A DNA stretch of 64,000 bases from Halopiger aswanensis (lineage in GTDB: Archaea > Halobacteriota > Halobacteria > Halobacteriales > Natrialbaceae). Positions 1 through 64,000 of the stretch are shown here, one piece after another (the stretch's first letter is position 1; each line of letters starts with the position of its first letter). The notes below the pieces were generated by a model. It did no database searches. It was not told where the DNA came from and saw nothing but the letters and a program-made list of their open reading frames with translations. A program made the position numbers and the translations under genes. The DNA is taken from positions 1,054,001 to 1,118,000 of the forward strand of contig NZ_RAPO01000001.1 of the NCBI RefSeq assembly GCF_003610195.1, in the 5' to 3' direction.

Positions 1-7
1 GAAATCG

Positions 8-1039
8 TCAGTTTTGTCTGAAGAGCCGGTCTACTGTGTCGATTCTGTGTGAAATAGTATGGTTCTCCTTAATGAGTCTCGTTCCTCTTCTCCGCTTTTC
101 AAGGTAGCTCTCTGGGTCTGACAAGTACTGGTGTGCTTGGGAGGCAAACTCCTCCTTTGAGTTAAAGATCAAGCAATTATCATTAGTGAATCCTGCTCTG
201 GCGAGGTCATTGGAGTATTGGGCGAAGAGCAGGGCTCCCGCAGCAGGAATTTCAAAATATTTACCGAATAGATACTGCCATTCGGGATCTAACGACCCCG
301 CGGCAACCATACAGTCGAAGTTTCTGAGCCATTGGTAGTACTCATCATGTTCGAAAATACGGTTTTGATGGCCCGAGTTGTCATAATCGATAATATAGTC
401 TTGTTGTCTACACCAATCCCTCATTTTATACACCTCTGATCCGGACGCACCAGTAAGGTGAATTTCTTCATTACCTCTGAACTGAACCTCTTCGGGGGAC
501 AGTACGAACTCCGAGGGAACTGCCCAGGGAAAGAACTCCAATCGATCCTCTTCTAACTGAGGCATCCAGTGAAAGAACGGGTCATAAACTGGAGAAAGAA
601 CGCGATCAACGTTATTCTGATGAATGTACTCGTAGAACCACTCAGGATCTGTGTTCGGGTCACTCGCAAATAAAAGGACGGTATGGTCCTCATCGAGATA
701 ATCCAGTGTTGGACCTTTATTATTTCGTGCGCCGAAGGCAAAAATATTGTCAAGTTCTTCTGCTTTTCGCTCGTAGAGTCGCTGTGTGGTAATAATGATT
801 GGGTCAAACCGATCGATGAATTGGTTGATGAAATACGGATACTCAGCAACCGTCCACTCTCCCCGCCGTTTCAGCCCCCAATTCAAAACTAGTCCATATC
901 GAGAGGATTTGTCAACCTGGTTTTGTTCCATTATTTTATTTATGATGGTATCGTGGAAATTCGCATATTGACCATACAGCTCGGCGCGTACAAGGGACGG
1001 ATCACGTAGGCCTCTCAGAATTTGACGAGGTGAGTACAT
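8..1039 (-). CDS. CgeB-like glycosyltransferase (putative)
   Basis: A 343-residue protein with no signal peptide or membrane segment. The C-terminal third (about residues 235-340) resembles the glycosyltransferase group-1 domain of CgeB/spore-maturation-type proteins: a segment on a central figure being visible, an EIPAAG-type stretch where such enzymes bind the nucleotide sugar, and a closing section about residues being elongated by year-style helical repeats typical of the fold. It would transfer a sugar from a nucleotide donor in the cytoplasm. The N-terminus (MYSPRQILRGLRDP) closely matches that of the sulfatase-like protein ending the next block (MYSSREILSGLRKP), so the two share a leader-like segment. 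It is divergent from the gene at 1186. Assignment to the GT-B fold is fairly likely; substrate unknown. Confidence 0.6.
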   Translation of the reverse strand: MYSPRQILRGLRDPSLVRAELYGQYANFHDTIINKIMEQNQVDKSSRYGLVLNWGLKRRGEWTVAEYPYFINQFIDRFDPIIITTQRLYERKAEELDNIFAFGARNNKGPTLDYLDEDHTVLLFASDPNTDPEWFYEYIHQNNVDRVLSPVYDPFFHWMPQLEEDRLEFFPWAVPSEFVLSPEEVQFRGNEEIHLTGASGSEVYKMRDWCRQQDYIIDYDNSGHQNRIFEHDEYYQWLRNFDCMVAAGSLDPEWQYLFGKYFEIPAAGALLFAQYSNDLARAGFTNDNCLIFNSKEEFASQAHQYLSDPESYLEKRRRGTRLIKENHTISHRIDTVDRLFRQN

Positions 1040-1155
1040 TCTTGCTGAATTCTCTCCTCGCTAGCTCGTAAAGTTCTGTCGAAAGGGCCAGATAGCTACG
1101 ACGGTAGATTTAAAGACAGAATAATCACAATTACAGATTTAAGCTAGCAATAGAG

Positions 1156-1163
1156 TATAAATA
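1156..1163 (+). promoter_or_regulatory. TATA box, leaderless start of the 1186 gene
   Basis: TATAAATA lies with its centre about 26 nt before the GTG at 1186, the spacing expected for an archaeal leaderless transcript. This supports GTG 1186 over the in-frame ATG at 1195. Confidence 0.6.
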
Positions 1164-1185
1164 GTGCCAGAAAATAGGCTCAATA

Positions 1186-2184
1186 GTGCGTGAAATGCGA
1201 GGAAAATACAATCTCAATAACATGCTTGGTCTGGTCAAGAATCCGAGTAAAGTCCCCAATGCGTTTGGATACATTTGGGATGATCTTACTACTGTCGGAC
1301 ACAACAGCTTTGGGAGATTTTATTACAATCATCAATATAAGAATCGAGAAGTGGACATCATGCAGAAGGATTGGGACAATCTTCTCTTGCTGGATGCGTG
1401 TCGGTACGACATTTTGCAGTCTCTTGCCGACCGGGAAATAGAGAAGATTGTATCTGTCGGAGGACGGTCATCCGAATTCATTGAAGAAGCGATGAATGGC
1501 AAGGAATTATACGATACCGTCTATATCTCATCGAACCCCCACGTTGAAATGACGCTTGATGATGGTGTCTTTCACGATGTGATAAAAACCTATGGGGAAA
1601 GTTGGAAGAATCAGCGAACAAACGATCATACCAAATTCCACCCTGAGAACGTCTACAACATTGCAAAGGACAATATTGAATCGTATTCAGATAAGTATAT
1701 TGTAGTTCATTTTATGCAACCACACGGTCCGTATTTTGGTGAGAAGGCCAAACACCTGAGACAGGAGTTGGCCAGTGAATACAATATCAGATTCACCCGG
1801 TTACCAGATACGGAGGAGAACGGAAAAAAACAATATGCAGACCTGATGTATGCTGCAAAGGATGGCTACCTATCTGCAGCGCAGATACATGAGGTATACA
1901 TTGAGAACCTAAAACTCGTACTAGAATATGCCGAGAAGTTAGCTAACGAGCTCAATGGGAAGACAGTCATCTCATCTGATCATGGTGAGAACTTAGGCAA
2001 TCCGGGCGGGGTTTTTTCACCAAAGTACGGACACAATGGGTATTCACCTGAGGTCAGATTTGTCCCATGGATGGAGTTTGAATATGAACAGCGAAAAAGT
2101 GTAACCAGTGAGACACCGGTCGAATCGGAATCCGTTGATGACGAAACAGTTAGAGAGCAACTGGAACATTTAGGATACTTATAG
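1186..2184 (+). CDS. Sulfatase-like / alkaline phosphatase superfamily hydrolase
   Basis: A 332-residue protein of the alkaline-phosphatase/sulfatase fold. A metal-binding Asp sits in LLLDACRYD (about residue 69), a FMQPHGPY segment follows in the middle, and the second metal site is SSDHGE (about residue 265). The end, EQLEHLGYL, is a tail shared by other proteins of this superfamily in the window. The N-terminal 60 residues are not catalytic and resemble the leader of the minus-strand paralogue at 2284. No classical CxPxR sulfatase motif is visible, so it may be a phosphodiesterase or a phospho-group transferase acting on glycans rather than a true sulfatase. The GTG start is supported by the TATA box upstream. 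Confidence 0.75.
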   Translation: MREMRGKYNLNNMLGLVKNPSKVPNAFGYIWDDLTTVGHNSFGRFYYNHQYKNREVDIMQKDWDNLLLLDACRYDILQSLADREIEKIVSVGGRSSEFIEEAMNGKELYDTVYISSNPHVEMTLDDGVFHDVIKTYGESWKNQRTNDHTKFHPENVYNIAKDNIESYSDKYIVVHFMQPHGPYFGEKAKHLRQELASEYNIRFTRLPDTEENGKKQYADLMYAAKDGYLSAAQIHEVYIENLKLVLEYAEKLANELNGKTVISSDHGENLGNPGGVFSPKYGHNGYSPEVRFVPWMEFEYEQRKSVTSETPVESESVDDETVREQLEHLGYL

Positions 2185-2283
2185 TCTAATACTGGCTATT
2201 GGATGTGCCTTTCAGGATTTGCATAATACTCTGTGGTCCTGATGAAAACCTAATAAGAGTCATAGGATTGTTCCAATATCGAT

Positions 2284-3183
2284 CTAATCGTAGACATATC
2301 CTAAATCAGCTAGTCGATCAGATACGTCAGACTCAATCCCATTATCATTTGGTCGGATCTCACCAGTTTCTATTTCTCGCCGAGGTTCTTTCTCTTTTTC
2401 TAGCCAGGGTACTGTAACTAAAGATTTTAAAAATGTCCCACCAGGGTGTCCATAGATTCCAAATCTACCAAATGTATTTCCATGATCTGACGTGATTACT
2501 GATTTTCCATTCATTCCATTTAGAAGCTTTTTAACCTCCGGGATAACTAATTCAAGGTTTTCACGATAAGCCTTCCAAACTGTCTCCTGCTCTACGATAC
2601 CCTTCTCAAGTTGATCCCAAACTGATTCTACTTCTCTCTCGTTTTTTATCACTCCATCCCCTGTTAGAGTCCCATGTTCAATCTGCTGTCCCGTTTCACC
2701 AATGAATGGGTAGTGTGGTTGAACATAATGAATTATCAAACGTTTTTGTGGATACTGCTTGTGTGCCCTAAGTGCCCGTTCAGTTACGTCGTCAGGAAGG
2801 ACTGTGTGTAGTTCATTATCCCAACTACCTTCCCAAAGTCTGATACAATCGTGAAATTGCTCCCCAACTTCGTGTCGTTGCACTTGTGGGTTCGCAGAAA
2901 TATACACTGTATCTGGAAATTCATTATCGGAAAAATTATACTGGAGGAATCCACTTGTGCTCGAATCGCTGGAGATAACAGATCGTAGTTCTCCTTCTAT
3001 GGTATTGACCTGCTTAAATAGATCATACCTGCAGGCATCGAGAATGATTAGATTATCCCAGTCCTTTTCCATTACTTTAATCCCAGTCCGACCCCGGATT
3101 TTCCTATTATAGAGCCGATTTAATTCCAAAACTGCTTTTCGGGGTTTACGTAATCCAGAGAGGATTTCTCGTGAGGAATACAT
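2284..3183 (-). CDS. Sulfatase-like / alkaline phosphatase superfamily hydrolase
   Basis: A 299-residue paralogue of the convergent gene at 1186. It shows the same LIILDACRYD metal site (Asp at about residue 49), a conserved SANPQV segment, YVQPHYPFIG in the middle and ITSDHGNTFG near residue 235. The C-terminus is LADLGYVYD. No CxPxR motif is visible, so the name covers the fold, not a proved sulfatase activity. It lies 7 bp downstream of a GT4 gene on the same strand, so it is probably cotranscribed with it and acts on the same glycan (inference). Confidence 0.75.
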   Translation of the reverse strand: MYSSREILSGLRKPRKAVLELNRLYNRKIRGRTGIKVMEKDWDNLIILDACRYDLFKQVNTIEGELRSVISSDSSTSGFLQYNFSDNEFPDTVYISANPQVQRHEVGEQFHDCIRLWEGSWDNELHTVLPDDVTERALRAHKQYPQKRLIIHYVQPHYPFIGETGQQIEHGTLTGDGVIKNEREVESVWDQLEKGIVEQETVWKAYRENLELVIPEVKKLLNGMNGKSVITSDHGNTFGRFGIYGHPGGTFLKSLVTVPWLEKEKEPRREIETGEIRPNDNGIESDVSDRLADLGYVYD

Positions 3184-3190
3184 TATTCTT

Positions 3191-4297
3191 CTACTCAGTT
3201 TCGGTATTGTGGGTCTCCTCTATTAAAGTCTCGAGTCGTCGTTCAATCCTATCAGTGATTTTTTCAATACTATGGTTATTTATTCCGTATTCACGGGCAT
3301 TCATACTAATCTGTCCGCAGTATTCTGGATCTTCAATCATTTGAGTGATTGTTTCTTTTGCTTCTTTAATTGATTTGCAGCGAACACCAATGGTATTATT
3401 TTTAATTGCCGAGTCAGGATCCGTACTAAAGCTAACTACTGGTGTCCTGTGGAGCCATGATTGAATGAACGTATTTGGGAACCCCTCTGAACCACCCGTA
3501 TGAACATATACAGATGCTTTTTTGAAGTATTCATTGCTTTCCTGGACTCCGCAACCCCCAAGATACTCTAGTTTCTCGTGTTGGTCCGCTTTCTGTTGAA
3601 CATACTCATGTACCTCTTCGTTTACTGGTCGTCCTACGATCCAGAACTGGCAGGAAAGGTCTTCCGTTGCTTCGAACAGACGGATGAATGTTTCTGGATT
3701 CTTTACTCTCTTGAGACTTGATAGCCAGAGCACTACTGGTGGAGTCTCCTTCTTGAAGTCGGGATCAGGAACCGGATGCCCGTTTCCAATGAGAGTACTC
3801 TGAAGATCATGGTTTTCTTCAAGTAATGCTTGTTGCTGGCGTGTCTGAGTAAATATCACGTCCGGGACTCGGAGAAGATATCGATATATTGCGTATCGTC
3901 CCATACTAACGAGATTTTGTAATAGCCCCTTTGACGGTTGATGGAGCCCCCCGGAGAACAATGGCTGGCACTGGATATCCCGTGAAATATTATATACAAA
4001 TGTGGAATCCAGTTGCCGTTTGGCTCGCCAAAGAAGCGGAAGATCTAGTGCTAACCGGAAATAGTAGATATCGGCTCTGATGTCCTTGAGTGCTTCAAGT
4101 GCTTGAGTCTTGGTCGCATTCAAACGGTGGACCGTAATTCCCTCGTCCTCTATAGTTTCAACTCTATCCGATTGATATGCTACATAATGTGTCTCATGAC
4201 CTCGTTTAGCGAGTTCTCTGCTTATAAGATAGGACTGATATTCTGCACCACCTGGTACATCTTTCGGATACTTACGTAAAACAGCACAGAACCTCAT
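3191..4297 (-). CDS. Glycosyltransferase family 4
   Basis: A 368-residue GT-B enzyme. The N-terminal domain starts MRFCAVLRKYP and has the glycine-rich PGGAEY acceptor loop (about residue 15), typical of GT4 proteins. The C-terminal Rossmann domain contains VVLWLSSLKRVKNPE (donor phosphate loop, lysine) and the EX7E-like region GGSEGFPNTFIQSW. It should transfer a sugar from a nucleotide donor to a lipid-linked glycan at the inner face of the membrane. It follows the GT2 at 4351 and precedes a sulfatase-like gene, giving a probable three-gene minus-strand operon. Donor and acceptor cannot be told from sequence. Confidence 0.85.
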   Translation of the reverse strand: MRFCAVLRKYPKDVPGGAEYQSYLISRELAKRGHETHYVAYQSDRVETIEDEGITVHRLNATKTQALEALKDIRADIYYFRLALDLPLLWRAKRQLDSTFVYNISRDIQCQPLFSGGLHQPSKGLLQNLVSMGRYAIYRYLLRVPDVIFTQTRQQQALLEENHDLQSTLIGNGHPVPDPDFKKETPPVVLWLSSLKRVKNPETFIRLFEATEDLSCQFWIVGRPVNEEVHEYVQQKADQHEKLEYLGGCGVQESNEYFKKASVYVHTGGSEGFPNTFIQSWLHRTPVVSFSTDPDSAIKNNTIGVRCKSIKEAKETITQMIEDPEYCGQISMNAREYGINNHSIEKITDRIERRLETLIEETHNTETE

Positions 4298-4350
4298 CTA
4301 ATTATCTAGGATTGATTTATTTTGATTGGCCATATACCTTGTGATTCATC

Positions 4351-5256
4351 TTAGAAAGGGGGTTTGCCTTTCAAATATCGTAATTTATCCCTCATTCGCA
4401 TTAGTAGCACTTGAACATTTACTGGAAGAGTCAGAAGAACACGTTTGATAGATTCTTCGAATAGCCTTCTTTTTGTTAAAATACCATCATTTGACTGAAG
4501 CCACCTTACCTGACCATTGACTACCTGTTTATACCCCCACTTCTGTAGAAAATATTTTTTGCTTTTTTCTAGTCTTTTCCTGTTTTTCCTAGATTTCATA
4601 TATTCGTTATCACCACCTGGATTATGTTTAAATATTACATTTGGATTTACCGCAAATTCCCAGTTCGTGTTTTGCATATGACCCAAGAAGAAATCTGTGT
4701 GTTCCCAACCTATCTTATACTTTGGGTCCCAGCAATAATCCTCTAAACACTCTCGGCGGAATATAGCTACATTTTGAATAACATCGAACTCAACAAGCGG
4801 TGCATTTGCTACCTTTTTCACCTCTTTTTTCCCCCTAATGCCTCTAAAAATTATATTTCCTTGATCGTAGAGGTCGTAACAGTCGCTTCGAATCCTTTTT
4901 TCTTCCCAAAGAATCCCACCGACACCACCAAGATCAGACCGAATCTCGAGCTGATCACGAAGTTCAACTACATTTTTTGGCAACTCTATATCGCTATCTA
5001 CGATCAGTAAATACTCCTCGTTAAGTTCATCAACTATTTGCTTTCGACTATTTCCTAGCCCAGAGTCGTATTCTATGTCAAGAACAGTTATATCGGTTTT
5101 AGAGAAGTTATTATATATTTCCCTCTTTTCTTCTGTCATATTTCCGTTATCAGCAATGATGACTCGATCAATTTGGTCCCCTTTTACCGAGTGAAGGAGG
5201 TTTTTTAATTTATTTGGGCGTTTGAAAACAGTCACTCCTAAGGCAAGCTCGCTCAT
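4351..5256 (-). CDS. Glycosyltransferase family 2
   Basis: A 301-residue GT-A enzyme. It opens with a short strand ending in LGVTVFKRP, then VIIADNG (about residue 35) and the metal/nucleotide DxD-like motif in LLIVDSDIELP (about residue 90). The C-terminal part is rich in basic residues (KSRKNRKRLEKSKK) and ends without a clear membrane helix, although a hydrophobic patch VLLTLPVNVQVLLM could associate with the membrane. Gene is clearly AT-rich relative to the central part of the window, suggesting a different origin. First gene of the minus-strand run 5256 to 2284. Confidence 0.82.
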   Translation of the reverse strand: MSELALGVTVFKRPNKLKNLLHSVKGDQIDRVIIADNGNMTEEKREIYNNFSKTDITVLDIEYDSGLGNSRKQIVDELNEEYLLIVDSDIELPKNVVELRDQLEIRSDLGGVGGILWEEKRIRSDCYDLYDQGNIIFRGIRGKKEVKKVANAPLVEFDVIQNVAIFRRECLEDYCWDPKYKIGWEHTDFFLGHMQNTNWEFAVNPNVIFKHNPGGDNEYMKSRKNRKRLEKSKKYFLQKWGYKQVVNGQVRWLQSNDGILTKRRLFEESIKRVLLTLPVNVQVLLMRMRDKLRYLKGKPPF

Positions 5257-5414
5257 CTAAGCAAATTCTTTGCTTATGGTCTATTGGGGTTTACGATGCG
5301 TCGTGGTCAGTAAGTTTTCTCAATATTTAATTATATTCATATATACAGATATGCGATTTTGTAGCGTGGTAAGATGGACTTCAAGCCATTCCTCGTCCTC
5401 GAGCAGAATTCTGA

Positions 5415-5684
5415 CTTCGATACTTTCTGGTACCCTCGATTTCCTCTACTACTCTTCGAACAGGGGATTTCAAATACCACCAAAGCTTGGATCGAACTGA
5501 ATTCTTTCAGTTACCGAACGCAACCGGCGATGTAACGGATCATCATCCCTCTGTCGCCGAGACGCTTGAAACAGATCTGAATGCGTGGTTAGAGTCCGGG
5601 GGACAACCAGTCGGGGAAGTAAACGATGCCGAATTTACTGACACGATGGAACAGCAACTCCGTGATCTCGGTAAAATTCAATAA
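5415..5684 (+). pseudogene. C-terminal remnant of a sulfatase-family gene
   Basis: The frame is open from 5415 to the stop at 5684, with only a weak TTG (5487) as a start. It reads TLRTGDFKYHQ, then RTEFFQLPNATGDVTDHHPSV, AETLETDLNAWLES and finally EQQLRDLG. This is the usual C-terminal layout of sulfatases (the LRTGDFKYI strand, the FxLxxDPxE loop, the terminal helix). The metal-binding N-terminal two thirds are missing, and the upstream frame is closed by a TGA at 5412. It is convergent with the intact family member at 5687. I read it as a decayed fragment, not a small functional gene. Confidence 0.7.
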
Positions 5685-5686
5685 TA

Positions 5687-6664
5687 TTATATGTATCCGA
5701 GATCTTCGAGCTGGCTTTTGACCTGTTCTGACTGTTCTCTGCTTCGTTTTTGTTCGAATTGGCGTCCAGTTGGTTCATGATTACTGTCATTCAGTGCGTA
5801 TTCGATTCCATCTCGAACACTTTCTACTCCAGTGATCGGTTCAATTGTTTCTGGATGCGTGGTTGCAACCATCGCCTCATGGGTGTGAACACCGTCTTGG
5901 AGACCGTGGTCGCTTACAAGGATGAGTACATCATCGTCGGTAAGATCACCACGAAGTTCGCTAACGAACTGATCAAGCTCTTCGTACACTGCCATCTGCA
6001 TACTTGGACGATCGAACGCTACATGTCCAATTAGATCCAGTCCACTCGTATATCCAAACACGAGCTCATACTCTTGACTCCGAAGAGCACGTCGGACACG
6101 AGCGATCCGGATCATTGCCATCTCCATACAAAGTTCGTAGAATGCTTCGGGATCGGACGAAACGTGTCCGGATTCGGTATTGAGATCGCGCTCGAAAAGA
6201 TTACCGAGACTTCGCCGAAGTTGATGTTCTCGGTCTTCTGAATCTGGGTCAGTAACGTAGTTCGGGATTCCGATCGGAGAAGCGTCACGACCATCAAAGA
6301 CCGTATCAATTCCATTTTCGCTATAATAGGATGATTCTACACGGAACGCATCCTGATCAGTATTGTTGAGGAGCCACGCACCGATACGAGTTTGAATTTC
6401 ATCAGGAACTAAGATATTTGCGATCGAACTACCAACCCTAAGAAACGGATTTTCCCAGGCAACGCCGTCTTCAAGCTCTAGGCCGTGTTTTTTGGGCGGG
6501 AGTCCAGTGATAATTGTTGGCCAAAGCTCATGTGTACTCGGTTCTCCCGAAGCACTATTTATCGTATTGATCCGCTTGTGCCCTTCTAAGGTCAGACTCG
6601 GATGTTCATCTGGATCGACGAGGTCTGGATCAAGTGCATCGATCCCCAAAACAACGACTGTCAT
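5687..6664 (-). CDS. Alkaline phosphatase family protein (type I phosphodiesterase-like)
   Basis: A 325-residue protein of the type I phosphodiesterase/nucleotide pyrophosphatase group. The first metal aspartate lies in VVLGIDALDPDL (residue 8), the probable nucleophile region is STHELWPTIITGLPP (about residues 43-57), GYTSGLDLIGH gives the middle metal ligands, and LVSDHGLQDGVHTHEA (about residue 250) supplies the last ones. The C-terminus QLEDLGYI matches the other family members here. It lacks a signal peptide, so a cytoplasmic role on nucleotide sugars or lipid-linked glycans is plausible (inference). Confidence 0.8.
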   Translation of the reverse strand: MTVVVLGIDALDPDLVDPDEHPSLTLEGHKRINTINSASGEPSTHELWPTIITGLPPKKHGLELEDGVAWENPFLRVGSSIANILVPDEIQTRIGAWLLNNTDQDAFRVESSYYSENGIDTVFDGRDASPIGIPNYVTDPDSEDREHQLRRSLGNLFERDLNTESGHVSSDPEAFYELCMEMAMIRIARVRRALRSQEYELVFGYTSGLDLIGHVAFDRPSMQMAVYEELDQFVSELRGDLTDDDVLILVSDHGLQDGVHTHEAMVATTHPETIEPITGVESVRDGIEYALNDSNHEPTGRQFEQKRSREQSEQVKSQLEDLGYI

Positions 6665-6794
6665 TAGTCCATTGTTATCGTTTTCGCGGTTAAGCGTTTT
6701 CTATTAAATAGTACGATCAAGAACAGTACAAAATATGGCGTATATCCAAAACTCATCTACTGTTTCAGCGGAGTTACGGCAAGAACTTGATTAC

Positions 6795-7931
6795 TCACCC
6801 AATATTGGAGAGGATTTCTTGATACCGTTGTGTCGCTGCCTGAAAGCTATATTCTGATTTGGCTAGTTGTCTCCCATTCGCGCTCATTTTATGCCGATCA
6901 TCTCTTGAATAGAAATCTTCTATTCGAGCAGCTATCGTTCTCGGGTTTCGGTTTGACATTCTCATCCCAGTTTCATCTTCACGGACGACATCTGGGATTC
7001 CCGAAACGGGTGTTGCGTAAACTGGTGTTCCACACGCGAAGGATTCCAATATAACTGTTGGAAGACCTTCTGTTGGTTGGGAAGGTAACACCAAAAGTCC
7101 AAATCGGCTTAAGACTTTAGGAACATCCTCTCGGTCAATCCATCCAGTCAGTTCTACCGCTCCAGAATTAATCTCGTCTGAAAGTTCCGCTTCCAGCCAC
7201 TCCTTCAGGTCGCCATCACCTGCAAAAACAAACATTATATCGTCCGAGAGATGCTTCGCGACTTCGGCGAGTTCCCGAATTCCCTTTTCTTCGTCGAGTC
7301 GCCCAAGAAAACCGACTATCTGATTGCGCTCGTCATACGATATCCTTGGAGAAAATCGATCTGTGTCAATGTACCGTGCTCCATGTGGATACAGTTTCTC
7401 CTCAAACCGCTCAAGCTTTAGTTCCTTGGCCATTGATGGGGTATACGTGATGATAGCGTCGGCCAATCGGTAGCCAATCTCTTCTAAGAGCCGTATCGAA
7501 CCGGCTAATCCTCGAGCAATAGCCGATGGAACGCGCTCTTCCCAGTGTAATCGTAGTGTGAGCGGGACATCTCCACGTGGCTCGAGCACAACAGTCTTTC
7601 CGGATGCCTTCGCCGCGAGAAGCGGGATGAGATACGCTGTTGTCCCGAAAAAGAGGACAATCGACTCATCCCGGCCCCAGATTTCACGTGCCATTCGAAT
7701 CTGATTCTGGAGAAACCGGATAGCAGCAGTCGAAATCGAACTGCCGGTACCAACCATTGCGATGTCGATGACCTCATGATCGTCACGGATCGAGGAATCG
7801 TTCGGCAGGTTTGCGGTGAGCAGCGAGACAGTAGTGATTGCACCGAGAATTTCTACGAGGGTTTCTACATGCGACTGACTCGCACTGGATACGGGTTGTG
7901 TAACGACGCAGATATCATCGTCGTCGGGCAT
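6795..7931 (-). CDS. Glycosyltransferase family 4
   Basis: A 378-residue GT-B protein. The donor-binding domain begins at IVGFLGRLDEEKGIRELAE (about residue 213) and contains FAGDGDLKEWLEAEL and the EX7E-type stretch PTEGLPTVILESFACGTPV (about residue 295). The start ATG at 7931 lies 1 bp after the stop of the upstream dehydrogenase gene, so the two genes are translated as one operon with the GT2 before them. The likely role is addition of a sugar, perhaps the uronic acid made by the dehydrogenase, to a lipid-linked glycan; that link is inferred from position only. Confidence 0.85.
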   Translation of the reverse strand: MPDDDDICVVTQPVSSASQSHVETLVEILGAITTVSLLTANLPNDSSIRDDHEVIDIAMVGTGSSISTAAIRFLQNQIRMAREIWGRDESIVLFFGTTAYLIPLLAAKASGKTVVLEPRGDVPLTLRLHWEERVPSAIARGLAGSIRLLEEIGYRLADAIITYTPSMAKELKLERFEEKLYPHGARYIDTDRFSPRISYDERNQIVGFLGRLDEEKGIRELAEVAKHLSDDIMFVFAGDGDLKEWLEAELSDEINSGAVELTGWIDREDVPKVLSRFGLLVLPSQPTEGLPTVILESFACGTPVYATPVSGIPDVVREDETGMRMSNRNPRTIAARIEDFYSRDDRHKMSANGRQLAKSEYSFQAATQRYQEILSNIG

Positions 7932-7932
7932 A

Positions 7933-9210
7933 TCAGAGTCGATACACCGTCTCGGAGTCCGCGTCTTTAGTCGCGTTTCGCGCGTCGAATACCAGCGAGG
8001 CTTGCTCTACAACATGATCGAAATCGATCACACTGTGGTCAGTCAGTACCAGTACGCAGTCAGCGTCTTGCAGTCGGTTCCGAGTTAGTCCGACCGACTC
8101 ATAGGTCGTCCCTTCTACATCGAATTGGGAGACGTGGGGGTCGTGGTACGCAAGATCGGCGTGACGCTCCTCAAGTAGTCCCATCACATCATAGGCCGGC
8201 GACTCTCGAACGTCCGAAACGTCCGGCTTGTATGCTACGCCAACAACGAGAATAGACGATTGGGATACTGCCAGCCCCTCCTGATTGAGAAGATCGGTTA
8301 CACGACGGACGACGTGGAGGGGCATCTCACGGTTGATCCGATCTGCGAGGTCGATAAAGCGCGTCTGTATATCCTGTTGACCGGCTTTCCACGAGAGGTA
8401 CAGCGGATCAATAGGAATGCAGTGGCCGCCGAGTCCCGGGCCCGGATAGAATGGCATGAACCCGTAGGGCTTCGTGGAGGCTGCTTCGACGACTTCCCAG
8501 ACGTCGACGCCCAACTCGTGGGCAATCATCGCGACCTCGTTTATCATTCCGATGTTGACCGCCCGGAACGTGTTCTCGAGGAGTTTGACCAGCTCAGCTT
8601 CAGTCGACGACGTTACCCGAACAACATCGTCGAAGATCGGCTCGTACAGCGCCATTGCGTGGTCGCTGCAGTCGGCCGTCACGCCGCCGAGTACCTTTGG
8701 AATCTCGGTTAAGCGATAATCGTCCCGCCCGGGATCGATCCGTTCGGGAGAGAAGGCGACGTAGACGTCTTCACCGACTGACTTGCCGTTTTCTGCCAGC
8801 GTTGGTGCAACCAATTCCTCAGTTGCACCCGGATAGACGGTGCTCTCGAGGACGACAGTACAACCGTCTGGGAGGACATCGGCGAGCCGTTCGGTAGCGT
8901 CGGCGACGTAAGAGAGGTCAGGTTGGCCCGTCTTTCGCAGCGGGGTCGGGACACAAATCGAAACTCCGTCTACGTCGGCAAGATCCTCGTAATCGGTTGT
9001 TGGATGAAACCGATCATTGACGACGGATTGGACTTCGTCGTCCGCAACGTCAGTAATATACGATTCGCCGCGTTTGAGCGCCGTAATTCGGTCTTGATCG
9101 ACGTCGACACCGACGACATCGTATCCGGAGCGAGCAAAAGCCAGCGCGAGCGGAAGCCCGACGTAACCGAGTCCGACGACGCCGACTCGAGTGGTAGACC
9201 GCATTACCAC
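7933..9210 (-). CDS. Nucleotide-sugar 6-dehydrogenase (UDP-glucose/UDP-ManNAc dehydrogenase family)
   Basis: A 425-residue protein of the UDP-glucose/GDP-mannose dehydrogenase family. The NAD-binding motif GLGYVGLP is at residues 13-20, the central domain carries the family sequence ENTFRAVNIGMINE, the catalytic cysteine lies in GPGLGGHCIPIDPLY (about residue 265), and the C-terminal domain contains VGVAYKPDVSDVRESPA. It oxidises C6 of a UDP-sugar twice, using NAD, to give a uronic acid. The GHCIPIDP form is shared with WecC/WbpA-like enzymes, so the substrate may be a UDP-HexNAc; UDP-glucose (the AglM role) is the alternative. It sits between an AglG-type glucuronosyltransferase-like gene and a GT4, which fits supply of a uronic acid to the N-glycan. 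Confidence 0.9.
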   Translation of the reverse strand: MVMRSTTRVGVVGLGYVGLPLALAFARSGYDVVGVDVDQDRITALKRGESYITDVADDEVQSVVNDRFHPTTDYEDLADVDGVSICVPTPLRKTGQPDLSYVADATERLADVLPDGCTVVLESTVYPGATEELVAPTLAENGKSVGEDVYVAFSPERIDPGRDDYRLTEIPKVLGGVTADCSDHAMALYEPIFDDVVRVTSSTEAELVKLLENTFRAVNIGMINEVAMIAHELGVDVWEVVEAASTKPYGFMPFYPGPGLGGHCIPIDPLYLSWKAGQQDIQTRFIDLADRINREMPLHVVRRVTDLLNQEGLAVSQSSILVVGVAYKPDVSDVRESPAYDVMGLLEERHADLAYHDPHVSQFDVEGTTYESVGLTRNRLQDADCVLVLTDHSVIDFDHVVEQASLVFDARNATKDADSETVYRL

Positions 9211-9270
9211 CTGATTATGAAATGATTACCTTAACCCCACCGGTTACATAATCAGCAACTTATCAGGACA

Positions 9271-10188
9271 TTACCGAACTGTAGCAATACCGTAGAGATA
9301 CCCAAGGCCGACAGTTCCAGTCAAGAGGAAAAGCATGAGCAACTGTGAAGCCTGTTCGACCGACGGGTTCCGAACGAGTTTGCGAAGTCGATCAGGGACG
9401 AACTCGAGGAGTAACTGGCTGAGGAACTCGTTTTTGTCGCCTGACGCGTCCGGAGCAAGTTTCGCGAGCACGCGCTTAGAGTACCCCTGCATGAACGCGC
9501 GGTTGAGAAGCCACGTGAGCTGCGTCCGGTAGTCGAAGACCTTGTGCTCGACGATAGCGTCCGGATGGTAGATAACACCCTGATTGTACTGGCGGCGCAG
9601 CCGCGCCCCGATTTCGCTCTCGTGGGCCTGCATTTCCTTCTCGCCCTTTCGACCGACGTTCGGATCGAATCCACCTAGATCAAGGAAGACCTCACGCTTG
9701 AACGAGAGGTTCGATCCGAACGTATTCCGGACTTCCTCGCCGGGTTCGGCGAACCCTCTATGGGTGACTCCAATAAGCCAGTAGAACTCTTCAGGCAGAA
9801 ATTTGGGCCGACCCGCAACCCAGTCAGGGGCCATCCGACCGCCGACGGCTAACGCGTCGGTTTCGTCGTAGACATCGACGAGCTCTTCGATCCAGGTGGG
9901 GTGTGCAGTCGCATCGTCGTCGATAAACGCAACGACGTCGCCGGAGGCGATTTCACCGCCCTTCGTTCGGCTATACGAGATGCCCTGGTTTTCGTCGTTA
10001 CAGTGCAGGACGACGTTCTCGTGATCACCGTATCGATCACGAACGCGTTCGAAGACGCGTTCGTTTCCGTCGATGACGAGAACGATCTCGATCGGTTCGT
10101 ACGTTTGCTCGAGAATACTATCAACCGCCTCGTAGAACGCATCGAGGCGCTCCATGGAGTACGTACATACGACGACCGATACTTCCAT
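9271..10188 (-). CDS. aglG: AglG-like family 2 glycosyltransferase
   Basis: A 305-residue GT-A enzyme. The family-2 start MEVSVVVCTYSMERLDAF is followed by a CNDENQG loop and the metal-binding DDD at residues 90-92. FLPEEFYWLIGVTHRGFAEP and EVRNTFGSNLSFKREVFLDLGGFD are the hallmarks of haloarchaeal AglG proteins (glucosyl-dolichyl-phosphate glucuronosyltransferase in Haloferax). A hydrophobic C-terminal segment (LLMLFLLTGTVGLGYLYG) would anchor it to the membrane. A close paralogue lies at 24649 with the DDD at identical positions. The symbol is by family resemblance; which sugar is added is not proven. Confidence 0.8.
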   Translation of the reverse strand: MEVSVVVCTYSMERLDAFYEAVDSILEQTYEPIEIVLVIDGNERVFERVRDRYGDHENVVLHCNDENQGISYSRTKGGEIASGDVVAFIDDDATAHPTWIEELVDVYDETDALAVGGRMAPDWVAGRPKFLPEEFYWLIGVTHRGFAEPGEEVRNTFGSNLSFKREVFLDLGGFDPNVGRKGEKEMQAHESEIGARLRRQYNQGVIYHPDAIVEHKVFDYRTQLTWLLNRAFMQGYSKRVLAKLAPDASGDKNEFLSQLLLEFVPDRLRKLVRNPSVEQASQLLMLFLLTGTVGLGYLYGIATVR

Positions 10189-10666
10189 TGGAGTCGGATT
10201 CTAGTCGTCTCCGAATAAGGTTTGCGTATCTCGAGAACCAGTACTCAGCCCAATACTGCCGCGGAGTTTTAATCGGATGTTCGTATGTCGGCAAGGCGTT
10301 CCCAGATCTCCGTACAGCCACATCCGTCGTCAACGTCTGCGAGATGTTCAGCGTGCTGCGTGGTGTCGTCATCAGCCTGATTTTCTGAACCCATGGTACT
10401 CAGTTTCTGAGTAACCGCCTCACCAAATCAATCCCCAGGAGAAACAGTGTTTTGTGAAATATATACGGGTCAGATTACAGGTGGTATCGAGAGACAAGCT
10501 CGACGTAGGATAGAATTACCATCCTCGATAGCACATCGGTCGACATAACGGGATTTGGTAATCACCTCGTACTACCTAAAAGAAATAGACGGTTGAAAGA
10601 TAACCACTACGTACCGATCTGAACGAACGCAGCCTCTTTTTTCACTTACTCACGACCTGAGTCACT
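10189..10666. other. Intergenic region between divergent glycan operons
   Basis: A 478-base stretch between aglG (minus) and the epimerase operon (plus). It should hold both promoters. A pyrimidine tract CCTCTTTTTTCAC around 10633-10645 lies about 26 nt before the ATG at 10667 and could serve as a poor TATA element. The only sizeable frame (minus strand, 10121-10372) overlaps the aglG start and is not supported. No RNA gene or repeat recognised. Confidence 0.5.
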
Positions 10667-11914
10667 ATGACTATACTCGTGACGGGCGCTGATGGCTACC
10701 TCGGCTGGCCGACTGCACTTCGGATCGCAGATCGCACGAAGGATCGAGTCGTCCTCGTCGATAACTTCGGCCGTCGGGAATGGGTCGAGTCCGTCGGCTC
10801 GACGAGCGCCGTTCCAGTCGCCGAGATGAACGAGCGACTCGAGGCCGCCGAAGAAGTCCACGGCTGCACGAACCTCTCGTTCATCGAAGCCGACCTCACC
10901 GACAAAGACCCTGTCGACCAGCTGCTTACGGTCCACGAGCCGGAAACGATCGTCCACACCGCCGCACAGCCCTCCGCACCCTACTCACAAATCAACGGCG
11001 AGCGCGCGAACTTCACGCAGCACAATAACCTGCAGGCGACGCGCAACCTGCTGTGGGGACTCGAGGAGCACGACCTGACCGACACGCACTTCATCGAGAC
11101 GACGACGACCGGCGTCTACGGCGCGCCCGAGTTCCCGATCCCCGAAGGCGGCGCAACGATGGAGAACCAGGGCGAGCGCGACGAGGTACCGTTCCCCGCG
11201 ATGGCCGGCAGCTGGTACCACCTGACGAAGTCCCACGACGCGGCCAACATGCGCTTGGCCCACGACCAGTTCGATATCCCGGTCTCCGATGTTCGGACCG
11301 CAATCACCTACGGAACTGAAACCGAAGAGACGGCCGCAGATCCGCGACTGGCGACCAGGTTCGACTTCGACTACTACTTCGGCGTCGTCGCCCACCGATT
11401 CTGCGCGCAGGCCGTCGCCGGCTACCCGATGACCGTCTACGGGAAGGGCGAACAGCGCAAGCCGTTCATCGCCCTCGAGGACGCCGTGGAGGGGCTAGCC
11501 CGTCTGGCCCTCATCGATCCAGACGACCGGCCGGACGATCACGTCATCTACAACCAGGTGACCCGCGCGATCAGCATCGTCGAGATCGCGGAGACGATCG
11601 CCGACGTTTCCGACGAGTTCGGGCTCGACGTCGACGTCGAGCACTTCGAGAACCCGCGCGAGGAGGACGAGACCCACAAGATGGAGATCGAGAACGATCG
11701 GTACGCCGACCTGATCGACGGCCAGTCGACGACGTTCGAGGAGGGCGTCAGAGACGTGCTCGACACGCTGGTCGAGTATCAGGGTCGCGTCGAGGCGCAC
11801 GAGGATCGATTCCTGCCGGACGTATTGGCCGACAGGGAAGCAGAATCGATCGCAACCGAGGGCTCGAGTTCCTCGAGCGACGAACCGCAGTCCGCCGACG
11901 TCGAGGCCGAGTAA
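10667..11914 (+). CDS. UDP-sulfoquinovose synthase-like NAD-dependent epimerase/dehydratase
   Basis: A 415-residue extended short-chain dehydrogenase/reductase. It has the NAD-binding GADGYLG at residues 7-13, the QPSAPYSQI segment, GVYGAPEFPIPEGG, and the catalytic YHLTK with Tyr at residue 184 and Lys at 188. QPSAPYS, the GVYG-type loop and YHLSK/YHLTK are features of SQD1/SqdB/Agl3 UDP-sulfoquinovose synthases, which convert UDP-glucose and sulfite to UDP-sulfoquinovose. The C-terminus is an acidic Ser-rich tail beyond the catalytic domain. It starts a four-gene operon with 1-2 bp spacings. The name rests on motifs; another UDP-sugar 4-epimerase-type reaction is possible. Confidence 0.75.
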   Translation: MTILVTGADGYLGWPTALRIADRTKDRVVLVDNFGRREWVESVGSTSAVPVAEMNERLEAAEEVHGCTNLSFIEADLTDKDPVDQLLTVHEPETIVHTAAQPSAPYSQINGERANFTQHNNLQATRNLLWGLEEHDLTDTHFIETTTTGVYGAPEFPIPEGGATMENQGERDEVPFPAMAGSWYHLTKSHDAANMRLAHDQFDIPVSDVRTAITYGTETEETAADPRLATRFDFDYYFGVVAHRFCAQAVAGYPMTVYGKGEQRKPFIALEDAVEGLARLALIDPDDRPDDHVIYNQVTRAISIVEIAETIADVSDEFGLDVDVEHFENPREEDETHKMEIENDRYADLIDGQSTTFEEGVRDVLDTLVEYQGRVEAHEDRFLPDVLADREAESIATEGSSSSSDEPQSADVEAE

Positions 11915-11915
11915 C

Positions 11916-12881
11916 ATGCGCGTCCTCGTGACCGGCGGCTGCGGCTACATCGGAAGCGCGCTCGTCCCAAAGTTGCTCGCAGACGAGCGGGTCGACGAGG
12001 TCGTCGTCTTCGACTCCTTGGCGTCCGGATCGCCGGCGAATCTTCGGGGCTGTATCGGCGCCGGACTCGAGTTCCGCCGTGGTGACGTACGGAACTACGG
12101 CGACATCGAGAGCGCGATGCGGGGCGTCGACGGCGTCATCCATCTCGCAGCGATCACGGGGGCGGCCTCGACGCACGACCGTCGCGAGGAAACGTTCGCG
12201 GTCAACCGCGACGGGACGGCCAACGTCCTCACCGCCGCCGGCAAGCTCGACATCGAGTCGGTCGTCTTTGCGTCGTCGTGCAACAACTACGGGCGGACGG
12301 CCAGTACGAACATCGACGAGACGACCGAGCAGAATCCGCTCAACCCCTACGCGGAGTCGAAGGTCGAATCCGAGCAGTTGCTCGCCGACGCGATCGACGA
12401 CTACGGCTTCGACGGCACGGCGCTGCGGATGAGCACGAACTACGGTTGGGCGCCCGGCATCCGGTTCAATCTAGTCGTGAACCACTTCGTCTTCCGCGGG
12501 CTGACCGAGCGGCCGCTGACGGTGTACGGCGACGGCACCAACTGGCGGCCGTTCATCCACGTCGAGGACGCGGCGCGGGCGTACGCCCACGCGCTCCTCG
12601 AGCCCGAGTCGTGGCCCCGGACGGTCTACAACGTCGGCGCAACCGAGGAGAACTACCGAATCGCCCACATCGCGTCGATCGTCCGCGACGAACTCGGCCT
12701 CGAGCGCGACCTCGACATCACCTTCCTCGAGGACGAACACCCGGGCCCGTCGTACCACGTGAACTTTGATCGACTCTCGGAGACGGGCTTCGAACCGGAG
12801 TGGACGCTCCGTGAGGGGATTCGAGATCTCGCGAAGCGACTGCAAGGTGATCGAACGAGCACGGCGATGCTCGAAGCGTAA
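11916..12881 (+). CDS. NAD-dependent nucleotide-sugar epimerase/dehydratase
   Basis: A 321-residue extended SDR. NAD-binding TGGCGYIGSAL at residues 6-16, the catalytic Tyr-Lys pair in NPYAESKVESE (about residue 144), the substrate loop NWRPFIHVEDAARAY (about residue 210) and the final helix typical of GalE-like enzymes are all present. It probably epimerises or dehydrates a UDP- or dTDP-sugar. The ATG begins 1 bp after the stop of the sulfoquinovose-synthase-like gene, so translation is likely coupled. Substrate unknown. Confidence 0.85.
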   Translation: MRVLVTGGCGYIGSALVPKLLADERVDEVVVFDSLASGSPANLRGCIGAGLEFRRGDVRNYGDIESAMRGVDGVIHLAAITGAASTHDRREETFAVNRDGTANVLTAAGKLDIESVVFASSCNNYGRTASTNIDETTEQNPLNPYAESKVESEQLLADAIDDYGFDGTALRMSTNYGWAPGIRFNLVVNHFVFRGLTERPLTVYGDGTNWRPFIHVEDAARAYAHALLEPESWPRTVYNVGATEENYRIAHIASIVRDELGLERDLDITFLEDEHPGPSYHVNFDRLSETGFEPEWTLREGIRDLAKRLQGDRTSTAMLEA

Positions 12882-12883
12882 CC

Positions 12884-13891
12884 ATGACGGAAGCAACGAC
12901 CGATCGCGACGAGGCTGCGACGGACGACGAACCGACGATCGCGATCACCGGCGCGGCCGGTTACATCGGCAGTCGCGTCGTCCAGCAGTTGCAGACGACC
13001 CATCCCGACTGGAACCTTCGTGCGCTCGACAACTACTACCGCGGACAGGTCGAGTCCGTTGGCGAGACCGACATCGACCATGTCGATATTCGCGATCGAC
13101 GGCGCCTCGAGGAAGCCTTCGAGGGCGCAGATATCGTCCTGCACCTCGCGGCGGTCAGCGGCGTCGACGACTGCGACGAGAACCCAGATCTGGCCTACGA
13201 GGTCAACGTCACGGGGACGAACAACGTCGCCTGGTTCTGCCGCAAGACCGGAGCGGGACTCGTCTTCCCGTTCAGTATGGCGGTGCTCGGCGACCCAGAA
13301 CAGTTCCCGATCACCGCCGACCAGTCGCGGGACCCGTTCAACTGGTACGGGCGGACGAAGCTCCTCGGCGAACGGGCCATCGAGTCGTTTGCCGACGGCG
13401 CGTTCCCTGCACACCTGTTCCTGAAGTCGAACCTGTACGGCGATCACGCCGTCGACGGAACCGTCGTCTCGAAGCCAACCGTGATCAACTTCTTCGTCGA
13501 GCGAGCGACGGCGGGCGAACCGCTGACGGTGTACGAACCGGGGACCCAGTCCCGAAACTTCGTCCACGTCAAAGACGTCGCCAGGGCGTACGTCCGGAGC
13601 GCCGAACGGATGCTCACGCAGCTGTCGAACGGCGACACTGGAACGGAAACGTACGAGATCGCCGGGAACGAGGATCCCTCGGTAATGGCGGTCGCCGAGA
13701 CGGTTCAGGACCTCGCCCGCGAGGAACTGGACGAAACGGTCGACGTTGAACTCATCGAAAACCCCCGAAGCGACGAGACGATGGTCGAGGACTTCGCCGT
13801 CGACACCTCGAAGGCCAACGAGGTCCTCGAGTGGGAGGCACGGCACACGGTCGAGGAATCGGTTCGGGACCTGTTACGACGGCGCGCATAA
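12884..13891 (+). CDS. NAD-dependent nucleotide-sugar epimerase/dehydratase
   Basis: A 335-residue extended SDR preceded by an acidic 20-residue N-terminal extension. NAD-binding ITGAAGYIGSRV is at about residues 22-33, LHLAAVSGVDD follows, the catalytic pair is in NWYGRTKLLGE (about residue 155) and SRNFVHVKDVARAYV is the substrate-side motif. It is only moderately similar to the preceding epimerase, so the two likely act on successive steps. It lies 2 bp after the previous stop and 2 bp before the regulator gene, in one operon. Confidence 0.85.
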   Translation: MTEATTDRDEAATDDEPTIAITGAAGYIGSRVVQQLQTTHPDWNLRALDNYYRGQVESVGETDIDHVDIRDRRRLEEAFEGADIVLHLAAVSGVDDCDENPDLAYEVNVTGTNNVAWFCRKTGAGLVFPFSMAVLGDPEQFPITADQSRDPFNWYGRTKLLGERAIESFADGAFPAHLFLKSNLYGDHAVDGTVVSKPTVINFFVERATAGEPLTVYEPGTQSRNFVHVKDVARAYVRSAERMLTQLSNGDTGTETYEIAGNEDPSVMAVAETVQDLAREELDETVDVELIENPRSDETMVEDFAVDTSKANEVLEWEARHTVEESVRDLLRRRA

Positions 13892-13893
13892 CT

Positions 13894-14748
13894 ATGGCCG
13901 GAACCGGACCGACCGACCTGCTCCAGCAGTTAGATCTCAAAGAGTACGAGGCGACGGCGCTCACGCACCTGTTGAGCGCCGGCCGGACCACTGCCCCGAA
14001 TATCTCGGACGCGACTGACATCCCGCAGGCGCGGGTGTACGGCGTCCTCGAGTCGCTGGCCGACTACGGCTTCATCGAGGTGATCCCCGGCCGGCCGAAG
14101 CAGTACCAGCCGAAGGCGCCCGAGGAGATCCTCGAGCGAGCCAAGGAGAACAGGCGACAGCGATACGAAGATTACTGCGCCGAGATCGAGGACCTCCGCG
14201 GGGAGTTTCTCGAGGTGTTCGGACCGCGATACGAGAGAGCGGACAAGGATGTGACCCCGACGTCCGAACTGTTCCACGTCGTCGACGTGGGCCAGCCCAG
14301 CGAGACCGAAACGCGGCAACTCTACCGGAACGCGACGGACGGCGTCTACGTCATCACGAACAGCTTCGCGTACTTCGACGACATCGAGCCGGCCGTGGCA
14401 GCCGCGCTCGAGGAGGATATCCCCGTCTCGGTGCTCTTTCTCGATCCGCAGCACCTGCCGGCGGAGAAGGCGGCCGCGCAGGGGGAGATCGTCGACCGAA
14501 TTGCGAGCAACTTTCCGGCCATCGAGTACCGCTTCAGCGAGGAGCGGCTTCCGTGGCGCGGGACGTTCGTCGATCCGAGTACGGACTATGACTCCGGAAA
14601 AGCGATCTTCCTCGTCGAAGAGACCGACGTGCCGAACCATCGGCGACAGGCGGCGATCACCGAAAACGGCTCGTTCGTCGCGGGAATGAAGCGCTACTTC
14701 GATCTTATCTGGGAGTACGAGAGCCTCGAGACGCGGCCCGAGCCGTAG
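13894..14748 (+). CDS. TrmB-family transcriptional regulator
   Basis: A 284-residue protein. Residues 1-75 form a winged helix-turn-helix (LKEYEATALTHLLSAG, then the recognition helix in IPQARVYGVLESLADYG) characteristic of TrmB/sugar-sensing regulators, followed by a helical linker (KENRRQRYEDYCAEIEDL) and a C-terminal ligand or effector domain. The ATG at 13894 lies 2 bp after the epimerase stop, so this start is preferred to the longer GTG frame that overlaps the upstream gene. TrmB proteins act as sugar-responsive DNA-binding regulators. Being last in the operon suggests that it senses a sugar or nucleotide sugar from this pathway and controls the operon, perhaps also aglF (inference). 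Confidence 0.85.
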   Translation: MAGTGPTDLLQQLDLKEYEATALTHLLSAGRTTAPNISDATDIPQARVYGVLESLADYGFIEVIPGRPKQYQPKAPEEILERAKENRRQRYEDYCAEIEDLRGEFLEVFGPRYERADKDVTPTSELFHVVDVGQPSETETRQLYRNATDGVYVITNSFAYFDDIEPAVAAALEEDIPVSVLFLDPQHLPAEKAAAQGEIVDRIASNFPAIEYRFSEERLPWRGTFVDPSTDYDSGKAIFLVEETDVPNHRRQAAITENGSFVAGMKRYFDLIWEYESLETRPEP

Positions 14749-14751
14749 TCG

Positions 14752-15513
14752 TTATTCTCCGTCGTTACTCTCGTCTTCGTCACCGTGCTGCTCAGGATCC
14801 GAATTCCCGGACAAGCGCGCTTCGGCTTTGTCCCGGTCCTCGGGATAGCCGACGTCGACGCGCCACCCGTCCATCCGGATCGCGTCGATCGTCCGGCCGG
14901 ACTGGATCAGCAGATCGATCGCGTCCGGGAGTTCGTACTCGCCGCGGTCGCTCGGCTGAACGAGGTGACAGGCATGGAAGATTGCCGGCGTGAACGTATA
15001 GAAACCGGTCATGACGAGATTCGACGGCGGATCGTCGGGTTTCTCCATCACTTCGACGATCTCGCCGTACTCGTTGGTGTCGAGCACGCCGTACCGAGAG
15101 GCTTCCTCGTAGGGGACCTCCTCGACGAGGAAGGCCGCATCCGCACGATCCTCCCGCTGACGATTAACGACATCACCAAGATTGGCGCGAAAGATGTTGT
15201 CGCCGAGCATCAGCATGAAATCGTCGTCGATGTACGGCTCCGTTTGGAGGATGGCGTGGGCAAGTCCCAACTGCTCGCGCTGGTGGGCGTAGGTGATCGG
15301 GACGCCCTCGTACTCGTCGCCGTAGTGCTCGATGATCTGTTCTTTCTGGTAGCCGACGACGACGATGAACTCCGTCGCGCCAATCTCGAGGAGGTTGTCG
15401 AAGACGTCTTCGATGAGCGGCGTCCCGTCGACTTCGACGAGCGCCTTCGGTTTGTCGTCGGTGAGGGGCTGAAGGCGAGTCCCTTTGCCGGCGGCGAGAA
15501 CGACGGCTTGCAT
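14752..15513 (-). CDS. aglF: UTP-glucose-1-phosphate uridylyltransferase, AglF-like
   Basis: A 253-residue nucleotidyltransferase. The signature LAAGKGTRLQPLT is at residues 7-19, DKPKALVEVDGTPL follows, the metal site is MLGDNIF (about residue 98), and GEYELPDAID lies further on. It activates glucose-1-phosphate as UDP-glucose, feeding the dehydrogenase and sulfoquinovose branches. It resembles haloarchaeal AglF proteins and the RmlA/GalU group; dTTP use cannot be excluded. The acidic, Asp/Glu-rich tail is dispensable for the fold. Convergent with the TrmB gene (3 bp apart). Confidence 0.85.
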   Translation of the reverse strand: MQAVVLAAGKGTRLQPLTDDKPKALVEVDGTPLIEDVFDNLLEIGATEFIVVVGYQKEQIIEHYGDEYEGVPITYAHQREQLGLAHAILQTEPYIDDDFMLMLGDNIFRANLGDVVNRQREDRADAAFLVEEVPYEEASRYGVLDTNEYGEIVEVMEKPDDPPSNLVMTGFYTFTPAIFHACHLVQPSDRGEYELPDAIDLLIQSGRTIDAIRMDGWRVDVGYPEDRDKAEARLSGNSDPEQHGDEDESNDGE

Positions 15514-15563
15514 ACCGCGTACTACCAGCGCCGGCCCGATGAATCACGGGGCCGATTCGCAGC

Positions 15564-16982
15564 CTACGAGCCACCGTACTCGACCGGCAGGTTGCGCACG
15601 ACCGTCGTCCGGAAGCGGCCCGAGACGAGGAACAGCGCCGCGAAGTACGTGCCCGCACCGACGCCGACCAGCCCGACAGTCACCGGGATGCTCGGCTCGA
15701 GGTACAGCCGGCCGGAGCCGACGACGACGGCCATCGGAACCGTGGCCAGCACCTGCATCGCGACCGCCCGGAGCGGGAACGAGACGGAGATGAACCGCGA
15801 GAGAACCCAGTAGCCGATCGAGACCGTCACCAGCGCGGAAACTGCCGTTGCGACGGCGGCGCCGCGCCATCCGTACGCGGCGACGAGCGCGAAATTGAGG
15901 CTGATATTCGTGACGAAAAAGAGGCCGTTGATCCGGAAGGCGAGATCCGGTCTGTCGAGGCCGTTGAGCGCGTTGAGGAACTGTTCGCCGTACGCGTAGG
16001 CGAGCCGAGATGCGACGAGGATCACGAGTACGGTGTGACCGGCACTGAACTCAGGCCCGTAGACCCGCAGGACGAAATCGCCGATGAGGAGACAGCCGAC
16101 CAGCCCCGGAATGAGGAACAGGCCGGCGTATGCGAAGGCGTCGTCGAGCAAGGCGACGATCCGGTCCTGATCGCCGTCCTCGGCGACGCTGCTGATCTCG
16201 GGAAACACCGTCTGCTGGATCGCGAGACTAAAGACCGCGAGCAGCGACGCGAGGTTCCAGGCGATCTCGTAGATACCGATGAGATCGGAGGCGACGAAGA
16301 CCCCGAGTACGAGCGTGTCCATCGAGGAAAAGGTTCGCGAACTCAGCCGCCCGAGCCACGAGTAGCGGGCGTAATCGAACACGCTCCAGAGGTGGCGTCG
16401 CTCGGGACGTTGCCACCTCCAGGTGACGAAGATCGCGCCGACGAGCCCCGCGATGATACTCGCGACCGCGTAGCCGGCCAGCAGCCCGAATAGTCCGAAT
16501 CCGAGCACGGCGGCGCCGATCTGGAGCGCGCTTCGCGAAAGCATGTCCACCGGACTGAGCGCGCCGGAGATGTGGACGCGGTGCTGTCCCTGCAGCGCAC
16601 CCGAGACGAACATCAGCAGGAGCGTCGCGAAGAGAACGCCCACCATCGGTATCGCCACGGGTTGGCCGATGTACCCGTTGACGAGATCGCGAGCGAGGAC
16701 GAGGGCGAGGGCCAGCACCGCGAAGATTCCGAGGAACAACCCCGTTCCGGCGGTGATGTAGGCACCGGGTTCGTCACCCTCGCTCAGTCGCTTCGTCAGC
16801 GCCGACTGGACGCCGCCGAAGGCGATCACCTTCAGCCAGACCACGACCGCCACGACGAGGAAGTACGTTCCCAATACGCCCGGTCCGAGCGTGCGAGCGA
16901 GGTATATCGTCGCGATGAAGCCGAAGACGGACGACGCGATCTGAGACGCGAACGTGACGAACGAGATCTGGCCGAGTTTCAT
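15564..16982 (-). CDS. AglR-like polysaccharide flippase (MOP superfamily)
   Basis: A 472-residue membrane protein with about 12-14 hydrophobic segments from residue 10 to the end, starting MKLGQISFVTFASQIASSVFGF and then LARTLGPGVLGTYFLV, the usual opening of polysaccharide (Wzx/MurJ/AglR-type) flippases. The ATG at 16982 was chosen because the upstream in-frame extension is Arg/Ser-rich and unlike the family. It should move the charged lipid-linked glycan from the cytoplasmic to the outer face. It lies 51 bp downstream of aglF in the opposite order (aglF is distal) on the same strand. Confidence 0.85.
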   Translation of the reverse strand: MKLGQISFVTFASQIASSVFGFIATIYLARTLGPGVLGTYFLVVAVVVWLKVIAFGGVQSALTKRLSEGDEPGAYITAGTGLFLGIFAVLALALVLARDLVNGYIGQPVAIPMVGVLFATLLLMFVSGALQGQHRVHISGALSPVDMLSRSALQIGAAVLGFGLFGLLAGYAVASIIAGLVGAIFVTWRWQRPERRHLWSVFDYARYSWLGRLSSRTFSSMDTLVLGVFVASDLIGIYEIAWNLASLLAVFSLAIQQTVFPEISSVAEDGDQDRIVALLDDAFAYAGLFLIPGLVGCLLIGDFVLRVYGPEFSAGHTVLVILVASRLAYAYGEQFLNALNGLDRPDLAFRINGLFFVTNISLNFALVAAYGWRGAAVATAVSALVTVSIGYWVLSRFISVSFPLRAVAMQVLATVPMAVVVGSGRLYLEPSIPVTVGLVGVGAGTYFAALFLVSGRFRTTVVRNLPVEYGGS

Positions 16983-17058
16983 ACTCTGGTCTCGAGGCGA
17001 GCGGCTTCCGACCGATGTCCGAACTCGGTTCTCAGTCGATGCTCGAACTCGTCTACGC

Positions 17059-17925
17059 TCATAGCAACGAGATTGACCCCTTTGACTCTGTTCGATCCGC
17101 TTTGAGGAACGCCGTCGGTCCACGCTCAGTGATACGGCTTACGTCGTATCCGCGGTCCTCGAGTCGCCCCACGACGTCGCTCTCGTCGACGCCCTCGTGA
17201 CGGTGGACCTCGCAGAAGACGGTGCGTATCGACCTCTCAGAGAGCGTCTCTGTCAGCCCGTCGAGTACCTCGCATTCGGCGCCTTCGACGTCGATTTTCA
17301 CGACCGTTGGTTCCGGAACGCCGTCAGCGATCACGTCGTCGCCCGGCCGCACGGGGACGTCCGCGACCGTCTGCTCCGAGTTGTTGCCCAGTGAGAACGA
17401 CCCGTAGCCGGGTCGATCGTCCGCGCCGCGGAGCGTTGCCGTGCCTGTGTTATCGCCTAGTGCAATCGGTAAGACAGTGACTGAGTCCAACTCGTTGAGC
17501 GTCTTGTTCCGGATCAGTTTCGCGACGTTCCGGTGGTGGGGTTCGACGGCGATAACGCGGGCGCCCGGCTGTGCCGCAGCCGGCAGCAACGCATGCGTAC
17601 CGATATTGGCGCCGACGTCCCAGTAGACGTCGTCATCCCGAATCTCCGAAACGATCGCATCGATGACTGCCTCCTCCTCGAGAAAGCTCGAGACGCGGTT
17701 GTATTCGGGAAGCGTCGAAACGTCGAACCGAACGGTTCGGTCGTTCACTTCAACGGGATAAGGGTTCGGCGCGAGACGGTGATCGAGACGCTTCGTGAGC
17801 GTTTGGATTCGCTGGTGGACCTCGAAGACAAACGGGTGGAGTCCGGACCGTTCGGAGACGCGTCGAACCGGACCGGCGTACAGTGAGGAGAGCAGCGTTT
17901 CCGCTCGCTCGTGGAGAGCACACAT
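17059..17925 (-). CDS. FkbM family methyltransferase
   Basis: A 288-residue protein. The SAM-binding sequence VYWDVGANIGTHALLPAA (about residue 98) and VVKIDVEGAECEVLDGL (about residue 200) define FkbM-type O-methyltransferases. In haloarchaea these enzymes methylate sugars or uronic-acid carboxyls; here it could modify the N-glycan, as AglP does in Haloferax, but similarity to AglP itself was not judged. The start at 17925 has a TATA-like AGTATAATGG centred 30 nt upstream. The longer frame from 18027 overlaps the asparagine-synthase stop by ATGA but adds a segment without family similarity. Confidence 0.8.
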   Translation of the reverse strand: MCALHERAETLLSSLYAGPVRRVSERSGLHPFVFEVHQRIQTLTKRLDHRLAPNPYPVEVNDRTVRFDVSTLPEYNRVSSFLEEEAVIDAIVSEIRDDDVYWDVGANIGTHALLPAAAQPGARVIAVEPHHRNVAKLIRNKTLNELDSVTVLPIALGDNTGTATLRGADDRPGYGSFSLGNNSEQTVADVPVRPGDDVIADGVPEPTVVKIDVEGAECEVLDGLTETLSERSIRTVFCEVHRHEGVDESDVVGRLEDRGYDVSRITERGPTAFLKADRTESKGSISLL

Positions 17926-17950
17926 GTAACCGTCGCTACGACGGAGCGCG

Positions 17951-17960
17951 CCATTATACT
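17951..17960 (-). promoter_or_regulatory. TATA box of the FkbM methyltransferase gene
   Basis: On the minus strand AGTATAATGG lies about 30 nt ahead of the ATG at 17925, fitting a leaderless transcript. It favours the shorter start for the methyltransferase and suggests that it can be expressed separately from the gene before it. Confidence 0.4.
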
Positions 17961-18023
17961 GGACGCTGCATTTTACGGACACGGATGACAGTCGGCGGTT
18001 ACCGAGCGTCGAGCAGTCGACCA

Positions 18024-19907
18024 TCATCCGTCTTCATCGCGTATAAGATCGTTTGCGACCGGATACGAGTGGCAGAGCGAGAGGGCGCCGAACAACTCGA
18101 AGTACTCGTTCGCACCCTCGAGATGAGCCCGGTATAGCTCCTCGAGCGTCTCCCAATCGAGGATATCCGGACACCGCTTCTCGTTCTCCGTGGTCAGCAG
18201 GTGTTCCTCGACGATGTCCGTCTCTCGAACGATACGATCGGGATCGCTCCAGGAGCCGCCGCCGGATCCCGACTCCGTTCCGAGCTTGCTTTTGAAGCTC
18301 CGCCACAGCCGCGCTGCGCTGTACACCGTTCTCGGGTAGGTCAACGGCAGACCGATCCCCGCCTTCGGAATCTCAGCCAGGTCGCGGTTTCGCTTCGCCA
18401 CGGCCCGGTTGACGACGCTCCGGCGGACGTGGTGGCGATGCGGAACGGACAGCGAGAACTCGATCACCCGATTATCGAGGTACGGGTAGTGCGTCGGAAG
18501 CATCTGGTTCGCGGAGTAGTACATGAGGTACGCCTTGTTGTTCGTGATCGGGTAGAAGCCGCCGGTGTGGACGAGCGATTCGAGCGACGGATAGCGCACG
18601 CCGTGGTGGTCGATAGCGCCGCCCGATTCCGACATGTGCTCTCGCAGCACCGCGACGGGGTCCGTCTCGAGAGTCACGCACTTCGGCTGCGAGTTTACCG
18701 ACGGACCGCGGTGATACTGATAGTCGCAAGTGATGTGCTCGGCATATTCGTCGACGCCCGTGATCTGATCGAGAACCGGGACCGGAACTGTCCACCCGAG
18801 CCCGGGAACGTCGAGGTCCCGCGTCGGCATGTAAAACCCCTCGAGGACCGTATCGGCCGTGTGACCGGCGAAGACGGCGTCGATTTCGTCGGTGAGTTCG
18901 TCCTCAAACCCTGTGAAATGCGCCTGATCGAAGAACGAGGAGAAGATCTGAAAGTCGCCCACTCGCTCCAGCACGTTCGTCAGGTACTCCTGGTCACGCC
19001 GAAGAAATCGGAACTCGACGCCTAGCATCTCACAGACTTTGTAAGCCGTCTTCGCTTCGTCGTTCATCGCGTCGTTCAGGTGGTACCCCGTCACGTCGCG
19101 GTCCTCGAACAGCGACAGGAGCAGCCGCGAGTCGCTGCCGCCGCTGATGAAGATGCCCTCGTCGTCTTCCGGGCGGCGGCGTTCCTCGACGCAGCGTTGC
19201 ATGATCGAGGAAAACTCCTCGACGAACGCGTCGTACGGTTTCTCCGTCGGCCGATAGTGGGGTTGCCAGTAGCGCTCCAGTGACGTTTCCCCGCTCTCGA
19301 GATCGACGGTGAGTTTCGACCCTGGATGGAGCTGGTAGACGTCCTCGAACGGCGTGCAGATCCCGAACGCCCGCTCGAACTTGAGAAACTCCGACATGAG
19401 TTCGTCGTCGACGGCCGGTCGAAACTCGGGGTGCGCTAAGATGGTGTTCGGGTGGGTCGAGAACAGGACGCGGCCGTCGAGCGCTTCCGTGAGGTAGACC
19501 GGCCGGGCGCCGAGCCGGTCGGTAAACAGCGTCGCCTCGTCGCGGTCGCGATTCACTACCAGTCCCGCAAACTCGCTGTTCAGGCCGTCGACGAACGAGA
19601 GGCCTCGCTCCTCGAGCAAGTCCGCGCAGTAGGCCGCATCACACGTCGACTGATCCCGCCTGGGCGTGTATCCCGTCGAGTCCTCGACGCCGATGACGTC
19701 GCCCCAGATCCAGCACAGTCGTTCCTCGTCTCCGGTTCGGACCGTTGCGGGTTGCTCCGCGTCCGTTTCCCGGTGGACGGACAGCCGAACCTGCACAGTA
19801 TCCTCCCGGTAGCCCGCCGATTCCTCGTCGTCACGCCACTCGATCGTCTCGGCGAGCGACTTGATATCGTGCTGTCGGTCGCCCAGAACGCCGCAGATCC
19901 CGACCAT
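18024..19907 (-). CDS. Asparagine synthase-like protein lacking the Cys2 nucleophile
   Basis: A 627-residue AsnB homologue. The N-terminal half resembles a class II glutamine amidotransferase domain, but the family's catalytic Cys2 is replaced by Val (MVGICG; the remaining Cys is at residue 5). The ATP-pyrophosphatase domain has the PP-loop GIFISGGSDSRLLL (about residue 250). With the N-terminal nucleophile missing, glutamine hydrolysis is probably lost, leaving ammonia or another amine as nitrogen donor. WbpS-like AsnB homologues in O-antigen clusters amidate uronic acids; with a uronic-acid dehydrogenase in this locus, amidation of a glycan uronic acid is a reasonable inference. Confidence 0.75.
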   Translation of the reverse strand: MVGICGVLGDRQHDIKSLAETIEWRDDEESAGYREDTVQVRLSVHRETDAEQPATVRTGDEERLCWIWGDVIGVEDSTGYTPRRDQSTCDAAYCADLLEERGLSFVDGLNSEFAGLVVNRDRDEATLFTDRLGARPVYLTEALDGRVLFSTHPNTILAHPEFRPAVDDELMSEFLKFERAFGICTPFEDVYQLHPGSKLTVDLESGETSLERYWQPHYRPTEKPYDAFVEEFSSIMQRCVEERRRPEDDEGIFISGGSDSRLLLSLFEDRDVTGYHLNDAMNDEAKTAYKVCEMLGVEFRFLRRDQEYLTNVLERVGDFQIFSSFFDQAHFTGFEDELTDEIDAVFAGHTADTVLEGFYMPTRDLDVPGLGWTVPVPVLDQITGVDEYAEHITCDYQYHRGPSVNSQPKCVTLETDPVAVLREHMSESGGAIDHHGVRYPSLESLVHTGGFYPITNNKAYLMYYSANQMLPTHYPYLDNRVIEFSLSVPHRHHVRRSVVNRAVAKRNRDLAEIPKAGIGLPLTYPRTVYSAARLWRSFKSKLGTESGSGGGSWSDPDRIVRETDIVEEHLLTTENEKRCPDILDWETLEELYRAHLEGANEYFELFGALSLCHSYPVANDLIRDEDG

Positions 19908-20003
19908 GCTATCCTCGGTCGTCGTTCACCGCACAGCGAGAAAAACACCGACGGCGGTTATCGTCTGGTGCAGCCGATTCAACTCGTGGCCTCCCCCTCG
20001 AGG

Positions 20004-21080
20004 TTATTCGAGGGTCGACCCAGAGGACCCGTCGTGCGACATCGACGCCTCGTCGAAGACCGTATCGAAGTACTGTTCGCCCCCGTCGCAGCCGATCACG
20101 GCGATACGCGCGTTCGGTTGCTCGTCGGCGATCTCTCGAGCGACAGCGATCGCCGCGCCGGAAGAGCCTCCGACGAGGACGCCGTGTTCGGCGGCGGCAC
20201 GACGCGCCTCATCGAAGGCATGCTGGTCGGCGACACTACGAACCTCATCGATGTAGTCGAACCACATAGTCGGCAGTTCGTGCTCCTTCCCGAGGCCCTC
20301 GACGTCGGTGTCGTAGGTTCCGGGATCACGATCGTAGAACGCCGCGGAGATGTTCGACTGTTCGGCGTCGACGCCCACGATCTCGACGTCCCCGGTCCGT
20401 TCTTTCACGTACCTCGCGATACCGGAGAGCGTGCCGCCGGTCCCCATCGGACAGACGACGTGGGTTAGATCGCCCGCCGCCTGTCGCCACAGTTCGGGAC
20501 CGGTCCACTCGTAGTGGACGGTCGGATTCAGCTGGGTCGAGTACTGGTCCAACCACACGCCGCCTCGTTCCGACGCGATCCGTTCGGCCGTCGAGCGGTA
20601 GTGTCGTTCGTCGCCGGAGTCGACGTCCGGACACTCGACGATCTCGCTCCCAAAGGCCCGCACGTAGCCGATCTTCTGCCCGCTCGTTCCCTCGGGGACC
20701 GTCAGCACGCTCTCGTAGCCGAGCCGGTTCGTCACCAGCGCGACCGCGCCGGCGGTGTTCCCCGAGGACGCTTCTACCACAACGTCGTCTTCCTCGAGTC
20801 GACCCTTGGCCTCGAGTTCGCGGATCATCCCGAGCGCGACGCGGTCCTTCATCGAGCCGGTCGGATTGTCGGCTTCCAGTTTGAGGAGGATATCACCGCC
20901 GTCCGCCGGTTCGGGGTAGTCGACGAGCGGCGTCTCGCCGATCCGAGCGAGTACCGGATCGCCCGTCTGGTACGGAGATCCGTGCGTCTCGGCTTTCGGC
21001 TCTTCTCGCTCGAGATAGCCGCCGTCGGCGACGGAGTTCTCATCAGCTGATCGATCGCTATCGTCGGTCACGGACACCAC
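20004..21080 (-). CDS. PLP-dependent cysteine synthase-like enzyme
   Basis: A 358-residue member of the fold-type II PLP family. GETPLVDYPEP (about residue 48) opens the domain, the Schiff-base lysine lies in DNPTGSMKDR (about residue 77), EASSGNTAG binds substrate carboxylate, GTGGTLSGIA binds the cofactor phosphate, and GVLVGGSSGAA lies near the end. About 45 N-terminal residues are an acidic extension outside the family's usual domain. The neighbours are the Cys2-less asparagine-synthase homologue and sugar genes, not sulfur-metabolism genes, so a biosynthetic or SbnA-like reaction (for example, making an amino-acid precursor for a glycan) is possible; simple cysteine synthesis is the default. 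Confidence 0.75.
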   Translation of the reverse strand: MVSVTDDSDRSADENSVADGGYLEREEPKAETHGSPYQTGDPVLARIGETPLVDYPEPADGGDILLKLEADNPTGSMKDRVALGMIRELEAKGRLEEDDVVVEASSGNTAGAVALVTNRLGYESVLTVPEGTSGQKIGYVRAFGSEIVECPDVDSGDERHYRSTAERIASERGGVWLDQYSTQLNPTVHYEWTGPELWRQAAGDLTHVVCPMGTGGTLSGIARYVKERTGDVEIVGVDAEQSNISAAFYDRDPGTYDTDVEGLGKEHELPTMWFDYIDEVRSVADQHAFDEARRAAAEHGVLVGGSSGAAIAVAREIADEQPNARIAVIGCDGGEQYFDTVFDEASMSHDGSSGSTLE

Positions 21081-21296
21081 CTCTCGAGGATGTGACGGAA
21101 CACGACGGTGCAGGGACCAAGTCTCGATCGCGCATACGAGCGGGATACCACCGCTCGCTGTTTAGCCGACCACGGCGCATATGCATGCTCTTGATTAGCC
21201 GTGAATTTCCGGGGCTACTGTTATGCAGACGTTTCTGGCTATCTGAGAAGCCGGAGTCGCAGTCGAGTCGCTACCGCACTGCGATAGCGATGCGTG

Positions 21297-22244
21297 TCAC
21301 TGCGGAAGCGACTGTTTCACCACCTCGAACACCGAGTTCGCAGGTTCACCGCCGGCCGCGAGCGCAGCGTAGAGGAAGAACTGTGGCTCGAGGGGATATA
21401 GCGCGATTGCCCGCCGGATAAATCGCTGCGCTGTCTCATATCGTCCGGCCGGCAGCGCGTACCACGCACCGACCCGGAACGCGGCCCACGCCCGCATCTT
21501 ACGCTCGAACAGTTGCCCGTACGACGCCGCTCGAGGACGGTGTTTCCAGAGGAATCGCGGATACGTCTCCTGAACCAGCGCCTCGAGGTCGTCAGTGATC
21601 CGGTCGTGGCCGCCGGCGTGGTTCGTGACCAGCGGTTCGGGGATCGCTTCGACGCGCCACTCCTCGGATATGCGGATGTACCAGTCCAGATCCTGCCAAC
21701 TCGGGAACTCTTCGTCGAGGAGGCCGGCGTCGTCGATGGCGGCGGTCCGGACCATCACGCAGGAGAACGATCCGATGGCGTTCCGACAGAGCAGCGTCCG
21801 CGTCACGTCGCCGCTGACAGACGCGTCCGTCGTCCGGATCACCTCGCCGTCGTCATCGACGAGTCGCAGCGCGGTGTAGACGAGGCCGACGTCGTCGGGT
21901 GCGCGCTGAAATGCCGCCACCTGCTGGCGTATCTTTTGCGGTTCCCATTCATCATCGTCGTCGAGGAAGGCGAGAAACTCCCCCGACGCCTCGCGGATTC
22001 CCGTGTTTCGAGCTGCATTCGCGCCCTGATTCTCGTCGTGTCTGATGACCACGAGTTCATACGGGAAGTCGTCACGCAGCGGCTCGATGGCCTCCGCAGC
22101 CGGCGTTTCCGAGCAGTCGTCGACGACGACGATCTCGAGTTCGTCGTAGGTCTGCTCGGCGATGCTCTCGAGCGAGCGAACCAGTCGTTCGGGGCGGTTG
22201 TACGTCGGAACGATGACGCTTACGAGCGGCGTTTGCGCGGCCAT
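21297..22244 (-). CDS. Glycosyltransferase family 2
   Basis: A 315-residue GT-A enzyme with the family-2 N-terminus LVSVIVPTYNRPERLVRSLESI, the nucleotide-binding VVVDDCSE, and the metal-binding FLDDDDEW (about residue 92). The C-terminal region (PAGRYETAQRFIRRAIALYPLEP) resembles other haloarchaeal GT2 proteins of about 300 residues. It lies 2 bp after the sulfatase-like gene and ends the minus-strand operon starting at 25569. Its role is addition of a sugar to a glycan; donor unknown. Confidence 0.85.
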   Translation of the reverse strand: MAAQTPLVSVIVPTYNRPERLVRSLESIAEQTYDELEIVVVDDCSETPAAEAIEPLRDDFPYELVVIRHDENQGANAARNTGIREASGEFLAFLDDDDEWEPQKIRQQVAAFQRAPDDVGLVYTALRLVDDDGEVIRTTDASVSGDVTRTLLCRNAIGSFSCVMVRTAAIDDAGLLDEEFPSWQDLDWYIRISEEWRVEAIPEPLVTNHAGGHDRITDDLEALVQETYPRFLWKHRPRAASYGQLFERKMRAWAAFRVGAWYALPAGRYETAQRFIRRAIALYPLEPQFFLYAALAAGGEPANSVFEVVKQSLPQ

Positions 22245-22246
22245 CG

Positions 22247-23605
22247 TTATTCCTGGTAGCCGAGGTCTCGCAGTCGTTCTTTAACGGTGTCGTCCATGTG
22301 AACGTCGCCGATGTCGGTCTCGGTCGCGGCGATCTCCTGACGGTGGTCGTCGATGACGCTTCGCGCGTGCTCGAGGATTTCCGGTTCGGTGTCGACGACG
22401 TTCTCCCGTTCATCGGGATCAGCCGTCAGATCGTACAGTTCCTCGCCGTCCTCGGTTCGGATGTACTTCCACTCCCGATCTCGGTACGAGAAGCGTCGCT
22501 CGCCGGAGTTCGTGTTCTCCCAGTCGCCGATGATATGCTCTCGAGACCAGCCGTCACCGGCGAACAGGGACTGCAGGCTCTCCCCGTAGAAGTTCGGCGG
22601 CCGCTCGAGTCCGGCGCTCTCGACGAGCGTCGGCGCTACGTCGAGAAGGCCGACGAGGTCGTCGTGCTCCCCGCCGTCGCCGGAGCCGTCGTCGTACAGC
22701 AGCGGGACGTGGAGCACCTCGTCGTAGAAGGTCGCGTAGTGGCTGAACTGCCCGTGATCGAGGAACTCCTCGCCGTGGTCGGCCGTGACGAGCGCGGTGA
22801 CGTCGCCCCACTGCTCGCGCACGGTATCGATCAACCGGCTGATTTGCTCGTCGGTAAAGCGAATCTCCGCGTCGTAGAGGTCGACGATATCCTCGAGTTC
22901 TGACTCGGTGACGTCGCCGGGCGACTCGATCATCTTGCGGCGGAGCTGGATCGCCCGCCGCTCGCCGATCGGCTCGTCGCGGAAGGCGCGCTGGTGGCGC
23001 TCCGGCGGGACGTACGGGTGGTGGACGTCCATGTAGTGTACCCACAGGAATCGAGGCCCGTCGTCGGCGACGGACTCAGCCCACTCGAGCGCGTGATCGG
23101 TAATCTCGTCGGCGCTGACATACGCCGAACCGATGTTCACGCCGGCGGTTTCCTCGGCAGTCTCGAACGCTCGAGCGAGCGTCTGGTAGACCAGGCCGTC
23201 CGAGTCGAGTTGGTCCTTGACGAACTGCCGGAGTCGTGCAGTCGCCGACGGATCCGTTTTCGAGTCGTAGAATTCGTCGAAGCCGCGGTCGTAATCGAAA
23301 TCGGCGCTGAGATACAGGTTTGAATGAAAGCCAGCCGTTCGATAGCCGGCCTCGTCGAAGACTTCCGAAATCAGCGTTCGCTCGGGCGAGATCCGCTCGT
23401 AGCCGCCGTACATGAGAGCATACGACGATGTGAGGATCGACGGGAAGGACGGCCGCGTGCTGCAGGCGTGTGCGAACGCGTTCGTACAGGTGTGGCTGCG
23501 GTCGGCGAGGGTGTCTAAGTTCGGCGTCGTCTCTCGTTCGTAACCGTGCCATCCGACGTGATCTGCGCGCAACGAGTCGACGGTGACGAGAACAACGTCC
23601 TCCAT
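22247..23605 (-). CDS. Sulfatase-family hydrolase
   Basis: A 452-residue protein of the sulfatase/alkaline phosphatase superfamily. Metal-binding Asp10 lies in LVTVDSLRADH, the nucleophile region is ACSTRPSFPSIL (about residues 46-57), MDVHHPYVPP is in the middle, and VTADHGEEFLDHG (about residue 278) carries the last metal ligands. GEELYDLTADPDERENV is the usual C-terminal sulfatase segment, and the tail RLRDLGYQE matches the family here. ACSTRPSFPS does not match CxPxR exactly, so formylglycine maturation is uncertain and a Ser/Thr nucleophile (phosphodiester or phosphate transfer) is possible. Confidence 0.85.
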   Translation of the reverse strand: MEDVVLVTVDSLRADHVGWHGYERETTPNLDTLADRSHTCTNAFAHACSTRPSFPSILTSSYALMYGGYERISPERTLISEVFDEAGYRTAGFHSNLYLSADFDYDRGFDEFYDSKTDPSATARLRQFVKDQLDSDGLVYQTLARAFETAEETAGVNIGSAYVSADEITDHALEWAESVADDGPRFLWVHYMDVHHPYVPPERHQRAFRDEPIGERRAIQLRRKMIESPGDVTESELEDIVDLYDAEIRFTDEQISRLIDTVREQWGDVTALVTADHGEEFLDHGQFSHYATFYDEVLHVPLLYDDGSGDGGEHDDLVGLLDVAPTLVESAGLERPPNFYGESLQSLFAGDGWSREHIIGDWENTNSGERRFSYRDREWKYIRTEDGEELYDLTADPDERENVVDTEPEILEHARSVIDDHRQEIAATETDIGDVHMDDTVKERLRDLGYQE

Positions 23606-23626
23606 GTCGACGATTCCACCGTCGGG

Positions 23627-24652
23627 TTATTTCAGATTTGTGATGGTATTCTTATACGTCTCGGCAATTTCGGCCCAGTCGAACTCGCGCGCGAACGATT
23701 GAAGCCCTGTAGTCGTCGATTGTGATGACCCAGTCGAACCGGTTTGCTCAGTGCCAGCACGTTCAATCGCGCGAGCAATACTGTCCGGCGTCGGATCGCA
23801 AAACTCGACGAGTCCGTCGAACCGTTCTTCCGCGCGGCCCCGAACCTGGACCGTCGGCAATCCTGCCGCACCGTACTCAAGGACTTTCAGCGTGTGCGGG
23901 TCATCGACGAGACAGACGCCGACGTCGGCGGCGTGGAGGTAGCCCGGGATAACCTCGTGCGGAACCGTCCCTGGATAGACGATATTGTCGTGACTTGCCG
24001 CCGCTCGCTCGACCTGCTCCGACAGCGATCCCGTCCCGAGGACGAGCAGCGTCCACGATTCGTCGAGTCGCGTCGCCGCAGCGAGCAGGTCGCGGACGTG
24101 GTAGATCGGCTCGAGGCCGCCGACGTAGATTGCGACGTTCTCCGCTACTGTCCCCTCGAGCGCCGATTCGGCTCGTTCGACGATGTCAGGATCGGGATTC
24201 GCGAACCGATCGAAGTCGACGCCGAGGGCGGTCTTCGTCGCGGTACCGAACCGATTGACGCGATTTGCTTCCTCGTCGTAGACGTAGAGAACGCGATCGG
24301 CGACGCGAAAGGCCACATTCTCGAGTTGACGGACGATCGTCGCGAGCCAGCGCGGATTGTTCTCTTCGAATTGCCTGATTGGATCGATATGATCGACGAT
24401 CAACGGCGTGCCAGTCGCGAGTTTAATCGCTGTACCGGCGATGGCCCCCGCCCGCGTCGTTCCAATGATGACATCGTACTGACCGGCATCGCGAAGCGAT
24501 TGCAGGACCGTCTTCGACGTGGTGCCCCTGAGCGTTACGTCGACGCCGCTCTCCTCGAGATGGGTGGCGATACGCTGACGGCCGACGCTGATATCTTCCG
24601 GTTTATCGGGCGTCAGCCAGAGGACAGTCGTCGAAGTGGGTAGCGTAGTCAT
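23627..24652 (-). CDS. Glycosyltransferase family 4-like
   Basis: A 341-residue GT-B type protein. The N-terminal domain starts TTVLWLTPDKPEDISVGRQRI, and the C-terminal donor domain contains AIYVGGLEPIYHVRDLLAAA, LLVLGTGSLSEQVERAA and KVLEYGAAGLPTV (EX7E-like) near residue 265. It overlaps the AglG paralogue upstream by 4 bp (ATGA) and is followed 21 bp later by a sulfatase-like gene, so it is in the middle of an operon of at least four genes. Specificity unknown. Confidence 0.82.
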   Translation of the reverse strand: MTTLPTSTTVLWLTPDKPEDISVGRQRIATHLEESGVDVTLRGTTSKTVLQSLRDAGQYDVIIGTTRAGAIAGTAIKLATGTPLIVDHIDPIRQFEENNPRWLATIVRQLENVAFRVADRVLYVYDEEANRVNRFGTATKTALGVDFDRFANPDPDIVERAESALEGTVAENVAIYVGGLEPIYHVRDLLAAATRLDESWTLLVLGTGSLSEQVERAAASHDNIVYPGTVPHEVIPGYLHAADVGVCLVDDPHTLKVLEYGAAGLPTVQVRGRAEERFDGLVEFCDPTPDSIARAIERAGTEQTGSTGSSQSTTTGLQSFAREFDWAEIAETYKNTITNLK

Positions 24653-25569
24653 CGGTATCGAACGACTCCGTAGAGGTACCCCAGCCCCACGACGGCGGTG
24701 AAGACGAACAGTGCGAGGAATCGAGTCGCTCGTCCGATACTCGGGTCGCTCGTGAGTCCCCGTATCCTTTCAGGTGCGAATTTCAAAAGGAGTTTGCTGA
24801 GGAACTCGCTCTCCTCGTCGCTCGAGTCCGGAACGAGCGTTTCCATCGCTCGTTTCGAATAACCCTGCCAGAACGCGCGCTCGAGGAGCCACGTCGGATC
24901 GGTTCGGTATTCGAAGACCTTGTGTTCGACTTCGGCCTCAGGAACGTACCAGACGGCGCGCCCGTACTTCCGTTGCATCCGCGCGCACAGTTCCGTCTCT
25001 CCTCCCTGCAGGTTTTTGTCGCCCTTTCGACCGCCGATATCCGTATCGAAGCCCTCGAGATTCAGAAACACGTCGCGCCGGAAAGAGATGTTCGAGCCGA
25101 ACGTGTTTCGGACTTCCTCCGGTCCGTCGGCGAACCCCCGGTGGGTCACGCCGACGAGCCAGTAGAATTCCTCGGGGAGAAAGTCGGGCCGATCAGCGGT
25201 CCATCGTGGTGTCATTTTCCCGCCCGCTGCGATCGCGTTCTTCTCATCGTACGCGTCGACGAGTGACTCGATCCACCGTTCGTCTGCGACAGCATCGTCG
25301 TCGAGAAAGGCGACGACATCGCCGCTGGCGAGTTCGGCGCCGCGATTTCGGCTCGCCAACAGTCCCTTGTTCTCGTCATTACAGTGAACGACGATGTCGT
25401 CTCGATTGCCGAAATCCTCGAGCGCGCGTCCGTACACGGCGTCAGTGCCGTCGACGACAACGACGAGTTCCACGCTGTCGTACGTCTGCTCGAGAACGCT
25501 CATCGCGGCCTCGCGGAAGTCATCGTATGCGTCAATATCGTAAGTACAGAGTACGACTGAAACGTCCAT
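24649..25569 (-). CDS. AglG-like family 2 glycosyltransferase (second paralogue)
   Basis: A 306-residue paralogue of the AglG-like enzyme at 9271. It has the same MDVSVVLCTYDIDAYDDF opening, CNDENKG loop, DDD at residues 90-92, FLPEEFYWLVGVTHRGFAD and EVRNTFGSNISFRRDVFL, and a hydrophobic C-terminal anchor. The two are alike throughout but not identical, as expected of an older duplication; they may add uronic-acid residues at different positions. First gene of the operon running to 21297 and divergent from aglB (135 bp between starts). Confidence 0.8.
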   Translation of the reverse strand: MDVSVVLCTYDIDAYDDFREAAMSVLEQTYDSVELVVVVDGTDAVYGRALEDFGNRDDIVVHCNDENKGLLASRNRGAELASGDVVAFLDDDAVADERWIESLVDAYDEKNAIAAGGKMTPRWTADRPDFLPEEFYWLVGVTHRGFADGPEEVRNTFGSNISFRRDVFLNLEGFDTDIGGRKGDKNLQGGETELCARMQRKYGRAVWYVPEAEVEHKVFEYRTDPTWLLERAFWQGYSKRAMETLVPDSSDEESEFLSKLLLKFAPERIRGLTSDPSIGRATRFLALFVFTAVVGLGYLYGVVRYR

Positions 25570-25674
25570 TGGAGGAATTTCCAGATTCTGGCCGTTAGTT
25601 TTTCGGGGCCAAATCAGTCGCTGCTACAGTGTCGCCAGCCAACATATGAAAGCGCGGCGAGTATATGACAAGGC

Positions 25675-25682
25675 TTATTTTT
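25675..25682 (+). promoter_or_regulatory. TATA box of aglB
   Basis: TTATTTTT is centred about 26 nt before the ATG at 25705. The spacing fits a leaderless aglB transcript and favours that ATG over the TTG at 25681, which lies within the TATA box itself. Confidence 0.55.
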
Positions 25683-25704
25683 GACTTGGGTCTGGTGCAA
25701 CCTA

Positions 25705-28653
25705 ATGAGCACGGATACCGAACACGTCGAGGAGGAGTCCGACACGTCCTCCGCCCTCGCGACGTGGCGAAACTGGTATCACTTCCCTATTATCGGGGCC
25801 GTGATGCTGTTTATGTTCTGGCTGCGGACCCAGTCGTTCGACCGGTTCACGACTGGCGACGGAACGCCTGCGCTGGCGGGAATCGACTCGTGGTATCACT
25901 GGCGAACGATCCAGTGGACCGCGGAGAACTACCCGCACACAATGCCGTACGAGATCTGGACCGGCTTCCCGGAGGGGAACTACGTCGGCCAGTTCGGCAC
26001 ACTCTTCGATCAACTGATCGTCACGGCGGCGATGATCGTCGGGCTCGGCGATCCATCCACCCAAACGCTGTACACGGTTTCGCTGCTTTCGATCCCGATC
26101 ATGGCAGCGCTCGTTGCGATTCCCGTCTTCTACATGGGGCGGCGCCTCGGCGGGACGCTAGGCGGGATCATCTCGATCATCATTCTCGCGCTTTCCCGCG
26201 GACAGTTCCTCTCACGATCGACCGTCGGCCAGCTCGACCACCACATCGGCGAGGCACTGTTTATGGCGATTGCGGTCCTCGCGATGATGGTCGCACTCAC
26301 CGTCGGCGAGCGGGAGAAACCGATCTACGAACTGGTCGCGGACAAGGACTGGCAACCGCTTCGTACGCCTGCCCTCTATAGCGTCCTCGCTGGAATTGCG
26401 CTCTCGCTTTACATCTGGGTGTGGCCGTCTGGCGTCGTACTCGTCGGTATCTTCGGCGCCTTCTTCGCCGTGCAGCTCTGTCTCGATTATCTCCGCGGAG
26501 TCTCTCCAGACCACATCGCATTCGTCGGTGCGGTGAGTCTCGGCGTCACTACGCTCGTGACCGCGATACTGATCGAACGACCCGGATTCGGGACCACTAA
26601 TTTCAGCTACCTCCAGCCCCTTCTTGCCCTCTCAGTAGCAGTTGGCTGTCTTTTCATGGCCTGGCTCGCTCGAGAGTGGAACAATCGAGATATCGATCGT
26701 CGGTACTATCCCGCTGCAATCGTCGGAATCGGCGCCGGTGCGCTGGCACTGATGTGGCTCGTACTCCCTGAACTCTACAGTACGCTCGTCGGAAACCTCA
26801 CAGGGCGACTCCTTCCCTTCGGTGCATCTGAATCCGCACTAACCGTTCAGGAAGTCCAACCGCCGGATGACTACTTCAACCACGTCTTCTCCGAGTCCGG
26901 AAGCGCGTTCTTCACGATGCTCATTGGACTCGTCTTTCTCGCGATCCGGCCACTCTTCGGCCGTAAATTCCGTGCTGAGCACACGCTCGTTATCGTCTGG
27001 TCGCTGTTCCTGATCAGTATGGCGGCGGCACAAGTTCGTTTCTCGTACTACCTTGTCCTCGCAATCGCCGTCGTTAACGCCGCGTTCGTCGCGGAGGTTG
27101 TACGGCTCTTCGATCTCGATCTCACCAGACGACTCGAGTCGGTCAGGCAACTCGAGACCTATCAAGTTCTCACTGTCGCGATTGTTGTCCTCTTGCTGTT
27201 CGCGCCGTTGCTGCCGCCGATTGCGACGGCAACTGCGTGGGGGAGTGCTGAATCCGTTGGGCCGAACGGCGACGCGATGACGTGGGAGGAAGCGAACCAC
27301 TGGCTAGAAGGAAACACGCCCGAGCCGGGTGACTGGGCGGACGCAGACAGAACTGACGAACTCGAGTACTACGGCACCTACGAGTATCCGGACAATGGTA
27401 ACTACGACTATCCCGAGGGGGCGTACGGCGTAATCTCGTGGTGGGACTACGGCCATCTGATCACAACGCAGGGTGAACGAATACCGCACTCAAATCCGTT
27501 CCAGCAACACGCGTCATCGTCATCGGCCTTCCTGACGGCTACGTCCGAAGAACGAGCTGAGTTGGTGCTCGATGCGATCGCTGCAGGTGGATCACCGACC
27601 GACGAGTCCAACGAACAACTCGAGCAAATTGCCGCCGATACCAACGACAGCGGCGAAGACGTCCGGTACGTGATGATCGATGACCAGATGGCCGGCGGGA
27701 AGTTCAGTGCGATGACCGCCTTCACCGGACCCGGCTACGGTCACTACTACGACACGAAGGAATACCAGCTCGACGGTGACCAACAACAGGTTGCTGGCCC
27801 GAACGAGAACTACTACAATACGACGACGGCGTCGCTGTACCTTCAGGACGCAAACGAGATGGAGCACTATCGGCTGGTCCACGAGAACGACGACTACGCG
27901 TTCGTCGGCGGAATGCGGGTTGGAAACCGAGGCGGTCCCCACTACTCGCTCCAACTCTCACGATACAACCGGCTCGTCAACGACCAGTTCGAAGTCGAAA
28001 CAAGTTGGGGCAACGAAACGGCTGCGTTGCAATCGGACCTCGCGGACGCACGCGAGAACAACGAAATCTACCAGTCGCTCGGTATCCCGATGTGGGATGC
28101 ACACCTCGAGTCGACTGTCAAAACCTTCGAGCGTGTCGAAGGCGCGACGATTACAGGAACTGTTGACGACGAGTCTATCGTCGAGAACGCAACTGTGACC
28201 GCAGCGGTCGACCTCGAGACAAACACCGGCCGTACGTTCACCTATGAGCAGGAAGCTACGGTTAACGAGGATGGGAGCTTCGAACTGACGGTGCCGTACG
28301 CGACAAACGACGAACTGAGCGTCGAGGACGGCTACACGAACAGTAGTGTCGAAGCGCTCAGCAACTACGTCGTCTCCGTCGAACGGCCTGGTTCGCAAGG
28401 TTTCGGCATCACTGAGTATCAGGGCCAGACTGAAGTTAGTGAATCAGCAGTCGTCGACGGAGAGACGGTTTCGGTTGATCTCGAGGAGGTCGAGTTCGAG
28501 AATCAGAGCGATATGAATAACGAGAGCGAGAGTAACGCGACTGACGAAAACAGTTCCGACGATAACAGTGCGGAAAGTGACTCGACCGGCAACAACGACA
28601 CGGCCGGCGCAATTAGCTCAGCTGATTCCATGATCGCTGAATCCGCGAACTAG
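25705..28653 (+). CDS. aglB: Oligosaccharyltransferase AglB (STT3 family)
   Basis: A 982-residue membrane enzyme that transfers lipid-linked glycans to Asn in N-X-S/T sequons on the outer face. The metal-binding first motif is in GIDSWYHWR (Asp at about residue 62), many transmembrane helices follow over about residues 25-510, and the STT3 catalytic motif WWDYGH is at about residue 579, then an extracytoplasmic domain. The C-terminal tail (from about residue 935) is Asn/Ser/Asp/Glu-rich and has potential sequons of its own. Length is close to Haloferax AglB. It is immediately upstream of the S-layer glycoprotein gene and divergent from an aglG paralogue. Confidence 0.95.
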   Translation: MSTDTEHVEEESDTSSALATWRNWYHFPIIGAVMLFMFWLRTQSFDRFTTGDGTPALAGIDSWYHWRTIQWTAENYPHTMPYEIWTGFPEGNYVGQFGTLFDQLIVTAAMIVGLGDPSTQTLYTVSLLSIPIMAALVAIPVFYMGRRLGGTLGGIISIIILALSRGQFLSRSTVGQLDHHIGEALFMAIAVLAMMVALTVGEREKPIYELVADKDWQPLRTPALYSVLAGIALSLYIWVWPSGVVLVGIFGAFFAVQLCLDYLRGVSPDHIAFVGAVSLGVTTLVTAILIERPGFGTTNFSYLQPLLALSVAVGCLFMAWLAREWNNRDIDRRYYPAAIVGIGAGALALMWLVLPELYSTLVGNLTGRLLPFGASESALTVQEVQPPDDYFNHVFSESGSAFFTMLIGLVFLAIRPLFGRKFRAEHTLVIVWSLFLISMAAAQVRFSYYLVLAIAVVNAAFVAEVVRLFDLDLTRRLESVRQLETYQVLTVAIVVLLLFAPLLPPIATATAWGSAESVGPNGDAMTWEEANHWLEGNTPEPGDWADADRTDELEYYGTYEYPDNGNYDYPEGAYGVISWWDYGHLITTQGERIPHSNPFQQHASSSSAFLTATSEERAELVLDAIAAGGSPTDESNEQLEQIAADTNDSGEDVRYVMIDDQMAGGKFSAMTAFTGPGYGHYYDTKEYQLDGDQQQVAGPNENYYNTTTASLYLQDANEMEHYRLVHENDDYAFVGGMRVGNRGGPHYSLQLSRYNRLVNDQFEVETSWGNETAALQSDLADARENNEIYQSLGIPMWDAHLESTVKTFERVEGATITGTVDDESIVENATVTAAVDLETNTGRTFTYEQEATVNEDGSFELTVPYATNDELSVEDGYTNSSVEALSNYVVSVERPGSQGFGITEYQGQTEVSESAVVDGETVSVDLEEVEFENQSDMNNESESNATDENSSDDNSAESDSTGNNDTAGAISSADSMIAESAN

Positions 28654-28666
28654 CGGACTGGTTGGT

Positions 28667-28688
28667 ACCGCAATTTTGGATTTGCGGT
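28667..28688 (+). terminator. Hairpin terminator candidate after aglB
   Basis: ACCGCAA (28667-28673) pairs with TTGCGGT (28682-28688), giving a short stem with an 8-base loop, followed by a U-rich run (TTCTCACTTTTCT). It lies just after the aglB stop. Confidence 0.45.
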
Positions 28689-29061
28689 TGTTCTCACTTT
28701 TCTGCTGATTGACCGTAGTCCTGTAGTCGTCCACTATCTTTACCCCTGTCTGAATTCTGCCAACCATTCTATTATATTAGATATTGTTACTTATTAAACA
28801 CCATGAGGGAATTCAGATGTAGAATCACCCAGAATCGGGTGTAATACATACTTACTACGCCATAATAGCGTCTTGAAACTCATTCTAAAGACGACCTGTT
28901 AAACAGAAAGCTTATTACGGAATCCCATCTTCCTCCGAATACCCCTACCCGGAAGGCTGAGTCGGTACGCGATGATGCGTTGAACGATGCCGTAATGGTC
29001 GTCTTCCACTGATCGCCCGCTAACCAACCAAACCGCAGATAACACAACTATAACACAACAC
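28689..29061 (+). promoter_or_regulatory. Upstream region of the S-layer gene
   Basis: About 370 bases without a gene. A CTTATTA sequence at 28911-28917 could be a TATA box, giving a start near 28940 and a leader of about 115-125 nt ahead of the ATG at 29062. Haloarchaeal S-layer (csg) genes are known for strong promoters and long leaders; the position here is inferred. The region is AT-rich compared with both flanking genes. Confidence 0.35.
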
Positions 29062-31569
29062 ATGAGCGGAAATTCATATCGCCAAAAGGGACGCGCAGTG
29101 TTCCTGGCAGCGATGATGGTCCTCTCTGTCGTCGCGATGTCTGCTGCCTTCGCAGGCGCAGGTGCTGCAGTGAAGTCGCAGGACATTGGCGACGCTGGAC
29201 CAACATACAACGAGAAAAGCGACCTGAACAATAAGGACGTCTGGATCGGTCAAGAAGTCACCCTCGAACTCGATGGTGACTACACTTCGCTTCAGATTCG
29301 ACAGGGTTCGACCTACAGCGAGGACGATGACGTCGTCCTCGAGAACCGTGTTCGAAATCAGGAGGTAACCTTCGATAGTTCCGAACTCGAAGCAGGTAAC
29401 CCATACAACCTCAACGTCACTGGAGATAACGGCGATTCCAAGTGGAACGGTGTTGTCTTCTGGGTTGAATCCGAGGACCTCAACACTGAGTTCACCAGTT
29501 CCACCGTCTCTCAGGAAGGGAGCGTGAACGTCTCGCTCGAATCCGACCGTGACACGCAGTGGCTGAACGTCAGCGCTGACGGTCTCGACACGGACGACCT
29601 CGACAACATCTTCAGTAATTCCGACTCCAACATTGAGGATGTCACGACTCACGAAGACGACGACCGCGTGACGCTCAACGTCACGGGCGTTCCGTCTGAC
29701 GATTCCGTCGAGTTCGGTGCTGACTTCAGCGAGATCGACGCTGGCGAGTACGAGTTCGACTTCGAGTCGACCGACTCGCTCGCGGCAGATAACGCAACAG
29801 TTGAAGTCATCCAGGACGACGCCGAAGTCAACTTCGAAGGTGACGCGAACGGCGAGCAGGGCGAAATCATCGACATCACTGTCAGCACCCAGTACGTTGA
29901 CAGTGGTGCCGTCCAGATCGCTGACCTCGAAGACCAGAACTTCCAGGCTGCAACCGAGTTCGAGATCGACGAAGACGATCTCAACGAGATCACCCTGCAG
30001 TTCAACACCAACGCGCCGAACGCCACTGGGGCTGACGACGCATGGTCGCTCCACCCCAAGCACGACGACCACGACATCGAACTGAGTAACAAGGCTGTGA
30101 ACGCCTCTGAGCTCGATGAGTTCGAGCCTCTCGGCGCGTACGAGTACGAGATGGAGGCAGGTACGGACCTGAACACGTCGTCCGACCTCCACGAAGACAA
30201 CTACTACATCGACGATAGCGACGTGACCGACACGGCGTTCTTCAACGTGAACGACCCAACGCCCGTCGGTGACGTCTCGACGCACGTCGCACCCGCTGGC
30301 GACAACGTTGAAGGGTTCGACAACCTCAACGACACCACCGTCACCGAATCCAACGTCGTCGCTGACGGTGACCACCTGCTCCTGAACCTCGACAGCTTCG
30401 ACCAGTCCGGACTGGTTGATTCCTGGAGCAACGGTGAGTCCGTCGGTGAAGACCTCGGAAACCAGAGCATCAACATCACCGTCGAAGAGCAGGACCCCGG
30501 CCCGAACGTTGACGCCAACGTCTGGAGCACTAACCCCGATCAGGTCGCTGACTCCGATGCGGATGACCTGATCCACGCAAACGTTACCTACACCGACGTC
30601 TCCGAATACGACGGTAACCTCGTCCTGGCTCTCAACTACGAGGACGCCGGCCTCGAAGCTGACGAGTCCTACGACCTGACCTACTCGGTCAGCGAGGACA
30701 GTCCGTACGTTGACAGTGAGGACGAAGAAGTGGAAATCGAAGACTCGTTCACCATCGAAGAACCTGAGCTTGAGTGGGACGACAGCGCTGAGGAAGTCCC
30801 CAACTCGGCAAACGCTGACGTGACCGGTGAAACGAACGTCGCCCCTGGCAGCGAGATCGACACGAACGCTCGCTCCTCGGGTAACTTCACCGACTCCGAA
30901 GACGCGATCGTTGCTGAGGACGGCACGTTCACCGCCACGTACGACTTTAGCGAGTACGACGCTGGCATCACGTTCGACCTCACGGCGACCCACGCCGACC
31001 GCAACGAGTTCGACAGCAACTACGAGGACGACCTCCGACATCAGATCGAGTCGACCCTCGTCGACGCTGAAGAACCCCTGATTCAGCTCGACACCAGCGC
31101 ACCTGAAGAAGTCACCGTCGGTGACGACGCCACGCTCGACGTGACCGTCGCCAACAACGGTGGCGCAGCTGACGAAGTCGAGATCGGCGTTGACATCGCT
31201 GGCGAATCCGTCGACAGCCAGACTGTCACGCTCGAGCCCGGTGACGAGTGGAGCCAGAGCTACTCCTTCGACACCTCGGAAGCTGGCGACATCGAGTGGG
31301 GCGTCACTGCTGGTGACGACTCCGCCAGTGGCACCCTGAGCGTTGTCGAAGAAGAAGAGCCCGCTGACGACAGTGGCACTGACGACAGTGGCACTGACGA
31401 CAGCGGCTCCGACGACAGCGGCTCCGACGACAGCGGGTCTGACGACAGTGGCTCCGACGACAGCGGCTCTGACGACGGCGGCGCCTCCGGTACGCCCGGC
31501 TTCGGCGTTGCTGTCGCCGCAATCGCCCTGCTCGCAGCCGCCATGCTGGCCCTGCGCCGTCAGGACTAA
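29062..31569 (+). CDS. S-layer glycoprotein with PGF-CTERM sorting signal
   Basis: An 835-residue exported protein. A Sec-type signal (RQKGRAVFLAAMMVLSVVAMS) leads to a likely cleavage after the Ala-rich GAGA segment near residue 34. The mature part is very acidic, rich in Thr/Ser/Asn, and has about a dozen N-X-S/T sequons (NVT, NVS, NAT, NTS, NFT, NIT), i.e. likely AglB targets. A DDSG-repeat stalk (eight five-residue units) follows, and the end is a TPGFGVAVAA hydrophobic helix plus RRQD, the archaeosortase (ArtA) PGF-CTERM signal for lipid attachment. It forms the cell-wall lattice. The start ATG is preceded by a leader region. Confidence 0.93.
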   Translation: MSGNSYRQKGRAVFLAAMMVLSVVAMSAAFAGAGAAVKSQDIGDAGPTYNEKSDLNNKDVWIGQEVTLELDGDYTSLQIRQGSTYSEDDDVVLENRVRNQEVTFDSSELEAGNPYNLNVTGDNGDSKWNGVVFWVESEDLNTEFTSSTVSQEGSVNVSLESDRDTQWLNVSADGLDTDDLDNIFSNSDSNIEDVTTHEDDDRVTLNVTGVPSDDSVEFGADFSEIDAGEYEFDFESTDSLAADNATVEVIQDDAEVNFEGDANGEQGEIIDITVSTQYVDSGAVQIADLEDQNFQAATEFEIDEDDLNEITLQFNTNAPNATGADDAWSLHPKHDDHDIELSNKAVNASELDEFEPLGAYEYEMEAGTDLNTSSDLHEDNYYIDDSDVTDTAFFNVNDPTPVGDVSTHVAPAGDNVEGFDNLNDTTVTESNVVADGDHLLLNLDSFDQSGLVDSWSNGESVGEDLGNQSINITVEEQDPGPNVDANVWSTNPDQVADSDADDLIHANVTYTDVSEYDGNLVLALNYEDAGLEADESYDLTYSVSEDSPYVDSEDEEVEIEDSFTIEEPELEWDDSAEEVPNSANADVTGETNVAPGSEIDTNARSSGNFTDSEDAIVAEDGTFTATYDFSEYDAGITFDLTATHADRNEFDSNYEDDLRHQIESTLVDAEEPLIQLDTSAPEEVTVGDDATLDVTVANNGGAADEVEIGVDIAGESVDSQTVTLEPGDEWSQSYSFDTSEAGDIEWGVTAGDDSASGTLSVVEEEEPADDSGTDDSGTDDSGSDDSGSDDSGSDDSGSDDSGSDDGGASGTPGFGVAVAAIALLAAAMLALRRQD
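31366..31485 (+). repeat. DDSG(S/T) tandem repeat in the S-layer gene
   Basis: Eight 15-base units in tandem encode DDSGT twice, DDSGS five times and a final DDGGA. They form an acidic, Ser-rich spacer before the PGF-CTERM anchor. Copy number could change by slippage or recombination between strains. Confidence 0.85.
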
Positions 31570-31582
31570 CGCCACCTAACTA

Positions 31583-31597
31583 CCGGACTTCGTCCGG
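31583..31597 (+). terminator. Terminator hairpin after the S-layer gene
   Basis: CCGGAC-TTC-GTCCGG forms a perfect six-base stem, followed by CTTTCACGCATTTCGCTTTTC. It starts about 14 bases after the stop codon. Confidence 0.65.
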
Positions 31598-31761
31598 CTT
31601 TCACGCATTTCGCTTTTCTTTCGAGCGCTACTCGCGTAGCGACAGCTGTATTATTCTCAAGTCTTCGTAGCTGATCGCAGCGATACACGTACTCTATCAG
31701 ACGTAGCTAACGAATCCGCTGGCCGAGACAAGTTTTGTTCCTCCTGTCGACCCTAGCGTGA

Positions 31762-31980
31762 GTCAGTGGCGAGATACTGACCGCCGTCACCGAAGACCGC
31801 ATCCACGGTGTTGGTGTCAACGTAGTTATCGTGGCGATCACGACGAGTGCTGTCGTCAGCTCCGCGACGATCAGGATATTGCTGCGCATTATCGAACGGA
31901 TCCCGTTTTGGACCGTCTGTCTCAGTCTTTACGGACTAAAGATCGTCAGCAGCGGTGAGGTAACGCTGTTTACTATCTAA
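31762..31980 (+). pseudogene. C-terminal fragment of uppP (undecaprenyl-diphosphatase)
   Basis: Frame ending at the TAA at 31978-31980 reads ILTAVTEDRIHGVGVNVVIV, then AITTSAVV, RIIERIPFWTVCLSLYGL and VTLFTI. The end of the intact uppP at 34689 reads VLTVVTEGGIPGVSL, VVERIPFWIVCFSLGGL and VAVFTV, so this is clearly the last fifth of a second copy, without a start or the catalytic half. The unrelated frame with a GTG at 31758 is a shadow of it. Confidence 0.8.
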
Positions 31981-32042
31981 CGTCGTGGTGGCAGTTCTCT
32001 ATAACGAAAACATGATGGGGTCCCGCGCTCACCACACGGGCA

Positions 32043-34460
32043 ATGACTGACGACGACTCGAGTGCCGTTGCGGACGCGACCACCGCGTTTCTCGAGGATC
32101 ATGAAGACGGGGAACGGGTGCTCGAAGCGGTTCTCGAGGTCGACGCGGACGCCGAAACGTGGACTTTTGACGACATCGTTCTGGATTCCGGAACCTTTGG
32201 TGAGCTAGTGTCTCGCGGGATCGTAGAGAAACACGATGGAGAATATCGCGTTGCGGATGAGCCGGTCGTCCGAGCAGTTCTTGCAGGTGACGCAATCGTC
32301 GCCGAATCAACCGGTACACAAGACGAGCGTTCGTTTTCGTTCAAATATGATATTGACGTACGGGCGCTGTCAGCGCTACTTGGCGCACTGACGGTCGTCG
32401 CCGCCGCGCGGATGCTCGTCTACAACCGCGTCTTCCAGCGCGGATACGTTGTCTCGCCCGGGAACGATCCGTATTTCTTCCGCTACTGGATGGAACGGCT
32501 GTTGGCGGAGTCGTCCGGGCCGACGGATTACGGTGTTCTAGTCGATACTGCGTGGACGCGTCCCTCCTCCCATGCGACTAACTGGTTTCTCGCCGAGTTA
32601 CTCGGTGGTGATCAGTGGGCGGCGGATATCGTCGCTGCTTGGCTCCCGATCCTCGCCTCGGTTGCACTGGGTGCGTTGATCTACAAGCTCACCGTTCTGC
32701 TCACTCGAGACGTTCGCGTCGGGATCGCATCGGTGCTACTCTTCGCTGTCACGCCCACACACGTAGTGTACACGGAGCTGGGATTCATCGATCACCAGCT
32801 ACACCAGTACTTCTGGCTCGGCGTGACGCTACTCACGCTCGGATGGCTCGCGGTCGATCTTCAGCGTCGTCTCGAGAGGGGCGGTGTCGTTTCGGACCAC
32901 CTTCGATCGCCCGCGACGTGGGTCGTCGCCTGTATCTTCGGAATTTCCGTCGCTGTCGGAACGCACGCGTGGGGCGGCTCGCCGCTGCTCTTGCTCCCGC
33001 TGGCGGGCTACATCGCCCTGCGAGCGGCGATGGATGCTCGAGAAGATGTGCCATCGCTACACGCGAACCTTCCAGTATTGGGTGGACTTACGTTAGGTGC
33101 GGTGATTTCGCTCGCCTTGAATGTCCGGTGGGGATGGCACGAAACCTTCGTCTCGGCGACCCCTGCGATGGTGCTGGTCGGGGGGACGCTCGTATTCACG
33201 CTTGGCGAACTGTGGCGGCGGCAGGAAGTACATCTCGGCGGGTTAGTAATCGTTGAGGGAGTCGTCGCTGCTGTCGGGCTGTTTGCCTTCCGGCGGTTGC
33301 GTCCGGAAGACTGGGTAGCGGCCCAAGAACGTATCGACGATCTGTTCTTCCGGGAAGGTGCGAGCGAAACGATGTCGCTGTTCGCGACGGAGTACGCGGT
33401 GTTCTTCGGTCCGCTGTATCAGCTCGGCGTCGGATTCTATCTCGGACTGGCCGTGTTGGGCTGGGTAGCTTGGCTTGTCTACCGACGGTACGAGCCAGGG
33501 TGGTTACTCGTCGGGACCTACACCGGCTACCTACTGTTGCTGGCGGGGATTCAGGTTCGCTTCGCCAGTCAACTCGCGATTCCGCTCGCGATCCTTGGCG
33601 GACTCGGGTTCGTGTACGTGTTGTCCGCGGTCGATCTCGCGCGTCGCCCCGTCCCGTTCCGCGGCGACTCGCCGTCAATGGTAGATCGCACAGGAGCTCC
33701 ATCGCTGGCTTCCGACGGCGGCCGATCAGAGCCGTCAATCGCGCTTCCCGATGGGCGGGCGGCCGTGTACGTTGTTGGCATCTTCCTGCTGGTATTCGGG
33801 GTGAGTCTGATCTATGTACCTGGACTGACTTCGGACGTCGCGTACGACGACTCACAGGTCGCCGCGCTCGAGGCGATCGACGACCACGCCGAAGCGGTCG
33901 AGCGAGAGTACCCCGAAAACTACGTGCTGAGCGAGTGGGGCGACAACCGAATGTACAACCACTTCGTGAACGGCGAGTCGCGAGGGTACGGCTACGCGCA
34001 GAGCAATTACGTCGATTTCGTCACCGGTTCTGATCCCGACGGCTGGTACGATCAGTTCGACGGCCGCGTCGGCTACGTCGTCCTCACTGACGTCGAGCGG
34101 GATGTGCCGGCAGACAGTACGCAAGCGCAGTTGTTCGAGCGGTACGGTTCGGCCGGAAACGAAACTGACGGCGTCGCCCACTACCAGGCTATCTTCGTCG
34201 ACGACGACGTTGCCGCGTTCGCAGTCGTCCCCGGTGCGACGCTCGACGTCTCCGGCGAGGCGGGTTCATCCGTGCCCCTCGAGACAACGGTATCGGTGTC
34301 CGATGAGTCGATCACCTACGAACGCGACGTGGCTATCGGAGACGACGGCCAGGGGACGGTAACGGTCCCGTACGCAGGCGAGTACGTGGTTGGGAATCAG
34401 ACGGAGACCGTTTCCGAGGGCGACGTTCTGAACGGACAAGCGGTTACGGTCGGTGACTGA
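32043..34460 (+). CDS. STT3-like membrane protein without the WWDYG motif
   Basis: An 805-residue protein with an N-terminal soluble acidic segment of about 100 residues, then about 12 hydrophobic helices (residues 110-590) and a C-terminal extracytoplasmic domain. The first luminal motif of STT3 enzymes is recognisable in GNDPYFFRYW (Asp at about residue 142), and GFIDHQLHQYFW lies near residue 243, like the DHH region of AglB. Where AglB has WWDYGH this protein has SEWGDNR (about residue 631), so the canonical catalytic Trp-Trp-Asp is not there. It may be a diverged oligosaccharyltransferase or another GT-C enzyme. It stands alone between uppP remnant and intact uppP. Confidence 0.65.
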   Translation: MTDDDSSAVADATTAFLEDHEDGERVLEAVLEVDADAETWTFDDIVLDSGTFGELVSRGIVEKHDGEYRVADEPVVRAVLAGDAIVAESTGTQDERSFSFKYDIDVRALSALLGALTVVAAARMLVYNRVFQRGYVVSPGNDPYFFRYWMERLLAESSGPTDYGVLVDTAWTRPSSHATNWFLAELLGGDQWAADIVAAWLPILASVALGALIYKLTVLLTRDVRVGIASVLLFAVTPTHVVYTELGFIDHQLHQYFWLGVTLLTLGWLAVDLQRRLERGGVVSDHLRSPATWVVACIFGISVAVGTHAWGGSPLLLLPLAGYIALRAAMDAREDVPSLHANLPVLGGLTLGAVISLALNVRWGWHETFVSATPAMVLVGGTLVFTLGELWRRQEVHLGGLVIVEGVVAAVGLFAFRRLRPEDWVAAQERIDDLFFREGASETMSLFATEYAVFFGPLYQLGVGFYLGLAVLGWVAWLVYRRYEPGWLLVGTYTGYLLLLAGIQVRFASQLAIPLAILGGLGFVYVLSAVDLARRPVPFRGDSPSMVDRTGAPSLASDGGRSEPSIALPDGRAAVYVVGIFLLVFGVSLIYVPGLTSDVAYDDSQVAALEAIDDHAEAVEREYPENYVLSEWGDNRMYNHFVNGESRGYGYAQSNYVDFVTGSDPDGWYDQFDGRVGYVVLTDVERDVPADSTQAQLFERYGSAGNETDGVAHYQAIFVDDDVAAFAVVPGATLDVSGEAGSSVPLETTVSVSDESITYERDVAIGDDGQGTVTVPYAGEYVVGNQTETVSEGDVLNGQAVTVGD

Positions 34461-34533
34461 CCGAACACAGTGTGAGATACTCAGCTGAATAACAACCTAA
34501 AAGTACACTCGATAAAACCTCTGTACAACGACA

Positions 34534-34680
34534 ATGCAACTTCTCAGTATGAATAAGGGTGGATTTATCGGCGGTCTCCTCGCAGAAGGGTTCGTCAGTG
34601 ATGGCCACGACACGATTGCCCTCGAGGATCTCGAGGCCGTCTACGACACCGAGTACGAATCGCTGGTTCGTCGCTCCTGA
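34534..34680 (+). pseudogene. N-terminal remnant of an NAD-dependent epimerase gene
   Basis: A 48-codon frame (MQLLSMNKGGFIGGLLAEGF, then SDGHDTIALEDLEAVYDTEYE) matches the start of sugar epimerases, where the usual sequence is [34 protein letters not shown]. The frame stops right after, and the next gene (uppP) begins 8 bp later. It is a fragment created by deletion, not a functional enzyme. Confidence 0.65.
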
Positions 34681-34688
34681 TCGTAGTC

Positions 34689-35582
34689 GTGAACGCGAGT
34701 ATGATTGACGCTGTGCTCGAGAATACGATGGTAGCCCCTCCTGTGAGTACATCCGCCAACTGGGAATTCATCGTCGCAGTTCTCGCTGGCATTGTCCAAG
34801 GTATCGTCGAGTGGCTGCCGGTCTCCTCGCAGGGGAACCTTTCGCTGTTCCTGACGCTCGCCGGCACGGATCCGGAGCACGCGCTGCAACTGGCGCTGTT
34901 TCTACAGGTTGGGACGACACTCTCCTCGGCGCTGTACTATCGTGATGATATTCGAGAGAGTTTCGCGGCCGTTCCGGAATGGCGACCGTCGACGGCATTT
35001 ACCGGTGCGAACGCGGTGACGACGTTCGTCGTCGTCGCCTGTATCGCGACGGGACTGGTCGGCATCCCGCTCTACGTGTTGGCTGCAGACTTCGTGAGCG
35101 AACTGAGCGGCGGGCTGTTTATCGCAGCGATCGGCGCGTTGCTCGTCGCGACCGGGGTGTTACAGTTGGTCACCGAGTCTGTTGCGCTCGAGGATCGCGA
35201 CGAGCCGACACTCCGTGACGCCGTAATCGTGGGCGCCTTCCAGGGGCTGTCGATCCTCCCTGGGATTTCACGATCCGGCGTGACGACGAGTGCTCTGCTC
35301 TTTCGCTCGTATCGTGTGCCGTCGGCGTTTCGGCTGTCGTTCCTGCTTTCGATTCCTGCAGGTTTGGGCGCCGGCGTGTTGACCGTTGTGACCGAGGGTG
35401 GGATTCCTGGTGTGAGCCTAAGTGCTGCCACAGTGGCGATCGTGACCAGTACTGTTGTTGGATACCTGACTATTGGGTTGCTGATGCGCGTCGTCGAACG
35501 GATCCCATTCTGGATCGTCTGTTTCAGCTTGGGTGGGTTGGCGATCATCGGCGGCGGAGGGGTTGCGGTGTTTACGGTGTAG
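34689..35582 (+). CDS. uppP: Undecaprenyl-diphosphatase family protein (UppP/BacA)
   Basis: A 297-residue membrane phosphatase with about eight hydrophobic helices. The catalytic glutamates lie in GIVQGIVEWLPVSSQGNL (about residue 40), and the second active-site motif PGISRSGVT is at about residue 192. It removes a phosphate from polyprenyl diphosphate released after glycan transfer, so the carrier can be used again; in haloarchaea the substrate is likely a dolichyl diphosphate. GTG at 34689 is used; ATG at 34701 would be an alternative start. It is flanked by N- and C-terminal pieces of other uppP copies. Confidence 0.88.
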   Translation: MNASMIDAVLENTMVAPPVSTSANWEFIVAVLAGIVQGIVEWLPVSSQGNLSLFLTLAGTDPEHALQLALFLQVGTTLSSALYYRDDIRESFAAVPEWRPSTAFTGANAVTTFVVVACIATGLVGIPLYVLAADFVSELSGGLFIAAIGALLVATGVLQLVTESVALEDRDEPTLRDAVIVGAFQGLSILPGISRSGVTTSALLFRSYRVPSAFRLSFLLSIPAGLGAGVLTVVTEGGIPGVSLSAATVAIVTSTVVGYLTIGLLMRVVERIPFWIVCFSLGGLAIIGGGGVAVFTV

Positions 35583-35675
35583 CTTTCGAACCTACACCAC
35601 CTTACGGGATTTTGAAACAAATTTAGCCAAAAAGTACTTCATCTATGTGCCAAATCTTCTTTCAAGTCACGTCCA

Positions 35676-35846
35676 ATGTCGAAGAGATCAATGGCACCTA
35701 ACGATCGTATCCTGTCGTCCCTCGAGGGATCCCCATGTAACTATTGTGAAGAGGGTATCCTAATTCGTGAGCAATTCAAAGGGAATTCAGCCGTACTCTG
35801 CAGTCAGTGTGGAACGCCTGCCATACAGTCATGGGAGCCTGAGTGA
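35676..35846 (+). CDS. Small zinc-ribbon protein
   Basis: A 56-residue protein with two CxxC pairs: CNYC at residues 21-24 and CSQC at residues 43-46, about 18 residues apart, which is the size and spacing of a zinc ribbon. The N-terminus is Arg/Ser-rich (MSKRSMAPNDR). Many haloarchaea encode such proteins of under 70 residues with CPxCG-like knuckles; function is unknown for most. A DNA- or protein-binding role is likely. The next gene (epimerase pseudogene) begins about 90 bp later. Confidence 0.65.
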   Translation: MSKRSMAPNDRILSSLEGSPCNYCEEGILIREQFKGNSAVLCSQCGTPAIQSWEPE

Positions 35847-35936
35847 ACCACGTCCATTCTATATTTTGAAAGTAACGTTAGCGCATCTACTCTCAGTAAA
35901 GTAGGGAATTTTTATTGGCCCTCTGTTGGTCTTCAG

Positions 35937-36853
35937 ATGATGCAGGACAAACGGATTCTGGTAACCGGCGGTGCCGGATTTATTGGCCCAAACCTCGCAA
36001 ACGAACTCCGAGTGACAACGGGATCGTCGTTGACGACGGGTACCTGGAGACGCCGGCAAATCTCGATGTAGCGGTCGAGTTTCGGGATGCGAGCGTCCTC
36101 GAGGAGGGCCTGCCGACGGATGTTGACGTCGTGTTCCACTTGGCAGCATTGTCGTCGTACGCGATGTACGAGGATGATTCCTGTAAAGGTGCTCCAGTGA
36201 ATGTGGAGGGATTCGTCAACGTCGTCGATCAGGCCAGGAAAGACGGTTGTGACACAGTGGTGTACACGTCGACATCGTCGATCTACGGCAGCCGGACAGA
36301 GCCGTCATCCGAAGATATGAATGTGACGGTAAACACGGGCTATGAGGCCTCGAAGATGGCCCGCGAACGGTACGCGGAATACTTCTCGAACCACTACGAC
36401 ATAAGCGCTGCGAGAATGTGGTTTTTCACAGTCTATCAGGGCTACGGCGGTGCCGAGGAACACAAGGGAGAGTACGCGAACGTGATCGCACAGTTTGCCG
36501 ACGATATTGCAAACGGCGATTCCCCCATCCTGTACGGAGACGGCGAGAAGACGCGTGACTTCACTCACGTCGACGACGTCGTCCCCGGGCTCGTTCTAGC
36601 TGCTGAACACGAACTCGACGGGGTCTACAACCTGGGCACCGGGGATGCCTACGACTTCAACACCGTCGTCGAACTGCTCAACGAGGAACTCGGTACTGAC
36701 GTCGAACCCGAGTACACTGAGAACCCGATTCCCGATGACGTGTACATCCATGACACGTGCGCGGATCCGACGAAGATACGTGAAGCAACTGGTTGAGAAC
36801 CCGAAATCGACTTCAAGGAAGGGATTCGACGGGTTTGTGAACAGTATAAGTAA
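35937..36853 (+). pseudogene. NAD-dependent epimerase gene with frameshift and stop codon
   Basis: The start (ATG ATG CAG at 35937) gives [20 protein letters not shown] in one frame; from about 36018 the sequence continues in another frame as DNGIVVDDGYLETPANLDVA and on through LAALSSY, the catalytic GYEASKMARERYAEYF, YGDGEKTRDFTHVDDVV and VYNLGTGDAYDFN. Near the C-terminus, TGA at 36794-36796 stands where the family has a conserved Trp, after which the usual end (EPEIDFKEGIRRVCEQYK) continues in frame to TAA at 36853. So there are at least two inactivating changes. Otherwise the protein would be a UDP-sugar epimerase of about 300 residues. Confidence 0.85.
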
Positions 36854-36905
36854 TCGAGATTCCGTTTCCGAATACGTACAGAGATGTGAATAATAGAAAA
36901 ACAGC

Positions 36906-37046
36906 GTCCGGGTCCTCGTGGATGTCATTCAGGAAATCGTCGAGTGGCTGCCGGTCCCCTCGTAGGTGATCCTCTCTCCGTTTCTGTCTCTCGTCGGAAT
37001 GTCGCCCGAGCAGGCACGCTCCAGTTAGCCCTGTTACTACAGGTTA
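36906..37046 (+). pseudogene. N-terminal fragment of uppP
   Basis: Frame segments read VDVIQEIVEWLPVPS, then a stop, and PFLSLVGMSPEQA, then (shifted) LQLALLLQVT. The intact gene has AGIVQGIVEWLPVSSQGNL and FLTLAGTDPEHALQLALFLQV in the same order. It is a decayed first sixth of a third uppP copy, with stop codons and a frameshift. Confidence 0.75.
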
Positions 37047-37143
37047 CGTCCTGCTTTTCGCTCGTACTGGGCGCCGTTGACGTTCGTTTGTAAATACGAT
37101 ATACCGGATCGAAAACAACCTATTTCGGTTTGAAAATCCGCCG

Positions 37144-37788
37144 TTAGATTTCGGTATCCGCGTTCCGGCTTCGTACTTGCGAGTCGTCAGAAGCTGGTTC
37201 TGAATCGTCAACTGATCTCGATTCATCCGTCCCTTCCGCAATCTCCGTCTCGGTCGGGGGCTCAGGCGGTTCGAATGCAGCAACAGGTAGCTCCCATGCT
37301 CTGGTTTCGGTCAGGTCCTCGAGCGTCCGTTCCGAGCGCAGTCCGAGGACTGCCAGTCCGGCGAGGACGGCGTGACCGATGACCCATCCAGTCCCGATTT
37401 GTCCGAGGACGATCGAAACGAGTCCCGAGAAGACGACTCCCCCGAGGATCGCAGTGCCGAGTACTCGGAGCGGACGTGCGCGGAACTGATCCTCGACGCG
37501 GTGTGAGAATTCGACCGCTCTCGAGGAGGCTGTTGCCCGTGCGCATTGTTCGAAGATTCGATCGAGCAGGCGGATGAACGGCCCAACGGTGTAGGTCTCG
37601 CGGAGATCGATGACGATTACCTCCGGATCGGGTTCCGCCGTAAGCCATCGGTACACCCACGAGTGGCGCACGTACCGGCCGAGGGTCCGTACCGTGCTGG
37701 CGAGCCGGGAGCGTTCGACACCCGTTCGAAGCCGTTGTTCGACGGTCTCGATCGTCTGCTGTGTCGAGTCAGCGTTCGAATCGGTCAT
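37144..37788 (-). CDS. Membrane protein of unknown function
   Basis: A 214-residue protein. Residues 1-105 are charged and probably cytoplasmic (RYVRHSWVYRWLTAEPDPEV). Two hydrophobic helices follow (LGTAILGGVVFSGLVSIVLG and VIGHAVLAGLAVLGL, about residues 110-150). The C-terminal 50 residues are acidic and disordered. I do not recognise the family. It starts 2 bp after the stop of the DUF4330 gene, so the two are an operon; such pairs occur next to sugar-transferase genes in haloarchaea (recollection, not verified). Confidence 0.65.
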   Translation of the reverse strand: MTDSNADSTQQTIETVEQRLRTGVERSRLASTVRTLGRYVRHSWVYRWLTAEPDPEVIVIDLRETYTVGPFIRLLDRIFEQCARATASSRAVEFSHRVEDQFRARPLRVLGTAILGGVVFSGLVSIVLGQIGTGWVIGHAVLAGLAVLGLRSERTLEDLTETRAWELPVAAFEPPEPPTETEIAEGTDESRSVDDSEPASDDSQVRSRNADTEI

Positions 37789-37790
37789 AA

Positions 37791-38915
37791 TCAGTCAACG
37801 ATCCACGCGCGTTGCTCGACGGTTGTGACGCCGAAATCGAGGTAGACGGTATCGCCGTTCCGGAGGGATTCACCCTTGAACTGCTGTCCAAGATCCGTCT
37901 CGCGGGTCTCCAGGTCGACAGTGAGGGTCACGTCGTATTTGGTTGGGTGCTGGCGCTCGTGCAGATTGCCGTCCTCGGTTTCGACGATGACGGAAGCCGG
38001 TTCGCGGTCGACGTTCGTAATCGTCGCCCACGTGTCGCCGCCCGCCGTCTCGGTCAGTCCGGGTTCGAACTGGGAGGCTTCCCGTTCCCCGAGTTGGTCG
38101 AGATCGATTTCGACGGTAGTCGTCGACGGCTCACCGGGTTCGTCCGTCGTTCCGAGCTCGCGTATCGTCGGCCGGAGATCGTACTCGGCCGTCGAGAACG
38201 CGATCGTCGATTCGGGTTCGACGATCGCGGAGCCGTACCGCGGGTCGTCCTCGGTTGCGAGCGTCTCGAGCGTTGCGCCAGCGACGACGCGATACTGGCC
38301 GTCGCTGAGTGGGTAGACGGACGCAGTTTCGAGGGTTGCGGTCGTTTCGTTGCCGAGCTGAGCTTCGTCCCCGGCCTCGATCGCTTCGGCTGTCTCCCGG
38401 TCGACCGTCCGATCGAACAGGACCTCGGTTTCGTTGGTCTGCAGTTCGGCGGTCGTGTTCTCGACGGTCTCGATGGTGCCGGTTACGTCGTACTCGTCGG
38501 TTTGAATCGAGATATTGTGATCGGCGGCGACCTCGTTGCCGCCGAACGCGAACGTGCCGTTCTCGTACTGCGTTCCTTTGACCTCGGTGCGGACGGTTAC
38601 GTCGGCGGTTTCGTTTCCGGCCGGGACCGCGTACACGTCGGTAACCGCGAGGCGTTCGTCTTCGACGTCGCCGGTCATCTCGTCTCCCGTGGCGACGGCT
38701 TCGGCGTTCGAGAGCGACTGCGTGCCGAGATCGATCGTCGCGTAGCGGGTTTCGGTCGGCGGTCCGTCGTCGCCGTCCGTAGTGTCGTCTCCTGGACCGA
38801 GAACGCCGACGACGGCGATACCGGCGACGCCGACCGCGAGAACGAGTAAAACCACAAGTGCGTCGATGACGTTGACGACGCCGAAGAGATTCCCCTTCTC
38901 GTCAATCAGTTCCAT
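37791..38915 (-). CDS. DUF4330 family protein
   Basis: A 374-residue protein. The N-terminus MELIDEKGNLFGVVNVIDAL with one transmembrane helix (VVLLVLAVGVAGIAVVGVL, about residues 22-42) is the usual DUF4330 signature. A long extracytoplasmic region follows with repeated beta-strand segments and several N-X-S/T sequons. Function unknown; many members lie beside polysaccharide genes, as here, upstream of the WbaP-type sugar transferase on the opposite strand. Probably a membrane-anchored exported protein connected with cell-surface polysaccharide (inference). Confidence 0.75.
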   Translation of the reverse strand: MELIDEKGNLFGVVNVIDALVVLLVLAVGVAGIAVVGVLGPGDDTTDGDDGPPTETRYATIDLGTQSLSNAEAVATGDEMTGDVEDERLAVTDVYAVPAGNETADVTVRTEVKGTQYENGTFAFGGNEVAADHNISIQTDEYDVTGTIETVENTTAELQTNETEVLFDRTVDRETAEAIEAGDEAQLGNETTATLETASVYPLSDGQYRVVAGATLETLATEDDPRYGSAIVEPESTIAFSTAEYDLRPTIRELGTTDEPGEPSTTTVEIDLDQLGEREASQFEPGLTETAGGDTWATITNVDREPASVIVETEDGNLHERQHPTKYDVTLTVDLETRETDLGQQFKGESLRNGDTVYLDFGVTTVEQRAWIVD

Positions 38916-39186
38916 AGCTCACCCGGAGTGTTCATATCAGTGCTGAGTCGTTCGAAAGGCCATAGGTGTTTTGACACGGTACTAGCGGAAGCCCACCCTG
39001 TTACCGTCGATCGACTGCTTCACTACTCTCGAGTGGAGACTGGTATTCCACCTCTCGAACATCGGGAAACCGACTGCTTCCGAATCAGGAGGGGAATCTC
39101 GAGGTATATGCCTTCGCCCGTAGGCTATCCGGAGAAACTCGCCTTTCAACAAACTTATGCCACTGTCGAAACCTTCCCTGTAACGA

Positions 39187-40671
39187 ATGCTTACTGGGTG
39201 GCGGTTTCGTGTCGTGAGCCTCCTCGGCGTGATCGGGTTGACCCTCGCCGCCGTGGTCGCCGCCAACCACGAACTCTCCCAGACGCTGTTTACTACGTAC
39301 GTGCCGCTTTTCAATCGGCTCGAGGCTACCGTACTCACCGGCGAGTCGTTCTACCTGGCCGTCCTGCTGTCCGTCGTGACGGTGACGGGGAGTCTCCTGC
39401 CGCTGTACAAACCCCGCCCGCGGCGGATTCTGGATACCGTGGTACTGGTCCAAAAACGCGTGGTCGTGGCAGGATTCGCGCTCGCTACGCTCGGCTACTT
39501 CAAGTGGTCGCACCGACTGCCTCGTGCGACGCTCGTGATGATCATCGGGTTGCTCGGAATCGTCCTTCCCGCGTGGTTCGTCTGGATTCGACGACGACCG
39601 CACGGGGCCGACGGGCGGACGCTGCTGGTCGGCGACGATCTGGCGCAGATCGAACGCATCGCACCGGCCGTGGACGCGCCCATCCTCGGGTATCTCTGTC
39701 CCTCGAGCGTGGACTACTACGAGTTCGACGAGGGTGCTATCGGTGAGGGCGGCGGGACGAGAGTTACTGCCGACGGTGGAGTGGCGTTGCAGCACACCGG
39801 TGAGGATCAGGAACTCGAACAAGCCCTCGACGAATTGCCTCGGATCGGCGGGCTGTCGCGGTTGGAGGATACGCTCGTCGAGTACGACGTCGACACCGTC
39901 GTCCTGGCGTTCCGGCAGGCCGATCGCGCGGAGTTTTTCGGCGCATTGGACGCCTGTTATGAACACGGCGTGGACGCGAAGGTCCACCGGGAGTACGCCG
40001 ACAGCGTGCTCGTAGCTGCGGGAGACGTCGGGAAACTGGTAGATGTGGATCTCGAGCCCTGGGATCCAATTGATCACCTGTTCAAACGGGCGTTCGACGT
40101 TTTGTTCGCGGCGACCGCATTGGTTGCGCTTGCACCAGTGGTCGCTGTCATCTCGACGGCGATTAAACTTGAGGACGGCGGATCGATACTTTACCAGCAG
40201 GATCGGACGGCCGTGTTTGGCGATTCGTTTCCGGTATATAAGTTCCGCAGTATGATCGAAAACGCCGAAGCCGAAACGGGGGCGAAGATCAGCGAGGAAG
40301 ACGCCGGCGAAGCCGACCCACGTGTTACACGCGTCGGGCACGTACTACGAAAGACGCATCTTGACGAGATTCCACAACTCTGGTCGATCCTCGTCGGCGA
40401 TATGAGCGTCGTCGGCCCTCGGCCGGAACGGCCGGAGCTCGATACAGAAATCCAAGACGATGGGATCGACTGGGAAAAACGCTGGTTCGTCAAGCCTGGC
40501 CTGACTGGGCTTGCACAAATCAACGACGCCACCGGCCATGAACCTGCAAAGAAGCTTCGGTACGATCTCGAGTACGTCCGACGACAGTCACTTGGGTACG
40601 ATCTAATAATCGTGGCTCGACAGATCTGGAAAGTGTTATCCGACGTCAGGGAGTTCGCTTCTGACGAATGA
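39187..40671 (+). CDS. Polyprenyl sugar-phosphate transferase (WbaP-type)
   Basis: A 494-residue initiating glycosyltransferase. The N-terminal part (residues 1-135) has four to five transmembrane helices, then a CoA-binding/NAD-like Rossmann region ([18 protein letters not shown]). The C-terminal bacterial sugar transferase domain (from about residue 295) shows [61 protein letters not shown] and [10 protein letters not shown]. It attaches sugar-1-phosphate to a polyprenyl phosphate and so starts a lipid-linked glycan. First gene of a three-gene plus-strand operon with an epimerase and a GT4. Confidence 0.9.
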
Positions 40672-41615
40672 GTTCACAGGACGGTACGGCTTCTCTTTCA
40701 GGTAAGCGGATTCTCATCACCGGCGGTGCCGGATTCATCGGGAGCAACATCGCAGAAGAACTCGTTGCCGACAATGATATCCGTATCCTCGATAACTTCT
40801 CCAGTGGCTCTCGATCGAATGTTCCGGACGAGGCGACGGTGATTGACGGCGATATCCGAACCGATGACGATCTCGATCGAGCGACGGAGGACGTCGACGT
40901 TATCTTCCATCAGGCGGCCCTGATCAGCGTCGAAAAGTCGATGCGCGCACCCGAGCTCACGCACGAGATCAACGTCACTGCGACCGTAAAGCTGCTCGAA
41001 CGAGCACGTGAGGAATCCGCTCGGCTGGTGTTTGCCTCGAGCGCTGCGGTGTACGGACAGCCTGAGTCCGTCCCCATTTCTGAGAACGCGTCAACGCATC
41101 CAACATCGCCGTACGGTGTCTCGAAACTCGCCGCTGAGGAATACATCCAGCTATACGTCGATCAGTACAATCTGGACGCGGTCATCCTACGATACTTCAA
41201 CGTATACGGTCCGGGACAGATCGATAGCGACTACAGTGCTGTCATCGGTATCTTCGTCGAGCAGGCGCTCAACGGAGAGGAGATCACGGTCGAAGGGGAT
41301 GGGTCCCAGACTCGAGACTTCGTCCACGTTCGGGATATCGTCCAGGCGAATCTACTCGCGGCGAGTTCCGATGTCACCGGCGTGTACAATGTTGGAACCG
41401 GAGAGAGCGTCTCGATTCTCGAGTTAGCCGAAACCGTTCGCGAAGTCGCGAGTTCGGGATCGGACATCGTCCATGCCGCTGCGCGGGACGGAGACATCGA
41501 TCAAAGTCGTGCCGATATCTCTAAGATCCAGTCAGCCCTCGACTTTCAACCCACTGTTACGCTTCGAAACGGACTCGAGACAATCGTTCCATCAGCGGAT
41601 TCTAAATCGGAATAA
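40668..41615 (+). CDS. NAD-dependent UDP-sugar 4-epimerase (GalE-like)
   Basis: A 315-residue extended SDR with [14 protein letters not shown] at about residues 18-31, a catalytic Tyr-Lys pair in [13 protein letters not shown] (about residue 150), [15 protein letters not shown] and [14 protein letters not shown]. It overlaps the sugar transferase by 4 bp (ATGA), so the translation is coupled. Probably supplies the sugar that the transferase puts on the carrier, for example UDP-GalNAc or UDP-galactose. It is related to the broken epimerase at 35937 but intact. Confidence 0.88.
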
Positions 41616-41765
41616 CGGGACTCCGGTTTAGTGAAGGACGATACTTTTAGGGTGGACCGAATACGAGTCTCCGTTCTCTGTCTTGTAGGGGCGGGGCGCT
41701 ATCGACGAGGAAAAGCCCGTCAAAACGACAAATCATTACACCACCGCACAGTAACGGTGACTCGA

Positions 41766-42857
41766 ATGCGAATTCTTCGGGTTGCACAGACGATCTATCC
41801 CGACGTGAAAGGCGGCGGTGCCTATCACGTCCACGCGATGAGTCGCGACCAAGCTGCGATGGGTCACGACGTGACCGTGCTAACGGTACGGCACGATCCT
41901 GAGCTGCCTCACATTGAGGAGCGCGATGGGTATACAGTGGTTCGGTACGATCCTACCGTGAATCTACTCGGTAATGATATTAGTCTCGGAGTTGCGCAGT
42001 ATCTGCGGGACGCGGCAAATTTCGACGTGATACACGCCCACTCGCATCTCTACTTCTCGACGAACCTCGCGGCGCTGAAACGGTTCTGCGAGGATATCCC
42101 GCTGGCGATTACGAACCACGGTCTATACAGTCAGACTGCTCCCGAATGGGTCTTCGATCTCTATCTGCGCACGATGGGGCGGTGGACGTTCAACCAAGCC
42201 GACGTGGTGTTTTGCTATACAGAGACCGATAAGGAGCGGGTTCGGGGGTTCGGGGTCTCGAGTCAGATTGAGGTCGTTCCTAATGGAATCGATACTGAGC
42301 GCTTCATGCCCGAGGGCCCCGAGAGCGATTTAGTAGAGGCAGACGGGCCTATAGTGTTGTTTGTTGGACGGTTGGTTGAAGGAAAACAGCCATCTATCGC
42401 ACTCGAGGGGTTTGCATCGGTTCGAAAAGAGTATCCAAACGCAGAAATGTACCTCTGTGGAGAAGGGCCACTTCAAGAGACTCTTGAATCTCAAGCCGCC
42501 GATTTAGGAATCGAGGATTCCGTTACTTTTCTGGGACAGGTTCCTTATGATGAGATGCCAAACGTGTTCCGGAGTGTGGATTTATTCGTTCTTTCGAGCC
42601 GAGCAGAAGGTGTTCCACGGACGATCATGGAGGCGCTCTCGACAGGTATTCCCGTGGTTTGTTCGGAACTACCGCAAGTCAAGTCAGCCTTCGGTAATGA
42701 GATTGCGTACGCTCCCGTTGATAACGTCGATGTATTCGGAGACAGAATGCGCGAGACGTTAATGAAGGAGTCAAACGCAGAACTCGATTCGGAATTTAGC
42801 TGGGAACGAACAGTTAAACAGACGACAGCAAGTCTCAATCGTCTAAATCGGAAGTGA
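41766..42857 (+). CDS. Glycosyltransferase family 4
   Basis: A 363-residue GT-B protein starting at ATG 41766. The upstream in-frame extension to 41631 is basic and not family-like. MRILRVAQTIYPDVKGGGAYHV is the usual acceptor-domain start, IVLFVGRLVEGKQPSIALEG and LCGEGPLQETLESQA are the donor-side strands, and SRAEGVPRTIMEALSTGIPVV contains the EX7E motif (about residue 280). Elongates the glycan begun by the preceding sugar transferase. It is convergent with the asparagine synthase gene (4 bp apart). Confidence 0.85.
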   Translation: MRILRVAQTIYPDVKGGGAYHVHAMSRDQAAMGHDVTVLTVRHDPELPHIEERDGYTVVRYDPTVNLLGNDISLGVAQYLRDAANFDVIHAHSHLYFSTNLAALKRFCEDIPLAITNHGLYSQTAPEWVFDLYLRTMGRWTFNQADVVFCYTETDKERVRGFGVSSQIEVVPNGIDTERFMPEGPESDLVEADGPIVLFVGRLVEGKQPSIALEGFASVRKEYPNAEMYLCGEGPLQETLESQAADLGIEDSVTFLGQVPYDEMPNVFRSVDLFVLSSRAEGVPRTIMEALSTGIPVVCSELPQVKSAFGNEIAYAPVDNVDVFGDRMRETLMKESNAELDSEFSWERTVKQTTASLNRLNRK

Positions 42858-42861
42858 TCGA

Positions 42862-44775
42862 TCAATTCATCTGCCGATCCTCGATTTCGAGAAATCCCTC
42901 GGCCCGCATTTGACGCTCCCATTGAGCAAACACGAACGCATTCCAAAGGAAGCGTTCGTAATCCCGCGATCCAGTTACATGTTCTCGATGAATTTCGAGA
43001 ATACGCTGGGAATCGAGCAATTCAGTTTCCAATCCTGTAATCGATTCCTCGAATTCGTCAGCGAGCTCATTCTTGAACCATTCACCGATAGGCATGTCGA
43101 ACCCTTGCTTTTCCCTATTGAGGATCGAATTAGGTAATAAATCGTCGAACGCTGCTTTCAGCACTCGTTTTCTCGATCGGCGAGTGATTTTGTATTCAGT
43201 GGGTAGTCCGAGTGCATAGTTGACTACGGATTGGTCGAGGAAGGGGACCCTCACTTCCAGCGAATTCAACATGCTCGCCGTATCGACCTTTTGGAGCATC
43301 TGGTTCGGAAGTCCAAACCGCATGTCGACGGCAAGGATCCGACTGAGCGAGTCCTGGCGTTCTTTGGGAAGGGCATTGCGGGCGTCTTCGTGGGCGTCAC
43401 GAAACGCCGAAAGACCATCTTTTTCAGGAATATATCCCGTATATACGTCATCAATACTATCGTCCGAACGACGGACCAGTTGGTAGTGACGTTCGGCAGT
43501 TTCGTCAGCGTTCGTTGCCACGAACCGCTGCCCTTTCCGAATCATTTCACCGAATTCGTTCGAACGGGTTGCAGGGAGCGACTCGAGTGCTGGTTTGATC
43601 AGTGACGTTCGTAGCGTTCGGGGAATCTTTCGATAGTATGATGAATAGTACTCGCCTACGTACCGGTTGTATCCGGCAAAGAGTTCGTCGGCACCGTCAC
43701 CGGAAAGTGTAACAGTTACTTCATCGCTTGCTCGATTCGAAACGATGTACGTCGGCAGAAGTGAGGGATCACCGAACGGCTGTCCCAGTTTAGATACGAC
43801 GTGAGGGATTGACTCCCGAATTGTCTCCGGTGACACCGTAAACTCATGATGATCAGTGTCGTGATATTCAGCTACTGTGCGGGCAAACGAGGACTCGTCG
43901 AAGAGTTCTTCTCCGAACCGAACTGAGAAGGTCTGTACAGGATCAGACGAGAGTTCCGACATTAGACCAACAATGATCGTCGAATCGATTCCCCCACTCA
44001 GGAATGCTCCGAGCGGGACGTCACTCATCAACCGTTTTTCGACGGCCGCAGTCATCCGCTCTCGTAGTTCAGTTGTCGCGGTATCAAACGACACATCTCG
44101 CGGCTGAATAGTTTTCCCCGTGAATTCCCGCGACTTACTATCACTGTCCTCGATCGTGTACAACTGGCCAGGCAGGAGACTTCGAACGTTCTCGAAAACC
44201 GTGTTTGGTGCGGGGATGTAACCTAGTGCAAAGTATTGTGATATTGCGTTTTTATCCAGTGGACCTTGATCAATCGGTGATGCGAGGAGAGATCGTAACT
44301 CCGACCCAAACGCTACGTGGTCACCATCGTCACCGACGAACAATGGTTTGATCCCTCTCGGATCGCGTGCAAGCAGTAAGCGTTCATCGTCACGATCCCA
44401 GAGCGCGAAGGCGAACATTCCCTCGAGTCGGTCGACGAACGCGTCACCTTCTTCTTCGTACAGATGGACGAGTACTTCAGTATCCGTGTCAGTACTGAAT
44501 CGATGCCCATCGCGGACGAGCGATTCTCGAAGTTCAGTGTAGTTGTAGATCTCGCCGTTGAAAATGACGGCAATAGATTCGTCTTCATTGAAAATCGGCT
44601 GTCGGCCGGATTCGATCCCAATAATGCTCAGTCGACGGTGTGCGAGACCGACCGGCTCCTCTCGAAAATATCCTTCTTCGTTAGGGCCGCGATGTTTGAC
44701 ACATTCATTCATTCTCTCCAACGTCGAGGATGATGGTAGATTCCCTTCCGAGTATACACCAGAGATCCCACACAT
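42862..44775 (-). CDS. asnB: Asparagine synthase (glutamine-hydrolysing), AsnB
   Basis: A 637-residue class II amidotransferase. The catalytic Cys2 (MCGISGVY), the RHRGPNEEG-like loop (KHRGPNEEG), the HRRLSIIG segment, NGEIYNY and the ATP-binding PP-loop AFLSGGIDSTIIVGL (about residue 253) are all present, so it should be active. It makes asparagine, or in an O-antigen-type cluster it may amidate a sugar acid. It contrasts with the Cys2-less homologue at 18024. A TATA-like ACTTATATGG lies about 28-30 nt upstream of the ATG. Confidence 0.88.
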   Translation of the reverse strand: MCGISGVYSEGNLPSSSTLERMNECVKHRGPNEEGYFREEPVGLAHRRLSIIGIESGRQPIFNEDESIAVIFNGEIYNYTELRESLVRDGHRFSTDTDTEVLVHLYEEEGDAFVDRLEGMFAFALWDRDDERLLLARDPRGIKPLFVGDDGDHVAFGSELRSLLASPIDQGPLDKNAISQYFALGYIPAPNTVFENVRSLLPGQLYTIEDSDSKSREFTGKTIQPRDVSFDTATTELRERMTAAVEKRLMSDVPLGAFLSGGIDSTIIVGLMSELSSDPVQTFSVRFGEELFDESSFARTVAEYHDTDHHEFTVSPETIRESIPHVVSKLGQPFGDPSLLPTYIVSNRASDEVTVTLSGDGADELFAGYNRYVGEYYSSYYRKIPRTLRTSLIKPALESLPATRSNEFGEMIRKGQRFVATNADETAERHYQLVRRSDDSIDDVYTGYIPEKDGLSAFRDAHEDARNALPKERQDSLSRILAVDMRFGLPNQMLQKVDTASMLNSLEVRVPFLDQSVVNYALGLPTEYKITRRSRKRVLKAAFDDLLPNSILNREKQGFDMPIGEWFKNELADEFEESITGLETELLDSQRILEIHREHVTGSRDYERFLWNAFVFAQWERQMRAEGFLEIEDRQMN

Positions 44776-44800
44776 TAGTAATCTATACAGCCAATTCCAT

Positions 44801-44810
44801 CCATATAAGT
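44801..44810 (-). promoter_or_regulatory. TATA box of asnB
   Basis: On the minus strand ACTTATATGG lies about 28-30 nt before the ATG at 44775, consistent with a leaderless transcript. Confidence 0.5.
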
Positions 44811-44910
44811 CACGTTATTGGGTATAGTGACAGGTTTAGATGATGAAGTTAAAGCCTCAATCATGAGCAGGCATATCTCTCTAATAATTTGATCAAATCT
44901 GCCTTGAACC

Positions 44911-46269
44911 TTACTCAAGATACCCAAGTTCTCGAAGGTGATCCTCAATCATTTCTTCGTCTTCGATACCGGTTACATCCTCTCGACGACGTTGTTCCAT
45001 TTCGTCGAGATGCTCATCTAGAATATCAGATAATTCCTGATAGATAGTAGACACGTTATTCGATTGATCCTGTAATGGATCTTCTTTCGGATTATCGTTC
45101 GTGTTAACAAGGATCTCTCCTTCTTCATTATGTCTCATGAGTTTCCATTCATCAGCACGACGGACCCCAACGTGATCTCTGTCGAGTTCGGGTTTGACAT
45201 CGACGAATACGTGCTCTCGTTCATCAACGGTACCGTCTTCCGTTGGTAAGATGTTATGGCCATCCCACCCAGTTGGTTGATCTATTCCTAGTGCCTCGAG
45301 GATCGTCGGCGGCAAGTCCACGAGTCCAATCTGATCGTCGATCACATCTGTTCCCAGATCAGGTCCAGAGATAGCACACGGAACGTGGATCACCTCTTCC
45401 CAGAATTGTTGAGGGTGGCCACCGAGTCCGTGTTCACCGTGCATTTCTCCGTGATCGGCTGTGAAGACGATCAATGTTTCTTCTAAAACAGATTTAGGAA
45501 GCGAATCAAAAAGACGCTCTAGCTGATCGTCAAGGTACGTACACTCTGCCTTGTATAGTCGCCGCTGAAGTTTCCACTCATCGTCAGACAACTCGTCCGG
45601 ATGGTGCGTTGCCTTCCGAGCGAGTTCCTGTGTTCGTCGCCGAGAGACCGGGTCATCAAGATACTTACGTTGATACTCATCCGGAGCTTCATATGGCGCG
45701 TGGACGTCCATTGGATGAAGCCAGGCAAACCACTCCTCATCCTGATTATCAACCCAGTCAAGTAATCGATTAACTAGGATTTCAGCGCGAACAAATCGCG
45801 TTTCTCTACCGCTGACATTCACAAGGAGGTCGTCGATGAGGTGATAACTTCGAAGGAGACTCTGGTAGAGGAGCCCATCATGGTCAAGCCGCTCTCGAAC
45901 TACCTGTTTGATCCGTTTTTCAGACGAGGTCGCATTTGCATCGTACATCGACTCCATCCCGCGGTCGTAGTTGTAATCACTGCTGGCGAAGCGATTGTCA
46001 GTAAATCCTGCAGTCGCATATCCTTCTTTGTTCAGCGCTTCGGCGAGTGTTGGGCGTGGATCATTCTCATCAGGAATTCCGAACCCATCAGTCCCTCCTG
46101 AATAGCGGCCTGCCAGTAGCGATGGAAATGACCATGGCGTTCCTGGTCCATTCGCGTAACATCGCGTATATTCAAGCCCGTCATTAGCAAAATCATGGAT
46201 AGTTGGCATCACACTCTTTGTAACATGATCTGCTCTAAGTGCATCAACAGTGATGTAGAGGACATTCAT
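44911..46269 (-). CDS. Sulfatase-family hydrolase
   Basis: A 452-residue paralogue of the protein at 22247. Metal-binding LYITVDALRADH (near residue 10), nucleophile region GPGTPWSFPSLLAG, MDVHAPYEAPDEY and FTADHGEMHGEHGLGG (about residue 272) are present, and the C-terminus is HLRELGYLE. The CxPxR sulfatase motif is absent, so a Thr nucleophile (phosphodiesterase or phosphoglycerol-type transfer) is as likely as sulfatase. ATG 46269 fits a TATA-like CTTTTAAAAT about 27 nt upstream; GTG 46272 would also work. Confidence 0.85.
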   Translation of the reverse strand: MNVLYITVDALRADHVTKSVMPTIHDFANDGLEYTRCYANGPGTPWSFPSLLAGRYSGGTDGFGIPDENDPRPTLAEALNKEGYATAGFTDNRFASSDYNYDRGMESMYDANATSSEKRIKQVVRERLDHDGLLYQSLLRSYHLIDDLLVNVSGRETRFVRAEILVNRLLDWVDNQDEEWFAWLHPMDVHAPYEAPDEYQRKYLDDPVSRRRTQELARKATHHPDELSDDEWKLQRRLYKAECTYLDDQLERLFDSLPKSVLEETLIVFTADHGEMHGEHGLGGHPQQFWEEVIHVPCAISGPDLGTDVIDDQIGLVDLPPTILEALGIDQPTGWDGHNILPTEDGTVDEREHVFVDVKPELDRDHVGVRRADEWKLMRHNEEGEILVNTNDNPKEDPLQDQSNNVSTIYQELSDILDEHLDEMEQRRREDVTGIEDEEMIEDHLRELGYLE

Positions 46270-46290
46270 CACAGGAGTTAAGCAAAAGTA

Positions 46291-46300
46291 ATTTTAAAAG
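46291..46300 (-). promoter_or_regulatory. TATA box of the sulfatase-like gene
   Basis: CTTTTAAAAT on the minus strand lies about 27 nt before ATG 46269, the standard archaeal distance for a leaderless start. Confidence 0.5.
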
Positions 46301-46346
46301 GCTGTCTTTTTTGGTTTGATAAGTACCACACAGATGAACAGAACTA

Positions 46347-47282
46347 TCATATAGACATATGTTTGAACCTATTATACAATGACCTGAGATAGTCATAGGA
46401 TATTATTGAATAATATATCGGATGTCCCCCAAATAAGGAAATGATGTATAATGCATAAGGAAGAATATATTCTGAATCTACTTTTATAGCTTTCCGGAAC
46501 TCACGAGCTGCTAGGGGTGAATTTTTCTCTCTTGCGTATAATACACCAAGAGAACAATATTGTGCAGATATCGTTGAGGAAGGTAATATGTCTGCATGTT
46601 TCTCGACTAGTCTTTCGAATCCTTTCTGTTTTCGTTCTGGTGATGTTGTGATCCTATCATTATCCAGATGTCTAATAACATAAGTTTTATCAGTATATCT
46701 TATTTTCTTATTTTTGAGTGTCCTAATATAAAAATCATAGTCTTGCGAAGCAGGAAGGGATTCATCTAATAGACCTATTTTATCAAAGATTGATGCGCAT
46801 ACCGTTATAGTTGAAAATCCTCCAATAACATTTCCATTTTTAATATCATTAAGTTGTATTTCTTCTTTAGGTGGTTCATCGACTGTGAGTAGATTATCAC
46901 CTTTATATTTATACTCGGGAATACATACACCTGCAAATTCTGATGAAAGTGTATCCAAACATGATATTGTCCTACTTAAATTATCACTCGGATACTCGTC
47001 ATCAGAGTCCAAGAACGATATGTATTCTCCTCTAGATTTGAGTATTCCTTTATTCCGTGCAGCATTCGCCCCATTTTTCCTATCATTCACAACATATTTA
47101 ACCCGTTCATCGTTATATGATTCAACGACACTTTGAGTATTGTCTGTAGATCCATCATCAACAACAATTAACTCAAATTTGTCAAACGATTGGTTAATTA
47201 TACTATTGATTGCTCTTGGTAATACATCTGCTCTATTATATGTGGGTATGATAACTGAAACTTTTGGCTGCTTACTCATCAT
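46347..47282 (-). CDS. Glycosyltransferase family 2
   Basis: A 311-residue GT-A enzyme starting at ATG 47282 (a second ATG follows at 47279): KVSVIIPTYNRADVLPRAI, LIVVDDGSTDNTQ and FLDSDDEYPSDN (metal-binding, about residue 95 from this start). The longer frame to 47345 overlaps the O-antigen ligase gene and lacks family similarity. The gene is very AT-rich and follows the ligase gene on the same strand. Adds a sugar to the polysaccharide of this block; donor unknown. Confidence 0.85.
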   Translation of the reverse strand: MMSKQPKVSVIIPTYNRADVLPRAINSIINQSFDKFELIVVDDGSTDNTQSVVESYNDERVKYVVNDRKNGANAARNKGILKSRGEYISFLDSDDEYPSDNLSRTISCLDTLSSEFAGVCIPEYKYKGDNLLTVDEPPKEEIQLNDIKNGNVIGGFSTITVCASIFDKIGLLDESLPASQDYDFYIRTLKNKKIRYTDKTYVIRHLDNDRITTSPERKQKGFERLVEKHADILPSSTISAQYCSLGVLYAREKNSPLAAREFRKAIKVDSEYILPYALYIISLFGGHPIYYSIISYDYLRSLYNRFKHMSI

Positions 47283-47316
47283 TTGAACACATCCTCTTGG
47301 TACATAAATAAGATCG

Positions 47317-48537
47317 CTATTTCTTAAACAAACCTTCGGATACACACATCAAAGAAACACTCATAAAGAATATTCTATTCCCTGCAATATCTAGCGAGAA
47401 TGATGCAGCCAGGAAACAATATACCGGAAAAGATATGATAAATGATTTTTTTGTTGGGCTAATTGCTTTCCTAGATACATAGAGTCTCCCTAAACATATT
47501 AGGACAAATATAGTTACTAGACATAATCCAATGATTCCAAACTCAACTAAGATTTCGAGTATAATATTGTGTGGATATGCATTGTGCTCAGCATAAAACC
47601 CGCCCACTCCGTGACCAATAATTGGTGATTCCTTCCACATGTCGTATGCATATGACCAGAGTTGGAGTCTTCTCTGAAGAGAAAACCCTATCCCCTCCAG
47701 CTTCAGTAGTTCGATCGATCTCCTAATACCCGGTATTTTTTCGATAAGGTTAGGGAATTGCAGAAGCATCAAACCGGTACCTATACCTGCTACAAAGCCA
47801 GTTTTTATAAAATCACGTAGGGTCTGTCCTATCCTTAATTTCATAAACATTGATTCTTGCGACAATACAACCAGCCAGAAGCCGATTGCACCGATTAATG
47901 CGACTAAAGGCCCACGACTGCCTGCTATAAGTAGGGCGGAAATTTTTGTAAAGAATATGATTAAAAGTAAGATTCTCTTATATCTTCTCTGTGTTTGAGA
48001 CAACAAATATACTGCTACGAGTCCACCAATACCGACTAATCTACCCGGAAGTATATGATTAGAACCTGCGAATCTAAAAGAGGGACCGTCAAATGGATAT
48101 TGGTAGAAAATAATACAAGTCATCACTATTGATGATATGAATATCACTTTCAGGAATCTTTTGAGCCTTTCTTCAGAGCTTCCGATAATAAGTACAAAAC
48201 CAAAAACAGCCCAGGCAGATATCGACCAAAAACGGAATGTTTTAAATATGGCATGACTACCTCCAGGAGACCAAAATAAAGAAATTGTTAACCAAACTGA
48301 GAGTATTGAATATGAAACCAATAAGAGGAAAGATATTGCTGTCCACTGCCATTCATCTTTCAACCATAGGAAGAATGCCCACCCAACCGTCATAATTGCC
48401 ATAACACCAGTCATATTTATAGGCAATACGTTGAATACCTCATGATTATTGTATAATCCTGCAAATAAGAAAAGAAAGAAAAAAGCTTCGAAGCTAATTA
48501 TATTCTTTAAAAATGAAATCCAATTATTATCAACCAT
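47317..48537 (-). CDS. O-antigen ligase/polymerase family membrane protein
   Basis: A 406-residue protein with about 10-12 hydrophobic helices and a periplasmic-type loop after the middle (LEGIGFSLQRRLQLWSYAYD followed by IIGHGVGGFYAEHNAYPHN), which is the usual layout of Wzy/WaaL O-antigen polymerases and ligases. It would polymerise or ligate lipid-linked repeat units on the outer face of the membrane. Such proteins together with a Wzx flippase (51347) and a WbaP transferase (39187) define a Wzx/Wzy-like pathway. Very AT-rich, so probably acquired. Confidence 0.82.
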   Translation of the reverse strand: MVDNNWISFLKNIISFEAFFFLFLFAGLYNNHEVFNVLPINMTGVMAIMTVGWAFFLWLKDEWQWTAISFLLLVSYSILSVWLTISLFWSPGGSHAIFKTFRFWSISAWAVFGFVLIIGSSEERLKRFLKVIFISSIVMTCIIFYQYPFDGPSFRFAGSNHILPGRLVGIGGLVAVYLLSQTQRRYKRILLLIIFFTKISALLIAGSRGPLVALIGAIGFWLVVLSQESMFMKLRIGQTLRDFIKTGFVAGIGTGLMLLQFPNLIEKIPGIRRSIELLKLEGIGFSLQRRLQLWSYAYDMWKESPIIGHGVGGFYAEHNAYPHNIILEILVEFGIIGLCLVTIFVLICLGRLYVSRKAISPTKKSFIISFPVYCFLAASFSLDIAGNRIFFMSVSLMCVSEGLFKK

Positions 48538-48739
48538 TGCTTACATGATGTGCGGTTCTGACTAAGTACCTTTTGCTCTGTAGAGCGCTACTATATTCTA
48601 TTCCTATGTCAGTAGCAGTTTTCCAGTACTTGGTAGACACCGCGTCGCTAATGAGGTCTGTAATTCAAGGTAATACAGTTATTATACAATCATATCATCT
48701 AAATCATAACTATAGCAGATATAAAGTATATTCTGATCT

Positions 48740-49705
48740 CGATGGATGATCGTCCAGGCGGAAGAGATAGCCATCGTCGAGTACCTCCCAAATGATGTTA
48801 CTTAGAACTGATGAGTCGCGGACTTTTCCAACGTCGATGTCCTCCATGCCGAGCAGCACGGCAACCAAGAACTGTTGGCCGTGAATGGGTATCGGGCTTG
48901 GTCGTCTTTCACCGGTTGGTCGTTCTCCTCGGCGTATATCACGTTCAACGATATCCACATAGCGTTGTATACGAACGCCATATTGGCAATGAACTCCCGC
49001 TGCCTCCGTAGCTCGCTCGCGGACTTCGCGGTGAAATCATGTTTCATCAGTCGGTATACAGTCTCTATCGTCCATCTCTGCTGGTACCGTCCTCCGATTT
49101 CCAAACCACCGAACTCCTCCGGATCGAGGTTCGTGTAGTGCACCTCCCAATTCCCTCGTCCTCGATTCCCGTCTCAGTCTGTTCGATCTGCTTTTTCGAG
49201 GGCATCGTGATCAGCCACGACTCCGCCTCACCCTTAAAGACGACCTTATCAAGGCAGACGTCGTCCCCTGCTGCGTTGTAGTCCATGTCGTAGTGGATGA
49301 CACCCTCCTTCAGGTTGTCAGTGATCGCTGGCGGTCGGGTGCGCAGTCGGCTGATGAACTTTAGGCCGTGTTCTTCGAGACAGTCGTGCATTCCGCGGCC
49401 GTAGAACCACCATCATACAGACGATATCGGGCTAGACGTATGCTTCGTGTACGTCAGCATCTCGTCTATCTGGTGCTCGATGTTCCCGCGCCGCTGGATG
49501 CCCTCCGCCGCCATCACCAAGGCATCTTGACATTAACGAGGCTGATACTGGTGATTTGAAACGCAAAGGACGAACCAGTCTTCTGGTCCATGCCTTCGAC
49601 ACCGATGGGCTGGTCCTCGTGCGAAATGTCGTCGCGGTCGAGCCGCTTCCTGTACTCGTCCCCAGAAAAGTGAAATAATACTTTTGATTTATAAGCCGAC
49701 TTCAA
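48740..49705 (-). pseudogene. Degenerate IS4-like transposase
   Basis: At least three reading-frame pieces lie in order on the minus strand: 49705-49514 (GDEYRKRLDRDD and GMDQKTGSSFAFQ), then about 49440-49150 (FYGRGMHDCLEEHGLKFISR), and 49140-48802 (YQQRWTIETVYRLMKHDF). The last part gives the IS4-type Y-2-R-3-E-6-K signature. Stops and frameshifts separate the pieces, and no intact start, terminal inverted repeats or target duplication was found. It is an inactive insertion sequence interrupting the polysaccharide block. Confidence 0.7.
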
Positions 49706-49740
49706 TCACAGCTGTCTGATAATTTCGGTTCTTAGTGCTT

Positions 49741-50928
49741 TCACTCGTACTGCGTTGAGCGAAAAGCCGCTTCAAGTTTTTCTGCTTCCTTCTCTATATT
49801 GAACTCAGCTGCTACTTTCTCGCGTGCGCGCTCTGCGTATGCTGTCCACTCTGAACCGGCTTCAAGTAACGAAACTATCGCCTTGCTTGTCGCTTCCGGG
49901 TTTCGCGGTTCTGTCAAGAGGCCATTTTGTTCGTGATCGATTAACTCGGGAATTCCGGAGACGGTGGTAGATACCGGAGGTGTTTTCATCGCCATTGCTT
50001 CCATCAACGCAACCGGGATCCCGTCTCGATCACCTGACTCTGCAACCACACAAGGTAACAAAAAGCAGCGAGCCTCGTCAAGTTCGGTGACTAACCGTTG
50101 ATCGTTGACGTTATCAAGAAAAACTACATTTTCCTCAATTCCTAACTGTTCAACCATTTGAACGAGGTCTGATTCCAGATTACCGGATCCAATGATATGA
50201 TATTCAAGTTCAGGTATCTCTTCAGTTGCAATCTTGACTGCTTTAAGCGCGTATGGGAACCCCTTCTTTTCTACGAATCGAGAGATTGTCAAGACCCTGT
50301 TTGGTTTTGTTGCTTCCGTTGGCGCGAATTTTCCGGGTCTGATTCCGGCCCGGACGATATCAATTGGCGTGTTCGGTGCGAACTGTTCTTGGATATAATC
50401 TTTGTTATATTCAGAAATTGTTATGATTCTATTGGCTTGTTGGAGCAGGCTGGTCGTGTATGAATCGACTGGTTCCTTGTAGAGACCGGATGCATGCGTC
50501 GTAATGGTAAAGGGGACCTGATAGTATTCCGATGCGTATTGGGCTCCGAACTTTGAGAGGCCTGCAAAATGTGAATGAAAATGATCTGGTTGCCAACCAA
50601 GGGAATCAACAAATTTGATGCACTCTTTAGCCCAGAACAGATTTGCGGCGTGGTACTTTGGTGAGGCGCGATAGAATGTGTTTTTGAGAATACGAGGATG
50701 TAGTGCTTTCGTTGAGAAGATTTCTGTCACATCTGCGAACGATGGTCTAGGGATATAGTTGATTGGGATATTCAGATCATTGAATTCTTCGTGAACAATG
50801 TTTTCGTCAGGTTTATTCAACGCGCAAACTGCGACGTTGTGCCCGTTTTGTTCCAACTCGTAGATCTCGTTGAGTACAAAGCTTTCTGAGAGTTTAGGGA
50901 AGTGACCGAGGTAATAGACAATATTCAT
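49741..50928 (-). CDS. Glycosyltransferase family 4
   Basis: A 395-residue GT-B protein starting at ATG 50928; nine further upstream codons to 50955 are open but not conserved. MNIVYYLGHFPKLSESFVLNE is typical of colanic-acid-type GT4 proteins, RVLTISRFVEKKGFPYALKA and YHIIGSGNLESDLVQM belong to the donor domain, and GDRDGIPVALMEAMAMKTPPV contains the EX7E motif (about residue 300). Acts in the polysaccharide block next to the flippase. Substrate unknown. Confidence 0.85.
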   Translation of the reverse strand: MNIVYYLGHFPKLSESFVLNEIYELEQNGHNVAVCALNKPDENIVHEEFNDLNIPINYIPRPSFADVTEIFSTKALHPRILKNTFYRASPKYHAANLFWAKECIKFVDSLGWQPDHFHSHFAGLSKFGAQYASEYYQVPFTITTHASGLYKEPVDSYTTSLLQQANRIITISEYNKDYIQEQFAPNTPIDIVRAGIRPGKFAPTEATKPNRVLTISRFVEKKGFPYALKAVKIATEEIPELEYHIIGSGNLESDLVQMVEQLGIEENVVFLDNVNDQRLVTELDEARCFLLPCVVAESGDRDGIPVALMEAMAMKTPPVSTTVSGIPELIDHEQNGLLTEPRNPEATSKAIVSLLEAGSEWTAYAERAREKVAAEFNIEKEAEKLEAAFRSTQYE

Positions 50929-51346
50929 GCTGGTTCTGTTTGACTGGTGGCTCACATCTATTGAAAGTAATTGATTTCAGATGACATCACCCTAGCTATA
51001 TACCTAGAACTTCTTTGATGTATTCTCCTCCCAAGTCAACTTTGAACACCGTGGAGTAATAGTCTTGATTCCTCTAGGGCTTCTCCATGTTTGCCCTTGT
51101 ACTATGCTATCTTACCAGACTGTGATGGCATAGCTAACTATGCGTTCTAAGAGACCATAAACTCAAATCAAGAGTCTGACTTCCCACAGCACGCTTCGCT
51201 GGCCGAACTAGCAATCTGTCACGTGTTCTCTTGATGCATTTTGTCGTTCACGCGATTTATTGGTAGATCGCTTCAAACTCCTCACTAGGCGGTGCTTGAT
51301 GATAAAACGAGGATTATTTGATAATGGGCAAAGAACGCTGGTATGA
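50929..51346. other. Intergenic region between divergent GT4 and flippase genes
   Basis: About 420 AT-rich bases without a convincing frame. It should contain both divergent promoters; a clear TATA box before 51347 was not identified. Short coding-like stretches exist but I cannot assign them. Confidence 0.4.
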
Positions 51347-52843
51347 GTGATTGAACTACTTCGAACTGTCTACGAACGTCTTACTGCGGGCGGGTCAACA
51401 GCGGAACAAGCCATACAGAGCGGTATCTGGGTGGCTGGAATCAATGTTGCCGACCGTATCTTGCAACTTCTCAAGGTCGTCATTCTCGCTCGATTGCTTT
51501 CACCGGCCGCATTCGGCCTTCTCGGAATCGCGCTGCTTGCAATTGCGGCACTCCGGCAATTCTCGAAACTCGGGTTTGATGAGGCGTTGATACAACACGA
51601 AGACGACGACGTAGACGCCTACCTGAACACCGCTTGGGTAATGAAGATTATCCGTGGGCTCGGAATCGCACTCGTCGCGTTTCTCGCAGCTCCATATCTC
51701 GCGGTGTTTTTCGGCGAGCCGCAAGCAGAGCCGATTATCCGTGTCGTTGGTATCTCCCCATTGATTTTGAGTTTACAGAATCCGGCAGTGATGTACTTCC
51801 AAAAGAATCTCAACTTCCACAAGGAGTTCGTGTATCAGGTTGGGGGTCGATTGGTGGATCTCACCGTCGCTGTCGTTATCGCGCTCATCTTCCGTAGCGT
51901 TTGGGCTCTCGTGGCTGGCATCGTAGCGATGAATTTCGTAAAGTTTGTGATCTCCTACGGTATTCACGAATACCGCCCCAATATCGAGTTTAACCTCGCG
52001 TATGGAAAGGAAATGTTTGGCTTCGGAAAATGGTTGCTTGTGTCGGCAATCCTCGTTTTCCTCTACGGACAGGGGGACGATGCGTTCGTTGGCTGGTTCT
52101 TTGCAGCGAGTTCGCTTGGCGTCTACCAATTAGCATATCGGTTCTCAAATGCCCCCGCGACTGAGGTCACACACGTTATTTCACGCGTAGCGTTTCCGAC
52201 ACTGTCGAAGGTTCAGAATGATACCGAGAAACTACGTGAGGGATTTCGGAGGGCTGTCCAGTTATCAACAACCGTGGCTTTTCCGATGGCAGCCGGTATA
52301 GCTGCTGTCGCCCCTCAGTTCGTTCCTGTAGTTCTTGGTGATCAATGGCGGGCAGCCATACCGGTGATGCAGGTTCTAGCAGTCTGGGGTGGGATTCGTG
52401 CGTTTGGAGCAAATGTCGGACCTGTTTATAAATCGATAGGGCGGCCAGACATTGAAGCACGGATACAGGCACTCAAAGTTGTCACTATAATAATTCTAAT
52501 TTATCCTGCTGCAGAGTGGTTTGGGCTTCCCGGTGTTGCTTCTGCTATTGTGATGAGTTCAACCATATCACTTCCACTTCACTTCCATTATGTTTTGTCA
52601 ATCACTCAGGGACAAGCTATTGAGTTGCTCAAACTAATAGTATATCCATTGGTGAGTAGCATCGGCATGGCTGGCAGTGTTATAGTGCTAGATACCTACG
52701 TTCTCGTAGGAACAAGCATGCTCAATCTCGTATCTCTTATAATATTGGGCATTATACTCTATTTTGCTCTAATGATCTTCTTTGAATATATACTTGATGC
52801 AGAATTTACGCAACTATATCACTTAGTGGTGCAGAGGATCTAG
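51347..52843 (+). CDS. Wzx-type polysaccharide flippase (MOP superfamily)
   Basis: A 498-residue membrane protein with about 12-14 hydrophobic helices. The start GTG 51347 gives a short N-terminal cytoplasmic helix and then IQSGIWVAGINVADRILQLL and LARLLSPAAFGLLGIALLAI, the characteristic first repeat of LPS/EPS flippases of the RfbX/MviN group. It flips the lipid-linked repeat unit to the outer face. It lies before a pyruvyl-transferase gene and near a Wzy-like ligase. ATG 51343 is in another frame, so GTG is the only sensible start. It is a different lineage from the AglR-like flippase at 15564. Confidence 0.85.
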   Translation: MIELLRTVYERLTAGGSTAEQAIQSGIWVAGINVADRILQLLKVVILARLLSPAAFGLLGIALLAIAALRQFSKLGFDEALIQHEDDDVDAYLNTAWVMKIIRGLGIALVAFLAAPYLAVFFGEPQAEPIIRVVGISPLILSLQNPAVMYFQKNLNFHKEFVYQVGGRLVDLTVAVVIALIFRSVWALVAGIVAMNFVKFVISYGIHEYRPNIEFNLAYGKEMFGFGKWLLVSAILVFLYGQGDDAFVGWFFAASSLGVYQLAYRFSNAPATEVTHVISRVAFPTLSKVQNDTEKLREGFRRAVQLSTTVAFPMAAGIAAVAPQFVPVVLGDQWRAAIPVMQVLAVWGGIRAFGANVGPVYKSIGRPDIEARIQALKVVTIIILIYPAAEWFGLPGVASAIVMSSTISLPLHFHYVLSITQGQAIELLKLIVYPLVSSIGMAGSVIVLDTYVLVGTSMLNLVSLIILGIILYFALMIFFEYILDAEFTQLYHLVVQRI

Positions 52844-52917
52844 ATAAATTACCACTGATTAGCTCCCTAACACTTTTGGAACAGTACTCTCAAGGATATT
52901 CGCACAGAAAGTTCACC

Positions 52918-54186
52918 ATGGACATTCTAATAACGGACTACTATTGTGCGTCAAATCGCGGTGATGCCGCGATTCTTGAAGGAGTCTATCAATCGTTAGA
53001 AGAGGTATATCCTGACGCCGATGTGACAATAATGTCGGAAAACCCTCAAGCTGCAGAATTAGTTCATGGGATCAATGCAGAACCACAGGTGCTAACAGGA
53101 TTCCAATGGAGAATATCAAAAAAGAACGCTGTACGAGCATATCTATCTTTGATTAGCCCGTTTTTTAACCAGGGTGTGGTTCCACCCGGATTTGACTATA
53201 TTAAGAATAGAGGGAACCTACAACCGTATCTTGATGCCGACTTGGTTATTTCTACAGGAGGGCAATTCTTGACTGACGTTTACTTTCCAGGGAAAGTGGG
53301 GATTCTTTGGGAACATTATTTCCTCAGCCAATTAAATACGCCCGTTGTCATATACGCCCAGACGCTTGGGCCGTTTAATCGTCAACCGTACCGCCGGATG
53401 ACAAAATCAGTCCTTGATAAAACTAAGCTGATAATCACACGTGATCAAAAGTCAAAAAAGATGATAGAGGATCTGGGTGTATCTACCCCAGTTTATTTCA
53501 CAGCAGATCCAGCGTTTTCAATGTCGCTCCAAACGGATAGAGAATCTATTCTGAATGTCTTGGGTACGTCAGATACACTGCCTGATGAAAATGAGTTTAC
53601 AGTAAGTATCTCCGTTAGAGAGTGGAGTCATACCGATGCAGGCATAAGCGTAGATGACTACGCTCAGACTATTGCAGATATTGCTGACTGGTTAGTCAAA
53701 GAAAAGAACATAAACGTCGTATTTGCTTCAACCTGTACCGGCTTAGCAGGATATCATAAAGATGATCGGCTTATGGCGGGACAAGTTGTTAATCATATGG
53801 AACACGGACAACGAGACGAAGTACAGATTCTCGCCGGTGAATATACACCGCAAGACCTGGTTAAGATTTACGAACAGATGGACTTACACATCGGAATGCG
53901 GATGCATTCTAACATTTTAGCTATGATGGCAGAAACTCCGATTGTAGCAATCCAGTATCAGTTCAAGACTGAAGGATTGATGGAACAGTTCGGCCTGCTA
54001 GACTATATGATTGATATTAATGATGTCAATGAAGAATCTCTTCGCCAGATCGTAGACAATGCGCTCTCCAACCGCTCTTCTATTACGAAAACGATTCGGT
54101 CAGAACTTCCAGTTGTTCAAAATAAGTCCAGTCAATCAGCGCAACTTGTTAAGGACCACGTGGAGTCCGCAGAGGAGTATAAATGA
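52918..54186 (+). CDS. Polysaccharide pyruvyl transferase family protein
   Basis: A 422-residue protein that starts at ATG 52918; the 14 codons upstream are not conserved. MDILITDYYCASNRGDAAIL is the usual start of WcaK/CsaB-type ketal-pyruvyl transferases, followed by the TGGQFLTD segment, YAQTLGPF and the C-terminal MDLHIGMRMHSNILAMMAETPIVA (about residue 325). It uses phosphoenolpyruvate to add a pyruvate ketal to a sugar, giving a negative charge. The protein is very polar but not especially acidic, and AT-rich like its neighbours. Confidence 0.85.
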   Translation: MDILITDYYCASNRGDAAILEGVYQSLEEVYPDADVTIMSENPQAAELVHGINAEPQVLTGFQWRISKKNAVRAYLSLISPFFNQGVVPPGFDYIKNRGNLQPYLDADLVISTGGQFLTDVYFPGKVGILWEHYFLSQLNTPVVIYAQTLGPFNRQPYRRMTKSVLDKTKLIITRDQKSKKMIEDLGVSTPVYFTADPAFSMSLQTDRESILNVLGTSDTLPDENEFTVSISVREWSHTDAGISVDDYAQTIADIADWLVKEKNINVVFASTCTGLAGYHKDDRLMAGQVVNHMEHGQRDEVQILAGEYTPQDLVKIYEQMDLHIGMRMHSNILAMMAETPIVAIQYQFKTEGLMEQFGLLDYMIDINDVNEESLRQIVDNALSNRSSITKTIRSELPVVQNKSSQSAQLVKDHVESAEEYK

Positions 54187-55403
54187 TATTGCGAAGCAAG
54201 TGTTAGTGACTATACGCCAGTTTTATAATGAATAGATCTCACTGTTCAAGAGTCCGTTTTAGTGAAGTGGGTTAAGGAAGCCAGATTCATCTCCACCTCA
54301 AGAAAGCACTCCCACTAATGTTCTATATGAGACTGTAGACAGAATCTTTTTTGGACTCGGTCTTTTAGAAAACGACAAAAATTACAGAATTGTTCGCTTT
54401 TGTTTGCAAATCCAAATATTTCAACCACCAAAAGCTACCCCCCTTATAAAGCGATCAGGCCAGCTGGGACCGATCAAACAAATTCGAACATTTCGCGGCT
54501 ACGACCAGACCAGACTGCCACAATATATGATACTGATACCTAGGCAGTACAGGTCGATAAAGCGGTCATAGCTGTTTTCTCCGATGCTGGCTTACGGTAA
54601 GCGCAGTCGGCACGCTGGACCACTGAAATTACATTTGGTAGAGGAACTCACAAACAGTTGCACATGCTGTTCTTACAGTGTTTTTATACCGACAGTCCAA
54701 CTATCACCGTAACTGATCAACTGTGGCTCCTAACCTATACAGAAACAAGAGGTCAGTGATATACTACCATCGTCAAGTGCCTACAGGTGTACATCAATTC
54801 GAATACCAACCCGACTTTCTGAAAGGTGAGCAGGTTTTATTCACCCCAAATGTCCTTTCCGGGAATATAATCTCAACGCATTCGAGGGCGACATCGTCAT
54901 CCCGACGAACACCACGATACCCTCGGAGACGAACTGCGCGCCATTGTCTGCGACTATAGTCCGAAATTAGATAGATTTACCGAAGACGCGACTGAATTAC
55001 TCGGCAAGAACCACCGAAAGAAGGACCAACCCACGAACCTGAGTTTGAGAAGCCATGACCAATTACCGAGGACTGGAAGAGATTCTCGGATTGATTTTAG
55101 GTGAAGATTTTACAGCAGCCTGTCTTGCGTTAATCTTCCCTGATACTGAATTAATCTTGTTGCTATCCCGATCCTGACGATATACACCGCCGCCTATCGG
55201 TCTGGAATTTGACTTGACTACTCGAGATCGGCAGCCACGATGATCTAGCCGAGACAGCTGCGAGTCTACTGCGCGAGATAGAGATACATAAAATGACTGA
55301 AAACATGTAAGCGGGAAAATATAGCTATCTTTCTCTAAGCTGATTCATAACAGAGGAACTGGAATTTTCCTCGGAACCTAATAATATATGTACTATCATC
55401 GGC
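54187..55403. other. Gene-poor, AT-rich region with decayed coding fragments
   Basis: More than 1.2 kb without an intact gene. A stretch open from 54907 to the stop at 55104 (reading EHHDTLGDELRAIVCDYSPK, then LDRFTEDATELLGKN) has the character of a protein C-terminus; just before it another frame reads FEGDIVIPTNT, so a frameshift may split one gene. I do not recognise the family. The rest (54,187-54,720 and 55,110-55,400) shows only short frames. This looks like a graveyard left by insertions or deletions. Confidence 0.4.
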
Positions 55404-55418
55404 TTGTCTCAGGTAATA

Positions 55419-56309
55419 ATGTCTGACGAAAACGATATTGGTGTTTTGTACATCGCAACGGGAGAGCAATACATCAAAGAAGCTGAAATATCCGTACAAT
55501 CGCTTAAACGCCATAATGATATCCCTGCAGCAATTCGGACAGACAACTTAGAAGAAGTTAATGAAAATCTTTTTGAGATAATATTACCAGCAAGAAGGAC
55601 TGATGGAGATTTCGGAGATTCGATTATATCAATTGAGGATACACCATTTCAAAGAACAATATTTCTTGATTCAGATACATATGTTTGCGATAACATTAAT
55701 GGTTTAATCGATGCCTTAGACCGATTTGATCTACTCGCCGCACACAACCCAGGGAGTCGGAACTCAAAAAAGCGCGGTGGGTATATTGCAGATGCACCAG
55801 ACACCTTCCCCCTATATAATACTGGTGTAATGTCATTTAAATCAAATAAGAAGGTTAAATCATTATTTAATGATTGGGAGAAAATATATGAGAAGAACAA
55901 AAAAGAAATAAAATTGAACCTAAACCAACCAGCGTTCAGGGAAGCCTTGTACAAGAGTGATGTCGCAATTGGGACGATCCCCTCAGAATATAATCTAAGA
56001 GTGCATGACCAAGGGTCAGTTGGATTTGCATCCGATAAAGTCCGGATTGTACACGGTAGGCATCCGATGGGACTAGACGTGATTGCCGATCATCTCAACA
56101 AAAAAACCGGTATGAGAGTATACACGTCGAAAAAATGGCCGATCGAAGTTATTGGACGTCGGCCATCCTACCGATTTATAGTCAATTCATTTATTAGAGA
56201 AGAGGGGAATGAAGGTGGACTGCGAGAACGATTTGAACGGTCTGTGAGAGAAAAAGGGCTAGTCAAGACTCTTTGGGAAGCCTTTAAGTGGAAGTCAAAC
56301 TCGGGATGA
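55419..56309 (+). CDS. Glycosyltransferase family 8-like (nucleotide-diphospho-sugar transferase fold)
   Basis: A 296-residue protein. DIGVLYIATGEQYIKEAEIS is a family-8-like start and the metal-binding DxD is in IFLDSDTYVCDN (about residue 85), followed by FPLYNTGVMSFK and LNQPAFREALY, also typical of GT8/PF03407-type enzymes. ATG 55419 is preferred to TTG 55404 because a TATA-like TAATATATG (near 55386) would place the transcription start only a few bases ahead of it. The protein is not acidic and the gene is AT-rich. Donor sugar unknown. Confidence 0.75.
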   Translation: MSDENDIGVLYIATGEQYIKEAEISVQSLKRHNDIPAAIRTDNLEEVNENLFEIILPARRTDGDFGDSIISIEDTPFQRTIFLDSDTYVCDNINGLIDALDRFDLLAAHNPGSRNSKKRGGYIADAPDTFPLYNTGVMSFKSNKKVKSLFNDWEKIYEKNKKEIKLNLNQPAFREALYKSDVAIGTIPSEYNLRVHDQGSVGFASDKVRIVHGRHPMGLDVIADHLNKKTGMRVYTSKKWPIEVIGRRPSYRFIVNSFIREEGNEGGLRERFERSVREKGLVKTLWEAFKWKSNSG

Positions 56310-57333
56310 GACGAAATTCCGTTACGGTAGCGGTCTACAATGTTGGATATAGTATTAATTCTAGCCTGGTATTTTCCGATCAAATACGGATCAGTCATAC
56401 ATCAGACTGCGCCTGCTCAGGACACGTCCCGTTCTCACCACAGGTGTGGCACTCTGTGGACGTTTTCTGGAAATTTACCGTTGAAACTGGAGTACCGAAT
56501 TTCTCAGCCTTGTATTGAATTTGTGTGGAGTTTGGTAAACGCCTATCCGTAAGGAGTGGGTTCATAACACGCCATAGTCTATGTCCTCGCGAATGTATTG
56601 GAGTTTTTCTAGCACGGGGCTTTTCAGTGGATGATGTGGTCAAACACGCCATAGGCTGTCGCTATACTCAACAGCTATTCAATTACTTCTGAGCCGTTAG
56701 AGACGGTGATTGGTCCTGAAGCACGTTTTCGGAAGTCACTGTAGATGTTGGGAGCGATATGGATGTTGCGCTCGTCACGGTGGCATATCTGGCTAAGTCG
56801 GTATCCCGATGTCAACCAACCGCGTCCGCTTTGCGTCGGATTTCGACCGTACTTCGACTTCTCTATACGCTTTGATATGCTCATACTACGCCCCGTCACA
56901 TTCTAGGTTCCGACCCGAACCCGTCTCGGCGTCACCTGTGTGTTCTGCCGAACCCGTGACCAACCCCCTAGAAGTCCGGTGATTTAATCAGGGCGTGTAA
57001 TACCGAAGATGCGTGCATATAGCGGTTTTACCGTCCCTGTGGAGATTACTTCGAGTGTAGTGTTTCGATTACTAGCACTAGAGTCCAAGACCAGTGTAGA
57101 ATTTGAGTGTGGATGGTACCGTCTAGTTAGCGCAGTTTGAGGAACGGGCGGATTGGAGAGTGAGTTTGGAACGATGCTTGCAAACCTGTTAGCGAGTGCT
57201 ACGCGGCAGAATTTGATGAAGCGTGGGATGAGAACGAGAGCAGACAGGACACCTATCAGGACGTTCGATGGCGATGAGGATGTTATATTGGACTTCCCCC
57301 TCTATTATGACCTTCCGTCTCCCAAGTACGTGC
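56310..57333. other. Gene-poor region with decayed mobile-element pieces
   Basis: About 1 kb containing a tnpB remnant on the minus strand (see the pseudogene) and a short plus-strand frame near 57153-57290 that reads FDEAWDENESRQDTYQDVRW in one register. The latter ends in a stop and could be the end of a small decayed gene. No intact gene, RNA or array is visible. Base composition rises in GC toward the aldo/keto reductase gene, marking the end of the AT-rich island. Confidence 0.4.
56395..56652 (-). pseudogene. tnpB (IS1341/IS605 type) remnant
   Basis: A minus-strand frame reads IQYKAEKFGTPVSTVNFQKT, then STECHTCGENGTCPEQAQ. This matches the end of TnpB proteins, where an EYKAExxGIxVxxVNPxxTSxxC segment leads into the zinc ribbon (CxxCG, then a Cys pair). 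Only the C-terminal quarter is visible and the RuvC glutamate and aspartates are not; further upstream (to about 56899) the frame breaks up. Inactive insertion remnant. Confidence 0.55.
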
Positions 57334-58341
57334 ATGAACGACCGACGACTCGGCGAGACAGGCCTGCAGGTCTCACCGCTGTGTTTCGGGACGTGGCGAT
57401 TCGGGAAGGAACAAGACGGCGTCGTCGAGACGGGCCGCGAGGAAGCCCATGAACTGCTCGAAGCCTTCGCGGAACGTGGCGGCAACTTCATCGACACGGC
57501 CAACGGCTACGGCGACGGCGACTCCGAGCGGTGGATCGGCGAGTGGCTCGCGGACCGCGACCGCGAAGACTTCGTGATCGCGTCGAAGTGCTACTGGTCG
57601 ACGGTCTCTCGGTTCCAGGAAAACCTCTCCCGGAAGAACGTCCGTGCGGAGGTCGAAGGCTCGCTCGACCGGTTGGGGACGGACTACCTCGACATCCTGT
57701 ACCTGCACCGGTTCGACGACGAGACGCCGATCGAGACCACGCTGCGAACGATTGACGACCTCGTCTCCGAGGGGAAGGTCCACTACGTCGGTATCTCGAC
57801 CTGTGACGCCTGGAAGCTCACGAAGGGCCTCTGGAAGGCCGACGTAAACAACTACGAGGCCTTCAGCGTCACGCAACCCCTGTTTCACGCTGCCTACTAC
57901 GAGGACGTCGCGGAGTACCTCGATGTGTGTGCCGATCAGAACCTCGCGGTCTGTCCGTACTCACCGCTGGCTGGCGGGTTTCTCACCGGAAAGTACGAGC
58001 GCGTCGGCGACGGGACCTACGACCTAGACGCGCCGGAGGGGACCCGTGCGGAGCTGTCCGATCGATTCACGGACTTCTACGTCTCCGAACGGGGATGGCA
58101 CGTTCTCGACGCCGTCCGCGAGGTCGCCGACGAGGTCGATGCGACGCCTGCCCAGGTTGCGCTCCGGTGGCTCATGGACCAGCCCGACTTCGACTGCGTG
58201 CCGATCATCGGCGCCCGCACCGTTGACCAGCTCAAGGAGAACCTCGGCGCCGTCGACATCTCGCTCACGGACGAACAGTTCGATCGCATCTTCGACGCCC
58301 GCTACGACGAGAACGGGAAACTCTACAAGACGAACGCCTGA
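57334..58341 (+). CDS. Aldo/keto reductase
   Basis: A 335-residue TIM-barrel NAD(P)H-dependent oxidoreductase starting at ATG 57334. It has LQVSPLCFGTWRFG, the catalytic Asp/Tyr loop in NFIDTANGYGDGDSERWIGE (Tyr near residue 60), the Lys in VIASKCYWS, the His in YLHRFDDETPIE and the cofactor-binding PIIGARTVDQLKENLGAV. Reduces a sugar or other carbonyl compound; substrate unknown. It is GC-rich and acidic like the core genome and marks the boundary of the AT-rich island. Confidence 0.9.
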   Translation: MNDRRLGETGLQVSPLCFGTWRFGKEQDGVVETGREEAHELLEAFAERGGNFIDTANGYGDGDSERWIGEWLADRDREDFVIASKCYWSTVSRFQENLSRKNVRAEVEGSLDRLGTDYLDILYLHRFDDETPIETTLRTIDDLVSEGKVHYVGISTCDAWKLTKGLWKADVNNYEAFSVTQPLFHAAYYEDVAEYLDVCADQNLAVCPYSPLAGGFLTGKYERVGDGTYDLDAPEGTRAELSDRFTDFYVSERGWHVLDAVREVADEVDATPAQVALRWLMDQPDFDCVPIIGARTVDQLKENLGAVDISLTDEQFDRIFDARYDENGKLYKTNA

Positions 58342-58394
58342 GACGATCAACGCGCTCGCGCCAGCTGGCCAGCCTTATTGCGTCCAGTATCGGC

Positions 58395-59672
58395 CTAGAA
58401 CAGGAACCGTTCTTCGAGATCGGTCGGAAGAATCACCTCGAGCTCACCATGCGACTCGTACTCGTGAAGCAGTTCGACCAGCCGCTCGAAGGCCTCGAGG
58501 TCCTCGCCCTCGAGCTGGTGATACATCACTGACGTGATCCCGCGCTGTTCGGCTGTCCGCTCGAGTACGGTCTCGAGGCGGTCAACGCTCGGTTCACTGA
58601 TCCGGGACGCAAGCCTGGTGTTCGTAGTGTATCCCTGTACCGGACGGCCACCGGCAAAGCCGATCGCGTGGTGCTCGTCGACGAGTTCGAGCGTCGTCGC
58701 GTCGTACCGCCCGTACGGATAGGCGAAATACTCGGCTCCGTCTTCGAATCCCCGTTCGATGAGCCACTGTTTGCCCTCGCGGATCTCGGCCGCCTGTTCG
58801 GCAATGTTGAGTTCGGGGAGCCGTCCGTGACTACGAGTGTGATTCCCGATACACCAGCCGGCGTCGTCGAGTTCGTATAGCTGGTCGGTCGTGAGCCACT
58901 GCTCGCCACTGTCGATCGAGTCGGGGTTGACGAACGTCGCCGCAGGATAGCCGCATTCCTCGAGAATCGGTAAGGCTTCGGTGTAGTCGGTGGCGCTGCC
59001 GTCGTCGAACTGGATCATCACCGCTCCCGTCTCCGGACGGGGCGTAACGTGGAAGTCGTCGAACCACACGGTCCGCGTGTCCCCCTCGGCCGTCCAGAGC
59101 TGAATGTGAACCTCGGAAACACTCGTGGCATCGAATCCCGTATCGAGCGCTTCGATACCGAAGTTGTATCGCATCAGCGGGAGTTCACCACCGACACCGC
59201 GTCGGTAGTCGATCGAATTGCCCTCCGTGTCGACCAACCGCACCCAGGGGACGACGACGTCGTCCGCCGCGACTGCGACACCGGGGACGACGTCAGCGAG
59301 GTCACGCGGTTCTGCGAACGTCTTCGTGAGTCGCGTCGCCCCTCGGGCTGCCGGAACTTCGACCCGCGCGCTCTGGGAGCCGACGACGGCCCGGTTTGGA
59401 TCTGCCGTCAGGGTCCCGCCCGTGATGTCCCACGTCTCGAGATTCTCGAAGTCGTCGTGGGTGCCGGCTTCGGCCGGCTGATCGACCGCAGTCTCGTCGG
59501 TCGAGGATCCACCCTCCTCGTCAGGTAGCGCCGCTCGAGTGTCGTCAGGTGGCAATGTCGAATCATCGGTACTGTCGCGGTCCGTATTGGTAGAACGCGA
59601 GGCAATACAACCCGCGACACCGGCTACGGCCGACGCTGTTATCGAGAGATAGGTCCGTCGCCTCATTACCAT
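58395..59672 (-). CDS. Tat-exported lipoprotein polysaccharide deacetylase
   Basis: A 425-residue protein. The twin-arginine signal (MRRRTYLSITASAVAGVAGC) ends in a lipobox Cys, so it is a membrane-anchored extracytoplasmic lipoprotein. An acidic, Thr/Asp-rich linker follows (to about residue 75), then a beta-rich region (about residues 80-205) that may bind carbohydrate. The NodB-type domain follows with VMIQFDDGSATDYTEALPIL (catalytic Asp pair, about residue 218), GWCIGNHTRSHGRLPEL (metal-binding His, about residue 270) and AYPYGRYDATTLELV. It deacetylates N-acetylated sugars of a surface polysaccharide. Confidence 0.88.
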   Translation of the reverse strand: MVMRRRTYLSITASAVAGVAGCIASRSTNTDRDSTDDSTLPPDDTRAALPDEEGGSSTDETAVDQPAEAGTHDDFENLETWDITGGTLTADPNRAVVGSQSARVEVPAARGATRLTKTFAEPRDLADVVPGVAVAADDVVVPWVRLVDTEGNSIDYRRGVGGELPLMRYNFGIEALDTGFDATSVSEVHIQLWTAEGDTRTVWFDDFHVTPRPETGAVMIQFDDGSATDYTEALPILEECGYPAATFVNPDSIDSGEQWLTTDQLYELDDAGWCIGNHTRSHGRLPELNIAEQAAEIREGKQWLIERGFEDGAEYFAYPYGRYDATTLELVDEHHAIGFAGGRPVQGYTTNTRLASRISEPSVDRLETVLERTAEQRGITSVMYHQLEGEDLEAFERLVELLHEYESHGELEVILPTDLEERFLF

Positions 59673-60011
59673 CGAAATAGATCAAATTCTGCTATTGTTA
59701 TGACTACAATATTATTCAGTAACTGAATGGGTTCGAAATCTCTGAGCACGAAGCCCAATTAGCCCGAGCGACGAGTGGGAATCTGAGACGGCACCCGACG
59801 AATGCATCCGTTGTTCAACTTTAGAAACCCCTTCAGGAGTTACGATGACTAACTCACTCGAGACTGCCAGCAGTTAGCCTTCGAGGACCGTTCAGATCCC
59901 CGCAAAAGCCGACTAATGTCGGCTAACCGCCGACTACGTTCTACACCCAATCATCGTCGTCAAAGCAGCCGGTCCCTTACTAACTGCCGGTCTCGCGAAC
60001 GCAGCGCAACG

Positions 60012-60503
60012 GTGGCGCTCCGTATTCCGTTGCTTCCGCGCTTGGTTCGCTGGCTCGGCCCCGTCGGTATTGCCGCAGGTATCTGTTACTGGTCGCTCGT
60101 AACGACCCCGCCGACGATCTCTCCGGTTGGGTTCGAGTGGGGAGCCGCGGCTGTCACTGGCGTCGCAACGAGTAGTGTTGGAGTCCTACTCGACCCCACC
60201 GCTGTACCACAATCGTATTTTCAGCACGGCATCGCCTACGCGCTTCTCGCACTTGCCCTCGCGTACGCCCTTGCCGACCGTGAGTCAAACATCATCAGGA
60301 AGGCGTTGGTAGTCATCGTTCTCGCAACGACTTACGGCACACTCATGGAGTTCGGACAGCTGTTCCGGCCCGAGCGCACCGCCTCCGTTACGGATGGGAC
60401 GGTCAACGCGCTCGGCGCACTGACTGCACTGTGCTGGTACGAACTCGAGCGCCGTGTGGAGTTCGTATCGTTTGCGGAACTCCGCAGTCCAACCAGTCAG
60501 TAG
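60012..60503 (+). CDS. VanZ-like membrane protein
   Basis: A 163-residue protein with four hydrophobic helices (from GPVGIAAGICYWSLV onward) and the VanZ-family motif MEFGQLFRPERTASVTDGTVNALGA near residue 120. GTG 60012 was chosen; an in-frame ATG at 59916 would add a 32-residue Arg/Ser-rich segment unlike the family. VanZ-type proteins are membrane proteins of unknown biochemical role; the haloarchaeal ones are usually found near surface-polysaccharide genes. Start is uncertain. Confidence 0.65.
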   Translation: MALRIPLLPRLVRWLGPVGIAAGICYWSLVTTPPTISPVGFEWGAAAVTGVATSSVGVLLDPTAVPQSYFQHGIAYALLALALAYALADRESNIIRKALVVIVLATTYGTLMEFGQLFRPERTASVTDGTVNALGALTALCWYELERRVEFVSFAELRSPTSQ

Positions 60504-60587
60504 AACAACAACAGCAGCCGCTCTCCGAACCCACTACGAGCCCGAAAACGGAACCACCAAGTAGCGGATTTGCGACCACGGAGACGA

Positions 60588-61139
60588 ATGCGACGCGCAG
60601 TCCGGTTCGTAATGGCCGCCGTCTTTCTCACAGCCCTGCTCGGACTCTGCGTCCACTACGGGGCGACGTACGACGAGGGCTGGCCGCACCCGACCGGCGA
60701 CCAACTGCGGGACGACTACGACGCGTACGTCGGCGAGCGCGTCCTGCTATTCGGCGAGGTCCGATCCGTCGACGCCGAATCGAGTTCCATCACGATCCAC
60801 GTCACCGACTCCGCAGACGAGGTCGCGGCCGAACTCGAGATCCATGACTTCGAGAAGCCGGTCGAACCCGGCGGCGTCGTGCAGGTCTACGGCGTGCTCG
60901 AGGCGGATCGAACGATGACGCCGATCCAGACGATCGTCGTCAACGGCGGAACGACCGCCTTCTACTACAAGCTCGGCGCCTCCGTTACGGGCGTGCTCCT
61001 CGCAATCGGCTACTTCCTCGTCCACTGGCGACCGACTGTCCGAGGGTTCGGGTTCGAACCGCGGACCGACACGACCGCCCGACAAACAGTGAATGCCGAC
61101 GATCCGACTGAGTCCACGGAGGCAGATTGCAATGGCTGA
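60588..61139 (+). CDS. Membrane-anchored protein with OB-like domain, unknown function
   Basis: A 183-residue protein with a hydrophobic N-terminal helix (VMAAVFLTALLGLCVHYG), then an extracytoplasmic part (about residues 30-125: YVGERVLLFGEVRSVD, then strands ending in VVQVYGVLEADRTMTPIQTI) with a pattern of five-stranded OB-fold type, and a second helix (LGASVTGVLLAIGYFLVHW). I recognise no family with certainty. Overlaps the next gene by 8 bp, so they are translationally coupled. Confidence 0.65.
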   Translation: MRRAVRFVMAAVFLTALLGLCVHYGATYDEGWPHPTGDQLRDDYDAYVGERVLLFGEVRSVDAESSSITIHVTDSADEVAAELEIHDFEKPVEPGGVVQVYGVLEADRTMTPIQTIVVNGGTTAFYYKLGASVTGVLLAIGYFLVHWRPTVRGFGFEPRTDTTARQTVNADDPTESTEADCNG

Positions 61140-61638
61140 TCTCCTCTCGCACGTCCTCGCCGCCTACGCCATTTTCACCATCGGAAGCTGGCGCCTCGAG
61201 TGGCTCACGAAACGGTGGGTGGCCGTCGCGATGATCGGCGCGCTCCTGCCCGATCTCAACCGCATCGGACTGTTCGTCACCGACGCGACCCTCGAAACGG
61301 TCCTGGACCTCCCGTTCAGTGTCGACGGGATCCACACGCTCGGCGGGGTCCTCGTTCTCGCGGGCGTCGGTTCGATGGTTGTGACGAGCCAGCACCGCCG
61401 GGCGTTCGGTATGCTACTTGGCGGAGCGCTCTCGCACCTTCTGATAGATGGGGTCAAAGCGTACGCCGACGGTGCTGCAGGCGCGTGGCTGTACCCGTTC
61501 ACGTGGTATCGGCCGCCGACACCGAGCCTCTATATCTCGTCGGATCCGGCCGTCCTCGTCGTCACCGCTGTAGCCGCTGGACTCGTCCTGCTCTACGATC
61601 GTTTCTGGGTCGTCGATGGACGATCACTCCTGACGTAG
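61132..61638 (+). CDS. Membrane-bound metal-dependent hydrolase-like protein (YdjM/DUF457 type)
   Basis: A 168-residue membrane protein with four or five helices. It carries the family's early His in MADLLSHVLAAYAI, the Asp-containing ALLPDLNRIG near residue 40, and SHLLIDGVKAYADG near residue 105, the pattern seen in YdjM-like metal-dependent hydrolases. The start ATG 61132 overlaps the preceding stop. Function unknown; it may act on membrane lipids or cell-surface components. Confidence 0.7.
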   Translation: MADLLSHVLAAYAIFTIGSWRLEWLTKRWVAVAMIGALLPDLNRIGLFVTDATLETVLDLPFSVDGIHTLGGVLVLAGVGSMVVTSQHRRAFGMLLGGALSHLLIDGVKAYADGAAGAWLYPFTWYRPPTPSLYISSDPAVLVVTAVAAGLVLLYDRFWVVDGRSLLT

Positions 61639-61873
61639 CGCAACCGTCTCGAGTGAGCAGACCGCTACAGATTGTCGATTTACACGTCCTTGAGCCGATC
61701 TCGTTCGGAACCACAATTCCAATGACAAAAACAGCGTATATTGTAATGTCCTGATGGGCTGGTGAAATTATAACCGGGTCAGAGTGTAGTATATCCCGAA
61801 CTGCAATTCCATCACGTTCTATATGTAATTATAAGATAATTTTATTTCCAGTGGCGATGTCCATCAGCATGTA
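61639..61873. other. Intergenic region before the DUF7503-like gene
   Basis: No gene in this stretch. A TATA-like AATTTTATTT near 61839-61848 lies about 30 nt upstream of the small gene at 61874, fitting a leaderless or very short-leader transcript. Confidence 0.45.
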
Positions 61874-62008
61874 ATGTCGGACGATACCAGCATGCAAGAT
61901 TACCTCGCACAGCACCCACGAATGATCGGCGTCCTGTTCACACTGTTTGTCCTCTTGAGTCAAACGGGCACAGTTGCGGCGGGGATCAGCAGTCAGGTCG
62001 GGCCGTAA
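61874..62008 (+). CDS. Tiny membrane protein, DUF7503-like
   Basis: A 44-residue protein (MSDDTSMQDYLAQHPRMIGV, then LFTLFVLLSQTGTVAAGIS) with a single hydrophobic helix. It has the layout of the small haloarchaeal DUF7503 proteins: a short polar start, a HPR(L/M)IGVLF segment, a helix ending in an Ala-Gly stretch, and a short tail. Function unknown. Below 60 residues, so easily missed. Confidence 0.6.
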   Translation: MSDDTSMQDYLAQHPRMIGVLFTLFVLLSQTGTVAAGISSQVGP

Positions 62009-62098
62009 CAATTCGTGAAACGTACTAACGACTACTGAGTGTCATTTTCGTCGCGAAGGGGATTTCGGTTGGCGATTATAGAGATTTCGAGGCGAAAA

Positions 62099-62118
62099 CC
62101 CACGGCTTTAGCCGTGGG
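62099..62118 (+). repeat. Left-end hairpin of the IS element
   Basis: Perfect eight-base inverted repeat with a four-base loop, in the place where TnpA-recognised left-end structures of IS605-type elements lie. Confidence 0.7.
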
Positions 62119-62215
62119 ATGAAGCCGACAACTGGGAGACTCACCACGCTCGAACGCTCGGACGGATATTCCACGCCGGTCATAATTTTCAATAGGATAT
62201 TGCTCATAACTGGTT

Positions 62216-63487
62216 ATGAATACAGTACGGATGTTGGAGACGACCCGTACCTATGTCGCACGCATCACGAACCACTCACAGGTTCGTGACGACCTCGACC
62301 AGTGCGGGTTCGCCGCGTCCAAACTGTGGAACGTCGGCCGCTACTACATCCAACAACGGTGGGCTGAAGACAGTGAGATACCCGACGAAGCCGAGCTGAA
62401 GTCGGAGTTAAAAGCCCACGAACGTTACAGTGACCTGCATTCTCAGTCAAGTCAGCGAGTTCTCGAAGAACTTGCTGAGGCGTTCAATGGGTGGTACAGC
62501 TCCGACGATGGCAACAACCCACCGGGCTATCGGAAACGTGGCGATCGACACCCACGCTCCACCGTGACGTGGAAACAGAAAGGCATCAAGCACGACGCCA
62601 AACACGGTCAAATCCGACTCTCGAAAGGCTGGAATCTGAAAGACGGACGGTCTGACTTCATCCTCGCCGAGTACGAAACCCGACCTGACGTAGAAGTCAA
62701 GAACATCCAGCAAGTGCGTGCCGTCTGGAACGGAGACGAATGGGAACTTCACCTCGTCTGCAAGAAAGAAATTCCCGTCGAAGACGCGCCCGGCGACAAC
62801 ACAGCAGGCATCGACCTTGGCATCAGCAACTACCTCGCCATCGACTACGAGGACGGCCCCTCGGAGTTGTATCCGGGGAACGTGCTGAAAGAGGACAAGC
62901 ACTACTTCACCCGCGAGGAGTACCAGACCGAAGGCGAGAACGGACCATCAAAGCGTGCGTTGAAAGCTCGTCGGAAACTCTCCCGACGCAAAGACCACTT
63001 CCTCCACACTCTCAGCAAGCACATCGTTGAGCGGTGTCTCGAAGAAGATGTGACGAAGATCGCAGTTGGCGACCTCAGCGACATCCGCGAAGACGAAAAC
63101 GGTGACTCGCGGAACTGGGGTCAGTCGGGGAATAAGAAATTGCACGGTTGGGAGTTCGACCGGTTCACGAACCTGCTCGAATACAAGGCCGAAGAACACG
63201 GTATCCTCGTTGACCGGGTGGACGAAGACAACACCTCGAAGACGTGTTCGTGTTGTGGGCAGATTCGAGACAGCAACCGCGTGGAGCGTGGTCTGTACGT
63301 CTGTGAGTCGTGCGAGACGACGATGAACGCCGATGTGAACGGTGCGGTGAATATCCGACGAAAGATAACTCAGAGTCCCCCGACCGGGGATATGAGTAAC
63401 GGCTGGTTGGCCCAGCCCGGAGTCTTCCTGTTCGACCGCGAGAGCGGATGGTTCACACCGAGAGAACAGGGAGACTGCAAACCGTAA
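62216..63487 (+). CDS. tnpB: TnpB RNA-guided nuclease homologue
   Basis: A 423-residue IS1341-type protein. RuvC-I is in AGIDLGISNYLA (Asp200), the region equivalent to RuvC-II is IAVGDLSDIRED (Gly285 in place of the usual Glu of VEDL-type motifs), the zinc ribbon is CSCCGQ with YVCESCE (first Cys at about residue 344), and RuvC-III is NADVNGAVNI (Asp373). TnpB proteins use an omega-RNA from the element's right end to cleave DNA. The 40-residue C-terminal tail is usual in haloarchaeal copies. Whether the altered RuvC-II site is active is not known. Confidence 0.9.
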   Translation: MNTVRMLETTRTYVARITNHSQVRDDLDQCGFAASKLWNVGRYYIQQRWAEDSEIPDEAELKSELKAHERYSDLHSQSSQRVLEELAEAFNGWYSSDDGNNPPGYRKRGDRHPRSTVTWKQKGIKHDAKHGQIRLSKGWNLKDGRSDFILAEYETRPDVEVKNIQQVRAVWNGDEWELHLVCKKEIPVEDAPGDNTAGIDLGISNYLAIDYEDGPSELYPGNVLKEDKHYFTREEYQTEGENGPSKRALKARRKLSRRKDHFLHTLSKHIVERCLEEDVTKIAVGDLSDIREDENGDSRNWGQSGNKKLHGWEFDRFTNLLEYKAEEHGILVDRVDEDNTSKTCSCCGQIRDSNRVERGLYVCESCETTMNADVNGAVNIRRKITQSPPTGDMSNGWLAQPGVFLFDRESGWFTPREQGDCKP

Positions 63488-63537
63488 TATCCCAACGCTC
63501 GGGAATCCCACCCCTTCAGGGGTGGGAGGAGGTCAAG
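63488..63537 (+). ncRNA. Putative omega-RNA 3' end of the tnpB element
   Basis: The hairpin at 63506-63527 and the AGGAGGTCA tail just after tnpB occupy the place where omega-RNAs of IS605-family elements end; the guide would be the flanking sequence right after. No transcript evidence is available; the RNA would overlap the 3' end of tnpB. Confidence 0.35.
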
Positions 63538-64000
63538 TGAAGGGGTCTGGAGTGATACCGTCGTTCCAGTGGAGTTGATCGTCGATCAGAAACGGAAGTT
63601 CGGTCCACGTCAGATACTCTCGGAGCGACTGCTTATCCACGCTAGATGGTGGCGTTATGCCCGGAGTCAGGTGGCGGTCCGCGACCGTAGCGAGATTCGA
63701 TGTACTTGAAGTTCCGAGTTTGTACTCCTTCGTCGAATACGATCGCACCGCAAACCCGAACGTGTCGTCGTCGTGATCCTCGAGTTCGATGATCCCGGGC
63801 GATCCGCCGTCGGACTGTGCGATATCGGTCGAGCCGTCGCCGACGATCAGATACTGGTCACCCAGGGCCGCGTTCTCCTGGACGATCTCGAGCGCCCCGC
63901 GAAGCGGGAAGCCCCGGTTGAGCAGCCGCGCCATGATTTCGCCGGCTTCGACGGCGTCCTCGTTGATGACGTCGCTGTACGTACTCACACCGCCGAACGC
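63533..64000 (-). CDS. Hypothetical protein, N-terminus beyond the window (partial)
   Basis: An open frame that runs on past the window edge. The visible end has STYSDVINEDAVEAGEIMAR, NAALGDQYLIVGDGST and DKQSLREYLTWTELPFLI. GTG 63988 is a possible start, but the frame stays open upstream through AFGG, so it may be a longer protein. I do not recognise the family. Its stop codon (TGA, read from TCA at 63533) is inside the end of the adjacent IS element, so the C-terminus may be trimmed by the insertion. Confidence 0.5.
   Translation of the reverse strand, partial: AFGGVSTYSDVINEDAVEAGEIMARLLNRGFPLRGALEIVQENAALGDQYLIVGDGSTDIAQSDGGSPGIIELEDHDDDTFGFAVRSYSTKEYKLGTSSTSNLATVADRHLTPGITPPSSVDKQSLREYLTWTELPFLIDDQLHWNDGITPDPFT

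What the first reader, a model, noticed from the sequence alone, without database searches (positions are those of the whole stretch)
32043..34460. STT3-like protein without WWDYG beside aglB
Seen: the protein keeps an Asp-containing first motif (GNDPYFF) and an STT3-like helix layout, but the catalytic WWDYG position holds SEWGDNR. Known: STT3/AglB enzymes need WWDYG, and the transferase for the second N-glycan of Haloferax volcanii is AglB-independent and unidentified. Inference: this could be a diverged oligosaccharyltransferase for a second glycan, or a GT-C enzyme with another acceptor.
Basis: partly seen in the sequence, partly recalled or inferred. Interest (0 to 1): 0.75.

Follow-up and report, generated by a model that had tools for sequence, protein, structure and literature searches.

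The report
WWDYG-less second oligosaccharyltransferase-like enzyme in haloarchaea
About half of salt-loving archaea carry, beside their normal protein-glycosylating enzyme AglB, an ancient second copy that lacks the part that recognises the usual N-X-S/T target, travels with genes for diphosphate-linked sugar chains, and in Halobacterium salinarum lies beside the S-layer gene, making it the best candidate for a protein-glycosylating enzyme sought for decades.

Summary
In detail: an 805-aa ORF at 32043-34460 keeps the AglB fold but lacks WWDYG. It belongs to a clean family (67 members aligned, WWDYG in none) found in about 208 of 392 Halobacteriales genomes. It is always distinct from AglB, which nearly every genome also has. 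The first catalytic Asp, the EL5 Glu and the Arg at the lipid-phosphate position are invariant. WWDYG is replaced by a conserved xWGxNRxYN motif. AlphaFold models match A. fulgidus AglB best. The gene tracks the primer enzyme of diphosphate-linked glycans (PF02397): 150 of 156 genomes with it, 41 of 137 without; usually within 30 kb. So it most likely transfers dolichyl-diphosphate-linked glycans to acceptors other than the normal sequon. A better link emerged. Halobacterium salinarum has the gene beside its S-layer gene, GlmS and the primer. There a bacitracin-sensitive, DolPP-borne glycan goes to S-layer Asn-2 even without the sequon Ser, and its transferase is unknown. Acceptor and activity remain inference. 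The window's own clade has changed metal-site residues, so activity is less certain there. Novelty: new variant of STT3/AglB.

The parts
32043..34460 (+). AglB-like transferase without WWDYG (805 aa), the subject
32043..32294 (+). N-terminal cytosolic winged-helix-like domain (about residues 1-84), shared with haloarchaeal EMC3/TMCO1-like proteins
   Evidence: A1 profile hits on the N-termini of ~300-aa proteins, E 6e-10 to 1e-7; those proteins are Pfam EMC3_TMCO1, E 1e-44
32460..32468 (+). first DXD-type motif GND (residues 140-142); D142 aligns with AfAglB Asp47
   Evidence: 67/67 Asp; HMM alignment to 3waj; Asp47 role in PMC8342417
32790..32798 (+). second DXD-type motif, here DHQ (residues 250-252); AfAglB has D161-H-H163
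   Evidence: H251 67/67; position 252 H24/R22/Q17/N3/G1; haloarchaeal AglB N27/H3/S1
33366..33368 (+). Glu442, equivalent of the TIXE glutamate (AfAglB Glu360)
   Evidence: 67/67; aligned to TIAE
33558..33560 (+). Arg506 of the QVRF motif, position of the OST arginine near the lipid phosphate
   Evidence: 67/67 in the family, 31/31 in AglB
33930..33950 (+). SEWGDNR (residues 630-636), the place where AglB has SWWDYG
   Evidence: the segment-only profile alignment agrees but is not significant
34233..34385 (+). C-terminal AglB_L1-like peripheral domain
   Evidence: Pfam AglB_L1 E 3e-4; hhalign E 7e-13 to AglB
25681..28653 (+). canonical AglB (WWDYG present)
   Evidence: TIGR04154 882 bits
29062..31569 (+). 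PGF-CTERM surface glycoprotein between AglB and the subject; possible acceptor, not shown
34689..35582 (+). BacA/UppP-type polyprenyl diphosphate phosphatase directly downstream; recurs near the family in 7 of 36 loci
37791..38915 (-). DUF4330 protein, recurrent neighbour (9 of 36 loci)
39187..40671 (+). WcaJ/EPS-type polyprenyl phosphate glycosylphosphotransferase (PF02397), primer of diphosphate-linked glycans; recurs in 16 of 36 loci
40668..42857 (+). nucleotide-sugar epimerase and GT4 glycosyltransferase, glycan assembly genes

Best explanation
It is a haloarchaea-specific second oligosaccharyltransferase-type enzyme. It takes glycans carried on dolichyl diphosphate, started by a PF02397 phosphoglycosyltransferase, and hands them outside the membrane to surface glycoproteins. 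The catalytic Asp and Glu and the lipid-phosphate Arg are those of AglB. The Ser/Thr pocket formed by WWDYG is replaced by a different conserved motif, so the acceptor is not the ordinary N-X-S/T sequon. In Halobacterium salinarum it is the best candidate for the unidentified transferase of the bacitracin-sensitive, DolPP-borne repeating-unit glycan on S-layer Asn-2. Shown here: fold, conserved residues, distribution, gene linkage. Inferred: catalysis, use of a diphosphate donor, identity of the acceptor.
For: (1) Foldseek top hits are A. fulgidus AglB for both the window model (pLDDT 86, E 7e-20) and the Hbt. salinarum model (pLDDT 89, E 1e-21); the profile search hits only AfAglB convincingly (E 4e-22). 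(2) D142, H251, E442, R506 and F507 are 67/67, and dN/dS is 0.09. (3) WWDYG is absent in all 67; W1 and D are lost, W2 is kept and R/N residues are gained. WWDYG and DK/MI form the Ser/Thr pocket (PMC8342417). (4) PF02397 co-occurs: 150/156 genomes with the family against 41/137 without, Fisher p 4e-36. Within genera: Natrinema-like 11/11 vs 0/4, g33 10/10 vs 2/8, Halobacterium 3/4 vs 0/9. Linked within 10 kb in 53/86 and within 30 kb in 68/86. (5) BacA/UppP, which could recycle the diphosphate carrier, is next door in the window and near the family in 7/36 loci. (6) AglB is present in 286/293 genomes, so this is an extra pathway. (7) G096 is Hbt. salinarum (bacteriorhodopsin 260/260; halorhodopsin 272/274). 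Its locus runs csg - CARDB - ABC - FtsX - this gene - GlmS - two NTP transferases - PGT in 14 kb. (8) Literature: DolPP carrier, bacitracin sensitivity, Asn-2 still glycosylated when the sequon Ser is replaced, and only one OST gene recognised (PMC2952790); whether AglB does it is unclear (PMC6591318). (9) That genome's S-layer protein begins A-N2-A-D4, so Asn-2 is kept without a sequon.
Against: No activity has been shown for any member. In 43 of 67 members, the window's included, position 252 (AfAglB metal ligand His163) is not His and position 255 is Gln instead of acid, so the metal site differs, although haloarchaeal AglBs are themselves mostly Asn at 252. Only 3 of 4 Halobacterium species with the gene have Asn at mature position 2 of an S-layer protein, and the window's own surface glycoprotein does not. 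Only a few other loci have a recognisable PGF-CTERM protein within 10 kb. 41 genomes have PF02397 without the family. The Asn-2 experiments used laboratory strains; the gene was found here in an Hbt. salinarum genome whose S-layer sequence differs from the published Asn-Ala-Ser start, and NRC-1 and R1 were not searched directly. A polymerase or lipid-acceptor role is not excluded.
Confidence: 0.6

Rival explanations
1. It is an AglB-derived glycan ligase or polymerase whose acceptor is not a protein: it joins repeat units to each other or to a membrane lipid in the same PF02397-primed pathway, as Wzy or WaaL do in bacteria.
For: Same gene linkage as the main explanation. Loss of WWDYG removes the peptide Ser/Thr pocket. 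The Halobacterium repeating-unit glycan is a polymer and so needs a polymerase. Many loci have no obvious glycoprotein nearby.
Against: It keeps the C-terminal globular and AglB_L1-like peripheral domains of peptide-using OSTs, unlike Wzy/WaaL; a WaaL structure appears only as an insignificant hit (E 0.12). The EL5 Glu, which in AfAglB also touches the acceptor Asn, is invariant. It lies in a conserved locus with the S-layer gene in two Halobacterium genomes.
Confidence: 0.2
2. It is a protein glycosyltransferase with a different acceptor atom or residue (O-linked Thr/Ser, or a C-mannosyltransferase-like reaction).
For: DPY19 C-mannosyltransferase, which also has the STT3 fold and no WWDYG, is a significant structural hit (E 2e-6 and 7e-8). 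Halobacterium S-layer carries O-linked disaccharides on Thr (PMC2952790).
Against: Structural and sequence scores are much closer to AglB than to DPY19. The carboxylate arrangement is the amide-activating Asp/Glu pair of N-OSTs. Association with a diphosphate-linked primer does not fit Dol-P-Man enzymes.
Confidence: 0.12
3. It is a catalytically dead AglB paralogue acting as a partner or regulator of AglB or of the translocon.
For: WWDYG is lost and the metal-site residues are altered in 43/67 members, including the window protein. The N-terminal domain is shared with EMC3/TMCO1-like proteins.
Against: First Asp, Glu442 and Arg506 are invariant and the second motif is intact DHH in 24 members. 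The gene tracks PF02397 rather than AglB, which is nearly universal.
Confidence: 0.08

Closest known systems
AglB, archaeal oligosaccharyltransferase (TIGR04154; A. fulgidus AglB-L structures 3wak, 5gmy, 7e9s)
   Same: Overall fold, GND first motif, DHx second motif, EL5 glutamate, QVRF arginine, C-terminal globular and AglB_L1-like domain.
   Different: No WWDYG; first W and D replaced with a four-residue insertion; extra N-terminal cytosolic domain; separate clade (support 100, total inter-clade branch about 3.8 changes per site); patchy distribution tied to PF02397.
DPY19 C-mannosyltransferase (7zlg, 7zlh, 7zli)
   Same: STT3-like fold without WWDYG, with a changed peptide acceptor (fold match; acceptor facts are own knowledge).
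   Different: Uses Dol-P-Man and Trp acceptors; eukaryotic; much weaker match than AglB.
Halobacterium salinarum DolPP-dependent glycosylation of S-layer Asn-2 (activity known, enzyme unknown)
   Same: Diphosphate donor pathway, S-layer gene beside this gene, sequon Ser not required (PMC2952790, PMC4476749, PMC6591318).
   Different: No gene has been assigned; the link to this family is inference from gene order, distribution and motif loss.
Haloferax volcanii Agl15-pathway transferase (unidentified)
   Same: Also an AglB-independent second N-glycan (PMC8241124).
   Different: Haloferax genomes lack this family and the PF02397 primer, so this is another enzyme.

Membership tests
AglB/STT3 oligosaccharyltransferase | GT-C transmembrane fold plus C-terminal globular domain as in AglB | tested here: met
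   Foldseek best hits AfAglB; AglB_L1-like domain
AglB/STT3 oligosaccharyltransferase | First DXD-type motif (GND) Asp | tested here: met
   67/67; aligned to AfAglB GGND
AglB/STT3 oligosaccharyltransferase | Second DXD-type motif (D-H-H in AfAglB) | tested here: inconclusive
   DHH in 24/67; DHQ in the window protein, EHR in 22; haloarchaeal AglB is mostly DHN
AglB/STT3 oligosaccharyltransferase | EL5 glutamate of TIXE/SVSE | tested here: met
   Glu 67/67; the preceding T and I are not conserved
AglB/STT3 oligosaccharyltransferase | Arg contacting the lipid-linked phosphate | tested here: met
   R506 67/67 and AglB 31/31
AglB/STT3 oligosaccharyltransferase | WWDYG Ser/Thr pocket motif | tested here: not met
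   0/67; replaced by xWGxNRxYN
AglB/STT3 oligosaccharyltransferase | DK or MI motif | tested here: inconclusive
   No match in the C-terminal region could be aligned with confidence
AglB (TIGR04154) | Score over curated cut-off 450 bits | tested here: not met
   89.6 bits
AglB/STT3 oligosaccharyltransferase | Transfer of lipid-linked glycan to Asn | not testable with these tools
   needs biochemistry or glycoproteomics
Haloferax Agl15-pathway transferase | Present in Haloferax | tested here: not met
   0 of 12 Haloferax genomes
Hbt. salinarum Asn-2 (DolPP) transferase | Present in Hbt. salinarum | tested here: met
   G096; strains NRC-1 and R1 not searched directly
Hbt. salinarum Asn-2 (DolPP) transferase | Belongs to a diphosphate-linked pathway | tested here: met
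   PF02397 co-occurrence and linkage; genetic evidence only
Hbt. salinarum Asn-2 (DolPP) transferase | Glycosylates S-layer Asn-2 | not testable with these tools
   S-layer N-termini with Asn-2 in 3 of 4 Halobacterium species with the gene and none of 9 without, small sample

The most novel reading that the evidence does not exclude
This family is the long-missing second N-oligosaccharyltransferase of haloarchaea: the only archaeal OST dedicated to dolichyl-diphosphate donors, glycosylating Asn without the N-X-S/T sequon. It explains why S-layer Asn-2 of Halobacterium salinarum tolerates loss of Ser-4.
Probability: 0.35. Interest if true: 0.92.

Novelty: new variant of a known kind. Interest (0 to 1): 0.82.

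Why it matters
[quoted passage not shown] Its DolPP-borne Asn-2 glycan and that site's tolerance of a broken sequon have stood unexplained since the 1980s-1990s because only one OST gene was recognised. This family supplies a concrete gene to delete. If active, it shows how an OST works without WWDYG and offers an enzyme that may glycosylate Asn outside N-X-S/T.

Tried and rejected
Transporter reading: rejected by fold and profile (the only transporter-like hit was a weak CraA HMM match). Recently decayed AglB copy: rejected by dN/dS 0.09, a separate clade and a conserved replacement motif, although broken copies exist in a few genomes. Haloferax Agl15 transferase: rejected by absence from the genus. 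A segment-only profile alignment of the WWDYG region was not significant (E 0.19), so the register rests on the joint alignment and order along the chain. Coordinates of the AlphaFold models were not available, so no atomic superposition of the active site was made. Asn at mature S-layer position 2 as a general rule: not supported outside Halobacterium (the window's surface protein lacks it). The type-strain comparison paper (10.1002/mbo3.974) was not held. No paper describing the family was found in the held library; subscription literature was not searchable.

Full report
OBSERVATION. The ORF at 32043-34460 (+) is real, starts with ATG and encodes 805 aa. The canonical AglB is at 25681-28653 (TIGR04154, 882 bits), with a PGF-CTERM surface glycoprotein between the two. 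The subject scores 89.6 bits with TIGR04154 (cut-off 450) and is below threshold in Pfam STT3 and AglB_L1. RefSeq names relatives on plasmids 'STT3 domain-containing protein', 'hypothetical protein' or, for two of them, 'LamG-like jellyroll fold domain-containing protein'.

WHAT IT IS. Searches found relatives in Natrinema, Natronorubrum, Halopiger, Halohasta, Halolamina and Halovenus and in many unnamed haloarchaeal genomes. With a 40-member profile the genomes fall into two sets: strong hits (E below about 1e-80, most below 1e-200) or only AglB-like background. By my hand count 208 of 392 Halobacteriales genomes have the gene. In a phylum-wide sample, strong hits were confined to the order; the only other hit was 3e-26. 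AglB itself is in 286 of 293, so the second gene adds to AglB and does not replace it. A tree of the membrane region separates 67 family members from 31 AglBs with full support (quick method, no outgroup).

ANATOMY. AlphaFold models of the window protein (pLDDT 86) and the Hbt. salinarum member (pLDDT 89) both match A. fulgidus AglB best, then eukaryotic STT3, PglB, DPY19 and ArnT. The HMM alignment to AfAglB places D142 on the GND aspartate, 250-252 on D161-H-H163 and E442 on the TIAE glutamate; the roles of these residues are in PMC8342417. Across 67 members D142, H251, E442, R506 and F507 never vary. WWDYG never occurs. In joint alignment S630-E-W-G sits on S-W-W-D, so the first Trp and the Asp are lost, the second Trp is kept and four residues are inserted, giving a new motif in which R636 and N639 never vary. 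The published structure assigns WWDYG and DK/MI to the pocket for the sequon Ser/Thr, so acceptor recognition must differ. Caution for the window's clade: position 252 is H in 24, R in 22, Q in 17, N in 3 and G in 1, and position 255 is D in exactly 24 and Q in 43. The non-His members, including the window protein, have a changed metal site, although most haloarchaeal AglBs have Asn at 252. Purifying selection is strong (dN/dS about 0.09).

SURROUNDINGS. In 36 neighbourhoods the commonest neighbours are a WcaJ/EPS-type primer (PF02397, 16 loci), nucleotide-sugar epimerases, GT4 enzymes, NTP transferases, DUF4330 proteins, GlmS, BacA/UppP phosphatase, UDP-sugar dehydrogenase and Wzx-type flippase. 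Genome-wide, PF02397 is present in 150 of 156 genomes with the family and 41 of 137 without (Fisher p 4e-36). The pattern holds inside genera: Natrinema-like 11/11 vs 0/4, g33 10/10 vs 2/8, Halobacterium 3/4 vs 0/9. The two genes lie within 10 kb in 53 and within 30 kb in 68 of 86 comparable cases (presence lists transcribed by hand; phylogenetic non-independence not corrected except by the within-genus counts). PF02397 enzymes make polyprenyl-diphosphate sugars and BacA dephosphorylates polyprenyl diphosphates (established knowledge). Hence the donor is most likely a diphosphate-linked glycan.

NAMING THE KEY GENOMES. G096 is Halobacterium salinarum: bacteriorhodopsin 260/260 identical to PDB 1m0k, halorhodopsin 272/274 to 2jaf. 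It has a family member with motifs GNDPYYYRYL, GFGDHHALD, SIVETKSLF and FSRWSRNRLYN. In 14 kb its locus holds the S-layer glycoprotein gene (homologue of Haloferax S-layer 7ptp, E 2e-149), a CARDB protein, ABC and FtsX genes, this gene, GlmS, two GlmU-like NTP transferases and the PF02397 gene. The order gene-GlmS-NTP transferase-PF02397 is conserved in G173 and G182. Genus g70 is Haloferax (PCNA 245/247 to 3hi8). All 12 of its sampled genomes lack the family and the 7 in the second sample lack PF02397.

MECHANISM. Most likely the enzyme transfers glycans from dolichyl diphosphate to a surface glycoprotein at sites that need no Ser/Thr at +2. This matches an old puzzle. In Hbt. salinarum one glycan goes only to S-layer Asn-2 from DolPP, is blocked by bacitracin, still goes there when Ser-4 is changed to Val, Leu or Asn, and only one OST gene was recognised (PMC2952790; PMC4476749). 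A later paper says it is unclear whether AglB handles it (PMC6591318). The G096 S-layer protein starts, after a 34-residue signal peptide, A-N-A-D: Asn-2 is kept and the sequon is naturally absent. Among 13 Halobacterium species, three of the four with the gene have A-N at the mature N-terminus of an S-layer protein (cleavage site inferred) and none of the nine without it does; this was noticed after the fact and the sample is small.

LIMITS. Nothing biochemical is shown. Acceptor atom, donor and even activity are inferred. The Asn-2 work was done on laboratory strains; the gene was found here in a strain with a different S-layer N-terminus, and NRC-1/R1 remain to be checked. A polymerase or lipid-acceptor role in the same pathway is the main rival.

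VERDICT. Observation confirmed. A second OST-like enzyme is well supported, the Haloferax link is refuted, and a stronger link to Halobacterium is proposed. New variant of a known kind.

Noticed in passing
window 32043-32294; L106:943-1821 (-); L108:1495-2367 (+): The N-terminal cytosolic domain of the family is shared with the N-terminus of haloarchaeal EMC3/TMCO1-like (Oxa1-superfamily) membrane proteins (A1 profile E 6e-10 to 1e-7; Pfam EMC3_TMCO1 E 1e-44). It may tether both to the ribosome or translocon.
   Followed up: partly
window 35915-36796: The epimerase ORF here is frameshifted: its Rossmann start [15 protein letters not shown] lies in another frame and runs into a stop.
   Followed up: partly
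window 20004-25569 and 42862-50955: Two flanking blocks of glycan genes contain similar pieces: PF00884 alkaline-phosphatase/sulfatase-fold proteins, GT2 and GT4 glycosyltransferases and an asparagine synthase, suggesting a duplicated or recombining glycan island.
   Followed up: no
L046 (G001), L165:7936-8551 (-) (G124), G167:C1:2937876-2940290: Broken or partial copies of the family gene occur in some genomes; in G124 fragments lie between two S-layer genes beside NTP-transferase fragments.
   Followed up: partly
67-member alignment, positions 252 and 255 of the window protein: His at 252 and Asp at 255 occur in equal numbers (24 each) and otherwise give way to Q/R/N/G and Gln, suggesting two subtypes with different metal sites.
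   Followed up: partly
window 37144-38915: A two-gene unit (a 214-aa protein without Pfam match and a DUF4330 protein) recurs beside the primer and the family in 7-9 of 36 loci; its role in glycan export or assembly is unknown.
   Followed up: no
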